Virus record (IMG/VR): IMGVR_UViG_3300027763_000084
Span: 1-48,495 of that record
From: a virus
Strand: one strand, 5' to 3'
DNA: 48,495 nt
Shown: positions 1-48,495 of the stretch, piece after piece
Position numbering within the stretch: position 1 is the first letter of the stretch
Layout of the letters: each line of letters begins with the position of its first letter
Made by a program: the position numbers and the translations under genes
The notes under the pieces: model-generated
What the model saw: only the letters and a program-made list of their open reading frames with translations
The model's database searches: none
What the model was told of the DNA's origin: nothing

Positions 1-176
1 GACACAGACAGACGCACGATTTCACCACGAGACAATCCTACGTAATCACCGTAGAAAATGTTCGTGCTGTAACCGTTAGTGATCGGGTAATCACGAGTAG
101 AACCCGCAAAGACCTGACCTCCGATCAAATTGATCGGTTTTAGCCCGTAAGGGGCGTCAACAACCGGATAAGCCAT
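1..176 (-). CDS. Virion/head protein, N-terminal part (cut by window edge)
   Basis: The first 58 codons of a gene that leaves the window on the left. It starts MAYPVVDAPYGLKPINL, five bases after a clear AGGAGT ribosome binding site, and has no internal stop. It is the next gene after the scaffold and a conserved head-region gene in the direction of transcription, which is where many phages keep the capsid gene, so a capsid or other head protein is the natural guess. The visible part is Gly/Tyr-rich with beta-strand-like spacing and no signal peptide. The family cannot be fixed from 58 residues. Moderately sure it is a virion protein, not sure which one. Confidence 0.6.
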   Translation of the reverse strand, partial: MAYPVVDAPYGLKPINLIGGQVFAGSTRDYPITNGYSTNIFYGDYVGLSRGEIVRLSV

Positions 177-192
177 AAAGGACTCCTAAATT

Positions 193-666
193 TTAAGTAC
201 CAGAACCGAAAGTGACCTTGGTTCTCTTCTCGGAGAAAAGAGGCATCCTAGGATCATTTTCACGAAGGAAATTATTGTCCACTGAATCCACCTGAGACTT
301 GTTTAGGTTCTCGTAGTACTTGGATCGTTGAGCCATGAACTCGGTTGGAATACGGCAGAGCAATAAACCGCCCACTTCAATGTTGCCTTTAAAGCGACCT
401 TCAGTGGAAGCGTGCATCATGAGCTCGGGATAGTCTTCACCTTTGCAGGGTTCGTATCCTTCGCGTAACTTAGAAGAAATGTTACTTGGATCAGCAGTCC
501 CCATAGTGCTAATACGCACATATCTGTGCGTCCAGCCCGGACGGTTATCCGGCATGGGCAAAGTCTCGGGTGGACGCCATGCTTCAGGGCGTTGCATCAC
601 TTGGCGAGTGTCTAGCTCACGAGCTAAACGATTTTGTGTCTTTCCAGACGATAAAGCTTGATCCAT
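193..666 (-). CDS. Conserved head-region protein of unknown function (157 aa)
   Basis: The start ATG follows an AGAGG ribosome binding site and lies two bases beyond the scaffold stop codon. The protein has a WRPPETLPMPD segment near residue 30, a Tyr/Arg-rich HRYVRIS segment, an IEVGGLLLCRIP segment near residue 100 and a C-terminal RENDPRMPLFSEK block ending in KVTFGSGT. From memory of environmental phage genomes, proteins with this block order are often found between scaffold and capsid genes without an assigned function. No catalytic motif or membrane segment is visible. It is probably a minor virion or head-assembly protein; this is inferred only from position. Confidence 0.72.
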   Translation of the reverse strand: MDQALSSGKTQNRLARELDTRQVMQRPEAWRPPETLPMPDNRPGWTHRYVRISTMGTADPSNISSKLREGYEPCKGEDYPELMMHASTEGRFKGNIEVGGLLLCRIPTEFMAQRSKYYENLNKSQVDSVDNNFLRENDPRMPLFSEKRTKVTFGSGT

Positions 667-668
667 AA

Positions 669-1673
669 TTAACCTCTTTTAAGTTGAGCAACCTGTTTAG
701 CGTATTCTTCCAAAGGAACCCCAAGACGGCGAGCAATCGCTGCTTCGGATGCCTTCAGCCTAATACGATTAGGCGGAGTGCTACGGGAGGCGGGTGCCAC
801 CACATTAGCGGGTTTTGTTGCACGGCGCGGAGGTTCGTCCTCGTAAGCCGGTTCTGATACCTTTTTCGAAGGGGCATCATCTTCATAGCTCTGAGCACCG
901 TCATAGTACTCAGGAAATCGTCGGCGCATTGTAGCGTCTACTCGTTTGTAGTACTCGTCAGAACCCACAAAGTTAGCACCGTGTTCCTTAGCCAGCTTTT
1001 GATGCAACCCAAGGGCGGATGCTGTCATTTCAGGATCGGTACCAAACCAAGTGTTTTTTTGCATCCAACTTTGATCTCGTTGTGATACAGCAGGTTGATT
1101 TGTACTACGTTGTGGTATTTGTACATCATTTTCTTCAGTTTGTAAAGGCCTCATGTTTTGAACCTTGTCAAGATTCAACGTAGCCCGTGAAACTTCTGCT
1201 TGTGCTTCTACCACCGCATCAGAATCTCCGGACTCATAAGCTTCCTTGTATTTCTTTTTAGCGTTCTCAAATTCCATCTCAGCAGAACTCTTTGACTGCT
1301 CAATGTACGCTCTTGACCCAAGCGAAACTTGTTCCTGCAACTTGCGGTTCTGTTCCCACAATTGCTTGGTCAGCTTTTCAGCCGCTTCACGCTCTCGCAG
1401 TGCTTCTTCTTTAGCGCGTCGCTCATCGTGGTAGCCACGTGTAAATTTCTTTAGGCGCAACTGAACTTTCTCGTCATAAGATGCGAGTTCATCTTCAGTG
1501 GGGTCTTCGGGCGGCGTGTCATCGGGCTTACGGCCACGATCTTTGCGAGGTGTATCGTCTTCGATTTCTACATCAAATCCACCATCATCTTCTGTATCTA
1601 CGGGTTTACCCTTAGCTTCTTCATCTACTTCATGAGGAAACTTAAAGTCGTCTTTAAACTCAGTTTGTGCCAT
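669..1673 (-). CDS. Probable capsid scaffolding protein (334 aa)
   Basis: A very charged, helical protein. The first 95 residues are strongly acidic and Pro-rich. Residues about 95-205 form a long coiled coil with many Lys/Glu pairs (for example RRAKEEALREREAAEKL). A short structured block with an RRRFPEYYDG motif follows near residue 250, and the C terminus is basic (IRLKASEAAIARRLGV). This acidic-coiled-coil-basic plan and the place between portal and head genes are typical of T7- and P22-type scaffolds, which guide procapsid assembly through a basic C-terminal helix-turn-helix and then leave. AAGGAG stands before the ATG. No protease domain is seen. Confidence 0.78.
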   Translation of the reverse strand: MAQTEFKDDFKFPHEVDEEAKGKPVDTEDDGGFDVEIEDDTPRKDRGRKPDDTPPEDPTEDELASYDEKVQLRLKKFTRGYHDERRAKEEALREREAAEKLTKQLWEQNRKLQEQVSLGSRAYIEQSKSSAEMEFENAKKKYKEAYESGDSDAVVEAQAEVSRATLNLDKVQNMRPLQTEENDVQIPQRSTNQPAVSQRDQSWMQKNTWFGTDPEMTASALGLHQKLAKEHGANFVGSDEYYKRVDATMRRRFPEYYDGAQSYEDDAPSKKVSEPAYEDEPPRRATKPANVVAPASRSTPPNRIRLKASEAAIARRLGVPLEEYAKQVAQLKRG

Positions 1674-1684
1674 GTGTTAGCTCC

Positions 1685-2095
1685 TTATGCTGCACGTGTA
1701 ATACCACGGGGATCTTCCACAACTGCTTCAACCGAATCATCATTGAGGATGCGGAATTCACGGCCATGAATCTTCAGGCGGGTGCCTGAATTTGGTCGGC
1801 AGATGATAAAATCACCTTCCTTGCAACTCGGCCCGCTAGGGAAACGAGTGTTATCTTTATAGCAGTCAGGCCCAAGCTTGACGACAAATAGAACGGGAGT
1901 AAGTACTTCCTCAAAGTGCATAGATTGGCTGGATTTAATAATTCCAACTTCACTATCTGCGTACTCCTGCATAGCTTCTGGCACCACACACAAAATGTGA
2001 AATGTACGTGGGTCAGGCAACTGCTTAGCTTTGTCTTCAGATGGCTTATTAAGAATGCCAGACAAGTCAACAGCAGCGAGGTCAAATTCAGTCAT
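1685..2095 (-). CDS. GroES-like (Cpn10) co-chaperonin
   Basis: The ATG at 2095 was chosen because TGGAG lies eight bases upstream; the longer frame beginning at 2125 has no such site. The start overlaps the stop of the preceding gene. After an N-terminal extension of about 30 residues, the rest follows the Cpn10 pattern: a buried strand (FHILCVV), an EVGII strand, a variable mobile-loop-like stretch (SSQSMHFEEV), VLFVVKLGP, then KEGDFIICRPNSGTRLKIHG and the closing REFRILNDDSVEAVVEDP. GroES has the same order, ending in a GD..I....G..VKI...E.LIM.E.DI.A.VE pattern. T4 gp31 is the known precedent: it replaces GroES for capsid folding. Position beside scaffold and portal fits a job in capsid protein folding with host GroEL. 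Confidence 0.72.
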   Translation of the reverse strand: MTEFDLAAVDLSGILNKPSEDKAKQLPDPRTFHILCVVPEAMQEYADSEVGIIKSSQSMHFEEVLTPVLFVVKLGPDCYKDNTRFPSGPSCKEGDFIICRPNSGTRLKIHGREFRILNDDSVEAVVEDPRGITRAA

Positions 2096-2285
2096 CAGAT
2101 TTCTCCATCTTTTGCACGAGGTCATTAATTACGTTCTCTGCTAGGTTAAGGCCTCGGATCACCCCACAGATACTTCGATACTCTTCAATATCAGCGGCTC
2201 TACCGCTTGCAACATGAAAAGCTTGCTCTTCCTTTAGCTTCTCAATCTCTTTGGCGACGTGCGCCAATAGTTTGTAGTCGTTCAA
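2088..2285 (-). CDS. Small helical protein of unknown function (65 aa)
   Basis: Uses a TTG start that overlaps the portal stop codon by four bases (TTGA), with GGAG six bases upstream inside the end of the portal gene; its own stop overlaps the start of the GroES-like gene. The protein is almost wholly helical and charged (KLLAHVAKEIEKLKEEQAF, then IRGLNLAENVINDLVQKMEK). No motif is recognised. Tight translational coupling to portal and co-chaperonin suggests a role in head assembly, but this is inference from place alone. Confidence 0.7.
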   Translation of the reverse strand: MNDYKLLAHVAKEIEKLKEEQAFHVASGRAADIEEYRSICGVIRGLNLAENVINDLVQKMEKSDD

Positions 2286-4780
2286 TCTTTCTCCTTCTTA
2301 GGTTTTTGATTTGCTCTTTGGCCCGCCATTTGGATAGCCATTTGAGCTCTGTGCTTGGCGATATCAGCGCCAATTCGAGTACCTTCAAGAAGTTGGTTCT
2401 TCTGAAGCTTGTCTTTAGCAGCGGCAGCGCTTGCACCAACCTGCATAGCCGCTATTTCTTTTTGCGCTGCAATACGTGACTCTTCAATACGAAGCTGGTC
2501 AGCTTTAGCAGCCGCATCAATTTGTTGCTTCTGTTGTTTAAGCTGAAGTTCTTGCATCTTGATTTGCAACTCTTGCTGTTGCATCTGAATAAGCGGGTCT
2601 TGAGCTTGTTGCTGTGCTTGCTGCTGAGCCGCCATTGCTTGCGCCTGCTGTGTCATACGAGTTGACGCTTGTGCAGCAAGTTGTGCAACCTGTGCAGCCA
2701 CCTCTGGAGCCATGTTCTTTTCTTGCTCCTCTGTAGGCAACAGGAGGCCCACAGTTTGCTCAACCTCTTTACGGTATGCAAACGCCAAGTGCTCGTTGAT
2801 GTGCGCCATCATTGCGGCTACAAGTGCCTGACCTTGTGGGGTCTGCCCAATTAAACCCATGATCTTGGGGTTCTGAAGCATGCTTGTGTGCACTGCAATA
2901 TGAGCTTGGTGATCTTGCTCAATGAACGCTTTAGCAGGCTTACCAGTAAGAACGTTCTGGTTCTCTTGCACTGGGTCTGTAGCTTTAGCATCGTCCTCAA
3001 TTGGGATTAATTTAGCTGCGTTCTTGATGCCCAACACCTCAATCATCTGACGGTGTAGTAAGGGGAGGTTATAAAGTTGCGGAGCAGTTTGCGCGAGTTG
3101 TAACGCAGCTTGGTATTGCACAATCTTCTGCGCCATCGTTGCAGCGTTTGGATCGCTCACAGGGATCACAGCGACCATGTCGTAGTCAGATTTCTTCGCT
3201 CTACGTGAACCATCGACTGGCTCGTAGTCATACTCTTCTGGTGTGTAGTCGGCAATGATTGCTTTTAACAAACGGAACTCTTGACGCATCGAGTAGTGCA
3301 TACGCGCTTGCACAGCACCCATCACCTTCAACGTTCTTTCTAGTATGGCTAACGTAGTCCCAACAGGTGCTTGCGCACTCATGTCGCTGACGTTCATGTC
3401 TCCTGCGGATGCGAACTGTCTACCCTCTTGCACAATGTTCTGGAACAAGGCAAAGAGAACCTGACTGGGTTCCTTGTACGGCAACGGCAAGATGTTATCC
3501 CTAATGGATCCACTGGGTACGTCAACATCACGAAACTCTCCCGGTGCGATAGGGGTATCGTCGCCTTTGACACGGAGTCCCCTTGACTTGAGTCCGCCCG
3601 GTAAATTACTGAGCGTACCTGCATCAACGAGTTGCCTGATGAGCATGGTCGCGCTCTTCGCATATCCGCCGATAAGGTGAATAAGACCATATCCATAGAA
3701 GCCAAACCCCGGTATGTATTGATAGTGGACAAAGTGCTGGCGTTTGATATGCAACTCATCATCTTCATACCAATTACGACGAATGGCAAGAATCTTAGTT
3801 GTTGCTTTCTCAACTGTGACTACGTACGGCAGTGCAATGCCTGTGGGCTCACCGTCTTTATCTTTGTGCTCATAGCCTTTTAAGTCTAAGTCAACGTGCA
3901 TCTCAAGAATGCGAAAGCGATCATCTTGTACCGCTGACATGCCTGTTTCTTCCGCTTTCTGTTTCTCAATATCATCAAGCTCAGCGGACGGCTCGCCTAA
4001 CTCTACGTCGCTATAGAACCCAGCGTCTTGCAGTTTAAGAATCTCATTCTCAGTCTTACGCATCACGTGCGTAACCCGCTCGGCACGCTCTAAGTTAGAC
4101 GCGCCGTATGGCACGACAATATCTTCTGCAGGGATAAACATCGCAACTTGTCGTCCAATGCTTGGATCGTAATAGACCTTCTTAAATGCAGAGCCAGACA
4201 GAGGTAAATTCCACAACAACTTCTCATGCTCAGGGCGATACTCAACCATCACTTCCGTGAGTTGATAGTTCATATCCTCACGCACGCGAGCAGATGCTTC
4301 TTCTTTTACAGGGGTGTCCTTACCAAGAATCTGCGTCTTCACTGGGCCAGCGGCAGGGAACGTCTCCATAATCCCCTCAGACTGAAAGCGTACGACGCTC
4401 TCGGTAAGCATCGGATGGAACACACCACAAGCGCCATTCCAAGGCTCTGTTCTTTCTTCGTACTTCAAACCCAATAGCTTCAAACCTTCTACGTAGGTTC
4501 TGATCCAATCTTTGCGGTCGTTAATGTCTTTATCAAAGTCTGCGACTAACTCACCACCAAGAGAGTCAAGCGCACTGTCGCTCATGAAGTCAGCAAGATT
4601 GGCATCAAAGTCTTCTGCATCTTCTTTGTCTGGGCTAAGTTCAATCTCAATATCACCCATGCCGATCGTTACTGATTCTGGGTCTTCAATCTCAATCTCA
4701 AGAGGGGGAGCCATACCCATCTCTTCACTAATACCAAGAGGGGCTGCGTACAAACCTTTGTCCATAGAACTCGTTGCCAT
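2282..4780 (-). CDS. Portal protein (832 aa)
   Basis: Large podovirus-type portal, the dodecameric ring at the capsid vertex through which DNA enters and leaves. The ATG follows AAGGA, immediately after terL. The N terminus is acidic (residues 25-75). The core contains WIRTYVEGLKLLGLKYEERT, a WNGACGVFHPMLTE segment, the YYDPSIGRQVAMFIPAEDIVVPYGA block and a GFGFYGYGLIHLIG..AKSAT..IRQLVDAGTL segment, which match P22-like portals of environmental phages. The last 150 residues are a Gln/Ala-rich coiled coil with many QQ pairs, comparable to the portal barrel of P22. Gene order terS-terL-portal-scaffold supports the call. Confidence 0.9.
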   Translation of the reverse strand: MATSSMDKGLYAAPLGISEEMGMAPPLEIEIEDPESVTIGMGDIEIELSPDKEDAEDFDANLADFMSDSALDSLGGELVADFDKDINDRKDWIRTYVEGLKLLGLKYEERTEPWNGACGVFHPMLTESVVRFQSEGIMETFPAAGPVKTQILGKDTPVKEEASARVREDMNYQLTEVMVEYRPEHEKLLWNLPLSGSAFKKVYYDPSIGRQVAMFIPAEDIVVPYGASNLERAERVTHVMRKTENEILKLQDAGFYSDVELGEPSAELDDIEKQKAEETGMSAVQDDRFRILEMHVDLDLKGYEHKDKDGEPTGIALPYVVTVEKATTKILAIRRNWYEDDELHIKRQHFVHYQYIPGFGFYGYGLIHLIGGYAKSATMLIRQLVDAGTLSNLPGGLKSRGLRVKGDDTPIAPGEFRDVDVPSGSIRDNILPLPYKEPSQVLFALFQNIVQEGRQFASAGDMNVSDMSAQAPVGTTLAILERTLKVMGAVQARMHYSMRQEFRLLKAIIADYTPEEYDYEPVDGSRRAKKSDYDMVAVIPVSDPNAATMAQKIVQYQAALQLAQTAPQLYNLPLLHRQMIEVLGIKNAAKLIPIEDDAKATDPVQENQNVLTGKPAKAFIEQDHQAHIAVHTSMLQNPKIMGLIGQTPQGQALVAAMMAHINEHLAFAYRKEVEQTVGLLLPTEEQEKNMAPEVAAQVAQLAAQASTRMTQQAQAMAAQQQAQQQAQDPLIQMQQQELQIKMQELQLKQQKQQIDAAAKADQLRIEESRIAAQKEIAAMQVGASAAAAKDKLQKNQLLEGTRIGADIAKHRAQMAIQMAGQRANQKPKKEKD

Positions 4781-4789
4781 TTTTAATCC

Positions 4790-6307
4790 TTAAACTGTGT
4801 AAAACCGCTCACGGCGGTGGCTCTTAAACCATTGAATCTCTTCAGGCTCATCGCTTGGTAAGCGTAGGAACCCACCCTGACGAAAGCGCATCAACGCTAG
4901 TGTCGTCGCATCAACCAAGTCATCATGCTCGCCTGACGGAAACGCCCCAATCTCGTCGACTAATTCTTCAGCCCAACGAGTCTGCGGCACCCATACTTTT
5001 CCACTGGCGATGATATCGCTAACAGAGTTCAAGCGGGCAATTTTGTCTTGCCCTTTACCCGGCGTGTATTCCTGAACTGGAATACCCATCGCTCTTAAGT
5101 CGTAGATTAGTGGCGCACCAGACGCCTTCTTTTCCACAATTAATGAGTCAGGTTCATACTCGTTGTACTCTCTAAGCACATCTCTCTTTAACTCGGGGAA
5201 CTCAACACGTTTCTTATATGTGTTGAGGAGGATAATATTCGGCGCAAAGTTATCTTCCTCACAGTTGAAGATGCCCCAAGTTGTCCCTGCGGAATAGTCA
5301 GCACGCTGGGTTTTCTCAAAGGCGGTATCCCATGACTGCAAGATATAGTCACACTGAGGAGGATTGTCTTTATCCCACCACTTCCACCAGTCTCGTTTGA
5401 TAATTGCACTTTCATTACCAATAGGATTTTGCTGGTATTGTGCCTGCCACTTGGAATTTGGCAATTCTTCACGTAAAGCCGCAAGCTCTTCAAGGCTCCA
5501 GAATTGCGGCCATAGGGGATTACCCGAAGGGAGAATTGCAGGGAACTCAATGACTTCCCACTCTTCTCCAGACCTTTGAGCCGCACTTTTAACCACTTGT
5601 CCGGTCAAATCCCGTGCTGCCCAACGTGTCATCACAATCACAATCGATCCGCCCGGTTGCAGACGCTGGCGCGGGCCAGATGTATACCACTCATAGACCT
5701 TATCGTAGATTTCTGGGTTTGAAGCCGCCATTGCAGCCTCTTGTTCTGAGTGCGGGTCGTCAATAATTAGGATATCAGCACCTTTTCCGGTCACGGCACC
5801 GCCCACACCAATGGCGAAATAGTCGCCACCCTTGTTTGTGTTCCACCTACCAGCCGCTTTTGAGTCTTGTTGCAGCCCCACACCCGGAAATATCTCTGTA
5901 TAAACGTCCTGATCGACCAAATTTCGCACTTTTCGACCAAAACCCACGGCTAATTCAGCCGTGTGGGACGTTTGAATCACTTTTTTCTCTGGAAAGTTGC
6001 CTAAAAACCATGCTGGCAGCAAATATGAAGCAAATTCTGATTTGGTATGGCGTGGTGGCATGTTAATTATGAGCCTTTTGCACTCTCCACGGGCTACACG
6101 CTCAAACGCCTTGGCCATTCTCTTGTGGTGTGAACCCTCAATGAAGCTAGGCCACACCTTTTTTACAAAAGACATGAACGATCGGCGAGCTTCTTCCCTA
6201 TCAGCAAGAATCTCCTGCTCATCTAACGATACGATGAGGTCGCGGAGTTGTGCTTCAGGAAGATTTGGCAGAATTTTCAGCAGGTTCTGTAGTTTCTGGT
6301 GATCCAT
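4790..6307 (-). CDS. terL: Terminase large subunit
   Basis: DNA-packaging motor: an ATPase plus nuclease that cuts concatemeric DNA and pumps it into the head. The ATPase half has a variant Walker A at residues 84-91 (PPRHTKSE) and a Walker B at 178-184 (ADILIIDD), with MTRWA near 226-230 as a coupling segment. The RNase H-fold nuclease half has SWDTAF (Asp327), VEKKASG (from about 391) and EHDDLVDA (Asp462/463), the expected three acidic positions. Length 505 aa is normal for the family. The start overlaps the preceding terS candidate by 53 bases and has only a weak ribosome binding site, so a slightly later start is possible; the function is secure. Confidence 0.95.
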   Translation of the reverse strand: MDHQKLQNLLKILPNLPEAQLRDLIVSLDEQEILADREEARRSFMSFVKKVWPSFIEGSHHKRMAKAFERVARGECKRLIINMPPRHTKSEFASYLLPAWFLGNFPEKKVIQTSHTAELAVGFGRKVRNLVDQDVYTEIFPGVGLQQDSKAAGRWNTNKGGDYFAIGVGGAVTGKGADILIIDDPHSEQEAAMAASNPEIYDKVYEWYTSGPRQRLQPGGSIVIVMTRWAARDLTGQVVKSAAQRSGEEWEVIEFPAILPSGNPLWPQFWSLEELAALREELPNSKWQAQYQQNPIGNESAIIKRDWWKWWDKDNPPQCDYILQSWDTAFEKTQRADYSAGTTWGIFNCEEDNFAPNIILLNTYKKRVEFPELKRDVLREYNEYEPDSLIVEKKASGAPLIYDLRAMGIPVQEYTPGKGQDKIARLNSVSDIIASGKVWVPQTRWAEELVDEIGAFPSGEHDDLVDATTLALMRFRQGGFLRLPSDEPEEIQWFKSHRRERFYTV

Positions 6308-6923
6308 CTTTTACTTTAGTGGCCTCGAGTTGAGCTAACTCGTCATCGTCGTCGACGCCGAGGTCTTTCTTTGTATTCTTGGGGGTTACATCTGTAACGC
6401 CTATAGATAGTAGGCGGTTAATCTTCTGTTCAATGACCTGCTGGAGATCACTGGATGAGCGATGTGTAATAGTGATTTCAGACTTCTCGGAGAACGCACC
6501 AATATCTGACATTTTTCCAATGAGTTCTAAAGCACGAAGTTCTGACTTGGTGTCACCACAGGTGCTTAGCTCTAGCAACCTGTTCATAATATATGTACGC
6601 GCTTGCGTCGCATCAACCACTACGCGGTGGTCATACTCTGTTAGCAAAGCTGCAAGTTTAAGGGCTACGTTACCTTGATAGAGAGACGGTGGATTTGAGA
6701 TCTCCTTATCCTGACCATTCTTCTTTTGCTTTTTATCAAACTGCGCAAATAGCTTGCGTGCTTCCTCGTCGTCCTCTTCCGTCATCTCAAACGGCATGCC
6801 GAGCTCAGCCATTATTGTTGACGTCATAGCAGCAATGCGCACATTTTCTTGGAGGGACTGGCCTACCTGCTCGGAGAGCGAAGTTGGAACTGGGTGTTCA
6901 TTTGTAGGCTGTATTTCTGTCAT
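6255..6923 (-). CDS. Probable terminase small subunit
   Basis: Lies directly upstream of terL and overlaps it, the normal place for the DNA-recognition subunit. The product (222 aa from the ATG at 6923) is acidic and helical. It has EMTEEDDEEARKLFAQFDKK, a helical block QARTYIMNRLLELSTCGDTK, then ELRALELIGKMSDIGAFSEK and a terminal ITITHRSSSDLQQVIEQKI before an acidic tail. I recall similar 'alter the age of block' patterns (LE..G..ADVG.FSEKSE) from small terminases of related phages, but no family hallmark is decisive. The frame stays open to a TTG at 7025, which has no ribosome binding site; the ATG has only a weak TGGTG. Confidence 0.62.
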   Translation of the reverse strand: MTEIQPTNEHPVPTSLSEQVGQSLQENVRIAAMTSTIMAELGMPFEMTEEDDEEARKLFAQFDKKQKKNGQDKEISNPPSLYQGNVALKLAALLTEYDHRVVVDATQARTYIMNRLLELSTCGDTKSELRALELIGKMSDIGAFSEKSEITITHRSSSDLQQVIEQKINRLLSIGVTDVTPKNTKKDLGVDDDDELAQLEATKVKDGSPETTEPAENSAKSS

Positions 6924-7239
6924 AAGCACCAAAGTAAATTGGGAAGTGTCAGGTACTAGCCGCCCGTCCACAAGCTTAAAAGTTTGCGCGGCATTCCCCG
7001 ACCGGCTAAATGTAACAGATTCCAAAATTTTTGCAAAAATATTTTTTGCTTGTCTTGATACTTTGATACCGGGGGGTGTTTTTAAAACACGTATGGTAGA
7101 TGTACCTTAAAGAAAAACAAAGGGGGTAGGGGGGTAAAAATGAAACAGTGACGTCTAGAGTGCGACACACAGTGTTGGTGCCTTGGGAGTCCCTTGCTGA
7201 GAATTTGGGGGGTGGGGGTCACCGATTCGGGGATATTTT
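6924..7239. other. Gene-free region between terS and the first paralog cassette
   Basis: About 320 bases without a convincing gene. On the minus strand it must carry the promoter for the packaging operon. The best sigma70-like match is TTGCAA, 16 bases, TACATT near 7009-7036, which is weak. At 7076-7090 there is a perfect AT-rich palindrome, GTGTTTT-T-AAAACAC, a possible operator. The plus strand has runs of five or six G at 7120-7135 and 7207-7218. No start codon with a good ribosome binding site opens a frame of useful length. Confidence 0.5.
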
Positions 7240-7258
7240 AAAAAGTGACTGGGTCACT
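7240..7258 (-). terminator. Second rho-independent terminator after the 217-aa gene
   Basis: On the minus strand a six-base-pair stem AGTGAC/GTCACT with a three-base loop is followed by a run of T. It is shorter than the terminator just upstream (7271-7305) and looks like a backup in tandem, isolating the paralog cassette from the packaging operon. Confidence 0.55.
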
Positions 7259-7270
7259 GGGGGCTCACAA

Positions 7271-7305
7271 AACAAAAAAGCCCCCAGTCATTACAACTGG
7301 GGGCT
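7271..7305 (-). terminator. Strong rho-independent terminator
   Basis: Perfect ten-base-pair stem (AGCCCCCAGT at 7279-7288 with ACTGGGGGCT at 7296-7305), seven-base loop, and on the minus strand a run of T directly after. It ends the transcript of the 217-aa gene, 22 bases after its stop codon. Confidence 0.93.
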
Positions 7306-7326
7306 CGATATAGATATATAGCTATA

Positions 7327-7980
7327 TCAGTCTTCGATCGTGTATTCTATATCAGTGTTCTCGTCCAGTAACTCCAAGATAGCTTGAAGCTTCTCTATAT
7401 CAGTGCACTTGGAAACAAGCTCTTTCACTTCGGCTCGGGCGGCTTTGAGCTCTTCTCCGAGAGCTTTGTTCTCTTCGCTTGTCTTTGCGCGAATGACCTT
7501 CTCGAGCTCTTTCTGGGTCTTCTTGAGCTCTTTGTCCTCGGGCTTGTCTGCGAGCTTCTTGTAGTTCTTAGCCAACTGGTCGCGGAGCTCCCATGCGCTT
7601 TGATCTTCATACTTCTCAAGCAAAGCCTCTTGAGCTTTCTCTCTCTGCTCTGACTTCTTCACGGCGGCGGCTCCGGTGCTCTTGGGCTTTGTCATGCCGT
7701 AGAGCTCGTCCAGCAACTTCGCAAATTCCTTCCAAGCTTTGTCGCTCGCGTTCGCGGTGAGGTCTGGGTTTTGATGAGCGTGCCCGTCAACCCACTGGAC
7801 GCGATAAGCCTCCCACTCTTCGTAGCTGGGCTCTGCTCCGAGAGTTTGAGCCGCTGAAGTAACGACCTCTACGCGCTCGAGCTTGTTACGAGCAAATCTA
7901 GACCCCTGCTCGTATGCTTGGGTTTCGCGGTCGAATGATAGAGCTTTGATCGCTCCGGCTACTGTAGACAATTCAGTCAT
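7327..7980 (-). CDS. Paralog A of a tandem pair: charged helical protein of unknown function (217 aa)
   Basis: The ATG follows GGGAG. It forms a single-gene unit with its own terminator and upstream leader repeat. The protein clearly resembles the neighbouring gene at 8237: both have a short N-terminal helix (ELSTVAGAIKAL here), a (A/T)EP(S/T)YEEW block at about residue 50, a D/N..WK.F..LLDELYG-like helix, then AAVKKSEQREKAQ before a long Lys/Glu-rich coiled coil, and an end with a dozen acidic residues. No enzyme motif, membrane segment or cysteine pair is visible. The EP.YEEW core is the most conserved part and is probably the functional surface. Family not recognised. Confidence 0.85.
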   Translation of the reverse strand: MTELSTVAGAIKALSFDRETQAYEQGSRFARNKLERVEVVTSAAQTLGAEPSYEEWEAYRVQWVDGHAHQNPDLTANASDKAWKEFAKLLDELYGMTKPKSTGAAAVKKSEQREKAQEALLEKYEDQSAWELRDQLAKNYKKLADKPEDKELKKTQKELEKVIRAKTSEENKALGEELKAARAEVKELVSKCTDIEKLQAILELLDENTDIEYTIED

Positions 7981-8037
7981 GGTATCTCCCTTGTTGACTG
8001 GTTAACCCCTTGTTGGCCTATCCAACAAAGGAATTAC

Positions 8038-8066
8038 ATCTTACCACACTTTGTAGCTTTTTACTA
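8038..8066 (-). promoter_or_regulatory. Possible promoter of the 217-aa gene
   Basis: On the minus strand, TAAGAT (8043-8038) stands 17 bases after TAGTAA (8066-8061). The -10 is good and the -35 poor. It lies 58 bases before the start codon, between the leader repeat and the gene. Offered as the best available candidate only. Confidence 0.35.
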
Positions 8067-8163
8067 CCCTTTACAACTTATTTTTGCTAGGGGAAACCCT
8101 TGTTGTTTTTAGGGGACAATTTGACCTCCAGTCAGTTTGTCCAGTCATTCAAAAGACACCAGA

Positions 8164-8194
8164 GGCAGGGAACGGTCATTTCAACGCGGTAGCC
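8164..8194 (-). repeat. Leader repeat, copy 1 (upstream of paralog A)
   Basis: 31 bases beginning GGCAGGG, then AACGGTCATTTCAACG, ending CGGTAGCC on the plus strand. A second copy at 8999-9031 differs by one substitution and a two-base insertion. Each copy lies upstream of one of the two paralogous minus-strand genes (184 and 124 bases before the start codon). This copy directly touches the terminator of the gene further upstream. Shared control site or relic of the duplication. Confidence 0.85.
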
Positions 8195-8222
8195 AAAAAA
8201 ACCCCGATGGTTAGTCGGGGTT
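8195..8222 (-). terminator. Rho-independent terminator of paralog B
   Basis: Eight-base-pair stem AACCCCGA (8200-8207) with TCGGGGTT (8215-8222), seven-base loop, followed on the minus strand by a run of seven T. It stands 15 bases after the stop of the 212-aa gene. Confidence 0.92.
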
Positions 8223-8236
8223 GGAAACTAACTGGG

Positions 8237-8875
8237 TTAGTCGGTTACTGTCTCGGCCTGTACGTCGTAATCAGGGTTCATCATCTCATGCGCCAATGCC
8301 AGCCGGTCTAGATCGTTGCATGTGCGTATCCACGCAATGAGTTCATCACGTACGGCCTTCAGTTCCTCGCGTTGCCCCTCGGCCTCTTGCTTGACGCGTA
8401 GTGAGACGGCTTTTTCAAGTTCCTTCAGGATGGCTGATTTCTTGGTTGGGTTTTTTGCCTGTGCCTGATATTCATTACTCAGCAAGTCTTTTAAGACTCT
8501 GGTGCTAGTGTCGGCGTATCTTGCTTCTAGTGCATCCTGTTTGGCCTTACGTTCCTCGGCCTTTTTTAATGCGGCCTCGGTCTGGGCTTTGGGGGCTTCT
8601 AATCCATACGCATCTACCAAACGGCCTCTGAATCGTTTAAATGCTTGGTCGGCTGAGTTGCCCTTGGCCTGTGGCTTGGTACGCACATAGGCGTTGATGA
8701 ATTCAATCCTGCATGAATTCCATTCCTCATATGTCGGCTCAGTTCCTACCGACTTAGCAAACAGTTCTAATGCTTGACCAGCGTCTATTTCAGATTGAGC
8801 AAACAGTTCACCGGATTGCTTGGCAAGATCGGCTTGGGTTGCGTTGATGGCTTGGGCTACTTTAGTAAGTTCCAT
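8237..8875 (-). CDS. Paralog B of a tandem pair: charged helical protein of unknown function (212 aa)
   Basis: The start at 8875 was preferred to 8905 because AAGGAAA precedes it, and because MELTKVAQAI then aligns with the N terminus of paralog A (MTELSTVAGAI). The core TEPTYEEWNSCRIEF, the RLVDAYGLEAPKAQTEAAL stretch and KKAEERKAKQDALEARYAD match the same positions in the 217-aa gene, at a level I judge near 30 percent identity by eye. The middle is a coiled coil and the end is acidic (NPDYDVQAETVTD). It has its own terminator and leader repeat. It is the first gene left of the iteron-like region, so it is probably transcribed from there. Confidence 0.85.
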   Translation of the reverse strand: MELTKVAQAINATQADLAKQSGELFAQSEIDAGQALELFAKSVGTEPTYEEWNSCRIEFINAYVRTKPQAKGNSADQAFKRFRGRLVDAYGLEAPKAQTEAALKKAEERKAKQDALEARYADTSTRVLKDLLSNEYQAQAKNPTKKSAILKELEKAVSLRVKQEAEGQREELKAVRDELIAWIRTCNDLDRLALAHEMMNPDYDVQAETVTD

Positions 8876-8968
8876 GATTTTCCTTAGGTTAGTGGATACT
8901 GACATACTGACCCATCGTCAATATGTCCCTGCCTTGATAGCACAAACCAATCAATATCCTATCCCGTA

Positions 8969-8991
8969 CAAACCCTAACCGCTAGGGTTTG
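8969..8991. repeat. Perfect inverted repeat, possible operator
   Basis: Nine-base arms CAAACCCTA and TAGGGTTTG with a five-base spacer, lying between the second leader repeat and paralog B. There is no T run on either side, so it is not a classical terminator. It may be an operator or an RNA hairpin in the leader of paralog B. Confidence 0.6.
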
Positions 8992-8998
8992 GACATTT

Positions 8999-9031
8999 GG
9001 CAGGGAGAACGGTCACTTCAACGCGGTAGCC
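8999..9031 (-). repeat. Leader repeat, copy 2 (upstream of paralog B)
   Basis: Second copy of the repeat at 8164-8194: GGCAGGG, AGAACGGTCACTTC, AACGCGGTAGCC. It ends one base before the first AATGTTC heptamer of the iteron-like array, so the two elements join directly. Confidence 0.85.
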
Positions 9032-9032
9032 T

Positions 9033-9348
9033 AATGTTCTAGATTTGTCTTTTTTCGAACATTACAGAACATTGTAAGTCCTTGATTTATAAGCAATGTT
9101 CTTAATGTTCCAAATGTTCTAGGGTTTTTGGAAAAAATGGATTTTTCAATTATTGCAGTTCGGCAAGGCTCTCCGGCAAGTGCAAAGTTCGGGGGGGCGG
9201 TACTTTTATTTATTAAGAACATTATATAACAATAGAACAATACATACACTACAAATCTAAAACATTATTAAAAACAACAACTTACGCCAATTCCACAATG
9301 TTCGAATTTTTCCTCCTAATGTTCGAATTTTTTCATTTTCAGAACATT
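9033..9348. repeat. Iteron-like array of AATGTTC/GAACATT; candidate origin or master operator
   Basis: Ten exact heptamers in 316 bases. Plus orientation: 9033, 9095, 9104, 9113, 9297, 9318. Minus orientation: 9057, 9067, 9217, 9342. The three at 9095-9119 are spaced exactly nine bases apart. The pair at 9297 and 9318 share a longer AATGTTCGAATTTTT word. The pair at 9057/9067 are ten bases apart. Degenerate copies occur at 9235 and 9260. The region is very AT-rich, has no gene, and separates the minus-strand and plus-strand transcription units. Dense short repeats beside an AT-rich stretch at a divergence point are typical of replication origins or of an operator field bound by a regulator. 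Confidence 0.8.
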
Positions 9349-9410
9349 ACCCCTAAAACCCTAAATACAGGGTAAATCCGAGACACTCTACTATGCCACG
9401 ATACACTTAC

Positions 9411-9439
9411 TTGACAAAGTATAGTATTTGTGTTATACT
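9411..9439 (+). promoter_or_regulatory. Strong sigma70-type early promoter
   Basis: TTGACA (perfect -35), 17-base spacer, TATACT (five of six in the -10). It would begin RNA near 9446 and drive the whole early operon up to the terminators at 15684-15746. It lies just to the right of the heptamer array, so proteins bound there could control it. Confidence 0.9.
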
Positions 9440-9440
9440 T

Positions 9441-9469
9441 GGGCTCTGCCCAACGGCAGGGGGTTGCCC
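9441..9469 (+). promoter_or_regulatory. Hairpin in the leader of the early operon
   Basis: Close to the predicted RNA start, CTGCC and GGCAG pair around a CAAC loop, and an outer GGGC/GCCC pair can extend the structure. There is no T run after it. It could protect the 5' end of the transcript or attenuate it. About 80 bases of unassigned leader follow before the first gene. Confidence 0.4.
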
Positions 9470-9549
9470 ATGCGCCACACGCGCCAAGCCACTTCAGCGA
9501 CATTCTGACACTTGGTCATTTTGTCTTTTCTTTTACTTTGGAGGTTCTT

Positions 9550-9774
9550 ATGACTATCTGCACAACTATTCGCGTAGGCCTGCACACAACCGAGCGTGGC
9601 GTCGTGCTATCACAGTACCGATGCATCCTTTCCGGCATGGAAGGCGTCCAGACTGATGAAGACGCAATTGACTACGTTCGTAGGCGCATCGCTTGCGATC
9701 GTATGTTTGGCCGCAACGCTCTGCTCGACATGATCGACAACAACAACTACTCAATTGAAAGGACAACCGCGTGA
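9550..9774 (+). CDS. Early small protein of unknown function (74 aa)
   Basis: First gene after the strong early promoter. The ATG at 9550 follows GGAGG by five bases; the frame is open further upstream but without a usable start. Contains TTIRVGLHTTERGVVLSQYR and DAIDYVRRRIACDRMFGRN; no known motif. Immediate-early phage genes in this place are often host-takeover peptides, which is inference. The stop overlaps the GTG start of the next gene. Confidence 0.7.
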   Translation: MTICTTIRVGLHTTERGVVLSQYRCILSGMEGVQTDEDAIDYVRRRIACDRMFGRNALLDMIDNNNYSIERTTA

Positions 9775-10010
9775 CCAACAACGCCAACCTAAACGGCTAC
9801 TGCTCTACTACCGGATGCTCTAACGGCATCGGTAGGAAACGCGCTCAGTATGGGCACCTCGTATGCAAAGCGTGTGGGGAACTCAATGCTAGAGAAGCAA
9901 GACTAGGATGGTGCGTGGCTATCCCCTATTCCAAGGGTGCGTACCAACTAATCACCGACTCTGCCGATCTGAGCAATACCAATCCGAAACAAACAAGGGG
10001 GATGAAATGA
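9771..10010 (+). CDS. Small zinc-finger-like protein (79 aa)
   Basis: GTG start, overlapping the previous stop as GTGA, with AAGGA upstream. Four cysteines (Cys11, Cys16, Cys32, Cys35) in a C-x4-C...C-x2-C arrangement suggest a zinc-binding fold. The C-terminal half is polar. Target unknown. Confidence 0.7.
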   Translation: MTNNANLNGYCSTTGCSNGIGRKRAQYGHLVCKACGELNAREARLGWCVAIPYSKGAYQLITDSADLSNTNPKQTRGMK

Positions 10011-10180
10011 CTGAGGTTGATTTTGAACTGCTCGACTTTCTAGTTGAGTGCATGAACACCGACAAGCGCGCGTCTTGCGAGAGCTGGTTTGTGGTAGGGG
10101 CGTTGGCTCGTTTGCTTTACAAATACGGGGATACCTTGTACGAGTACCTCGACATTCTCAAAAGAAAGAACTACTCATGA
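10007..10180 (+). CDS. Small helical protein (57 aa)
   Basis: The ATG at 10007 overlaps the previous stop codon and has GGGGGATGA just upstream. Helical, beginning MTEVDFELLDFLVEC, with a YGDTLYEYLDIL helix near the end. No recognised motif; its stop is coupled by ATGA to the next gene. Confidence 0.65.
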   Translation: MTEVDFELLDFLVECMNTDKRASCESWFVVGALARLLYKYGDTLYEYLDILKRKNYS

Positions 10181-10380
10181 TCGAATTTAGCTTGATCGAA
10201 CTCGGCCTACTGATCTGGGCCATCTTAGCTACGGCTTTCTATTTGGATAGCAAGCGCGAGAACCGCATGGCTAACCATTTCATTCGTCATTTACTTGACG
10301 ATGACCAAGAGCGTGACCGCATTGTAGGCGAATACAAAGCGGCACAGAGTGAAGCAAAAAGTAATACGAGGTATATGTAA
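10177..10380 (+). CDS. Small membrane protein (67 aa)
   Basis: The ATG overlaps the previous stop (ATGA). One N-terminal hydrophobic helix (IELGLLIWAILATAFYL, residues about 7-23) is followed by a charged tail with Asp/Glu/Arg-rich DDDQERDRIV. It is probably an inner-membrane anchor with a cytoplasmic helix. Function unknown. Confidence 0.65.
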   Translation: MIEFSLIELGLLIWAILATAFYLDSKRENRMANHFIRHLLDDDQERDRIVGEYKAAQSEAKSNTRYM

Positions 10381-10598
10381 TGAATCACGAAACCCAATCG
10401 GATATGGATTTGCCTTTCCAAAAATACAAAGCTATCGCTACCCCTGACGGGTACGTGGCTGAGTGCTTGTATGGCGAGAACGAGCGTGGCTACCTTTGCG
10501 ACAGCACCGGAAACCGCGTGTTTGCTACTCATGCATTGGCTGAGATCGCGATCATCAAACACATGATGGTCGAATACTTTTCGGGAGAAAACAAATGA
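10380..10598 (+). CDS. Small protein of unknown function (72 aa)
   Basis: Starts with a TAATG overlap of one base. Contains FQKYKAIATPDGYVAECLYG and GYLCDSTGNRVFATHALAEI, which looks like a small beta-strand-rich domain ending in a helix. Not recognised. Confidence 0.65.
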   Translation: MNHETQSDMDLPFQKYKAIATPDGYVAECLYGENERGYLCDSTGNRVFATHALAEIAIIKHMMVEYFSGENK

Positions 10599-10909
10599 GC
10601 AAGATCAATGGCTTTGAGTACAACCGCCTAGTAAAGCTAGTGCGGTGCATCGAGGTGGACTTACGCAATTTCCTTGCGAACCCTGCCGAGTATCGGTCGC
10701 AACACTTTGAGGACACTCACTACGTGACTATGGAGGTGCTAGATATCTTGGGCGCTGAGCCCGTGGAAGAAAAAGAAACTGAATCCGAGATCAGTTGGGA
10801 GGAAGCATGGGGCGAGTCTATCGCTAGGCACGAAGACGAAGAACACGCACGTGAGCTGGAGAACTTTGACCCCATCTCAATAGCAGAGCAGAGAGAAGCG
10901 ACAAAGTGA
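10595..10909 (+). CDS. Acidic protein of unknown function (104 aa)
   Basis: ATGA-coupled to the previous gene. The N-terminal half (FEYNRLVKLVRCIEVDLRNF) is helical, and the second half is strongly acidic (EEKETESEISWEEAWGES). Last of the six small genes before the MoxR gene. Not recognised. Confidence 0.65.
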   Translation: MSKINGFEYNRLVKLVRCIEVDLRNFLANPAEYRSQHFEDTHYVTMEVLDILGAEPVEEKETESEISWEEAWGESIARHEDEEHARELENFDPISIAEQREATK

Positions 10910-10968
10910 CGACCCGTCAGTTTGTCTTTAATTGTGTTGGTTGTTTTTAATTTATCAGGAGAATCAAA

Positions 10969-12063
10969 ATGGAAGTACGCATGAACACCGAAGTTTCTTT
11001 GAAAGAAGCGATGGAACTTATCCTTGCAGTAGGTAATAGCAACTCAATCCACTTAGTGGGCGAGCCCGGAATTGGCAAAACTGCTATGTTTGAAAGCGTA
11101 GTAGAGAGAACAGGTTATCGTGGCGTGTACATCGATGTACCTAACACCGAGCTTGGCGATCTTGGTATCCCAATGCCAAATCACGAAACCAAAACAACTA
11201 GCTTGTATCTCAACGACCATTGGGGTTTCCACAAGAACGAGCCTTTGGTTGTTTTCTGTGACGAGTTTACCAAGCCCTCATCTATGGCGGTGCAGAATAT
11301 GCTACACCCACTATTAAACGAGCGCCGGATCGGTGGTTGCAAGTTGCACCCTGATAGCATAGTAATCACTGCCGGTAACAATACGACCGACGGCGTGGGC
11401 GATATGTTGAAGGCTCACTCTATCAGCCGTATGACAATTACGCCTATCAAGAAACCACATGCCGGATTCAAAGCCGACGGGTCTGTCGATGATGATTCGT
11501 GGGGCTATTGGGCTTTGAATAGTGGGAAGATTCAGCCCGAGGTGGTCGCATGGATTAAGGCGTACCCTCATGCGCTTGCGTCATACAAAGACCCTAGCCA
11601 AGCAGATAACCCATACAACTTTAACCCAAAGACTCCTCAGAAGTCCTATGTATGCCCACGCTCATTGCACAAGGCGAGTAACTTAATTGGGATCCGCAGC
11701 CAGATTACGCGTAACGCTCTCATTACTGGCTTAACAGGAACGATAGGCGAATCAGCCGCGCGCGACATGGTTGCGTATGTGGAGGTTGCCGACTCACTCC
11801 CGACATGGGAAGAAGTTATCAACGACCCCAAGGGTTGCAAATTACCTAGCTCACCTGCTGCTCTTAACATCATGGCATTTGGTGCTATGCAACGGATAGA
11901 CCGAGCAACGATCGGCAAATGGTTCGAGTACTTGAAGCGCACTCCCAAAGAGTTGCAATCAGTATTCTGCTTGACCACTAGCAAAAACCCTGAGAAGAAA
12001 CAAATCCTCATGACAAGCGGCTCGTTTGTTACATGGATGCGTGATAACCAATACTTATTCTGA
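10969..12063 (+). CDS. MoxR/CobS-type AAA+ ATPase
   Basis: AGGAG stands eight bases before the ATG at 10969. The AAA+ core has Walker A at residues 31-39 (GEPGIGKTA), a YIDVPNTELGDLGIP segment, Walker B at 94-99 (VVFCDE), sensor 1 ITAGN near residue 142 and a SRMTITPI arginine-finger region. It ends with a helical domain. MoxR ATPases remodel target proteins or load metals, almost always with a VWA-domain partner; such a partner is encoded two genes downstream. It has no HTH or sigma54-type element, so it is not a transcription activator. Cytoplasmic. The first gene of the MoxR-VWA block of the early operon. Confidence 0.88.
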   Translation: MEVRMNTEVSLKEAMELILAVGNSNSIHLVGEPGIGKTAMFESVVERTGYRGVYIDVPNTELGDLGIPMPNHETKTTSLYLNDHWGFHKNEPLVVFCDEFTKPSSMAVQNMLHPLLNERRIGGCKLHPDSIVITAGNNTTDGVGDMLKAHSISRMTITPIKKPHAGFKADGSVDDDSWGYWALNSGKIQPEVVAWIKAYPHALASYKDPSQADNPYNFNPKTPQKSYVCPRSLHKASNLIGIRSQITRNALITGLTGTIGESAARDMVAYVEVADSLPTWEEVINDPKGCKLPSSPAALNIMAFGAMQRIDRATIGKWFEYLKRTPKELQSVFCLTTSKNPEKKQILMTSGSFVTWMRDNQYLF

Positions 12064-12082
12064 TACTAAGAAAGGAAACATC

Positions 12083-12343
12083 ATGGCTTATATGCACTTA
12101 GATCGTATGCCCGAGAGCGATTGGGACAATATCGAAGCGGCATCAGATGCTATCGGTCAAATCTTGGAGGGTTGCAACTTCAACGTATCGATGCACTCAT
12201 TGCTATACGTGCTAGCACATTGTGGAATTCAGCTTGAGAAGGACGGAATGATTCGTAGTCAGTTTGTCCACGCGGTGACCGCAGAACTTCAGCAGAACAT
12301 GAAGGATATAACCGAGGTAAGAAAAGAAAGGGGAGAGGAATGA
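12083..12343 (+). CDS. Small protein between MoxR and VWA genes (86 aa)
   Basis: The ATG at 12083 follows AAGGAAAC and was chosen over the longer frame, which overlaps the MoxR gene. Contains WDNIEAASDAIGQILEGCNF, a helix, and a later FVHAVTAELQQNMKDI helix. Not recognised. Its place suggests an accessory to the ATPase. Confidence 0.65.
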   Translation: MAYMHLDRMPESDWDNIEAASDAIGQILEGCNFNVSMHSLLYVLAHCGIQLEKDGMIRSQFVHAVTAELQQNMKDITEVRKERGEE

Positions 12344-12429
12344 TGACTAGATGGGAGAAGTTAGAGAGGGCAATCTTATTGCTTGCCTTTATTGTGTTGG
12401 TTCTTGATTTATTCTATTGGAGACCTTGA
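12340..12429 (+). CDS. Tiny single-pass membrane peptide (29 aa)
   Basis: ATGATG start overlapping the previous stop by four bases, with GGGGAGAGGA immediately before it; the stop TGA is one base before the ATG of the VWA gene. The peptide has a charged N terminus (MMTRWEKLERA) and one hydrophobic helix (ILLLAFIVLVLDLFYW). Exact packing between neighbours and the good ribosome binding site argue that it is real. It might tether the MoxR-VWA complex to the membrane; this is only inference. Confidence 0.55.
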   Translation: MMTRWEKLERAILLLAFIVLVLDLFYWRP

Positions 12430-12430
12430 T

Positions 12431-13702
12431 ATGAAGCTAACAGCGGAACAGCGCATTGAGCGTGCGCACGTGAAACTCATGCAGAGTAAAAACTTTTGTT
12501 ACTTTGCAGGGGTGTTTATGATCGGGAAGGTAGATGTAAGCGACACGCTTAAAACTGCTAGTACCAACGGAAGGGATGTATCTTACGGGCGTGAGTTCGT
12601 GGATATCCTATCCGACAAGCAACTGGCGTTTCTCGTTATACATGAGGCGATGCACAAGGCCTATCGTCATTTGACTGTATGGCAGAAGATCGCTAAAGAG
12701 AACCGGCAATTAGCTAATGCCGCGATGGATTACGTTATCAACTTACAGATACGTGATGCCGACCCACACGAAGAAGAAGTTGCTATGCCTCGCAAGCCCG
12801 ATGGTGAGTTACTGGGACTATACGATGACAAGTATCGCGGCCTCGACACGCACCAAGTTTACATACTACTCAAGGAAGAAGGCGGTGGCGGTGGTGGGAC
12901 TGGAGGGGACGATGATGGTGATGGTAATGGTAGCGAGCAAGGGAACGGTCTGGGTGGGGGTGGCTCGGGACAAAGTGACGAAGCGTCAGATGGTCTTGAC
13001 GAACACGATTGGGATGGTGCCGAGAGTATCGATGGCGAAGCCAAAGAAGAACTTGAGCGTGAGATCGATAGTGCGCTACGTGAAGGCTCTATCCTAGCAG
13101 GGAAGATGAAAGGCAATGTCCCTCGTGAGATCAACGATCTGCTACACCCCAAGGTTGATTGGAAGGAAGCCTTGCGTGACTTTATTAAAGTAGCAACGCG
13201 AGGTGGCGACCAGTCGACATGGCGTAGACCTAATCGTAGGTTCTTGGCTAACGGCATCATCATGCCATCGACCGAATCGTATCGGGCTGAGACTTTCGTT
13301 CTTGGTGTTGATACGTCAGGCTCGATTGGTGGTGCTGAGCTAACCGCATTTCTCTCCGAGGTCAAATCGATATGCGAGGAGGTAACTCCGCAAAAGCTCG
13401 AACTGCTGTATTGGGATACTCATGTAGCAGGACGCGAAACCTATGTGGGGGCGGAGATGGAAACTCTTGTCGATAGCACGAAACCAAAAGGTGGTGGAGG
13501 AACCACGCCCGGGTGTGTCCCTAAATACATCATCGAGCATAGGATAGAACCACAATGCACGATCATGTTGACGGATGGTTATTTCTTTGGGGGAGGTTGC
13601 GGTGATTGGGGTGGCGTTAATTCGCCAGTATTGTGGTGCGTCAAAGGTAACAAAGAGTTTGTACCTACGCATGGTCAGGCTGTTCTAGTGGAGGGCTTAT
13701 GA
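12431..13702 (+). CDS. Metallopeptidase-VWA protein (DUF2201-like), partner of the MoxR ATPase
   Basis: ATG at 12431 with TTGGAG upstream. Residues 66-80 hold a zinc-protease-type HEAMH (71-75), as in the putative metallopeptidase domain that precedes VWA-like domains in the DUF2201 family. Then comes a long Gly/Asp/Ser linker (151-200). The C-terminal VWA domain has a complete MIDAS: DTSGS (Asp294, Ser296, Ser298), Thr358/359 and LTDGY (Asp382). VWA proteins of this kind bind a metal and present substrates to MoxR ATPases. Both halves keep their key residues, so the protein is likely active. The stop is ATGA-coupled to a small RHH-like gene. Confidence 0.88.
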   Translation: MKLTAEQRIERAHVKLMQSKNFCYFAGVFMIGKVDVSDTLKTASTNGRDVSYGREFVDILSDKQLAFLVIHEAMHKAYRHLTVWQKIAKENRQLANAAMDYVINLQIRDADPHEEEVAMPRKPDGELLGLYDDKYRGLDTHQVYILLKEEGGGGGGTGGDDDGDGNGSEQGNGLGGGGSGQSDEASDGLDEHDWDGAESIDGEAKEELEREIDSALREGSILAGKMKGNVPREINDLLHPKVDWKEALRDFIKVATRGGDQSTWRRPNRRFLANGIIMPSTESYRAETFVLGVDTSGSIGGAELTAFLSEVKSICEEVTPQKLELLYWDTHVAGRETYVGAEMETLVDSTKPKGGGGTTPGCVPKYIIEHRIEPQCTIMLTDGYFFGGGCGDWGGVNSPVLWCVKGNKEFVPTHGQAVLVEGL

Positions 13703-13887
13703 AAGCGAATCGATATGGCGTTACTGTATCTGCGCAGGCAGGTGAGCAACTTAAAGAGTTGCAGAAAATCTTTGAGCGTAAGGTGGGCTTCGAGCCTTCT
13801 CTTGCTCAAGTGGTGGAGTATCTCATTAGCCGAGAGTACCAAGACTCGGTTGGTGGGGACAAAATGACTAATAGTAAGAATGTCTAA
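13699..13887 (+). CDS. Small ribbon-helix-helix-like protein (62 aa)
   Basis: ATGA overlap with the VWA gene. RYGVTVSAQAGEQLKEL followed by VGFEPSLAQVVEYLISR gives a strand-helix-turn-helix pattern typical of Arc/MetJ-type DNA-binding proteins. Could repress its own operon. Not matched to a named family. Confidence 0.62.
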   Translation: MKANRYGVTVSAQAGEQLKELQKIFERKVGFEPSLAQVVEYLISREYQDSVGGDKMTNSKNV

Positions 13888-13903
13888 TCAAGGAGATAGC
13901 AAC

Positions 13904-14788
13904 ATGACAACAGTAAATCAAATCGACTCAGTAGGTATCGCAACTTCTAGCATGCTAGTGGAACTCAATATTTCTTGTTGGACTGCACGCAAGCTCGACA
14001 AGAAAGTATCTGAGGAAATCGATACTGCCAAGAACACAAATGTCAAAGCAGGTAACTACCACAAACATTTGTTGGCAGGCAACCCTCACTTGGATGCGGT
14101 GGTTAAATATGCGGCTAATGTAAGACTGTGGAACACCAAGCAAACTATCCCTTGGTCGGATGCAGGTGGTCGTATCGTGACTATGGAGAACTTGTTCAAT
14201 GGTGGGTACAAGAGCCAACTTGATAACCACAAGATGGAATTCGAGCGATTGGCCACGAACTTTATTAACATCTATCCTACGCTGATATCAGCATCGGCAT
14301 TTCAACTTGGGGATCTCTTCGATCGTAATGAGTACCCTGAGGCCGAGGAGATTGTTAAGAAGTTTAAATTCAACTACACGCTATCGCCCTTGGCTACATC
14401 GGGTGACTTTCGTATCGACATAGGCGAACAGGCGCGGAATGAAATCATTCAGCACTACGAGGAACAATTCCAAGAGCGACTCAATAGCGCAATGCGTGAT
14501 GTTTGGGATAGACTGCACACTTGCTTAACGCATATGAGCGAACGCTTAACGAGCGAGGAGGATGGTACAAGAAAGAAGTTTCATGGTACTTTGCTAACCA
14601 ACGCGCGTGAGCTTGTGGACTTACTGAACCGACTCAATGTCACGCAAGACCCACAACTTGAACAGGCAAGACGAGATTTATCGGCAGCACTTCTGAATAC
14701 AGATATTGATGCTTTGAAAGACAGCGACTATGTGCGTGAGAACGTCAAGCAGAAGGTCGATGCCATCATTAACAAATTTAACTGGTAA
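13904..14788 (+). CDS. Protein of unknown function in the MoxR-VWA operon (294 aa)
   Basis: The ATG at 13904 has AAGGAG upstream; the frame open from 13880 lacks one. Largely helical. The N-terminal segment (ELNISCWTARKLDKKVSEEI) is followed by HKHLLAGNPHLDAVVKYA, a WSDAGGRIV segment, and a C-terminal coiled region with FHGTLLTNARELVDLLNRLN. No catalytic motif seen. Constant company with MoxR and VWA genes makes it the best candidate for a client or third component. Confidence 0.72.
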   Translation: MTTVNQIDSVGIATSSMLVELNISCWTARKLDKKVSEEIDTAKNTNVKAGNYHKHLLAGNPHLDAVVKYAANVRLWNTKQTIPWSDAGGRIVTMENLFNGGYKSQLDNHKMEFERLATNFINIYPTLISASAFQLGDLFDRNEYPEAEEIVKKFKFNYTLSPLATSGDFRIDIGEQARNEIIQHYEEQFQERLNSAMRDVWDRLHTCLTHMSERLTSEEDGTRKKFHGTLLTNARELVDLLNRLNVTQDPQLEQARRDLSAALLNTDIDALKDSDYVRENVKQKVDAIINKFNW

Positions 14789-14800
14789 TAAGGAAACACC

Positions 14801-15664
14801 ATGACTTTGAGTTTAGATTTTAAGAAGTACGACAAGTGCGAGTTGTTGCCCAAGCTCGAGATGTTTTTGAACGATCTTGCTATCCGCAAACCAAATGTAA
14901 AGTTTGTTGTAAGTGGTACGCGAACAGATAATGGCGAGCGTAAGGTGCGAAGCGTTGACGTTTACGATGGTTACGAGAAGGTCGGTGCTATCAGCATAGA
15001 GCAGGACTATGGCAGAAGAAACGCGGGGGAAGATATGTATGAAGTATCGTCCCCGAAGATTGTCAAGTCACGTGGCAGTGCCGACACTAGATCAACTAAG
15101 CATTACAAGAAAGCGTTGAAGCTAGCTAACGATCTGTTCGATAAGTCCCCTGCCGATGTACTAGCAAAGCAGATACATGGGAGAGTAGAGGAATCTATGT
15201 TAAGCATGGTGCGTTCAGCCGAGCAACAGTTTGAGCATAGCTTCTACAACCCACTGGCAGATATTGGTATGTATCTACACAAAGTGAAAAACGAAGGCCC
15301 GCAACCTTTCCCGACTGAGCTTGAACCTAAGTTTGGCAAAGAGTGGATGGATAAGGGTGACAACTATCGCATTGCTAAATCGTTAATGACTAAGTTTGAC
15401 AAGCATAAGGATGGTGTTGCTATTCGCATAGAGATTGATGGCACTATCAATGTAGTAGACATTGCTACCATGAGTATGCTGTACGAAGCGAAGTCAACCT
15501 ACGACTTACCGGATAACTATCAAGAGAAGATTACTATCGCTAAGATTCTCGAGCATAGACAACCAGTAGAACATATTGGCGTAAGGTTTGACGATGCTTC
15601 TCAAGATCACCCCGAGAGAGCTTACTTCTATCTAGTAGGTGGGGAAACATTCACCGACTGCTAA
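14801..15664 (+). CDS. Protein of unknown function in the MoxR-VWA operon (287 aa)
   Basis: Last gene of the early operon, 12 bases after the previous one, ribosome binding site AAGGAAAC. The first 100 residues alternate strands and helices (VKFVVSGTRT, VRSVDVYDGYEKVGAISIEQ). The middle is helical, and the C-terminal part has VAIRIEIDGTINVVDIA and ends in AYFYLVGGETFTDC. Not recognised. Tandem terminators follow after 20 bases. Confidence 0.7.
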   Translation: MTLSLDFKKYDKCELLPKLEMFLNDLAIRKPNVKFVVSGTRTDNGERKVRSVDVYDGYEKVGAISIEQDYGRRNAGEDMYEVSSPKIVKSRGSADTRSTKHYKKALKLANDLFDKSPADVLAKQIHGRVEESMLSMVRSAEQQFEHSFYNPLADIGMYLHKVKNEGPQPFPTELEPKFGKEWMDKGDNYRIAKSLMTKFDKHKDGVAIRIEIDGTINVVDIATMSMLYEAKSTYDLPDNYQEKITIAKILEHRQPVEHIGVRFDDASQDHPERAYFYLVGGETFTDC

Positions 15665-15683
15665 GTTAATTACTTAACTACCG

Positions 15684-15719
15684 AGACACAATGACTACTA
15701 GTCATTGTGTCTTTTTTTA
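15684..15719 (+). terminator. Very strong rho-independent terminator
   Basis: Thirteen-base-pair perfect stem (AGACACAATGACT with its complement at 15700-15712), three-base loop, then seven T. Ends the early operon. Confidence 0.96.
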
Positions 15720-15720
15720 T

Positions 15721-15746
15721 GCCCGACCATTGTGTTGGGCTTTTTT
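15721..15746 (+). terminator. Second terminator in tandem
   Basis: GCCCGAC pairs with GTTGGGC (one G-T pair) around a short loop, followed by six T. It overlaps the -35 region of the next promoter, so the second unit starts where the first is doubly closed. Confidence 0.75.
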
Positions 15747-15758
15747 ATGTGCTATACT
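15730..15758 (+). promoter_or_regulatory. Promoter of the VRR-NUC unit
   Basis: TTGTGT, 17-base spacer, TATACT, with a TG one base before the -10 (extended -10). The -35 is weak and shares bases with the second terminator stem. RNA would begin about 15765, giving a 16-base leader that holds GGAGGAG. Confidence 0.75.
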
Positions 15759-15780
15759 GAGTCAACATTGGAGGAGAATT

Positions 15781-16074
15781 ATGGCGATGACACCCGAGGG
15801 TAAAGTAAAAGCTAAAGTTAAAAAGACTTTAGACATGATGGGCGCATATTACTTTATGCCTACCACTGGTGGATATGGGCGTAGTGGAATCCCCGATATC
15901 ATTGGTTGCTTAAATGGTTTATTCTTCGCGATTGAATGTAAGGCTAAGAGTGGCACTACAACTGCATTGCAAGATAGAGAGCTAGCGAAAATACATCTCG
16001 CTGGCGGGCGGCCTTTAGTTATCAACGAGGCCAACGTGGAAGGCCTAGAGACATTGTTGCTAAGCAAACAATGA
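15781..16074 (+). CDS. VRR-NUC domain nuclease (97 aa)
   Basis: ATG at 15781 after GGAGGAG; the longer frame from 15691 runs through the terminators and promoter and is rejected. The protein is a minimal VRR-NUC fold: MTPEGKVKAKVKKTL helix, GRSGIPDIIG (catalytic Asp), LFFAIECKAKSG (the E-x-K pair), TALQDRE (conserved Gln), and the last strand RPLVINEA. The family covers Holliday-junction-like nucleases (FAN1) and single-domain phage enzymes often found with helicases; here an SNF2-like helicase is in the same unit. Probably a structure-specific DNA nuclease in replication or recombination. Confidence 0.9.
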   Translation: MAMTPEGKVKAKVKKTLDMMGAYYFMPTTGGYGRSGIPDIIGCLNGLFFAIECKAKSGTTTALQDRELAKIHLAGGRPLVINEANVEGLETLLLSKQ

Positions 16075-16147
16075 CCGTTCCCAAGAAGAAACCATAGAGT
16101 TTCGCGGTAGGCCAAAACTAAAAATTGTTTTAACAAGAGAAAACTAA

Positions 16148-16312
16148 ATGGAACAACTGAAATATTTATCCAAGGCGATGCCTTTACGCCTCTGTACTGA
16201 CCCTAAGTTCAAGTACAGAAACGCATCCCAAACCGATGTGCGTAGGACATGGCGCAAAGCTAGACTCCTTATGTTGCTGACTAAGGGGGTGGCGTATGAA
16301 AGCCGTACTTGA
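16148..16312 (+). CDS. Tiny basic protein (54 aa)
   Basis: ATG with a weak AGAG upstream; MEQLKYLSKAMPLRLCTD then a basic helix VRRTWRKARLLMLL. The end overlaps the start of the next gene by 17 bases. Codon use and position fit a real gene, but the support is modest. Confidence 0.5.
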   Translation: MEQLKYLSKAMPLRLCTDPKFKYRNASQTDVRRTWRKARLLMLLTKGVAYESRT

Positions 16313-16472
16313 GTTTAACTATCCACATGATGAGCCCAAGCTGAAGCATGCGCTAAAGGGTGAGGAATACTACTTAGCGTTGGTTGAGATTGATAGAGCG
16401 TTGACGGCCTCTGACAGAGACGACATGCTATTTAGGATTAACCGAATACTTGAGGGGGTGCTTGAAGAATGA
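16296..16472 (+). CDS. Small phage protein (58 aa), MKAVLEFNYP family
   Basis: ATG preceded by GGGGGTGGCG; the stop is ATGA-coupled to the next gene. Starts MKAVLEFNYPHDEPKLKHAL and ends in a helix pair (LALVEIDRAL, MLFRINRILEGVL). Proteins opening MKA(V/I)LEFN.P with a similar length are common in tailed phages, usually without known function. Recalled from memory. Confidence 0.65.
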   Translation: MKAVLEFNYPHDEPKLKHALKGEEYYLALVEIDRALTASDRDDMLFRINRILEGVLEE

Positions 16473-17263
16473 CAGATGCGGAAAAGAAAGCACTCGCCGC
16501 CGCTAAAAACAAGGAGTACCGAGAAGCTAACAGGGAGTTGCTGAAGGAGAAGCGTCGGGTTTACTTGGAAGCCAACAGGGAAAAGATCAGGGAAAGACAA
16601 CGAGAATACGCAAAAGTTTACGCAAAGAAAGTAAAGGCCTCTAAGACCGAAGCTGAACTTGAAGCCGATAGAGAACGCAGAAAGGCTTACTACTTAGCAA
16701 CCAAAGAAATACAAGCACCGAAGCGGAAAGCATATCGTGCTACTCGCAAGGAACACATAGCCGCTAAAGCCAAAGAATGGTTTGAGAACAACAAAGAGCG
16801 AGCGTATGAGTACCGAAAGAAGTGGGAAGAAGCTAATAAGGAACACGTGATTGAGCGTAGTCGAAAGTACCACGAAGCTCGCAGAGAAGAAAAGAACGCG
16901 AAGCGAAGGGAACGCCACCATGCCAACAAAGAATACGAAAACGCAAGAAAGAAAGCTTGGTATGCGGCTAACAAAGATATAGAGAAAGCATATAGAGAAG
17001 CTAACAAAGAAAGAATAGCTAAACAAAGGAGGGAATACCATCAAGCTAATAAAGAAAAAATTAAAGCGCGTCAGGATGCGCACCGCAAGGCTCACCCTGA
17101 GAAACACAGGGAGAAATCCAAGAAACGGCATGCTAAAGCACCGGATTCATATATTCGAAGGCTTTATAACTTACCTGATTCGCCCGAGTTAATCGAAGCG
17201 GCAAGGTTAAGACTTTTTATTAAACGCAAAATATGGGAGATTGAAGATGAAACACATCAGTGA
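16469..17263 (+). CDS. Highly charged helical-repeat protein (264 aa)
   Basis: About thirteen degenerate units of roughly 15 residues built on Y..AN(K/R)E.I....R.. cover residues 10-215. Lys, Arg and Glu together make up about half of that region, so it should form one long single or coiled helix. The last 45 residues differ (SYIRRLYNLPDSPELIEAA) and look globular. Such repeats appear next to HNH-like domains in other phage proteins, but no HNH residues are present here. Possibly a nucleic-acid-binding rod. Function unknown. Confidence 0.72.
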   Translation: MTDAEKKALAAAKNKEYREANRELLKEKRRVYLEANREKIRERQREYAKVYAKKVKASKTEAELEADRERRKAYYLATKEIQAPKRKAYRATRKEHIAAKAKEWFENNKERAYEYRKKWEEANKEHVIERSRKYHEARREEKNAKRRERHHANKEYENARKKAWYAANKDIEKAYREANKERIAKQRREYHQANKEKIKARQDAHRKAHPEKHREKSKKRHAKAPDSYIRRLYNLPDSPELIEAARLRLFIKRKIWEIEDETHQ

Positions 17264-17468
17264 ATTGACAACAGAGTTATCTGAGTTATACGAAGGACTC
17301 AAGAACGGCTCAATGGATGTAAAGATTGCCACAGAGATGAACAACACAGCAGGAAAGATCATAAATGCACAGCGTGTACAGCTAGAGTATGCAGAACTTC
17401 GCAAAGAGCAACCTGACATTGACTTCATGAAGACCAAAGCTAAACCAAAGGCGAAGGTGGAAGCATGA
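17247..17468 (+). CDS. Small helical protein (73 aa)
   Basis: ATG at 17247 with GGGAG eight bases before, overlapping the end of the repeat protein. HISELTTELSELYEGLKNG then DVKIATEMNNTAGKIINAQR and LEYAELRKEQPDIDF. I recall similar small proteins near DNA-binding genes in phages; no function known. Confidence 0.7.
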   Translation: MKHISELTTELSELYEGLKNGSMDVKIATEMNNTAGKIINAQRVQLEYAELRKEQPDIDFMKTKAKPKAKVEA

Positions 17469-17785
17469 CACCCGAAGAACTGAATAAATTTATTGTCGAA
17501 GATAGCATCACTGTCGAAGGCATTACTGACGAATACGTTTGGTATCACGCTAAGCTTTTATCTACAAAGATGAGCCAGTGGGACAACGACTTTCAGAAGC
17601 TTGTCAAAGTGATGGAGTCCCGCCATAAAGAACACTTAGAGATGGTGCAAACCGCCCTACATGAGAACCGAATATTAAGGTTGCAGTTGCAATTGAAAGA
17701 AAAGGAAAAAAATGTTAAATCAACTAAACGTATGGGAAAAAGCAATGAGTTGGCGAAAGCGACAGATGGTAGAAGCAAATCTTAG
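17465..17785 (+). CDS. Small coiled-coil protein (106 aa)
   Basis: ATGA overlap with the previous gene. The N-terminal half has TVEGITDEYVWYHAKLL, and the second half is a coiled coil (ILRLQLQLKEKEKN) with a polar tail. The end overlaps the next gene by 74 bases in another frame, which is unusual, so one of the two ends may be less constrained. Confidence 0.6.
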   Translation: MTPEELNKFIVEDSITVEGITDEYVWYHAKLLSTKMSQWDNDFQKLVKVMESRHKEHLEMVQTALHENRILRLQLQLKEKEKNVKSTKRMGKSNELAKATDGRSKS

Positions 17786-17921
17786 CCGTGACTATACCAA
17801 TATACGCAATCAAGTATTAGAAGAGGTCGCCCGGGAATTCGACAAAATGAAAAACGGTGGCGACACAACTGCAAGCTTTGCAATATACGTTAGGAACATG
17901 AAAAGTGAATGGTTTTGTTAA
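17712..17921 (+). CDS. Small helical protein (69 aa)
   Basis: ATG after AAAAGGAAAAAA, inside the end of the preceding gene. WEKAMSWRKRQMVEANLSRD and NQVLEEVAREFDKMKNGG are helices; ends FAIYVRNMKSEWFC. A second ATG eleven codons later also has a GGGAAAAAG upstream and could be the true start. Not recognised. Confidence 0.6.
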   Translation: MLNQLNVWEKAMSWRKRQMVEANLSRDYTNIRNQVLEEVAREFDKMKNGGDTTASFAIYVRNMKSEWFC

Positions 17922-18105
17922 ACGACAGTTGGATATTGGAAGCAAGCAACCATTCCATAGATACAAAGAGTGTTCGCAGTGCAATGAGATGAAACCGCCT
18001 GAGGGTGGCGTACAGATGAGCCATACCAAATGGCACTGCGTAGTATGTTGGGCAAACAGAGTAACAAGGAGAAATTTAAAAAATGCCAAGGCCGAAACCG
18101 CCTGA
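17905..18105 (+). CDS. Small zinc-finger protein (66 aa)
   Basis: Overlaps the previous stop. Two C-x2-C knuckles (Cys23/Cys26 and Cys45/Cys48) separated by 18 residues, with HTKWHCVVCWANR at the second, give a likely zinc ribbon. The C terminus is basic. Probably binds nucleic acid or protein; target unknown. Confidence 0.68.
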   Translation: MNGFVKRQLDIGSKQPFHRYKECSQCNEMKPPEGGVQMSHTKWHCVVCWANRVTRRNLKNAKAETA

Positions 18106-18265
18106 GCCCCTGATAGGGAGACAGGTACGTATGTCAGATAGACATTGGATTATTTTTAATCAGCTAGGTGGAGCAGAGTGGTTACGACAAATGATTGTCA
18201 AGAAAACACCAATGCCCAAGAAGTATTACGACGATTTATTAAAGGAGAAGGAGGGTGCAAAATGA
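18083..18265 (+). CDS. Small phage protein (60 aa)
   Basis: AGGAG lies 12 bases before the ATG. Basic Pro-rich N terminus, then a MSDRHWIIFNQLGGAEWLRQ segment, which resembles a recurrent small phage module (a helix-turn with LGG..WLR). Coupled by ATGA to the zinc-ribbon gene. Confidence 0.65.
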   Translation: MPRPKPPEPLIGRQVRMSDRHWIIFNQLGGAEWLRQMIVKKTPMPKKYYDDLLKEKEGAK

Positions 18266-18465
18266 AATGCCCGAAGTGCAATGTGACCAAGTCAACAGTG
18301 CGAGAGACTCGGAAGGTAGACGAAGCAGTATACCGATACCGAATCTGCCTCGGGTGCGGAAACAGTTACAAGTCAGTGGAAACAATATTCGAAGGAGTAA
18401 TCCCAAGAGACAGGTCGACTGGTCAGCATGGTGGCCTTTCGAGAGAGCACAGGGGCAATGGTTGA
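18262..18465 (+). CDS. NrdR-like zinc ribbon, stand-alone (67 aa)
   Basis: Start ATG at 18262 with GGAGGG before it. MKCPKCN with Cys3/Cys6 and RICLGCG with Cys29/Cys32, spaced and flanked (STVRETRK...YRYR) as in the N-terminal zinc ribbon of the ribonucleotide reductase repressor NrdR. The ATP-cone domain that NrdR needs is absent; the protein stops soon after. It may be a truncated mimic that competes at nrd promoters or simply a DNA-binding ribbon. Confidence 0.72.
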   Translation: MKCPKCNVTKSTVRETRKVDEAVYRYRICLGCGNSYKSVETIFEGVIPRDRSTGQHGGLSREHRGNG

Positions 18466-18546
18466 TAGCCCTTAATAAACGCCAACCAAAACAAATAGCA
18501 TCAACAGAATACGAAGATGCAACTTTTTAAACTCAAGGAAAATCAA

Positions 18547-19101
18547 ATGGCTAAGAAGCAAACACGTGCTAGTAAGATTCGTAAATACCTCAATGACAAC
18601 CCAACAGCTAAAACCGCTGATGTTGCAAAGATGTTTGAGACACGATATCAAAATGTCTATGCAGTTCGTCGCAAGATGGAGACGCCAATGGTGTCAAAGG
18701 ATGCGCAATGGAAGACCCTTAAAGTGTTTAGTTCAGACAAACCCATAGCACAACTTGCGTATGAGGCGGGTAAATCACAAGCGCAAGTCGACAAGTACTG
18801 GAAAGCCGTAGGCGAAGTTCAGAAAGCGGCACTATCACCCGAGCGTATTGCTGAACTTACTGAACAGGCCGCTAAGCCCAAGGCACGTATGGAAGGCAAC
18901 CGAGGCGACCCCGTCAATCACCCTGCTCACTATAAGGTAGGTGGCATCGAGACAATTGACTTTATTGAAGCTAAGGACTTGAGCTATCACCTTGGCAACG
19001 TGGTTAAGTATGTAACTCGAGCCGACCACAAAGGCAACAAGTTGGAAGACTTGCGTAAAGCTCAGTGGTATTTGACACGTGCTATCGAGACTGCCAAGTA
19101 A
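18547..19101 (+). CDS. HTH plus DUF3310 protein (184 aa)
   Basis: ATG at 18547 after AAGGAAA. Residues 1-45 look like a helix-turn-helix (SKIRKYLNDNPTAKTADVAK, then YQNVYAVRRK), with a second similar HTH-like stretch at 60-85 (KPIAQLAYEAGKSQAQVDKY). Residues 115-184 are DUF3310: DPVNHPAHYKVGGIETIDFI, LGNVVKYVTRADHKG and DLRKAQWYLTRAI. DUF3310 occurs in the nucleotide kinase gp1.7 of T7 and in many phage proteins of unknown action. A role in nucleotide metabolism or its control just before the polymerase gene is plausible. Confidence 0.82.
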   Translation: MAKKQTRASKIRKYLNDNPTAKTADVAKMFETRYQNVYAVRRKMETPMVSKDAQWKTLKVFSSDKPIAQLAYEAGKSQAQVDKYWKAVGEVQKAALSPERIAELTEQAAKPKARMEGNRGDPVNHPAHYKVGGIETIDFIEAKDLSYHLGNVVKYVTRADHKGNKLEDLRKAQWYLTRAIETAK

Positions 19102-19117
19102 TCTAATTGGAAACCAA

Positions 19118-20956
19118 ATGAACATAATCACCATCGATTTTGAAACGTACTACGATCAGCAATTCAGTCTGACCAAATTAACAACAGAGGAGTACGTTCG
19201 TGATGAGCGTTTTGAAGCGATCGGTGTTTGTGTCAAGGTAAACGACGAACCGACTGAATGGTTTAGTGGGGCACGCGAACAAACAAAAGCGTGGCTTGAT
19301 ACGTTCAACATGCCGGAGAGTTTTGTGGTAGCCCATAACATGATGTTTGATGGAGCTATCTTAGCGTGGCACTTCGACATCCATCCAAAGGTGCTTGGTG
19401 ATACGCTAGCAATGGCACGTGCAGTTGATGGCACGGAGGTTGGCAACAGTCTTGCAAAGCTAGCTCTGCGCTATGGGTTGGGGGCTAAAGGTACAGAGGT
19501 GTTAAATGCGTTGGGCAAGAACCGACGTAGCTTTACCCCTGACGAGCTAGCTCGCTATGGAGAGTATTGCAAGAACGACGTAGAGATAACCTACCAACTG
19601 TTTAACATTCTTCTCGCAAACTTCAAGAAGAAAGAACTGAAACTGATTGACTTAACTTTACGTATGTTCACAGCACCAGTGCTTGAGTTGAATCTCCCGC
19701 TACTTGAGCAACATCTTATTGATGTGGTATCCAAGAAGGAACAGCTCATCGCCGACGCCAGCGCCGATCGCGAAGTACTTATGTCAAACGAGAAGTTTGC
19801 CACTAGGCTACGTGAGTATGGTGTTGAGCCTCCTATGAAGATCAGCCTGACGACAGGCAAACTTGCACTTGCTATGGCTAAGAGTGACGCAGGGTTTAAA
19901 GATTTAGCTGACCACCCTGACGAGCGAGTGCAAGCACTGGTGGCGGCACGACTAGGTACTAAGAGTACGCTAGAAGAGACAAGGACTCAGAGGTTTATTG
20001 ATATATCTAAGCGCGGCAAGTTACCCGTCCCACTACGCTACTACGCGGCACACACAGGCAGATGGGGCGGAGACGACAAGCTTAATCTTCAAAATATCCC
20101 TCGCAAGTCACCGCTGAAGCTATCAATCATCCCGCCCGAAGGCTATGTGCTAATTGACTCCGACTCCTCACAGATTGAGGCTCGGATATTGGCGTGGCTA
20201 TCAGGACAGAAAGACTTGGTCAAAGCGTTTGAAGTGGGCGACGACGTTTATAAGTTGATGGCGGCTTCTATATATGGCAAGACGCAAGATCAGATTACCG
20301 ACGAAGAACGTTTTGTTGGTAAGACCACTATTCTTGGTTGTGGGTACGGCATGGGCGCGGCTAAGTTTCAGCTTCAGCTAAAGAATTTTAATGTCACGAT
20401 GGACGAAAACTTTTGCAAGCAAGTGCTTCAAGCATACCGAAGTAAGTTTTCCCATATAACTGCATTGTGGGACGCAGGGCATAGATCGCTTGAAGCTTTA
20501 TCATCAGAAAAGCTGGTCACTACGCCGTTTGGTGTCCAACCACAAGCAGTGAGTATTCTCCCCGGAATTGGCTACGATTTGCCTAGTGGTTTGCCCCTAA
20601 AATACATGGATTTACGTGCTACGGAAGTTGACGAAAGAGGCCGTCCGCAGTATATTTATTCGACACGCAAAGGCCCAGTTCGTATCTATGGCGGTAAGGT
20701 TGTTGAGAACCTTTGCCAAGCTCTTGCTAGATGTGTAATCGGTGAGCAGATGCTACGGATTGCCAAGCGTTACAAGGTTGTGCTGACTGTCCATGATGCT
20801 GTTGCTTGCGTAGTACCGATAGAAGAAAAAGAAGTGGCAGCAGCTTACGTTCAAGAGTGCATGCGTTGGCGTCCCGAGTGGGCACAGACCTTGCCGCTTA
20901 ACTGCGAAGTTAAGTATGGTGACAGCTACGGCACTACAACAAAATTTAAAGGGTAA
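19118..20956 (+). CDS. Family A DNA polymerase with 3'-5' exonuclease
   Basis: Replicative polymerase, 612 aa from the ATG at 19118. The exonuclease domain is intact: DFE (Asp7, Glu9), HNMMFD (73-78) and Y...D (Tyr150, Asp154). The polymerase domain has motif A D-S-S-Q-I-E (from Asp349), the O-helix K-T-T-I-L-G-C-G-Y-G (Lys402, Tyr410) and motif C V-H-D-A (Asp560). Two points are odd. The residue equal to Phe762 of E. coli Pol I is Leu406. Motif C has Ala where Glu is usual. There is no 5' nuclease domain, as in other phage enzymes. Upstream GGAAA is a modest ribosome binding site. Confidence 0.96.
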   Translation: MNIITIDFETYYDQQFSLTKLTTEEYVRDERFEAIGVCVKVNDEPTEWFSGAREQTKAWLDTFNMPESFVVAHNMMFDGAILAWHFDIHPKVLGDTLAMARAVDGTEVGNSLAKLALRYGLGAKGTEVLNALGKNRRSFTPDELARYGEYCKNDVEITYQLFNILLANFKKKELKLIDLTLRMFTAPVLELNLPLLEQHLIDVVSKKEQLIADASADREVLMSNEKFATRLREYGVEPPMKISLTTGKLALAMAKSDAGFKDLADHPDERVQALVAARLGTKSTLEETRTQRFIDISKRGKLPVPLRYYAAHTGRWGGDDKLNLQNIPRKSPLKLSIIPPEGYVLIDSDSSQIEARILAWLSGQKDLVKAFEVGDDVYKLMAASIYGKTQDQITDEERFVGKTTILGCGYGMGAAKFQLQLKNFNVTMDENFCKQVLQAYRSKFSHITALWDAGHRSLEALSSEKLVTTPFGVQPQAVSILPGIGYDLPSGLPLKYMDLRATEVDERGRPQYIYSTRKGPVRIYGGKVVENLCQALARCVIGEQMLRIAKRYKVVLTVHDAVACVVPIEEKEVAAAYVQECMRWRPEWAQTLPLNCEVKYGDSYGTTTKFKG

Positions 20957-20958
20957 GC

Positions 20959-21633
20959 ATGTACACGTGGTCGTATTCAAGTATTTCATTGTTCCAACAA
21001 TGCCCCCGCAAGTACCACCGCATGCGTGTGGTTAAAGATATTGTCGAGCCGCCACAAGAGCACCTCATGTATGGTACTGCTGTACACAAAGTAGCTGAAG
21101 AATACATCAGAGACGACACACCTATCCCTGAGAAGTACGCATACATTAAACCTCAGATCGATCCTATTAAGGAACTCCCCGGCGAGAAGTTATGCGAGCA
21201 TGAGATGGGGCTGACACGGAACTTAGAGCCCTGCGGGTTCAGAGACAAAGATGTTTGGTTTCGCGGTATCGCAGACGTACTTGTAATCAATGGCGACAAA
21301 GCCCGTATCGTAGATTGGAAGACAAGCAAGTCTAGCAAGTACGCCGACAAGAAACAACTTGAGCTTCTGTCTTTGCTGACGTTTAAACATTTCCCCGCAG
21401 TTCAATCAATCAAAGCCGGACTAATTTTCTTGGTTGTTCAAGACCTAGTGCCAGCTTCTTTCAAGACTGAAGACCAAAGCGAAGCATGGCAGAAGTGGTT
21501 GGCTGAAACTAACCGACTAGATGCCGCTTACGCAAACGATGTATGGAATCCTAAACCCAACTTCACGTGCAAAGGTTGGTGTTCGGTAGAAGACTGTGAG
21601 CACAACACTAAACGAAACTTTTTTGGAGATTGA
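20959..21633 (+). CDS. RecB/Cas4-like PD-(D/E)XK nuclease
   Basis: Two bases after the polymerase stop. A complete nuclease core: GTAVHKVAEEY (His43), GIADVLVINGD (Asp106), IVDWKTSK (Asp119, Lys121) and KKQLELLSLL (Gln133). Cys15 near the N terminus plus Cys204, Cys208 and Cys213 near the C terminus have the layout of the iron-sulfur staple in AddB, Cas4 and related exonucleases. 224 aa is normal for the single-domain phage form. Likely a 5'-3' DNA exonuclease in recombination or host DNA degradation; no CRISPR genes are nearby, so a Cas4 role is not indicated. Confidence 0.88.
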   Translation: MYTWSYSSISLFQQCPRKYHRMRVVKDIVEPPQEHLMYGTAVHKVAEEYIRDDTPIPEKYAYIKPQIDPIKELPGEKLCEHEMGLTRNLEPCGFRDKDVWFRGIADVLVINGDKARIVDWKTSKSSKYADKKQLELLSLLTFKHFPAVQSIKAGLIFLVVQDLVPASFKTEDQSEAWQKWLAETNRLDAAYANDVWNPKPNFTCKGWCSVEDCEHNTKRNFFGD

Positions 21634-21634
21634 T

Positions 21635-22000
21635 ATGAGCCTAACACCAGAACCGTTTTTTTGCGGCGAGAACGTATGTTCATGCTGTGATAAACCTATG
21701 TACATAAATGACCAAGGAATCATATTTCATAAGCATAAGGGCGGCCAAGCCTATTTTATGTTTTGTATGGACTGTGCAGTAAGTATGACTATGTCGATAG
21801 CGCAAGATATTTTTAAGGTTGCTACTGGCAACGCTGATACAGCGCTTTCTTACTATTATAAATTTAAAAATCCCGGCGCTACTGAAGCTAATTTATACCG
21901 CCATGCCGATGCGTTGCAAGGGCTAGCAAACAAAATGAAGCTACATGCTGAAGCGTTAGAAATTTGTAAGGGGACAAAAGATCATGCCATACGTAAATAA
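21635..22000 (+). CDS. Zinc-ribbon protein of unknown function (121 aa)
   Basis: ATG at 21635 after GGAG, chosen over the frame opening at 21596 that overlaps the nuclease. Cys15/Cys18 and Cys44/Cys47 form a probable zinc site, with additional Cys10 and Cys17. The remainder is helical (LYRHADALQGLANKMKLHAE). Ends overlapping the HNH gene by 17 bases. Not recognised. Confidence 0.68.
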   Translation: MSLTPEPFFCGENVCSCCDKPMYINDQGIIFHKHKGGQAYFMFCMDCAVSMTMSIAQDIFKVATGNADTALSYYYKFKNPGATEANLYRHADALQGLANKMKLHAEALEICKGTKDHAIRK

Positions 22001-22259
22001 ACCACGCCCCTATAAAAAGGAATACGAAATGTACGACGGCACACCCGCCGTTAAAAAGAAACGTGCCGCACGAAACAAAGCCCGAGCAATAATGGAGAAA
22101 GCAGGGCTTGTGCATAAAGGTGACGGCAAAGAAGTTGACCACAAGAAGCCACTAAGCAAAGGTGGTAAGACAGTACGAAGTAACCTCAGGGTTGTGGACG
22201 ACAACGACAACAGAGGATTTCCACGCAACTCAGACCACTCATTAAAGCGTAACGTATAG
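21984..22259 (+). CDS. HNH endonuclease (91 aa)
   Basis: Basic N terminus, then the HNH core: VDHKKPLSKGG (Asp52, His53), RSNLRVV (Asn67) and DDNDNRGFPRN (Asn75). The first His/Asp and both Asn are present, so it is likely an active nicking or cutting enzyme. It stands alone within the replication unit and is not inserted in another gene, so it need not be a homing enzyme; small HNH proteins often help packaging or host DNA breakdown. Confidence 0.83.
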   Translation: MPYVNKPRPYKKEYEMYDGTPAVKKKRAARNKARAIMEKAGLVHKGDGKEVDHKKPLSKGGKTVRSNLRVVDDNDNRGFPRNSDHSLKRNV

Positions 22260-22260
22260 C

Positions 22261-23814
22261 ATGCAAATTATTGACAATAAAGTACTGGTGTTACGTACAC
22301 GTGACCCGGGTCGAATCACTACTACGATAAAGAAAAGCACTGAGCTAAGCCACGAAGATGGCGTCACTGAAGTTGCTGTGTTTTGGGGGTTGCAAGAAGC
22401 ACAAACTCTGCGAAGGCTTGGCGTTAAGAACGTACCATCACCCATCGACAGAGACTACAACTGGCCCGGCATCTTTAAACCAATGGCTCACCAAAAGGAA
22501 ACAGCATCATTCCTTACGCTCAATACCCGAGCATTTTGTTTTAATGAACAAGGTACTGGTAAGACAGCATCAGCAATTTGGGCGGCAGATTATCTTTTGA
22601 CGCAAGGTGCAGTTAAGCGCGTTCTTGTTGTATGCCCCCTGTCTATTATGCAAGCCGCATGGCAAGCCGACTTGTTTAAGTTTGCAGTTCACCGAACTGT
22701 TGACGTTGCCTATGGTGAACGTAATAAACGCAAGGCCATCATTAACGGATTGGCTGACTTCGTAATCATTAACTACGACGGCGTAAAGATTGTCGAGGAC
22801 GAGATCATCAATGGTGGCTTTGACCTAATCATTATTGACGAAGCCAACGCATACAAGAACTCCCGCACTGAACGATTCAAAGTCATGCGTAAAATTGTGT
22901 CCCACGATAAATGGCTATGGATGATGACAGGCACACCTGCCGCACAGTCTCCGCTAGATGCGTATGGTTTGGCTAAGCTCTGCATACCTGCAAGAGCACC
23001 GACTCTATATAGTACTTACAGGGACATGGTGATGTACCAGTTGACGCGGTTTAAATGGATTCCAAAACCGAACGCCGTTGCCGCTGTGCATGAGCTACTG
23101 CAACCTGCTATTAGGTTTGAGAAAAAGGACTGCTTAGACCTTCCAGACGTCACGCATACATCGCGCTTTGCCCCTCTGTCAGCACAACAACTGAAATACT
23201 ACAAGCAGCTTAAAAAAGATATGCTGATCGAGGCCGCAGGGGAAGAAGTCTCAGCGGTAAATGCGGCGGCTAATCTTAATAAGCTACTACAGATTGCTTG
23301 CGGTGCTGTGTACACTGACACCAAGAACGTGATTGAGTTCGATGTCTCGGATCGACTTAACGCTGTTACTGAGGTTATCAACGAAGCGTCGCACAAGGTG
23401 CTGGTATTTGTGCCGTTCACGCACACGTTGGAAATGCTCAAAGAATATTTGACGAAGCAAGGCATCAGTGCCGAGATCATTAACGGCAACGTTAGTGTTA
23501 CAAAGCGCACAGATATATTCAAAAGGTTTCAAGAAGACGTTGAACCACGTGTGCTATTGATCCAACCACAAGCCGCCGCCCACGGAGTTACCCTAACTGC
23601 GGCCAACGTTGTGATATGGTACGCTCCCGTCACGTCGAGTGAAACGTACTTGCAAGCCAATGCGCGTGTACACCGACAAGGTCAAAAGAACCCCGTCACT
23701 GTGGTACACATTGAGGGCAGTCCAGTAGAAGCAAGCCTGTACAAGATGCTTCAGCAAAAGTTGGATTTACATTCTCAGATCATCGATCTGTACAACAGTG
23801 AAATTAATTCTTGA
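22261..23814 (+). CDS. SNF2-like superfamily 2 helicase (517 aa)
   Basis: Motifs in order: MAHQKE (Q-like, 75-80), NEQGTGKTA (Walker A, 95-103), VLVVCPLS (Ia), DEAN (motif II, 193-196), TGTPA (III), then in the second RecA lobe VLVFVPF, QPQAAAHGVTLTAAN (V) and QANARVHRQGQ (VI). The HRQGQ form of motif VI is a SNF2 hallmark. Phage members are fork-remodelling or replication helicases, often linked with VRR-NUC and family A polymerase as here. No ribosome binding site is evident; the start is one base after the HNH stop, so translation is probably coupled. Confidence 0.92.
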   Translation: MQIIDNKVLVLRTRDPGRITTTIKKSTELSHEDGVTEVAVFWGLQEAQTLRRLGVKNVPSPIDRDYNWPGIFKPMAHQKETASFLTLNTRAFCFNEQGTGKTASAIWAADYLLTQGAVKRVLVVCPLSIMQAAWQADLFKFAVHRTVDVAYGERNKRKAIINGLADFVIINYDGVKIVEDEIINGGFDLIIIDEANAYKNSRTERFKVMRKIVSHDKWLWMMTGTPAAQSPLDAYGLAKLCIPARAPTLYSTYRDMVMYQLTRFKWIPKPNAVAAVHELLQPAIRFEKKDCLDLPDVTHTSRFAPLSAQQLKYYKQLKKDMLIEAAGEEVSAVNAAANLNKLLQIACGAVYTDTKNVIEFDVSDRLNAVTEVINEASHKVLVFVPFTHTLEMLKEYLTKQGISAEIINGNVSVTKRTDIFKRFQEDVEPRVLLIQPQAAAHGVTLTAANVVIWYAPVTSSETYLQANARVHRQGQKNPVTVVHIEGSPVEASLYKMLQQKLDLHSQIIDLYNSEINS

Positions 23815-23838
23815 CACAGTCAACAAAGGATGTATAAT
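23811..23838 (+). promoter_or_regulatory. Very strong sigma70 promoter for the SSB unit
   Basis: TTGACA, 16-base spacer, TATAAT: both hexamers perfect. The promoter overlaps the last codons of the helicase gene. RNA would start about 23845. It probably gives extra transcription of the ssDNA-binding protein gene, which is needed in large amounts. Confidence 0.93.
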
Positions 23839-23871
23839 AAGCACTCCCAATTCATAAACCTAAGGACACAT

Positions 23872-24264
23872 ATGGAAGACGTACCGATAGAACAGATCGT
23901 CACTACGTACATAAAAATACGCGACAAACGTGACAGACTCTATCAAGAGTTCAAAGAAAATACAGCCAAGCTTGATGAGGACATGCAGATTCTCAAGCAC
24001 AAGATCGTCGAGCTATCAAAGCTGACGGGCGTTACTAGCTTCTCAACACCGACAGGCATTGCCTATCGCACAGTCAAAAACCGTTACTGGACTAATGACT
24101 GGGAAAGTTTCTACACATTCATGCGAGAGCAAGGAAGTATGGAACTGCTTGAGAAGCGTATTCATCAAACTAACATTAAAGAGTTCATAGATGCCAATCC
24201 TAATGTGCATCCACCCGGACTCAATATTGATAGTGAATATGAAATCACCATTCGTCGTAAGTAA
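23872..24264 (+). CDS. Conserved phage protein next to SSB (130 aa)
   Basis: The ATG at 23872 follows AAGGA. A longer frame from 23830 would start inside the -10 box of the promoter and is excluded. The N-terminal half is a coiled coil (IKIRDKRDRLYQEFKEN), then TGVTSFSTPTGIAYRTVKNR, a WTNDWESFYTFM segment and the tail NPNVHPPGLNIDSEYEIT. I recall this block order from many phage genomes beside putative ssDNA-binding proteins; its job is not established. It might be a nuclease inhibitor or SSB partner, by analogy of place only. Confidence 0.78.
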   Translation: MEDVPIEQIVTTYIKIRDKRDRLYQEFKENTAKLDEDMQILKHKIVELSKLTGVTSFSTPTGIAYRTVKNRYWTNDWESFYTFMREQGSMELLEKRIHQTNIKEFIDANPNVHPPGLNIDSEYEITIRRK

Positions 24265-24286
24265 ATTTTTAACTAGGAGATAAATT

Positions 24287-25162
24287 ATGAGCAATGACAT
24301 TGCTTTGTTTCAACAAGACGTTCCCGCATATCTGAAGAAAGCGGGGCAAGATGACCTCACCAAAGCATTGGCAGGTAACACCGGACTTAAGCGCATTTCC
24401 ATTCGTGGCAGTGTGTTCCGCATGATGGTTAACGGAGAAGAAATCTCTAAGAATGAGAGCCGTGCAATGAACATCGTTATTATTAACGGTGCCGCTAAAG
24501 TATCGCGCTCGTTCTATGCGGGTAAATACGTACCCGGAGAAACAACTTCACCTGACTGTTGGAGTAACGATGGCGATAAGCCTGATGCAAGCCTCGAGTT
24601 TCCACAGAACAAGACATGCGAAGGTTGCTCACAGAACATCAAGGGCTCCGGTCAGGGCGACTCACGCGCATGCCGTTATCAGCAACGCTTGGCAGTGTTG
24701 TTAGCCGACGATGTGGATGGAGAAATCTTTCAGTTGGTGTTACCCGCAAAGTCTATCTTTGGTCGTGGTGATTTGGATAAGATGCCGTTCCAACAGTACG
24801 CCAAATATGTTGGTGCTCAAGGCAAGAGCATCAATACTTTGGTAACAGAGATGCGTATGGACAGCGACAGCGATACCCCCAAGCTGACGTTCAAACCAGT
24901 GCGCTATTTGTCAGAGCAAGAGTGGCTCACCGCCAAAGAGAAGGGCGATAGCCCTGCCGCACGTTCAGCAGTAACGCAGACCCCTGCCGCTACTGATGGC
25001 GCTAAACCTAAAGCACAGACTGCACCTGTTGCTAAAGCCGTGGTAGCCGAGGTAGCTGAAGAAGTTGCTGAACCTACTAAACGAGTATCCAAGAAAGCCG
25101 CTGAGCCAACCGCAAAGAAAGACTTTGTGGATGTGCTGAACACTTGGACAGACGATGAGTAA
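24287..25162 (+). CDS. Putative single-stranded DNA-binding protein (291 aa)
   Basis: AGGAG before the ATG. The core has an OB-like strand pattern (LKRISIRGSVFRMMVNGEE, MNIVIINGAAKVSRSFYAGK). Four cysteines (Cys91, Cys111, Cys114, Cys129) probably bind zinc, with CRYQQRLAVLLAD next. After residue 215 the chain becomes an Ala/Lys/Pro-rich linker and ends in an acidic tip (VDVLNTWTDDE) as in T7 gp2.5, T4 gp32 and bacterial SSB, which use such tails to bind replication partners. The strong promoter upstream fits a protein needed in bulk. Family assignment is inferred. Confidence 0.72.
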   Translation: MSNDIALFQQDVPAYLKKAGQDDLTKALAGNTGLKRISIRGSVFRMMVNGEEISKNESRAMNIVIINGAAKVSRSFYAGKYVPGETTSPDCWSNDGDKPDASLEFPQNKTCEGCSQNIKGSGQGDSRACRYQQRLAVLLADDVDGEIFQLVLPAKSIFGRGDLDKMPFQQYAKYVGAQGKSINTLVTEMRMDSDSDTPKLTFKPVRYLSEQEWLTAKEKGDSPAARSAVTQTPAATDGAKPKAQTAPVAKAVVAEVAEEVAEPTKRVSKKAAEPTAKKDFVDVLNTWTDDE

Positions 25163-25404
25163 TGATGGACACACGTGGTTACACATTACGAATCGTTCGT
25201 GCTAACAAGGTAGCCAATGCTAAAAGCCCCGGTGTAAAGCTGGGTCGCTTTTGCATTGAGAAGGACATACCTGTACGTGAGGTTGCTGAATACTTTGGGG
25301 TAAGCCGCATGACCATATACAAATGGTTTGTTGGCGAGTGGATACCCCGAAAGATTCACAACGAGAAAATCACAAAAATCGTCCAAGCCAAAGTAGGCAT
25401 GTAA
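25162..25404 (+). CDS. Small helix-turn-helix DNA-binding protein (80 aa)
   Basis: The first of two adjacent ATG codons overlaps the SSB stop. VKLGRFCIEKDIPVREVAEY followed by FGVSRMTIYKWFVGEW is a clear HTH with the recognition helix at VSRMTIYKW, close to Xre/Cro types. Likely a phage regulator; the heptamer array or the inverted repeat at 8969 are possible targets but nothing in the sequence proves this. A terminator follows immediately. Confidence 0.75.
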   Translation: MMDTRGYTLRIVRANKVANAKSPGVKLGRFCIEKDIPVREVAEYFGVSRMTIYKWFVGEWIPRKIHNEKITKIVQAKVGM

Positions 25405-25409
25405 CTTAA

Positions 25410-25450
25410 AGCGTCTGTGGGGCATGCCGCGCTCCTCAGACGCTATTTTT
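25410..25450 (+). terminator. Rho-independent terminator after the SSB unit
   Basis: AGCGTCTG pairs with CAGACGCT (25437-25444) around a 19-base loop that can form a short inner GGC/GCC pair; ATTTTT follows. It should end most transcription from the 23811 promoter, with some passing into the primase gene, for which no separate promoter is evident. Confidence 0.8.
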
Positions 25451-25470
25451 ATCGCGGTGCAGAGGCGGCT

Positions 25471-28293
25471 ATGACAAGAGCAGATTTGTTGTCAGCGGTG
25501 CTCTCCACAGAAGGATGGTATTGTATTGTCGGTCTTAAAAAGACTGGACTTCCAAGACAAACGTTTGTGCAGGGGTTGAGTGAAGCTGACGTAGAAATAG
25601 AAGACTTACTAGCCAAGGGATACGATGCGTATTTTGGTTGTGCTAAGTACGAGACAGACAAGACGAGGACGACGGATAACGTAAAGGCTATACGAGCATT
25701 TTGGCTCGATATAGATTGCGGGGCTAACAAACCATATGCTACTCAAGGCGATGGTTTAGCCGCGCTTAAGAAGTTTTGCATGGAGGTTGGATTACCAAGG
25801 CCGACGATTGTCGACTCTGGCCGTGGCCTTCATGTGTACTGGGGTCTTACTGCTGATGTATCAAGAGCACAGTGGAGGCCAGTGGCTATGCGCCTTAAAG
25901 CGTTGTGCCATGAGAAAGGTTTAGAAGCCGACCCTGCTAGAACGGCAGATGCGGCGTCGATACTACGTGTCCCTGATACACTGAACCACAAAGAAGACCC
26001 GCCACTAGCGGTTACGTTAAAAAGCGTAGGCACACCTATCGACTTTGAAGAGTTCAAAGCTAAGCTTGGTGCAATCGACGACGTACCCGAACACTTGCCG
26101 ACATACGCTAACGAGATGACTCGCGCCTTGATGGGCAACAAGCAATTTCGTTTCAGCATCATCGTAGACAAGAATGTAAACGGCACAGGCTGTATGCAGT
26201 TGGCGAGAGCTATAGAAGAACAAGATAGTTTAGAAGAGCCACGTTGGAGAGCCGCACTGTCAATCCCTGCGTTCTGCGTAGACAAGGACACGGCTATCCA
26301 TGACATTTCTCGCAAGCACCCTGACTACACTCCTGATAGCACGATAGAGAAAGTTATAAAGATCAAGGGGCCCTATACGTGTGAGAAGTTTGAGGGCGTT
26401 TACCCTAGTGGTTGTGATGGTTGCATCCATAAGGGCAAGATCAATTCACCTATTGTGCTTGGCGCGGAAGTAGCAGAAGCAACCGAAGCCGACAACACTG
26501 TTCAGTACGTAACCGAAGCGGCTAAGCCTGTTACCTACAAGATTCCTGAGTACCCCTTTCCATACTTTCGTGGCAAGAACGGCGGCGTATATCGCAAGTC
26601 TGAGGACGAGAGCGACGAAGATGCGGTGATGATTTATGAGCATGACCTGTACGTGGTCAAGCGATTGAAAGACCCACAGAGCGGCGAAGTTATTTGGATG
26701 CGTTTGCATACGCCGAAAGACGGAGTGAAAGAGTTTGCGCTATCGGCGGTTGACCTACTTACTGCCGATAAGTTACGGGAAAAGTTGGCGTGGTTTGGTG
26801 TGATCGCGCTAAAAAAACAAATGGATTCCATCATGGGATACATAGTGCGGTCTGTTAAAGAGATGCAATACAAAGAAGGAGCAGAAATTATGCGTTCACA
26901 GTTTGGGTGGACAGACAAAAATAAATCGTTTGTTGTGGGGGATACAGAGATTAGTGCCGAGGGTGACAAGTACAGTCCACCATCTAGTTACACTGCACAG
27001 TTGGCTGATTGGTTTACGCCCGTCGGTTCGCTAGATGAGTGGAAGTCAGTGATTAACGTATACGATCGTGAAGGCTTTGAGCCGCATGCGTTTGGTTTCT
27101 TTACTGCCTTTGGCGCACCGCTGATGAAGCACCTAAACCTCAAAGGTGCAATCATTAACATGATTAACAATGAGTCAGGCACGGGGAAGACTACTACTAT
27201 CAAAGCAATGCACAGTGTCTACGGACACCCAGAGGAGTTGATGCTTATTCAGCGAGACACTATGAACGTGCGCTTGCACCGACTAGGTGTTATGAACAAC
27301 TTGGGTTTGGGTTGTGACGAGCTAACCAAAATGTCGTCGGATGAGTTTAGTGACTTTGCCTATGCCGTGTCGCAAGGCCGAGGCCGTGGTCGGATGAAGT
27401 CTAATGAAAATGCAGAGCGCATAAATTTAGCTAAGTGGCAAACCATTTTGTTGTGTTCTTCCAACGCTTCTGCTGTTGACAAACTTAGAGCCCTAAAATC
27501 CACACCCGACGGTGAGCTCATGCGACTAATAGAGTATGAAATCCCTGAGACTAAGCTTCTGTCAAAGCAAGAAGCCGACGATATCTATCCGAAGCTGTAT
27601 ACAAACTACGGGCATGCAGGGCGTATTTACTTGCGTGACTTGGTTGAGAACCTAGAAGAACGTATTCAAGAGGTCAAACAGATTCAACTCTTAATCGACA
27701 AGAAGATTGGCTTTACAAATCGTGAGCGCTTTTGGTCAGGTGTGGCGGCGTGCAACATAGCTGGTGCTTTGTTTGCTAAGCGTCTTGGCTTGATCGACAT
27801 TGACGTCGGTCGTATCTTTAAGTGGATGCTCAAGCAGTTCTCGCAGATGCGCTTGGAAATTAAACCACCATCTACAACGCACGCAAGTGTGATCGGTGAG
27901 TACTGGAATGAGCACCGCCGCAATTCTTTGGTTATTAATGACAAGGTGGATATGCGAACGGGGGTTGAGATGCTACCTATATTAGAACCCTCGGGTGAGC
28001 TAATCATTCGCATGGAGCCAGATACCCAAAAGCTTTTCATTATTGCTAAGAAGCTACGGACTTGGTGTTCTCAGCACCAGATTACTTTGAAGGATGTGCT
28101 CAACTCGTTAACTGCTGAAGGCGTGTACGCGGGTATGGTAAAGAAGCGTATGGCGAAAGGCACCAAGCTCGGCAGTGTTCCGGCAGTGGATGCGTTTGTA
28201 TTTGATTGTTCTAAGGGTGGCTTCCTTGACACTGATGCCTTTGTAGGTACTTCAGATACTGATGTGGCTGTTGCAGAAGAAGATGAGAATTAA
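25471..28293 (+). CDS. Primase-helicase (940 aa)
   Basis: ATG at 25471 with AGAGGCGG upstream; the frame opens at 25417 within the terminator, which is rejected. The N-terminal primase domain has FWLDIDCG (Asp residues near 80) and DSGRGLHVYW (115-124), as in archaeo-eukaryotic or RepB-type phage primases. Near 305-320 a Cys cluster (YTCEKF...SGCDGCIHKGK) may bind zinc. The helicase domain has Walker A NNESGTGKTTT near 565 and Walker B GCDEL near 614, with LCSSNAS as sensor. This single protein could give both primer synthesis and fork unwinding, so the replisome is complete with the polymerase and SSB. Confidence 0.88.
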   Translation: MTRADLLSAVLSTEGWYCIVGLKKTGLPRQTFVQGLSEADVEIEDLLAKGYDAYFGCAKYETDKTRTTDNVKAIRAFWLDIDCGANKPYATQGDGLAALKKFCMEVGLPRPTIVDSGRGLHVYWGLTADVSRAQWRPVAMRLKALCHEKGLEADPARTADAASILRVPDTLNHKEDPPLAVTLKSVGTPIDFEEFKAKLGAIDDVPEHLPTYANEMTRALMGNKQFRFSIIVDKNVNGTGCMQLARAIEEQDSLEEPRWRAALSIPAFCVDKDTAIHDISRKHPDYTPDSTIEKVIKIKGPYTCEKFEGVYPSGCDGCIHKGKINSPIVLGAEVAEATEADNTVQYVTEAAKPVTYKIPEYPFPYFRGKNGGVYRKSEDESDEDAVMIYEHDLYVVKRLKDPQSGEVIWMRLHTPKDGVKEFALSAVDLLTADKLREKLAWFGVIALKKQMDSIMGYIVRSVKEMQYKEGAEIMRSQFGWTDKNKSFVVGDTEISAEGDKYSPPSSYTAQLADWFTPVGSLDEWKSVINVYDREGFEPHAFGFFTAFGAPLMKHLNLKGAIINMINNESGTGKTTTIKAMHSVYGHPEELMLIQRDTMNVRLHRLGVMNNLGLGCDELTKMSSDEFSDFAYAVSQGRGRGRMKSNENAERINLAKWQTILLCSSNASAVDKLRALKSTPDGELMRLIEYEIPETKLLSKQEADDIYPKLYTNYGHAGRIYLRDLVENLEERIQEVKQIQLLIDKKIGFTNRERFWSGVAACNIAGALFAKRLGLIDIDVGRIFKWMLKQFSQMRLEIKPPSTTHASVIGEYWNEHRRNSLVINDKVDMRTGVEMLPILEPSGELIIRMEPDTQKLFIIAKKLRTWCSQHQITLKDVLNSLTAEGVYAGMVKKRMAKGTKLGSVPAVDAFVFDCSKGGFLDTDAFVGTSDTDVAVAEEDEN

Positions 28294-28480
28294 TGGAGTT
28301 AACTATAGTATTAATTGGCGCAGGTTCCGAGTGGGCTGGTCGTTCTTTGTCCCGTGCCTACGGCTGAAAGAAAGTGAATTAGCGATTTTGGTGACCGCAA
28401 AACGGTTTGGATTTAGGGTTTTGATGAAACCCGTGATTGAAAATGGCATCAAAGGCTTGCGTGTATGGCGAATTAAGTAG
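28283..28480 (+). CDS. Small conserved phage protein (65 aa)
   Basis: ATG at 28283 overlaps the primase end by 11 bases, with AGAAGA upstream. INWRRFRVGWSFFVPCL then AILVTAKRFGFRVLMKPVIE and GIKGLRVWRI give an alpha/beta pattern. Proteins with a W(R/K)KF..G.SFF.PC block and a terminal GLRVWR are frequent in phages; I know no function. Ends the plus-strand half. Confidence 0.72.
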   Translation: MRINGVNYSINWRRFRVGWSFFVPCLRLKESELAILVTAKRFGFRVLMKPVIENGIKGLRVWRIK

Positions 28481-28533
28481 TACACTTCACGCAGGTTGTC
28501 AGTTGCTACTCTCCTTGAAAACAACCCTCCTTG

Positions 28534-28560
28534 CCCCCGCCTAGTGCGGGGGATTTTTTT
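28534..28560 (+). terminator. Terminator at the convergence of early and late genes
   Basis: CCCCCGC pairs with GCGGGGG around CTAGT and is followed by ATTTTTTT. It stops plus-strand transcription at the exact end of the converging 2987-aa gene, whose TAA lies within the T run. Confidence 0.93.
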
Positions 28561-31500
28561 ATTTGGATTTAGGCGGTTGAACGCCGTAGTTCAGCATAGG
28601 CAGTGTCTTAGAGAATAACTTCTCATCCAACCTTGCACCGATTGCGTTGGCTTGGGCTTGAGCTTCAGCCCGTGCATCAAACGCACTGTCAATAGCATCC
28701 GCATCAATTGGCATATCTGGATACTGCAAGGTAAACTTGCGGGCCTTTTCTTGAGCATCAGCGTAAGCCGGGGTTCCACGCTCCATCCACAAGCGGTTAA
28801 GTATTGAGTTGTGCTTATCAAGTACTTTCTGCTGATATGTCTTAGCTTGGATAGCGGCCTTCTGACCTTTGTACAACTTCAGTGGTTGTAGCCCGATTGC
28901 TTGCATACTCAAATCCCACAGATCAAATTCATTGGGGTACAAGCCGCCAATAACATCACCGCCGCGAGTAGTCGCACCTTCTTTGCCAATACGATATGCA
29001 GTCACAGGCTTTGCAAAGATTGCAGGGACTGCTTTCTCATACGCACGACCAAACTGACCATCTTCAACTAGCTGATACGCATCTACCCAGTTCAAACCGA
29101 GGCCAACACCGGGGCCTAAGTTAGAAATGATTTCGTTTGTAACTGCTTGACGCGCGTCGTTATCGTAACGGCCTTCGCGATACCACAAGTTCTTCATATC
29201 TAAGCTGACACGATCAGACAACGCACTACCAGTTGTTGCAGATACGGGCCCGTAAGCAACGGCTTCTGCTAGCTTCTTACCGGCAACTTTAGATTTATCT
29301 GTCTCCATACCCATCTTTGCAAATATGGCACCAGCCGCACCGCCCACTGTACTGTTCATGTAGTTGGCAAACCAGTTTTCCCAATCAAAGAACTCATCGT
29401 CATCGTCGGGAGCAAACATCTTTATCAGAGTACCAAGACCAAGAGAGAAGTACGGTAGCGCCGCAATCCCTCCGTACAGGAATGTCATACCAAGAATACC
29501 AGCTAAGCGTCTATAGGACTCGTTGCCCAACTCCTTGCGGTATTGGTCAGCTTCGGTAATGCGTTGCTCAATAATGTTTGGCGGCATACCACTCGACTCT
29601 AGCTGTTGACGGAAGTCTTTTATTTCAGAAGAGCTAAACGGCCTTGCCATTGCAAGATAGTGATTACGTAGCAAGATGAAAGCCGACTGAATAGCATACT
29701 GCTTGAACTGCATAATTACGTTAACACCGGGGTACGTAAATACACGACCCTTCATCTGTCGCACATAGTCACCAAGCGTCATACCAGCAATATCACGTGC
29801 TTCTTCAATAGCATCATCAAACGCTTCATCAGGCGTGCGCATGACGGGATCGCCATTTGCGTCACGCTCAACTACTCCGCGCAGATCAGTCTTAGGTTCT
29901 TTTAAGAACTTCTCATGCGCCAACTCAAACGTAGTGAGCAACGATACCTCACGTACCATACGCTCGGCTTGATGGAATGGGCCCGCTAAGATTTTCTTAA
30001 TTATATTAGTCGTGCCGGTGTACGTGGACGATGGGCGCTCACCCAAATCATAAATGTCGTTAGTCATGGAGATATTGATATCCCCATCTTCAATAAACTT
30101 ATCAGCCGCTTTTTGTAGCAGCGGATCAAGTTTGCCGCCTTCTACAATAGAAGGGAACGACGTCTGCATAACGTGACCGGTAACAATAGGCTTGATCGTG
30201 CGAGTCGGGACACTTGCCATGTAACGACCAAGATTCTTTAGCATCGACGCATTAGTCTTAGCGTAGCCGTAACGACTACCAATGTAAGGCATAGTCACTG
30301 CTGAAGCACCGAGAATGTTAACTAATGCACTAGCAGGAGCAGACAATACAAAGAAGAATACCGAGTTAGTTATGCTACCTACAACTTGCGCGGCTACGCT
30401 CTTGTCCTCAATACCAAGCACATTCTTTGTGCGGTTCTCAACCTCTTGCACATAGTCCATATACACCGCTTGCTTGTCAGGGTTGGCAAGTTCACGGATG
30501 TAGTTACGCGCATTGTTAAGGTTATTGATGAACGGCTCAGAGTATTTAAACCGAGCTTGCTGGTACGCACTATGCACAGCGGTATGCGCAAACACGCGCA
30601 GCATATCTGCGCTAGCACCTTGGATAGCCTTGCGGTTGATAAACATCTTACGCATGCTTTGTTGCGGCAGCATCAGATAAATCAACTGGTTAAGGCTATC
30701 GTTAAGTTCAGTCTTCAGTCCGGCTACGTCGGTAGCTGATACGCCATCGATCAAGTCCTGCACATCACGCAGAATTTGTGTCGTTGCGGCATTACGTCCG
30801 TACAACTCAGAGATACCATTACCTTTGAATATAGTCCCAGCAAGCTTACGCTGCTGCGCATTACCGTTTTCTAATTCGCGTTTCCGTGCTCTAAAAGCAA
30901 GCTCACGGCTTATCGGATTCTCAAACGTATAGAACTCTTTAAAGTTACCAGAGCCAATCTGGAACCAGAAGTTTCCAAAACGACGTAGCGGGAAGTAAGG
31001 GGAGGCAAGCTTATCAGGGCCGAATTGCTCATCAATCTTATCAAGCACCTTCTGACGCTGAATAGGATCAGTAATAGCACGTGCCTTTAACTTCATGTCA
31101 TTGACCATCTCTTTAACAGAGTCGGCGTAGAAGTCACGAACCTTGCGGTAGATAGTCTTGAACTCTGGGTCGAGCGCCTTCCACGCATCAGCTAACGGTT
31201 TATTTAAGGCGGCGGCTTGTGCAGTATCAGGGTCGATGCCACGAATAGTAGCCTCAATCATTATGCGGCTCATTAGCTTAGACTGCTCTGGGTTTGCACC
31301 TTGAGCCTTAGTCCACTCTTGAACGATGTCTTCAGCAAGCTTTAGTTTCTTACCACGATAGGAAACCATCTCCGAAACGATTCGGATAGAGGCAGTAATT
31401 TGCGGAAAGCGAGTGCGTGTTAGTTCAGATAGTTGGCGTAATTGCAGGAAGGGCAAAACAGTAGCCCTAGCTGCGTACCCACTTGCATCCCACAAAGCGT

Positions 31501-34500
31501 CTTTTAAATCACCAAGTGCTTCGCCGATTGTCATGCGACCCGCAGTGGCTTCGGTAATCCTATCTCGTATTCCTTTTTGTACCGACTCCGCAGTACGCCA
31601 AGTGTCAGGGGTACTAATCGGCCCACGTATTCTCTTAGCAAAACGAAGCGGCGTAACTACCGCGCCTGTCGGACGATAAGCAGAGAAGATTTGGTTGATC
31701 TCTTTCATTGCCGCGCCAGCTAAATTCTCTAAACCAAAGATGCGGCCAATGAAACGTTGCAGGGAGTTGAGCAGTGTAGTCTTCTCAGTGCGATAGTAGA
31801 TGCCCGATAACTTCTTCTGGAAGTTAGGGTTAGTCATTACCTCTGCTACAAACTCAAATATGTCTGTAAAGCCGTAGTCTCCGGGGGGCAGTTTAGTTTG
31901 AGCGTACTCATACATCTCATACAAGTTGGTAACTGCTTGAAGCTGGCGAGTGGTCAGGTTAGGCACGCCACCACGCAATACATACTCAGTAGCCGCATGC
32001 ACAATCTCGTGCAACAACACGCGGTTGTTAGAACCAAATGCTTTGCTTGGTGATATAGAGACAGTATCAACAGCAGGCACGTACATGCCCGGGGCTTTCA
32101 AACCTTTAATGTTTCGGTTGTATGCGTCAGCTACATCTTTAAACTCAACAATGACTGGGTCTAAGTTGTACTTGCCTTTTTGCAAGGCTTGCAATCCAGC
32201 ATAAACCTTTTCCAAATTCTCGGAACGGTCATAATTCTTGAAGTACTTGTCATACAAATCAGGGTACTGCCTGCTCAAATACGCAAACAAACGAATCTGT
32301 TGCTGGCCGACGGTGACGTTCATCGAGCGGTGCAGTAAGTCCGCAGTCTGCCCAAACGTGATGCTTGTTGGCAAATTTAATTCTGCTAACCGACTAGCAA
32401 GTTCTGAGTAAAGCCCCGATGTGTTACGGGCAAGAGCCTTTAACGCACCATTGATATCGTTGTTGTTAATCGCGTTAACAACATCTTGGTTAAGACCTTT
32501 TACAGACTCTGGCGAATCGTCTCTACGGAGTCCGACTGTTGAATCAATTTCAGAAGCGGCGCGTATATCGCCATCCCCTCCTCGTCGCCCTCCTGTCGGT
32601 ACAGTTCCCAATTCGTCCGGGCCGCTACTTCTAATGTTTCCAGCCTGTATTGAGGTGGAACCGTTTCCGTATTTGTCAAGAGACTTTCCAGTGTTCGCCG
32701 TTGTTGATCGTCCATATGCTTCCCTCATTGCGGTGAATGTTGACTCGTGGCGACGCAGTATATCAGTGATAGCGTCGTAAAAATATGCCCGTAAACCCTC
32801 GTCTGCAAGATACTGACGTACCTTTAACATGTGAGTGTTGTGGGCTTCGCCGTGACTCATAGCTCCGGTGTGCGCTACCTCATGGGTCATTGTCTCCCAC
32901 ATAAATTCAGCCGCGCCAAACAATGTTTTAGCACCGAAGTCGTAGAAGGGGTTTAATAGCACCGCCTTATACGGCACTTTAATATGGACACCGCCGTAGC
33001 CCTTGTCGATAGAGATACCGCCAAAGAATAAGTTACCGGCCTTCAATACATCGTACCCGTAGAAGCCGCTATCAGCAAGCGCCTCTTTCATTTCAACCAT
33101 TAGTGTGCCAAGTTCCGCAAAGAACACCTCGGGGTTGCCGTATTGCTTACCAATTTCTATATAGTTAATGTTGGTGTTGTTATGGAATATTGGCTGACTC
33201 GGATTCTGCGCCATCTTTAACATGAAGTCTTTCATGTCAGGTGCTGCTTGTTCTGCCTTAAAGGTACCTTCTTTTTGTTTTTCCGTTTTCTTAGCGCTAT
33301 CCGCAAGTACTTTTCCGGTATCGACTGATACAACTGTAGTACCCACAACCTTAACTTCTTTAGGCATGGGAGGTAACTCCACACGCTTTGTAGTACCACG
33401 GTTGTCAAATGCTTTATGCAGCTTATTGCTTGCGTCGGCAATGTCTTGGCCAACGTCCATGCGAGGCATTGACACAATATTTTTAAAGTTATCTTGCATT
33501 TCTTGCGCTTCGTTGCCCCGCGCAATCTGTGCTAAATACACAATCATAGAGTCAATATCTTCATCTAATCTTGCTTTAAAACGTTCACGACTATTCTCAA
33601 ACGGGTAGTCTGGGTGCTTTGCATCTACGTTAGGTTTGATATTAATAATGATATCAAATGGGATGGCTTCAGTTTGCGATAGAGGGAATGTAGGGCTGTA
33701 TTTTGATTTACCATTAAACTGATATACCCCACTAGACAAAACCTCGTGCTTTATATTGTACTGATCTTGAATACGTGTCTTACCAAAATAAACATCAGCA
33801 CTGCCCCAACTAAAGTCAACTTTAAACTTTTGGAAATTATCTTCTTTAAAGTTAATGCCGACTGGAAGTATTTGTGAATCTGTGCCTCTATAGCCAGAAG
33901 ATTTAACTTCAACCTCTACAGGGCCAATTAGCGGTTTTTTTAGTGGGTCGTAGAAAACGATGTTGCTAGAAAAGAAAATGTCTTTCTTGTCACCAGTCTT
34001 TGGGTCTATGTAGTACTCAGGTATCTTTACGGTAACGCTCGTGCCGTGCTCGTTCTTTGGTGCAGGAGACTTATTAATTTTAAAATTGCTATTTGCAATG
34101 TCTTTAGCAGTCGTATCAACACGCACGCGTACGCCATTACGTACGGTATCAAGAATCAATCGTTCTGCACCAAGCATGAACCCCATCTTAGCAAGGCCTA
34201 AACCACCGCTTCGTTCACTAGGATCAAGATCAGATTTGTCAGAGCCAGCAACAGTAAAGAACGCATCGCGCACAATCTCAGGAGTCATGCCCCTAGCGTT
34301 ATCAGTAACAGTAATTGTTCGGTCTTTATCGTTGATCTCAATAGTTATCTTGCCAGTCTTGTATAACGATTTGTCTTTTTTGCTAGATACAGCGCCCTTT
34401 ACAGCATCAAACGCATTTTGTAAAAGTTCTTTAACGGAAACTTCAGCAATACTTGAGGCATACATGTTTGCACCCAGAAGCTGAATGAGACCGCCCATGT

Positions 34501-37500
34501 CGGCGTTGAGTTTCCCTTGCTCAGAACCAAACTTCTTATCTTGGTCTGCTGATCTGGAGGCTGCTGAAGTAGACGTTGTGTCAGGACGCGCAATAAACGT
34601 TAACGATTTCTTTGGTAAGCGTTGATAAGCCTTTGGCGACTTAGCACCATCAGGATGCACGCGAGCATATTCGCCGTCTATGCCAACAACTACACCAGAT
34701 GTATTGCCAAACTTAACCATGTCACCGACCATAAAGTTGCTAGTGACGGAGTCAACCATGTCAATGATTTTTTTACCAAGCGCATTAATTTCTTCAGAAC
34801 CAAAGTAAGGCACTGGTTCTGCTGGGGGCGTAGATGTATCTTGTATTGACTTTTCTTGCGCCCTTTCCTCAAGCAATTCGTCAGCACGCTCATCAATAGC
34901 AGTGTCTCTAGCGTCATCTAGCAAACTGTTTAAAGTATCTAGAACATCGCTTGCATCTTGCTCTCTATCGCTAAGACCTTCCCGAACATCTTCTACATCA
35001 TCAAGGACGCCATCACGCTCTAATTTTTTAATAAAGCTTCGTATCTGTGCTTTAGTTTCAATATCACCGTTTTCAATCTTAGCAATTGCTTGCCCAATTG
35101 GGCCCTCATCAATTTCAGCCTCCGCTTTATTTCGTATTTCTTCTTCCGCCGCTTCTTCCGCCGCTTCTATTTCAGCTTCCGTTAATGGTGCAGGGGTTGC
35201 TTGTGTTGGCTTCTTTGCGGCAGGGGTTTCAAACATGCCTTCTGGCACTTCAACCTCAGTAGAGACGTCGCCCTTTGGTGGTGGGAATAACTCGTCTACA
35301 GATGGAGTTGTATCTGCTGGTGTCTCGGCTGTTTTGGCAGGTGGTGTAGATGTTTCAGTAGGCTTTGGAGTTAGACCTTTATCCTTTTCATACTCAGCAG
35401 CTTCCTTAGGAGTAAGCAGCCCATACAAGTATAAATTATCGACAATTTTTTCTAAATCTGTGTCTAGTTCTGCTATTGATTTATCTAGCGTCTCAAGTGA
35501 AACCGCTTTCTTGCCTTTATATTGTTTAGCAATAGCCATGCCTTGGTTGGTAATACGAACGCCAAGTCCAGCCAGTTGTGAAATTGTTCTGTGCAGAAAC
35601 TGAATGTCCGGTGTTGCAGTAGACTTTGCGTACGCACGTTTTGTCCAAGTTTCAGCAGTAACGCTAGGATGTCCAGTTGCTTGCAGCTTTTCAGTTAAAA
35701 GTTTAATCCCGTCGGTAACGGTTGATACCGCATACTGAGTAAGCCGATATGGATTATTTACATCTTTGCCGCTACTGTATTCTGGTAATTTTTTATAAAA
35801 CTTGTGCAACGCCGAGTCAGGCGTAAAGTATTTGTCAAGCGGGTCTACATTTGCGGCTGGGGCTGTTTCTTGTCCTTGCGCTTCTGCTTGCTGGGTTTCA
35901 GTGGTCGTAGTGCCAACGTCGGCTCCTTTAGTTTCAATCGGTGTTTTCTCTACTGCAGTGGGCTCTGTTCTTTCTCCTGCAACAGCCCCTGTAGCATCCT
36001 GTCCAGTAGGAACCACTCCATCTGGCTCAAGGAAACCAAGTCCTCCGGTGGGCTCTCGACGACCGGACTCGTCAGCCATTGGAACGCCTTCTCCACTTGG
36101 CTCGGTGATAGTCTGTCCAACATCTTGTTCTCCCTGTTCTTTCTGAACCAGTGCATCTAGCTCAGCAATAACTTGATCTACTGATTTCTTAGGGCCGCCA
36201 AGAAATCCTTTTGAGCGTGCTATATATTCTGAAAGGCCTTCGTAACCTCTATCGCGTACGTACTGATCCATACGCTGACGGCGTGCTGGCGGGATTGCTG
36301 CTAAAGCTGAACCGGGAACGGCACCAAAAGCTGTTTCGACGGCTTCTCTTCCTAAACCTTCGGTAAGGGATTTCTTTTCATCAATAAGTCGTTGCGTAAC
36401 GTTGCTAACAAACGACGGTATAACACTCTCAGCTTCTTCACCAAGAAATTCAGCACCTGCACGGCCAAGTGAAGCGCGGGCACCTTGTGTTGCTTTGCCA
36501 GCTAAACGAGCTTCTAAACCAGTAGTTCCAGATGCCACACCAATAAGGCCGCCAACAAATTGCGACGGTAGCGCAAACAAAGGCGTAAGCATGTTAACTG
36601 CATCACGATGGGACATGCCAGTAGCACGTAAGTCCTGATACGCACTGCTCTTGCTCCAGTCTTCTGGACTCATCTGGCTAAGTTTCTCTGCGGCGCTTTG
36701 AGCGGAACCACCTGCGTTAGACAGAGCGTTCATTGCTACCATAGACTTCTGGCCAAGTCCTAAGAGGCTTAATCCAAAAGTTGGTATTAGAGAACCCGCG
36801 CCTTGCGCAACTATGTCGGCACCAGCAGGGCTAAACATACTAGTAAACGCGGCTCTAGTTTCAGCAAGCTCGCCTTGATTTGCTAAAACATTTTTAAGCA
36901 GCGCTTCACGTTCAGCCTTCTGGCTTTGCAAGTATGGAGACTTTGCTCTTTCACCTGCCTCAGTAGAAGACTTATAAAACCGTGCAAGTGGGTTATCCCC
37001 AGCGTTAATGTTTTCAGCTATGCCTTTAGGTATGGCTACAGCACCTTGCAACAAGCCAATTGTTGTATCTAACGCAGCTTGTCCAGTGGTTCTCTCTAAT
37101 TGTTCCTTTGGCGTAGCTTGCACGTATTGTGTACGACGTGCTGGCTTAGTAGTAGCTTCTGCGTACGCGCGGCGAGATAAACGATCAGCTTCTGCGGGAT
37201 CAAATTTAGGATCAAACGGCTGGGTGTCAAACACACTACCCGTGTAAACTTTGCGCGGTTGCGCGGCGGCCATAATTTCTTCGGCACCGCTACCCATAGG
37301 GGAACCAAAATCGTATTCAGCTTCAGCCGCAGCGGGCTTTGCTGTCGGCGCAGTAAAGGCTGTGCTACTAAGAAACTGTGAACGCGCAACCTCTATGTCA
37401 CCTTCAGGTACTTGAGGAGCAACAACTTGATCGAAATACTGTTGACGAGCGGCTTCCTTCTCCGCTGTCGGCAACGATTGAAATGCTTTGCTGCCCGCAA

Positions 37501-37522
37501 CTTCAGCCCATTTTTTTGCCAT
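28559..37522 (-). CDS. Giant polyvalent virion protein with GHKL ATPase and two HExxH sites (2987 aa)
   Basis: Largest gene of the window, a fifth of its length. The N terminus (WAEVAGSKAFQSLPTAEKEA) is like that of other phage internal proteins. Residues 440-560 and 700-860 are Pro/Thr/Glu-rich linkers. A GHKL (Hsp90/histidine-kinase-like) ATP-binding fold lies at about 1005-1170: N box ELLQNAFDA, G1 DNARGM, G2 GGLGLAKMG, G3 GTSVTVKIP. Zinc-protease-like motifs are THEVAH near 1547 and LLHEIVHAA near 1839. Strongly hydrophobic stretches occur near 2390 and 2690. This is the plan of the 'polyvalent proteins' of phages: many enzyme domains on one chain, packed in the virion and injected. It also takes the place of the ejection protein gp16 of T7. 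Confidence 0.85.
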   Translation of the reverse strand: MAKKWAEVAGSKAFQSLPTAEKEAARQQYFDQVVAPQVPEGDIEVARSQFLSSTAFTAPTAKPAAAEAEYDFGSPMGSGAEEIMAAAQPRKVYTGSVFDTQPFDPKFDPAEADRLSRRAYAEATTKPARRTQYVQATPKEQLERTTGQAALDTTIGLLQGAVAIPKGIAENINAGDNPLARFYKSSTEAGERAKSPYLQSQKAEREALLKNVLANQGELAETRAAFTSMFSPAGADIVAQGAGSLIPTFGLSLLGLGQKSMVAMNALSNAGGSAQSAAEKLSQMSPEDWSKSSAYQDLRATGMSHRDAVNMLTPLFALPSQFVGGLIGVASGTTGLEARLAGKATQGARASLGRAGAEFLGEEAESVIPSFVSNVTQRLIDEKKSLTEGLGREAVETAFGAVPGSALAAIPPARRQRMDQYVRDRGYEGLSEYIARSKGFLGGPKKSVDQVIAELDALVQKEQGEQDVGQTITEPSGEGVPMADESGRREPTGGLGFLEPDGVVPTGQDATGAVAGERTEPTAVEKTPIETKGADVGTTTTETQQAEAQGQETAPAANVDPLDKYFTPDSALHKFYKKLPEYSSGKDVNNPYRLTQYAVSTVTDGIKLLTEKLQATGHPSVTAETWTKRAYAKSTATPDIQFLHRTISQLAGLGVRITNQGMAIAKQYKGKKAVSLETLDKSIAELDTDLEKIVDNLYLYGLLTPKEAAEYEKDKGLTPKPTETSTPPAKTAETPADTTPSVDELFPPPKGDVSTEVEVPEGMFETPAAKKPTQATPAPLTEAEIEAAEEAAEEEIRNKAEAEIDEGPIGQAIAKIENGDIETKAQIRSFIKKLERDGVLDDVEDVREGLSDREQDASDVLDTLNSLLDDARDTAIDERADELLEERAQEKSIQDTSTPPAEPVPYFGSEEINALGKKIIDMVDSVTSNFMVGDMVKFGNTSGVVVGIDGEYARVHPDGAKSPKAYQRLPKKSLTFIARPDTTSTSAASRSADQDKKFGSEQGKLNADMGGLIQLLGANMYASSIAEVSVKELLQNAFDAVKGAVSSKKDKSLYKTGKITIEINDKDRTITVTDNARGMTPEIVRDAFFTVAGSDKSDLDPSERSGGLGLAKMGFMLGAERLILDTVRNGVRVRVDTTAKDIANSNFKINKSPAPKNEHGTSVTVKIPEYYIDPKTGDKKDIFFSSNIVFYDPLKKPLIGPVEVEVKSSGYRGTDSQILPVGINFKEDNFQKFKVDFSWGSADVYFGKTRIQDQYNIKHEVLSSGVYQFNGKSKYSPTFPLSQTEAIPFDIIINIKPNVDAKHPDYPFENSRERFKARLDEDIDSMIVYLAQIARGNEAQEMQDNFKNIVSMPRMDVGQDIADASNKLHKAFDNRGTTKRVELPPMPKEVKVVGTTVVSVDTGKVLADSAKKTEKQKEGTFKAEQAAPDMKDFMLKMAQNPSQPIFHNNTNINYIEIGKQYGNPEVFFAELGTLMVEMKEALADSGFYGYDVLKAGNLFFGGISIDKGYGGVHIKVPYKAVLLNPFYDFGAKTLFGAAEFMWETMTHEVAHTGAMSHGEAHNTHMLKVRQYLADEGLRAYFYDAITDILRRHESTFTAMREAYGRSTTANTGKSLDKYGNGSTSIQAGNIRSSGPDELGTVPTGGRRGGDGDIRAASEIDSTVGLRRDDSPESVKGLNQDVVNAINNNDINGALKALARNTSGLYSELASRLAELNLPTSITFGQTADLLHRSMNVTVGQQQIRLFAYLSRQYPDLYDKYFKNYDRSENLEKVYAGLQALQKGKYNLDPVIVEFKDVADAYNRNIKGLKAPGMYVPAVDTVSISPSKAFGSNNRVLLHEIVHAATEYVLRGGVPNLTTRQLQAVTNLYEMYEYAQTKLPPGDYGFTDIFEFVAEVMTNPNFQKKLSGIYYRTEKTTLLNSLQRFIGRIFGLENLAGAAMKEINQIFSAYRPTGAVVTPLRFAKRIRGPISTPDTWRTAESVQKGIRDRITEATAGRMTIGEALGDLKDALWDASGYAARATVLPFLQLRQLSELTRTRFPQITASIRIVSEMVSYRGKKLKLAEDIVQEWTKAQGANPEQSKLMSRIMIEATIRGIDPDTAQAAALNKPLADAWKALDPEFKTIYRKVRDFYADSVKEMVNDMKLKARAITDPIQRQKVLDKIDEQFGPDKLASPYFPLRRFGNFWFQIGSGNFKEFYTFENPISRELAFRARKRELENGNAQQRKLAGTIFKGNGISELYGRNAATTQILRDVQDLIDGVSATDVAGLKTELNDSLNQLIYLMLPQQSMRKMFINRKAIQGASADMLRVFAHTAVHSAYQQARFKYSEPFINNLNNARNYIRELANPDKQAVYMDYVQEVENRTKNVLGIEDKSVAAQVVGSITNSVFFFVLSAPASALVNILGASAVTMPYIGSRYGYAKTNASMLKNLGRYMASVPTRTIKPIVTGHVMQTSFPSIVEGGKLDPLLQKAADKFIEDGDINISMTNDIYDLGERPSSTYTGTTNIIKKILAGPFHQAERMVREVSLLTTFELAHEKFLKEPKTDLRGVVERDANGDPVMRTPDEAFDDAIEEARDIAGMTLGDYVRQMKGRVFTYPGVNVIMQFKQYAIQSAFILLRNHYLAMARPFSSSEIKDFRQQLESSGMPPNIIEQRITEADQYRKELGNESYRRLAGILGMTFLYGGIAALPYFSLGLGTLIKMFAPDDDDEFFDWENWFANYMNSTVGGAAGAIFAKMGMETDKSKVAGKKLAEAVAYGPVSATTGSALSDRVSLDMKNLWYREGRYDNDARQAVTNEIISNLGPGVGLGLNWVDAYQLVEDGQFGRAYEKAVPAIFAKPVTAYRIGKEGATTRGGDVIGGLYPNEFDLWDLSMQAIGLQPLKLYKGQKAAIQAKTYQQKVLDKHNSILNRLWMERGTPAYADAQEKARKFTLQYPDMPIDADAIDSAFDARAEAQAQANAIGARLDEKLFSKTLPMLNYGVQPPKSK

Positions 37523-37530
37523 AGTTACCC

Positions 37531-39126
37531 CTATTTCCAGAGGTTACTATAATCGTTTTTGCCCCCTGACGGTGCTGTATTTTTACTCTTAGCCGCTGCT
37601 GGCGCAGGCCCCATATCTCCTGCTGGCATTTGTGCCAACAAATCAGACAACGACGCATTAGGGAACCGACTTTGAATTTCTTCAGCGTAGAGTTCTCTAT
37701 ATCGTTTATTCATGGCTACAGGGTCGTTAGACCTCATGACGGGGTCAGTGTACAACCGTTTACGTGCGTTAGCACTGGAATCTTTAGCCGCACTAACAAA
37801 GATTTGAGACTCTTGAGCACCAAGTTTACCGGGGCCAAAGTCTTTAGTAATTCCAATAATTTCTTTTAATGCAGCTAGCTTGTTAGTAAGACCCGCAATT
37901 CTTGGGTCGTTGGGGTTTGCAGCTTTTAAGTCAACAATTTGTTTTGCTATTGCGGCGGCGTCGCGATCAACCTGCGGTAGTTTGGTACTTGCGTCACCGG
38001 AACCAGCGCCAGCGCCACGTAATGGGCGGTTAGCTTGAACGTTTCTAACAGCAATATCAGCGGCGTAGCGAGCTTTATTAAACTCGTACGAATTAGCATC
38101 CAACTCGTATTTACGTGCAAGTTCTGCGGCGGCGGCTGCGCCACGAACATCCCCCATACGCTCTTTACGTTTAGCATCTTTAATTGCAAACTGATATTTA
38201 GCGTTAGCAGTTTTTTGAGCTTGGTCAAGCTTCTCAACTTCGTTCATCGCACTACCATATGCTGGCAACGCTTCGCTTGCACCTTCGGCTAGGTTGCGCC
38301 CTTTAAGAACTTTTCCGGCGGCAGTGAAAAGCGCACCGGCCTCACCAGTTCGTCTTGCTCTGGCTCTGTCGGCTTCATCTTCTGGGCCACGCGCAAGTTC
38401 AGCGGCGTAAATATCTTCGCCACCTTCCTTTTTAATTTGATCCATGTAGTCTCTGATAAACGCTTTACGGTCGAACTCTTTGCGCTCAACCTTACCAAGA
38501 CTAGCTATGCGTTTATTAGCAAGCCTTTGCGCCGCTGCGTATCCAATTTCAGAACCGTCGGTATCGTCGTATAAGTCAGGATCAACAGCTTCAGACTCTA
38601 GAACACGCATTTGTGACGGGCCATCTTCGTTATATACATATCTCGGATCGGTGTCGTCCCTGACTAAACTGTAATTATTTTCTTCAGTAGGTTCCGCAAA
38701 CGCAACAATACCGCCCTCGGCGTAATCCTCTTCGGGCGAATACATACCAGCTAAACCGCCAGAAGCTGCTTGCATGACAGGCTGTGGCATTGGGGCTCGT
38801 TGTTGTGGGGGCATGCCTTGGGGTGGCATTCCTTGAGGTGGCACCCCTTGAGGAGCTTGAGCCATTCTATTTGGTACCATAGCACCCAGACCTTGCGCTG
38901 AAGGGGCCGGGGCTAACGCTTGAGCAACCAAAGAAGGGGATGAAGTCGGTTGTTGTGCTTGACCTGACATAGCCATCATGTCGGCTTCTTTAACTAAACG
39001 CAGTGCGTTTAACGCTGTGTAAGAGTCTAGACTTTGGTCAGGACTTTGGCCCATTACTGCGGCACGTAGTACATCAGGGTTTTTTCTATACCGTGCGGCA
39101 TAGACAGACGCCATATCAATTCCCAT
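37531..39126 (-). CDS. Internal virion protein, Pro/Gln-rich N-terminal region (531 aa)
   Basis: AAGGAA before the ATG. Residues 55-130 are Pro/Gln/Met-rich with a repeated PPQGM unit; then a Gly-rich GGLAGMYSPEEDYAEGGIVA segment that recurs in neighbours, an acidic stretch, and a long helical half (residues 280-420 with many Ala/Lys). The last residues (SNLWK) are separate from the next gene by eight bases. The helical-plus-linker build fits an ejection protein beside the giant gene. No enzyme motif seen. Confidence 0.75.
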   Translation of the reverse strand: MGIDMASVYAARYRKNPDVLRAAVMGQSPDQSLDSYTALNALRLVKEADMMAMSGQAQQPTSSPSLVAQALAPAPSAQGLGAMVPNRMAQAPQGVPPQGMPPQGMPPQQRAPMPQPVMQAASGGLAGMYSPEEDYAEGGIVAFAEPTEENNYSLVRDDTDPRYVYNEDGPSQMRVLESEAVDPDLYDDTDGSEIGYAAAQRLANKRIASLGKVERKEFDRKAFIRDYMDQIKKEGGEDIYAAELARGPEDEADRARARRTGEAGALFTAAGKVLKGRNLAEGASEALPAYGSAMNEVEKLDQAQKTANAKYQFAIKDAKRKERMGDVRGAAAAAELARKYELDANSYEFNKARYAADIAVRNVQANRPLRGAGAGSGDASTKLPQVDRDAAAIAKQIVDLKAANPNDPRIAGLTNKLAALKEIIGITKDFGPGKLGAQESQIFVSAAKDSSANARKRLYTDPVMRSNDPVAMNKRYRELYAEEIQSRFPNASLSDLLAQMPAGDMGPAPAAAKSKNTAPSGGKNDYSNLWK

Positions 39127-39135
39127 GATTATTCC

Positions 39136-40173
39136 TTAGACCAAAGAATTTAACGCAAGTGCGCCAAGGCCGCCACCATTAGACATAGCCACGCCACCAT
39201 TAGCACCACCCCATAGTTTACTAACACCCGCCGCACCCAGACCCAACGAAGCAATGTTTTGTGCTGTAGAAGGTGGAGTTGTGTATACAGAAGAGCCAGT
39301 CTGCGTCAATGGTACACCACGGATAATGTCGGACATAAAGCCAAGCTGTTTATATGGGTAGTTTTGCGCGGCCATATAGTCACCATACTTGGTGTCAATG
39401 TCTTTTTGCATTTGCGCTTGTTGCTGTAAGCCGTATTGGTTTTGCAGTGCGTTGATACCCATGTTTTGCTGGTATTGCGTGTTGCCTAAGTTGCCAAGTG
39501 CGTTTGCACTAGTCAAAGCTGTTTGTAAGCCTTGAAGACCTAAACCCGCACCAAATTGACCTTGTTGTGCATTTAACTGAGCGGCGTTTTGTGTTGCTGC
39601 TTGCTCAGTATTAAATTGGCCCATACCTTGTTGATACGCTTGCTGTAGCCCTTGAGCTTGAATATCGCCCTTTTGACGAGCCAAATTAGCCGCAGCTTGC
39701 GCACGCATTAAATAATCACCACTACCACCAAAAGCACCAGAACGCGCCGCTTGAGCGCCTTGTGCTTGCTGAGCAATAGCAGCCTGACGATTAGCATCAT
39801 TTTGCTGGCGCTCCACTACATTCTGCATGTACGGAGACATGTAGCTCTTGGCCATCTGAGGGCTAGTAAATGATTTAGTTTGGAAAGGGTTGTATGTATA
39901 GCTAGTATTAAGCGCACCCAAACCAGCCTGCCCAGCTAAAGCAGTTGCATCTTGCAACTGAGGCGCAGTCTGCATTAACTGTGCGTTGTCATAAGACAGG
40001 TTTTGTAGTGGAGAAAACTGTGCTACACGCTCACCCTGATACTGCATGTACGGGTTGTATTCAGTATCAGTCAGTGCTTGCGCTTGCCCTAGCAGGGCTG
40101 TTGCATATGGTTCAATCTCCGGCGCAAAACCTTGTTGGTTTAGCGTGGTTTGATATAGAGTTTGGTCAGCCAT
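39136..40173 (-). CDS. Gln/Ala-rich virion protein (345 aa)
   Basis: AAGGAAAA before the ATG. Starts MADQTLYQTTLNQQGFAPEI. Residues 115-275 are mainly Gln, Ala, Asn and Gly in long helices (NRQAAIAQQAQGAQAARSG, then many QQ and NALGNLGN units), and the C-terminal 60 residues are Gly/Ser-rich and hydrophobic (ASLGLGAAGVSKLWGG). This composition is typical of internal or tail-tip virion proteins that form fibres or channel helices. Not assigned to a named family. Confidence 0.75.
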   Translation of the reverse strand: MADQTLYQTTLNQQGFAPEIEPYATALLGQAQALTDTEYNPYMQYQGERVAQFSPLQNLSYDNAQLMQTAPQLQDATALAGQAGLGALNTSYTYNPFQTKSFTSPQMAKSYMSPYMQNVVERQQNDANRQAAIAQQAQGAQAARSGAFGGSGDYLMRAQAAANLARQKGDIQAQGLQQAYQQGMGQFNTEQAATQNAAQLNAQQGQFGAGLGLQGLQTALTSANALGNLGNTQYQQNMGINALQNQYGLQQQAQMQKDIDTKYGDYMAAQNYPYKQLGFMSDIIRGVPLTQTGSSVYTTPPSTAQNIASLGLGAAGVSKLWGGANGGVAMSNGGGLGALALNSLV

Positions 40174-40182
40174 GTCTTTTCC

Positions 40183-43100
40183 TTATGCGGGAAGATATTT
40201 ATCAGCGCGGCTATTCTTAGCCACTTTGCCTTTACCGATTGAATTTTTACGGGCAGCTTGAACTCTGTCCATCATTGCGTATAACTTACGTGCTCCAGCT
40301 TCGGTTGAGCCATTACCTAACTCAGACACAATGCGTGCGGGCACTACAAACTCACCATCAGCTAAACGCGCTGGACGTCTGTTGCCAATCGTTGCAGGGA
40401 TAGAATCGGACACACCATCACCGGGACCGCGCAAAAGCCTGCCGCCGTCAGAGTAACCACCAAGGTCAAACTGACCACCGCCAGCCATGCCACCATTAGC
40501 CATAGTCAAAGCGGCTAAACCGCCAGCAGCACTTTTTTGAATTTCTGAGGCATACCATTTTTTGCCAGCGTAATCCCATAACCACTCATTACCGGGCCCG
40601 GGATCAGTTGTTGGTTTCTTATCTTGATTTGTTAAATCCGGAGTCCCTGTAGCAGCATCCCCCGTAGCCTTTGTATCCGCCGCCGCTTTGTCTGCAGCTT
40701 TCTTTTCTCCAGCAAGTACGTAAGACGGTTTTACGTAGTCGGGATTAAGCTCGTATTTACCGTCTTTAAATAAATATTTCTTGTTTTTGTTCTTATCTTG
40801 TGCTGGGAACCGGCCAACAGACTCCCAATATGGTTTTTGAATTTCACCAGTGGGTGTGTATGGGGTGGTCGAGTATGGAGTTTTACCTCTTAAGTAGTCG
40901 TAAGCTTGCTTGGATCCACCAGTCAGTTTGTCTTCATACTTTTCTTTAAATTGCGCAGCGGTGTATGTTGGAGATACGTAACCCAAACTGCCGCCGCCTG
41001 CGGTATACGCATCGCGTACCGTACTCATTCCTAAACTTAAATCAGGACGGGTTGTAACTGTGCCGTTAGGGTTGATTGTAGTTATACCCGCGCCACTTAT
41101 ACCAACTGGCAGCGCTGTTCTGTCTGCTGTAGAGATACTAGTGGGGGTTGTAACGGTTGTGGTTGTATTTTGTGTGGAGTCAATTATTTTATCGTTGCCT
41201 GTACCACCTTTAAGCGTGTCGTTGCCTGTACCACCTGTAATCGTGTCATTACCTGTACCACCTGTAATCGTGTCATTACCTGTACCACCTGTAATCGTGT
41301 CTTTGGTTACAACTTTTTCGGCAGCTTTAACCGCGTTGTAACGATCATTTATGTCTTTAATAGACAAACCCGTAGCCCTTGCCATATCTAAAGCAGTGTA
41401 CTTGTTGTCGTCCATAAACTTGACCCACTGTTTGTCGTAGCCAAGTTTAGGGTCTGCAGTTACGCCTTTTAGTTGGTCGCCTACTGCATATATGCCTTTA
41501 TCTATCTGATACCCACGTTGAATATCCGCCAACGACCAACCTTTGTAGTTAGGGTCATTTGCTATGGCTGCTTTGTAATATTCGTTAGGATCTATACCCT
41601 GTGCAATTAAATTGTTGTAAATACCAAGAGTACCGGTGCCTTTTGTAAGGATATCTTTTTCGTCAACAGGGCCTTTGTAGCCTGAAGTCAAACTTGCGAT
41701 GTAACGATTGACTCCGGCAGGGTCGGCATTAAATTGCTTAATCGCGTCTTGAATATTGACGTCTTTGTTCTTTGGGTCAGAAAAGAATGCAGCCAATTGT
41801 GCGTCTGTGTATTTAACCGGTGTAAGGGCATCTTTTGCCCATTTCTCTGCGTTTTGCTTATTCCACATGTCTGTGTTTTGCTTATTCCACATGTCTGTGT
41901 TTTGCTTATTCCACATGTCTGTGTTAGCTTTATTTGCGGCGGCGTCTCGCAAAGCGGCTTGCTCAGCCCAGTAAGCTTTAGCAACAGTGTCAACTACAGG
42001 GGTATTAACTACAGAAGTATCAACTACAGGAGTATTAACGGGGGTAGAAACATCTGGCGCAAATTGTTGCGCAAAGTAATCAACAGGGGTAGTAGCAGCA
42101 GGGGTAGTAGCAGCAGGAGTGCTATAGTTAAACGAACCATCTTCGGCAACAGTGTAATTTGGGTTGTACAAATTAATACCCAAACCAGCTAACCCAGAGG
42201 CATCAAAACCTTGATATGTAGAAGCTACATCCGCAGCGGTAATTTTGTTTTCTTGGGCAAGCTCATTAACTCTGCCATAGTCACCTGCAGCGTAAGCTCT
42301 GTCAATTTCATCTTTTACTTCACCGCCAATTTCATAATGGGCAATGCTACCAAGACCGCCTTTAGCCATACGCACAACAGGCTCACTACGCTGGGCAAAA
42401 TCATACATGCCACCTTGCGCCATGCCGTCGTTGGTTCTTCTAGAAACATCGTCGCCGTCACCATAGCTTGCCATACCGCCAGCGGCTAACCCCATCAAAC
42501 CACCACCTGCTGCCTGCTTTACTTGGGCTTCGTACGGAGTTCCAGCAGTGTATGTGCCGCCATAAGGGTCGTAAGAATAGGGGCGAATCATGCCGGGTTT
42601 AGTAACCGTTTGGGGCATGTTGTTTTTAACGTTTGCCTCGGCAAGAATAGCTGGGCCAAACGCCATAGCTGCGGGCATAGCTAAAGACCTAGCCATACCC
42701 GTTGGGTTATTCTTAAACGCATCAAACCCAGATGAAAGTTTTTCATACGGCGTAGCTGCGGCCATCCGGTCTGTAACTTGCTGTTGCAATAAAGCATCCT
42801 TTGCGCTATCTCCGCCAAATTCAGCTAATAACTCGGGGCTCATTGTTAACCCTTTAGCAGCTTCAGCGGCACCAATAGTAGAAGCCCCCGCTTCTGTAAG
42901 ACCAGCAGTTAAGTTAGCTCCGCCGTACGCACCAAGACCAGCTTGGATGCCCTTACCTAAGTCGCCTGTACGTACTGTTTGAATACCACCCACAATAGCT
43001 GCGGCAACATTAGGTGGCACACCACCAAAGAAAGTTAATCCAGCGCCAATAATAGTTGGCAGAAGTTTCTCTAAAAAGTTAGCTTCGGGTAAACCCGTAT

Positions 43101-43242
43101 CAGGATTAATAGTAAGCGTGCCGCCATGATGCTCAGCCAGCGCTTGTAGTCCCTGCACTTCACGTGGGGACATGTGGATAAGCATCGAGTCGGGCCCTCT
43201 GCCCTTGGATGCCATGTGGTCGGCTAGTACAGCAAGGCTCAT
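40183..43242 (-). CDS. Large internal virion protein with RTX-type repeats (1019 aa)
   Basis: GAGAGG before the ATG. The N terminus HMSPREVQGLQALAEHHGG..TINP..GLPEANFLE is a block I recall from many phage internal proteins; a hydrophobic Gly/Ala part follows (IIGAGLTFFGGVPPNVAAAI). Residues 441-464 are three exact copies of an eight-residue unit (NTDMWNKQ). Residues 648-683 are four nine-residue GGTGND(T/K).. units, the calcium-binding RTX pattern. The C-terminal 100 residues (GPGDGVSDSIPATI, PARLADGEFVVPARIVSELG, GARKLYAMMDRV) are another conserved phage block. Probably ejected or at the tail hub; calcium could order the RTX part outside the virion or cell. Confidence 0.8.
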   Translation of the reverse strand: MSLAVLADHMASKGRGPDSMLIHMSPREVQGLQALAEHHGGTLTINPDTGLPEANFLEKLLPTIIGAGLTFFGGVPPNVAAAIVGGIQTVRTGDLGKGIQAGLGAYGGANLTAGLTEAGASTIGAAEAAKGLTMSPELLAEFGGDSAKDALLQQQVTDRMAAATPYEKLSSGFDAFKNNPTGMARSLAMPAAMAFGPAILAEANVKNNMPQTVTKPGMIRPYSYDPYGGTYTAGTPYEAQVKQAAGGGLMGLAAGGMASYGDGDDVSRRTNDGMAQGGMYDFAQRSEPVVRMAKGGLGSIAHYEIGGEVKDEIDRAYAAGDYGRVNELAQENKITAADVASTYQGFDASGLAGLGINLYNPNYTVAEDGSFNYSTPAATTPAATTPVDYFAQQFAPDVSTPVNTPVVDTSVVNTPVVDTVAKAYWAEQAALRDAAANKANTDMWNKQNTDMWNKQNTDMWNKQNAEKWAKDALTPVKYTDAQLAAFFSDPKNKDVNIQDAIKQFNADPAGVNRYIASLTSGYKGPVDEKDILTKGTGTLGIYNNLIAQGIDPNEYYKAAIANDPNYKGWSLADIQRGYQIDKGIYAVGDQLKGVTADPKLGYDKQWVKFMDDNKYTALDMARATGLSIKDINDRYNAVKAAEKVVTKDTITGGTGNDTITGGTGNDTITGGTGNDTLKGGTGNDKIIDSTQNTTTTVTTPTSISTADRTALPVGISGAGITTINPNGTVTTRPDLSLGMSTVRDAYTAGGGSLGYVSPTYTAAQFKEKYEDKLTGGSKQAYDYLRGKTPYSTTPYTPTGEIQKPYWESVGRFPAQDKNKNKKYLFKDGKYELNPDYVKPSYVLAGEKKAADKAAADTKATGDAATGTPDLTNQDKKPTTDPGPGNEWLWDYAGKKWYASEIQKSAAGGLAALTMANGGMAGGGQFDLGGYSDGGRLLRGPGDGVSDSIPATIGNRRPARLADGEFVVPARIVSELGNGSTEAGARKLYAMMDRVQAARKNSIGKGKVAKNSRADKYLPA
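41194..41301 (-). repeat. Four tandem 27-bp units encoding the RTX nonapeptides
   Basis: Units start at 41194, 41221, 41248 and 41275. The last three differ at only one or two positions. Each encodes GGTGND plus three residues. The near identity at the DNA level, beyond what protein selection requires, points to recent slippage or recombination, so copy number may vary between relatives. Confidence 0.92.
41851..41922 (-). repeat. Three identical tandem 24-bp units
   Basis: Three perfect copies (41851, 41875, 41899), each encoding eight residues of the NTDMWNKQ linker. Perfect DNA identity marks a young expansion within the 1019-aa virion gene. Confidence 0.92.
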
Positions 43243-43276
43243 AGTTGCCTCTCAAAATGGGGGTTGGTCGATAATA

Positions 43277-43924
43277 TCATGGTGGGAGCGCAGACACAAA
43301 TGAAAGTGTGGCTACAACAGAAGCAGTTGAAGGTTTAGTTGGCGTGCCCGAAGCCGCGTATGTTGGGATGGTTACATCTACATCAGTTGTTGACCAATAA
43401 ATTTGAACGTAGTCGCCTGCATTCATGGACAAAAAATAGTTCCAGCCTTTGATGTCGTGGGAAGGATCGCCGGGATTTTTACGGGCAAGTAAGCCTACCA
43501 CTCCAGTTGAGCCAACAATATCAATTCCGTTTTGGCGTAACCAAATATAAACATCTTGCGGTGCGTTATCCAAGTTTTGTATTTGAGCACTGAACTGCAA
43601 GTTGTAAACGCCAGCGTTTGCCACCGTTATCTTTGAACTTGTTTCAAGCGATACTGCATTAGAAAAGTCTGTATTGGACAACGTTAGCAGCGTTGCGGTG
43701 TTGGCGGCTGTAGACTGGCTCGTATAGCTTGAGAACGCGCCGTATGGAAACGCCAAATACCTACCGCCGATATTACCTGTAAGCTCTGTGAGCGCGTTTT
43801 GTAACTGGTTAAAGTACAGTCGCAAAACGTTTGTAAACTGATCCTGATACCGGCGTTCGTACGTATCCGTACCCAACGGCAAGTTAGGTGATGCGGGGTT
43901 AATGATCCTGTTTTGTGTTGCCAT
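43277..43924 (-). CDS. Beta-rich virion protein, C1q/TNF-like (215 aa)
   Basis: ATG at 43924 overlaps the previous stop (TGATG). Residues 1-50 are a helical N terminus (RRYQDQFTNVLRLYFNQLQN). From about 70 onward there are ten or so beta strands: TLLTLSNTDFSNAVSLETS, KITVANAGVYNLQFSAQIQN, DVYIWLRQNG, NYFLSMNAGDYVQIYWSTTD. The pattern of C1q-like jelly rolls, where G.Y.....(Q/A) strands and an AGDYV turn recur, fits well. Such domains form trimeric heads on phage fibres or spikes. Likely surface-exposed and host-binding; this is inferred. Confidence 0.72.
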   Translation of the reverse strand: MATQNRIINPASPNLPLGTDTYERRYQDQFTNVLRLYFNQLQNALTELTGNIGGRYLAFPYGAFSSYTSQSTAANTATLLTLSNTDFSNAVSLETSSKITVANAGVYNLQFSAQIQNLDNAPQDVYIWLRQNGIDIVGSTGVVGLLARKNPGDPSHDIKGWNYFLSMNAGDYVQIYWSTTDVDVTIPTYAASGTPTKPSTASVVATLSFVSALPP

Positions 43925-45987
43925 CAACGTCTACCGTCAGGTCTGATGTCAATACGCGGAGCACCCAGTTGCCAGCAGGTATTGATCTGGTTTGAGGCAA
44001 TCTTAAAAATCATCTGACGCCCACGCAAACGTGTAAATATCATGCCCGTGAATTCTTCAGTAATATTGTATGCAGACGATTTACGCACTGGCTGTGAGGC
44101 ATCGCTTGTAACCCCCGAACCAGAGTTGGCTAAACCATAAAGCTCCATGGTCACAGTAGGCTGTGCACCTGTTGGAGAAGTTGTAGCGTTCTGAAAAGTC
44201 AGATCAGGAAGGACGCGCCACACAAAACCAAAATTGTGTCCGTCGCCAATGTCAAACTCTGAGGAAGAAATGTAGGCATCAATGGCTGTAGTTGTAGCGG
44301 TTTCATTGTTATTCAGCCCGTTCTCGTGATACACCAAGTTATTGCTATACGTAGCCGCCAAAGGAAAGTCAATTAAACCCGAGTCAAGCCAAGCTGTTCG
44401 TCCCAGATTTGTTCCGTAGTACCAGATTTTTTCTAAGTAGTTGTAAATTACGTAGCGGTCAATAGTGTTGCTGTTTTCTGAGCAGTAAAACCACCAGACC
44501 TCGTTAAAACCTTCGTTAGTACCCGCAACTACCTGTGCAGCTTGGGCTTGGTTGAAGTCTTGGAACACATGGCGACGCAAATCGCAGTTGACCGTTTGCA
44601 CACGGCCATCATAGGAGTAGAACTTGTCCACACCCATCCAGTACACAATACCAGAAGCAATTACAGCGGCGTTAGGGCCTTGAATTGAAACGTTGTCGCC
44701 AAGCAACTGCGGTGCCCAGACGTATGGGGGGCCAAGGTATTGCAGCGAATACACAGATGAGTCAGTAAATACGGTAATCTCTTGGCGGGTCTGTACTGTA
44801 GCCACAATTTCAGAACCGTGAGATAGTCGGGTAAACCCTGCTTGATTGGTGGGGTCTGGCGTCCAGTTGTAAATATCGTCTTGCGCTGACCAGCGGATCA
44901 ACATGGGGTCAAGCACTGCGCTTCCGTAGTCGTTGCAGCCAAACACCAAAATAAATCTAGACGAGTCTGATACCACAATGCTGTTCTGGACAGTCGGCAC
45001 GTCAACAATTGTAGACACTGTGCCCGTGCCCGAGGAAGAAGTGTTAACTTCCGCACCAGCGCCATCAAGTAAGTTAAACGTAAGTCCGTTAACTTGAAAC
45101 ACATAGTACGTAGTACCCGCAACTACGCCCGTAGGCAAAGAACCACCCGAGAATTTAAGCGCTGCGCCCTCGGTGTAAAGTATGGTGGAGGTCACCACAG
45201 TAGGAGAGGCGTTAGTAAACGTAACTGTGCCGCCCAAAGAACTAAGCAAAACGCCACGAGTGGATACACCGCTGTTAGCTGTCCAGTAATACAAGCCGCC
45301 ACCACGAGGGCCAAAGACCAAATCTTCGCCGTAATTAATTTGACTCCAAAGCTGTAAGCTCGTAGTAGACGTTGTACCTACGCCCCAAGCACCAGCGCCC
45401 CAAGCACCAGCGCCCCAACCCGTCAAAGGCACAGCGTACGCAGGGCCAGCGTTAAGTTGATAAGCCGCAGAAACCGCAGAGCCACCCGTTGCCCCCGCCG
45501 CAACTACAGATGGCGTTGTAATTGTGTACGAGTTAGCGTTGACTACCGAGAGTTGAAATTCCGCATTTAGAGTTGATGCGTATGTACCTGTAACCCCCGA
45601 GAACGTAACAAAGGAGCCCGTAGTAGCACCGTGTGCTGTCGCCGTTACCGTGACTGTGGTTGTACCGTCACCCGTAAAAGGGTTTGTGCCTAGCGTAGTG
45701 GTTACGCGGATAGGTGTAATGTCGTTGTACACACCACCGTTTTGGATGTAGAACTTTGTGTTTGTGCCAACACCCACTAGGTTTAGGTTGCCCAGCGTTG
45801 TCCAATTCCAAAGCGAACGGCAAGTGCCGTTGTATGTGTTAGCAGAAATGCGTGTCCAACCACCAAGAATTTCTGGGTTGCCTTGACGAAAACGGATTTT
45901 GTCGCAGTCGTACCAGCCACCCTCGGTGGTGTAGCGAGTATTTTCTTTATTTACGCCCGGCTTGAACAGAATCTTTTGTAATGGCAT
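43924..45987 (-). CDS. Tail protein, P22 gp10-like stabilisation factor (687 aa)
   Basis: ATG at 45987, three bases after the lysozyme stop, with a weak GGA. N terminus GVNKENTRYTTEGGWYDCDK, then a W-rich block (CRSLWNWTTLGNLNLVGVG). Residues 100-350 hold Ig/Thr-Ser-rich inserts, including an unusual run of WGAGA units. The second half has repeating propeller-like strands: PMLIRWSAQDDIYNWTPD, GSEIVATVQTRQEITVFTD, FYSYDGRVQTV, NEVWWFYCSEN. P22 gp10 closes the portal and holds the tail needle and has the same kind of propeller. Environmental podoviruses carry this protein widely. The exact position in the tail is inferred. Confidence 0.76.
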   Translation of the reverse strand: MPLQKILFKPGVNKENTRYTTEGGWYDCDKIRFRQGNPEILGGWTRISANTYNGTCRSLWNWTTLGNLNLVGVGTNTKFYIQNGGVYNDITPIRVTTTLGTNPFTGDGTTTVTVTATAHGATTGSFVTFSGVTGTYASTLNAEFQLSVVNANSYTITTPSVVAAGATGGSAVSAAYQLNAGPAYAVPLTGWGAGAWGAGAWGVGTTSTTSLQLWSQINYGEDLVFGPRGGGLYYWTANSGVSTRGVLLSSLGGTVTFTNASPTVVTSTILYTEGAALKFSGGSLPTGVVAGTTYYVFQVNGLTFNLLDGAGAEVNTSSSGTGTVSTIVDVPTVQNSIVVSDSSRFILVFGCNDYGSAVLDPMLIRWSAQDDIYNWTPDPTNQAGFTRLSHGSEIVATVQTRQEITVFTDSSVYSLQYLGPPYVWAPQLLGDNVSIQGPNAAVIASGIVYWMGVDKFYSYDGRVQTVNCDLRRHVFQDFNQAQAAQVVAGTNEGFNEVWWFYCSENSNTIDRYVIYNYLEKIWYYGTNLGRTAWLDSGLIDFPLAATYSNNLVYHENGLNNNETATTTAIDAYISSSEFDIGDGHNFGFVWRVLPDLTFQNATTSPTGAQPTVTMELYGLANSGSGVTSDASQPVRKSSAYNITEEFTGMIFTRLRGRQMIFKIASNQINTCWQLGAPRIDIRPDGRR

Positions 45988-45989
45988 TT

Positions 45990-46433
45990 TTAGTCCAGCA
46001 GTGCGCACTCAGCAGTGCGTCGTTTAAGCAAGCCCGGCAACACCTTGCCGCCGCCTTTAGTCCAGAGCATCAGTTGTTCCTTTGCCCCTTCCCAATCATT
46101 GGCGTTGATTTTCCTCTTTAACGTGCTTGTTTGCAAGCGTCCAGTACCCAAGTTATAGCAGAAATCCACGATGGCGTTGCACTTGCGAACGTCCGTAATC
46201 AGGCCGGGGCAGTTACGCAGAACGCCGGGTAAGTACGTATGCTCAAGCTCAATCATCAAAAGCGCCCTAGCCGTGGGTTCATCCATCGGAGCGTCTTCTA
46301 AAGTTACCTTGCGTTTATCTGCGTAGTAGGTAGAGCCATAGCCAATCGTAGCCACGCCTGCCGGACATAAATACGGCTTGGCGCGGTAGCCCTCAAACTG
46401 ACGGCACAGACTGGCGGCTAACTCTAGGTTCAT
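45990..46433 (-). CDS. Endolysin, GH24 lysozyme
   Basis: 147 aa, soluble, no signal peptide. Catalytic region: Glu14 in RQFEGYRAKPYLCPAGVATI, with Cys23 in the usual Asp place and Thr29, i.e. the E-8-(D/C)-5-T triad known from many phage lysozymes. VDFCYNLGTGR and the C-terminal RRTAECALLD region match the lambda/P22/T4-like lysozyme fold. It cleaves the MurNAc-GlcNAc bond of peptidoglycan, which fits a Gram-negative host; it needs a holin to reach the wall. The start overlaps the stop of a 38-aa gene. Confidence 0.94.
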   Translation of the reverse strand: MNLELAASLCRQFEGYRAKPYLCPAGVATIGYGSTYYADKRKVTLEDAPMDEPTARALLMIELEHTYLPGVLRNCPGLITDVRKCNAIVDFCYNLGTGRLQTSTLKRKINANDWEGAKEQLMLWTKGGGKVLPGLLKRRTAECALLD

Positions 46434-46546
46434 TCTTGTTCAAGATGCTCTTGTTCGGCTTCTCTTGCCTCGTCTTCAAGAATCTCTTCAAACCCACAGG
46501 TGCATGGGCCGTCTTCGTGAACTAAACAATTGTTTGCGTGTGCCAT
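46430..46546 (-). CDS. Tiny acidic Cys-rich protein between holin and lysozyme (38 aa)
   Basis: ATG immediately after the stop of the membrane protein gene, with AAAGGGG upstream; the stop overlaps the lysozyme ATG by two bases. Residues NNCLVHEDGPCTCGF hold three cysteines and one histidine, a possible small metal site, and the rest is Glu-rich. Exact packing between neighbours, good ribosome binding site and an unbroken frame support it. Function unknown. Confidence 0.62.
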   Translation of the reverse strand: MAHANNCLVHEDGPCTCGFEEILEDEAREAEQEHLEQE

Positions 46547-47041
46547 TTAAATACCCCTTTGCTTTAAAGTACGATCAAGAAACCAATAGTTAATTGTCCC
46601 AGACAACAAAGCTGAAAAGTCAGGTGTCATCATGGTCTTGAACACTTCTACGGCTGGCGCACCAGCAAGCCATGCGTTCCATGCAAACCATACGTGGATG
46701 AACGACCAAACAAAAAGCACCCAATATGTGACTACAGGACGCACGGATGCAGACAAAGAAGCAACCCAGCCGCCTGCGGCTTTGACCATCTCGGCTTGTT
46801 GGACAATAGCATTGTTAAACGCATCCATGACACCTACATCAACAGCCGCCTCGCGTTGTGCGCCTATCTCAGCTAACTTTTGCTGACCACGCTGCGCTTC
46901 CAAATCGCATTGGTGTTTAAACATAGCAAGCTCGTGTAAACGCTCATTCTTCTTGTCAAAGAACTTCAGCACTTCGGGGGCCATACGGAACAGGCCGCCG
47001 AACACAGACCCAAGAATACCGCCACTTAATATGTCAACCAT
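46547..47041 (-). CDS. Membrane protein, candidate holin (164 aa)
   Basis: Starts MVDILSGGILGSVFGGLFRM, then a charged helical middle (DKKNERLHELAMFKHQCDLE), and two hydrophobic spans after residue 95: VVTYWVLFVWSFIHVWFAW and a shorter FSALLSGTINYWFL. The layout (soluble N-terminal helix, then SxRPxxxY and membrane spans, then R.L at the end) resembles the three-span holins of gene transfer agents. It lies just upstream of the lysozyme in the lysis cassette. A holin or a holin partner; the call is moderate. Confidence 0.6.
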   Translation of the reverse strand: MVDILSGGILGSVFGGLFRMAPEVLKFFDKKNERLHELAMFKHQCDLEAQRGQQKLAEIGAQREAAVDVGVMDAFNNAIVQQAEMVKAAGGWVASLSASVRPVVTYWVLFVWSFIHVWFAWNAWLAGAPAVEVFKTMMTPDFSALLSGTINYWFLDRTLKQRGI

Positions 47042-47043
47042 GA

Positions 47044-47286
47044 TTAATCCTTACAAGTTTTTGATTTGTCGTCATTTTGCATGAGTTTGATACCAGACAG
47101 GAACCCAATCATGCCGCCGATAAGAGTAGAAAAAGCGGGTGAAATCATCTTGAAAATTTCTGCGTTGTCCACTTCCTTGGCCCAAAGGCCAAGCATAAAG
47201 CTGATTACCATAGCCAAAACAGAGATGCACAGGGTGAAGCTGACCATCAGCGTGACCCACAGGGTCAGCTTGTCTTTGGTGTCCAT
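47044..47286 (-). CDS. Small two-span membrane protein, possible holin with dual start (80 aa)
   Basis: ATG at 47286 follows GAGGAAAG. Two hydrophobic helices: LTLWVTLMVSFTLCISVLAM (residues 7-26, extending to 32) and FSTLIGGMIGFLSGI (51-65), with charged ends (DDKSKTCKD). A class II holin-like topology. The same frame also has an ATG at 47328, overlapping the previous stop by four bases (ATGA), that would add 14 residues with five positive charges. Two such starts are known in holin/antiholin pairs like lambda S. Which of the two membrane genes is the real holin cannot be told. Confidence 0.65.
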   Translation of the reverse strand: MDTKDKLTLWVTLMVSFTLCISVLAMVISFMLGLWAKEVDNAEIFKMISPAFSTLIGGMIGFLSGIKLMQNDDKSKTCKD

Positions 47287-47324
47287 TGACACTTTCCTCA
47301 CTGGTCTGGGTATTGGCTTTCTGG

Positions 47325-47561
47325 TCATACATAAATATCCAGCTTACGGTTGGTAAAAATCTCCATACGGAGCCGTTCTTGAACAACCTTCTTGCAGTAA
47401 ATTTCAAACCCTATGTCTTGCAATGCAGTCTGCTTTTGCTTGGCTACCTCAAGGGTTTTGTTAACCTCATGCTGTTTCTCTAGTTTGGCTTGGGCAAGGT
47501 CATGCTTGTCTGGATACCCAGACGCTTGAACGGTTGGAAATAATCTGATGGTTTCTATCAT
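47325..47561 (-). CDS. Small charged protein in the lysis cassette (78 aa)
   Basis: GGAGAAGA before the ATG; ATGA overlaps both neighbours. DLAQAKLEKQHEVNKTLEVA is a coiled coil, then FEIYCKKVVQERLRMEIF. No membrane segment or signal. Not recognised; could be a soluble partner of a lysis protein. Confidence 0.65.
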   Translation of the reverse strand: MIETIRLFPTVQASGYPDKHDLAQAKLEKQHEVNKTLEVAKQKQTALQDIGFEIYCKKVVQERLRMEIFTNRKLDIYV

Positions 47562-47848
47562 TTCTTCTCCCTCTCAAGTGCATCCTTGTATCCATGAACA
47601 ACTTTAGCCCGCAGCCATGTGGAGTCTGCCGCACCCGCCCACTCTGCCAGATTGTTCCAGATCACCATGTATTCGGTTGACTTGCAGTAGGGCGCATTTT
47701 TGTCTAGCCACGCCATCATTTCTCTGTGCCGTATGGTCGGGTCGTGGACTGTGTAAGCAATCCCATAGAACTCGCGCACATGGCATCCGCTCTTGGCTAC
47801 GGCTCCAACTAGCCCCAACACTAACAGTAACAGAACGAGCCAACGCAT
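47558..47848 (-). CDS. Secreted or membrane-anchored small protein (96 aa)
   Basis: An N-terminal MRWLVLLLLVLGLVGAVAKSGC is a signal or anchor helix; the first Cys (22) is not in a canonical lipobox. The remainder, with Cys55, is polar and would face the periplasm. It sits between lysis genes, so a spanin-like role is possible but lacks the usual embedded partner gene. The ribosome binding site is weak, upstream GGAG 14 bases away. Confidence 0.65.
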   Translation of the reverse strand: MRWLVLLLLVLGLVGAVAKSGCHVREFYGIAYTVHDPTIRHREMMAWLDKNAPYCKSTEYMVIWNNLAEWAGAADSTWLRAKVVHGYKDALEREKK

Positions 47849-47851
47849 TTA

Positions 47852-47944
47852 TCACACCACACTCCATGCAATCATATACGTGCCAAAGATGACGAAGGCC
47901 ACTATACAGGCCGCCGCAATGAATGCTTCAGCCCAGTCCCACAT
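47852..47944 (-). CDS. Tiny single-pass membrane peptide (30 aa)
   Basis: ATG two bases after the tail-protein stop; stop a few bases before the ATG of the 96-aa gene. WDWAEAFIAAACIVAFVIFG is one membrane helix. No clear ribosome binding site, so it may be made by re-initiation. Possibly another lysis accessory. Confidence 0.48.
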   Translation of the reverse strand: MWDWAEAFIAAACIVAFVIFGTYMIAWSVV

Positions 47945-47946
47945 GA

Positions 47947-48462
47947 TTAGGCAGGCTCAACCCAGTTAGGGTCTTTAGGCCAAGTGATTGTCCAAGGGAA
48001 ACCAGACTGTGCAGTGATGTCACGCAGTGCTTGGCGGTATGTAGCCCATGCAGTTTTATCTGCGGTGCTGTCGGCAATCTGTGTCCAGTCGCAGTCCTTA
48101 AGCTTCTCTGTACGTGAGGTGCGTACAGACTTGGCCTGCTCTGCGTCCTTCATTGCCTTGTAAGCAGTTTCCTGCTCGGCGGCTGTTTGGGCAGGTTGGT
48201 CACCTTCGGCGGCGCGGTCAGTGAACACTGGGCCGAGGATGTACTGTGTGTACCACTTGCCTTCAATCTCTTGTACGCCTGAGCGCATGGAGTATTGATA
48301 GACTGTGCCGCCTGTAGCTTGTGGGCCTTCAAGAACAATGTCGCCGCCCCACTCGTTGATGACTTCTTCAGTCAAAAGCATAGGCAGGCCCAAGCCGGTG
48401 TGCAGTCTGCGGAACTCGTCCTCGTACATGACTGCGGCTGTGTTTCTTACACGAATTTGCAT
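47947..48462 (-). CDS. Tail fibre assembly-like protein (171 aa)
   Basis: AAGGAG before the ATG. The N-terminal 75 residues (RNTAAVMYEDEFRRLHTGLG, GGDIVLEGPQATGG, KWYTQYILGP) are beta-rich. The middle is helical. The C terminus carries the known chaperone signature (CDWTQIADSTADKTAWATYR then QALRDITAQSGFPWTITWP): D(W)TQ...D...K..WA.YRQ.LRD......FP..I.WP. This block is shared by tail-fibre assembly chaperones and DUF4376-like proteins. The role is probably to fold or attach a tail fibre encoded outside the window. Confidence 0.75.
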   Translation of the reverse strand: MQIRVRNTAAVMYEDEFRRLHTGLGLPMLLTEEVINEWGGDIVLEGPQATGGTVYQYSMRSGVQEIEGKWYTQYILGPVFTDRAAEGDQPAQTAAEQETAYKAMKDAEQAKSVRTSRTEKLKDCDWTQIADSTADKTAWATYRQALRDITAQSGFPWTITWPKDPNWVEPA

Positions 48463-48495
48463 GATGTGCTCCTTTTAAGCAATAGAGAGAAAGAT

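Follow-up and report, generated by a model that had tools for sequence, protein, structure and literature searches.

We analyzed an IMG/VR virus contig over a window of 48,495 bases, in which a field of short repeats (positions 9033–9348) is most probably an iteron-type replication origin, where a phage-encoded initiator would act on AWTGTTC iterons and melt the AT-rich stretch that they flank. In its layout and its likely starter protein, this proposed origin is closer to the staphylococcal pathogenicity islands and their kin than to well-studied phages. The window does not qualify as a satellite, an element without a full set of virion genes, since genes for terminase, portal, and virion proteins are recognized in it along with replication genes.

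A heptamer field surrounds the weakest DNA of the window

The heptamer AATGTTC is found in 10 exact copies between 9033 and 9348, six on the plus strand (9033, 9095, 9104, 9113, 9297, and 9318) and four on the minus strand (9057, 9067, 9217, and 9342). A count over the whole 48.5 kb gave only two others, at 57 and 3434, and no place of equal density. With the consensus of the relatives, AWTGTTC, an 11th copy is added, ATTGTTC on the minus strand (9235–9241). When the 525-bp gap was dinucleotide-shuffled 2000 times, no shuffle contained more than two copies of AATGTTC, and the commonest heptamer of any kind reached at most eight copies per 316 bp, usually two to three. The field is the densest heptamer cluster of the window, the runner-up, with six copies, overlapping it.

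The copies are organized into two sets around an AT-rich minimum (9201–9250), the arrangement always observed in PICI origins (PMC6092414). The left set (9033–9119) includes three direct plus-strand copies with a 9-bp period (9095–9119). The right set (9217–9348) is composed of the inner iterons, one AATGTTC and one ATTGTTC on the minus strand (9217–9241), which adjoin the melting region and overlap the minimum, and of the outer iterons (9297–9348), two direct copies 21 bp apart (9297 and 9318), both within the word AATGTTCGAATTTTT, and one inverted copy. A two-fold mirror arrangement of the heptamers, striking by eye, was rejected: it involves four symmetric sites, and random placement typically gives four to six. 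To the right of the field, a sigma-70-type promoter for the rightward (replication) genes, TTGACA-17-TATACT (9411–9439, plus strand), matches the consensus at 11 of 12 positions and is kept in the relatives. Searches of the window against Rfam and for tRNAs gave no matches.

The field has a GC content of 31.6% and is where the window's DNA is least stable by nearest-neighbour energies, be it over 50 bp (9201–9250), 100 bp (9200–9299), or 300 bp (9039–9338); the weakest 50 bp form the predicted DNA unwinding element. In 10 of 12 relatives, the record's weakest 60-mer likewise lies in the array region, taken with a 400-bp margin and with limits set by hand before the scan; in G017 and G018, the weakest 60-mer of this region ranks second and third, respectively. 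The original prediction, drawn from the letters of the DNA, had described the ten-copy array with its 6/4 strand distribution, its 9-bp triplet, and its pair sharing a longer word, and had called it far beyond chance, AT-rich, and adjacent to a near-consensus promoter; the data above bear out each of these points. It had also pointed to GC skew, whose cumulative minimum is indeed found, in all 10 records compared, within about 0.2–3 kb of the array, a weak argument for an origin since transcription diverges at the same place and skew is inseparable from gene direction. No DnaA-box cluster was found in the field, where a single one-mismatch match is present at 9127, and matches across the window are fewer than expected.

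A constant box and a core word accompany the repeats

To the left of the direct iterons lies a constant box, GTAAGTCCTTGATTTATAAG (9074–9093, plus strand), which in relatives stands beside differing repeat types. In all the fetched loci, many of them related to each other so that the counts are not independent, the box TAAGTNNTTGAT has 62 distinct occurrences, and 47 of these fall in repeat clusters, defined by a heptamer with five or more copies at a distance of up to 300 bp. The four words used as controls occurred 3, 0, 0, and 3 times, with 0, 0, 0, and 1 occurrences in clusters. The box thus adjoins the repeats irrespective of their type. An exact inverted partner of the box is present in the arrays of five relatives, while the window carries a degenerate one (AAAAACAACAACTTAC, 9270–9285, minus strand). 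Exact left-right pairing was discarded as a rule, being restricted to five arrays, with the second box mostly degenerate. The core word GCAAGTGCAA (9176–9185, plus strand) has a corresponding mid-array position in relatives; by inspection of the arrays, with no statistics, it is seen in the middle of most of those read.

The array keeps its place while the repeat changes

Relatives were collected by scans with the neighbouring AAA ATPase (15) and with the terminase (80); all are metagenomic contigs, many of them partial, and their repeat types were assigned from counts and visual inspection. Close relatives carry 10–11 copies of AATGTTC at the corresponding place. In others, the layout is retained but ATTGTTC is interspersed, which makes the consensus AWTGTTC, with a free second base. 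A pattern search showed the right-hand 21-bp pair to be common to 13 IMG/VR stretches. The direct iteron set has an 8-bp period in G020, where the inner right position holds three ATTGTTC, and is reduced in L021 to two copies with a spacing of 10 bp. Relatives sharing this gene order retain an array, so that the lack of conservation that would have refuted the original prediction did not occur.

The repeat itself differs in a part of them. At the place of the array, AWTGTTA is found in G015–G019, G021, G023, G035, G041, G049, and others, GTTACG in G043, G045, and G046, TGTAAGA in G029, and, less clearly, TGTAGT in G003. These genomes have the same gene order and more distant replication genes, and the independent switches of repeat among the relatives are few. 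Neither an AWTGTTC cluster nor a clear repeat array was found in the parts read of Pseudomonas phage Rollin, whose DUF927 protein matches at 32%. Two arrays have unusual neighbours. About seven tandem copies of a TTAAGCA-containing unit adjoin the array of G016 (L195, 3100–3300), in this relative only. Just left of the array of L013 (7300–7330), a stretch on the minus strand (GTTCGAATCCCTCTCGC) looks like a tRNA T-arm; ARAGORN finds no tRNA there, and the stretch is possibly a former attachment site or a product of chance.

The repeat type follows the replication cassette

The structural genes of the window are closest to those of G015 (portal 91%, large terminase 88%), whereas its genes at about 6.3–28.5 kb are closest to those of clade A. 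The DUF927 protein and the polymerase of the window match those of G001, a clade A member, at 77% and 73%, versus 44% and 57% for G015. Its repeat, AWTGTTC, is that of G001 and clade A, while that of G015 is AWTGTTA. Since repeat and cassette genes match clade A and the portal and terminase match G015, the array goes together with the replication genes of the cassette and not with the structural genes. The cassette boundary (6.3–28.5 kb), drawn from sequence comparison, suggests exchange of a whole module. In addition to the genes considered below, the cassette encodes on the plus strand an AAA ATPase, a DUF2201/VWA protein, a nuclease, a family A polymerase, an exonuclease, and an SNF2-type helicase (10969–24264), as assigned by protein searches and synteny. 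Two tandem paralogous leftward genes (7327–7980 and 8237–8905) are both retained in clade A, and a small four-cysteine zinc-finger protein, weakly DksA/TraR-like (9771–10010), adjoins the proposed origin in nearly every relative.

The nearest annotated relatives by terminase are Phage DSL-LC04 (57%), itself assembled from a metagenome (PMC10611076), phage 023Pt_psg01, and Pelagibacter phage HTVC027P; the replication gene sets of DSL-LC04 and HTVC027P differ from that of the window. No similar DNA was found in known phages. A scan of genome contigs for a host gave two MAG contigs, from a beta-proteobacterial and an actinomycete bin, at 44–45%, matches too weak to name one.

A PrimPol-DUF927 helicase is the likely initiator

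The likely initiator is a 958-residue PrimPol-DUF927 helicase (25417–28293, plus strand; DUF927, 2.8e-28). Compared with solved structures, the profile of this protein's family matches SCCmec Cch (5dgk, 1.1e-13) and the PrimPol of cyanophage S-2L (6zp9, 0.0027). Foldseek with a structure model of the helicase, of moderate confidence (pLDDT 73.8, pTM 0.46), retrieved 5dgk (2.5e-19), SaPIbov1 Rep (8tch, 4.9e-15), and 6zp9 (4.1e-8). The protein is placed among the self-loading helicases of the Rep/Cch kind by homology alone. Cch, a DUF927 protein, is related to SaPIbov1 Rep, and the C-terminal domain of SaPI Rep recognizes the iteron origin (PMC7581432); in the P4 alpha protein, a winged helix binds the origin repeats (PMC4234260). 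By analogy with these proteins, an initiator role is likely for the helicase. In our model, residues 872–930 or so show the order strand-helix-helix-strand-strand, which, read by eye, is winged-helix-like. One feature runs counter to an origin served by this protein: the array (9.2 kb) is 16 kb away from the DUF927 gene (25.4–28.3 kb), a distance also seen in G001.

A second candidate reader, of the box or of the iterons, is an 80-residue HTH protein (25162–25404, plus strand) conserved with the replication genes. Its recognition helix, SRMTIYNWF, is identical in G011 (AWTGTTC), G015 (AWTGTTA), and G043/G046 (GTTACG), so that it may just as well be a reader of the constant box. In G003, but not in the GTTACG genomes, this protein shows the highest relative divergence (ratio 1.14, closely followed by the nuclease at 15691 with 1.12), and the C-terminal part of the DUF927 protein shows no excess divergence in G003. 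Neither of the two clearly tracks the iteron type.

We infer origin function, the binding partners, the direction, and the order of events as follows. The phage-encoded initiator, most likely the PrimPol-DUF927 helicase, would load on the AWTGTTC iterons that flank the AT-rich stretch, possibly through its C-terminal winged-helix-like region, and would melt the DNA at about 9200–9250, where synthesis would start. The helicase could be self-loading, forming a ring, and could also prime synthesis by the family A polymerase of the phage. The constant box would be the target of a second conserved factor, perhaps the 80-residue HTH protein.

Operators and other functions considered for the field

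A separate element, a 27-bp palindrome, GACA-N3-TGAC-N5-GTCA-N3-TGTC, has five exact copies in the window (8115, 8901, 9499, 10900, and 15685; 0.2 expected) and three near copies (12242, 12969, and 13858), all between 8.1 and 15.7 kb. Those at 8901, 9499, and 10900 lie about 25–45 bp ahead of probable start codons. The copy at 8901–8927, outside the heptamer system, precedes a leftward gene (probable start codon at about 8875), and that at 9499–9525 precedes the first rightward gene (ATG at 9551); both are operator candidates. The palindrome is found in most clade A relatives and is absent from clade B, where the early regions (in G015–G018, G021, and G023) have instead 12–19 TAACA-N1-3-TGTTA palindromes per record, sharing a half-site with the iterons of those genomes. 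G019 carries an AWTGTTA array but a single such palindrome. In G011, the 27-bp palindrome seems to have changed to GACA-N3-TTAG-N5-CTAA-N3-TGTC. A 62-residue RHH-like protein (13699–13887) occurs in several palindrome-carrying genomes; in clade B, neither this protein nor the palindrome was found.

The original prediction had left the field as either an iteron origin or a master operator. The origin half of it is favoured by the conservation of the array, the melting and skew minima, the association of the repeat with the replication genes, and a helicase of the Cch/SaPIbov1-Rep type. That the heptamers serve as operators of a master transcription regulator over the divergent early and late units is improbable. 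Their position between these units and next to a good promoter would suit such a role, and the shared half-site in clade B means that one protein may read both elements there; the heptamers are, however, confined to the field and absent from the other promoters of the window, which speaks against control of several genes, and it is the palindrome that precedes several of them at far above expectation. The operator system thus looks like the palindrome series rather than the heptamer field. In addition, G019 keeps its array with one palindrome only, and an operator would leave unexplained why the genome's melting minimum is there in most relatives.

Packaging sites may contain short repeats, and some 2 kb separate the field from the terminase genes. 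Moreover, the product of 6255–7025, encoded just upstream of the large subunit, where the small subunit usually is, also diverges according to clade. A pac site for the small terminase subunit is nevertheless very unlikely, as the repeat type does not follow the large terminase or the portal (88% and 91% between the window and G015, with different repeats), no similarity was detected between the 6255–7025 product and the annotated relatives' small subunits, and the melting minimum would again be unexplained. Least probable of all is a binding site of the partition or nucleoid type, or a structural DNA element of some other kind. Such systems also use arrays of short sites, but no ParA/ParB-type gene was recognized among the searched proteins, and the field goes with the replication genes and the melting minimum.

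Comparison with known replication origins

The proposed iteron origin has its closest parallel in the SaPI/PICI elements such as SaPIbov1, with which it shares two short-iteron sets around an AT-rich melting site (PMC6092414), a related DUF927-type helicase (8tch, 5dgk), and a repeat sequence that varies between relatives. The predicted winged-helix-like region at about 872–930 would be the counterpart of the iteron-binding C-terminal domain of SaPI Rep. The two nevertheless differ: SaPI/PICI are satellites with the origin just downstream of rep, whereas here a phage has its field between divergent transcription units, 16 kb from the helicase gene, together with an extra constant box and a PrimPol fused to the helicase. 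Cch, of SCCmec, is the closest solved sequence relative of this helicase, and a putative AAGTG-iteron origin is described for Cch/Cch2, but this belongs to an SCC element and adjoins the gene; for Cch2, of another helicase family, only three iterons are described.

Phage P4 alpha likewise combines primase, helicase, and winged-helix origin-binding parts in one repeat-binding protein (PMC4234260). The likeness concerns the make-up of the protein, and P4 has a bacterial Toprim-type primase where the window encodes an AEP PrimPol. Iteron plasmid origins of the RepA/RepE type also have direct repeats adjoining an AT-rich region. Here, by contrast, the melting site is surrounded by repeats in both orientations, the field has no DnaA-box cluster, and no RepA/RepE-type initiator was recognized among the searched proteins.

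If the origin reading is correct, a widespread group of freshwater phages, known almost exclusively through metagenomics, gains a mapped origin, with a link to the replicon of the pathogenicity-island satellites. These phages would also provide a naturally occurring series of iteron sequences that share one scaffold, suited to the study of changes in origin specificity, and the constant box beside variable iterons would offer a concrete, testable division between two binding factors. More tentatively, a large and almost wholly uncultivated phage lineage may have a SaPI/PICI-style origin with constant box, core, and melting site, in which the iterons have been repeatedly replaced, such that relatives sharing capsids would not use each other's origins, and the origin and its reader would move together as a cassette.
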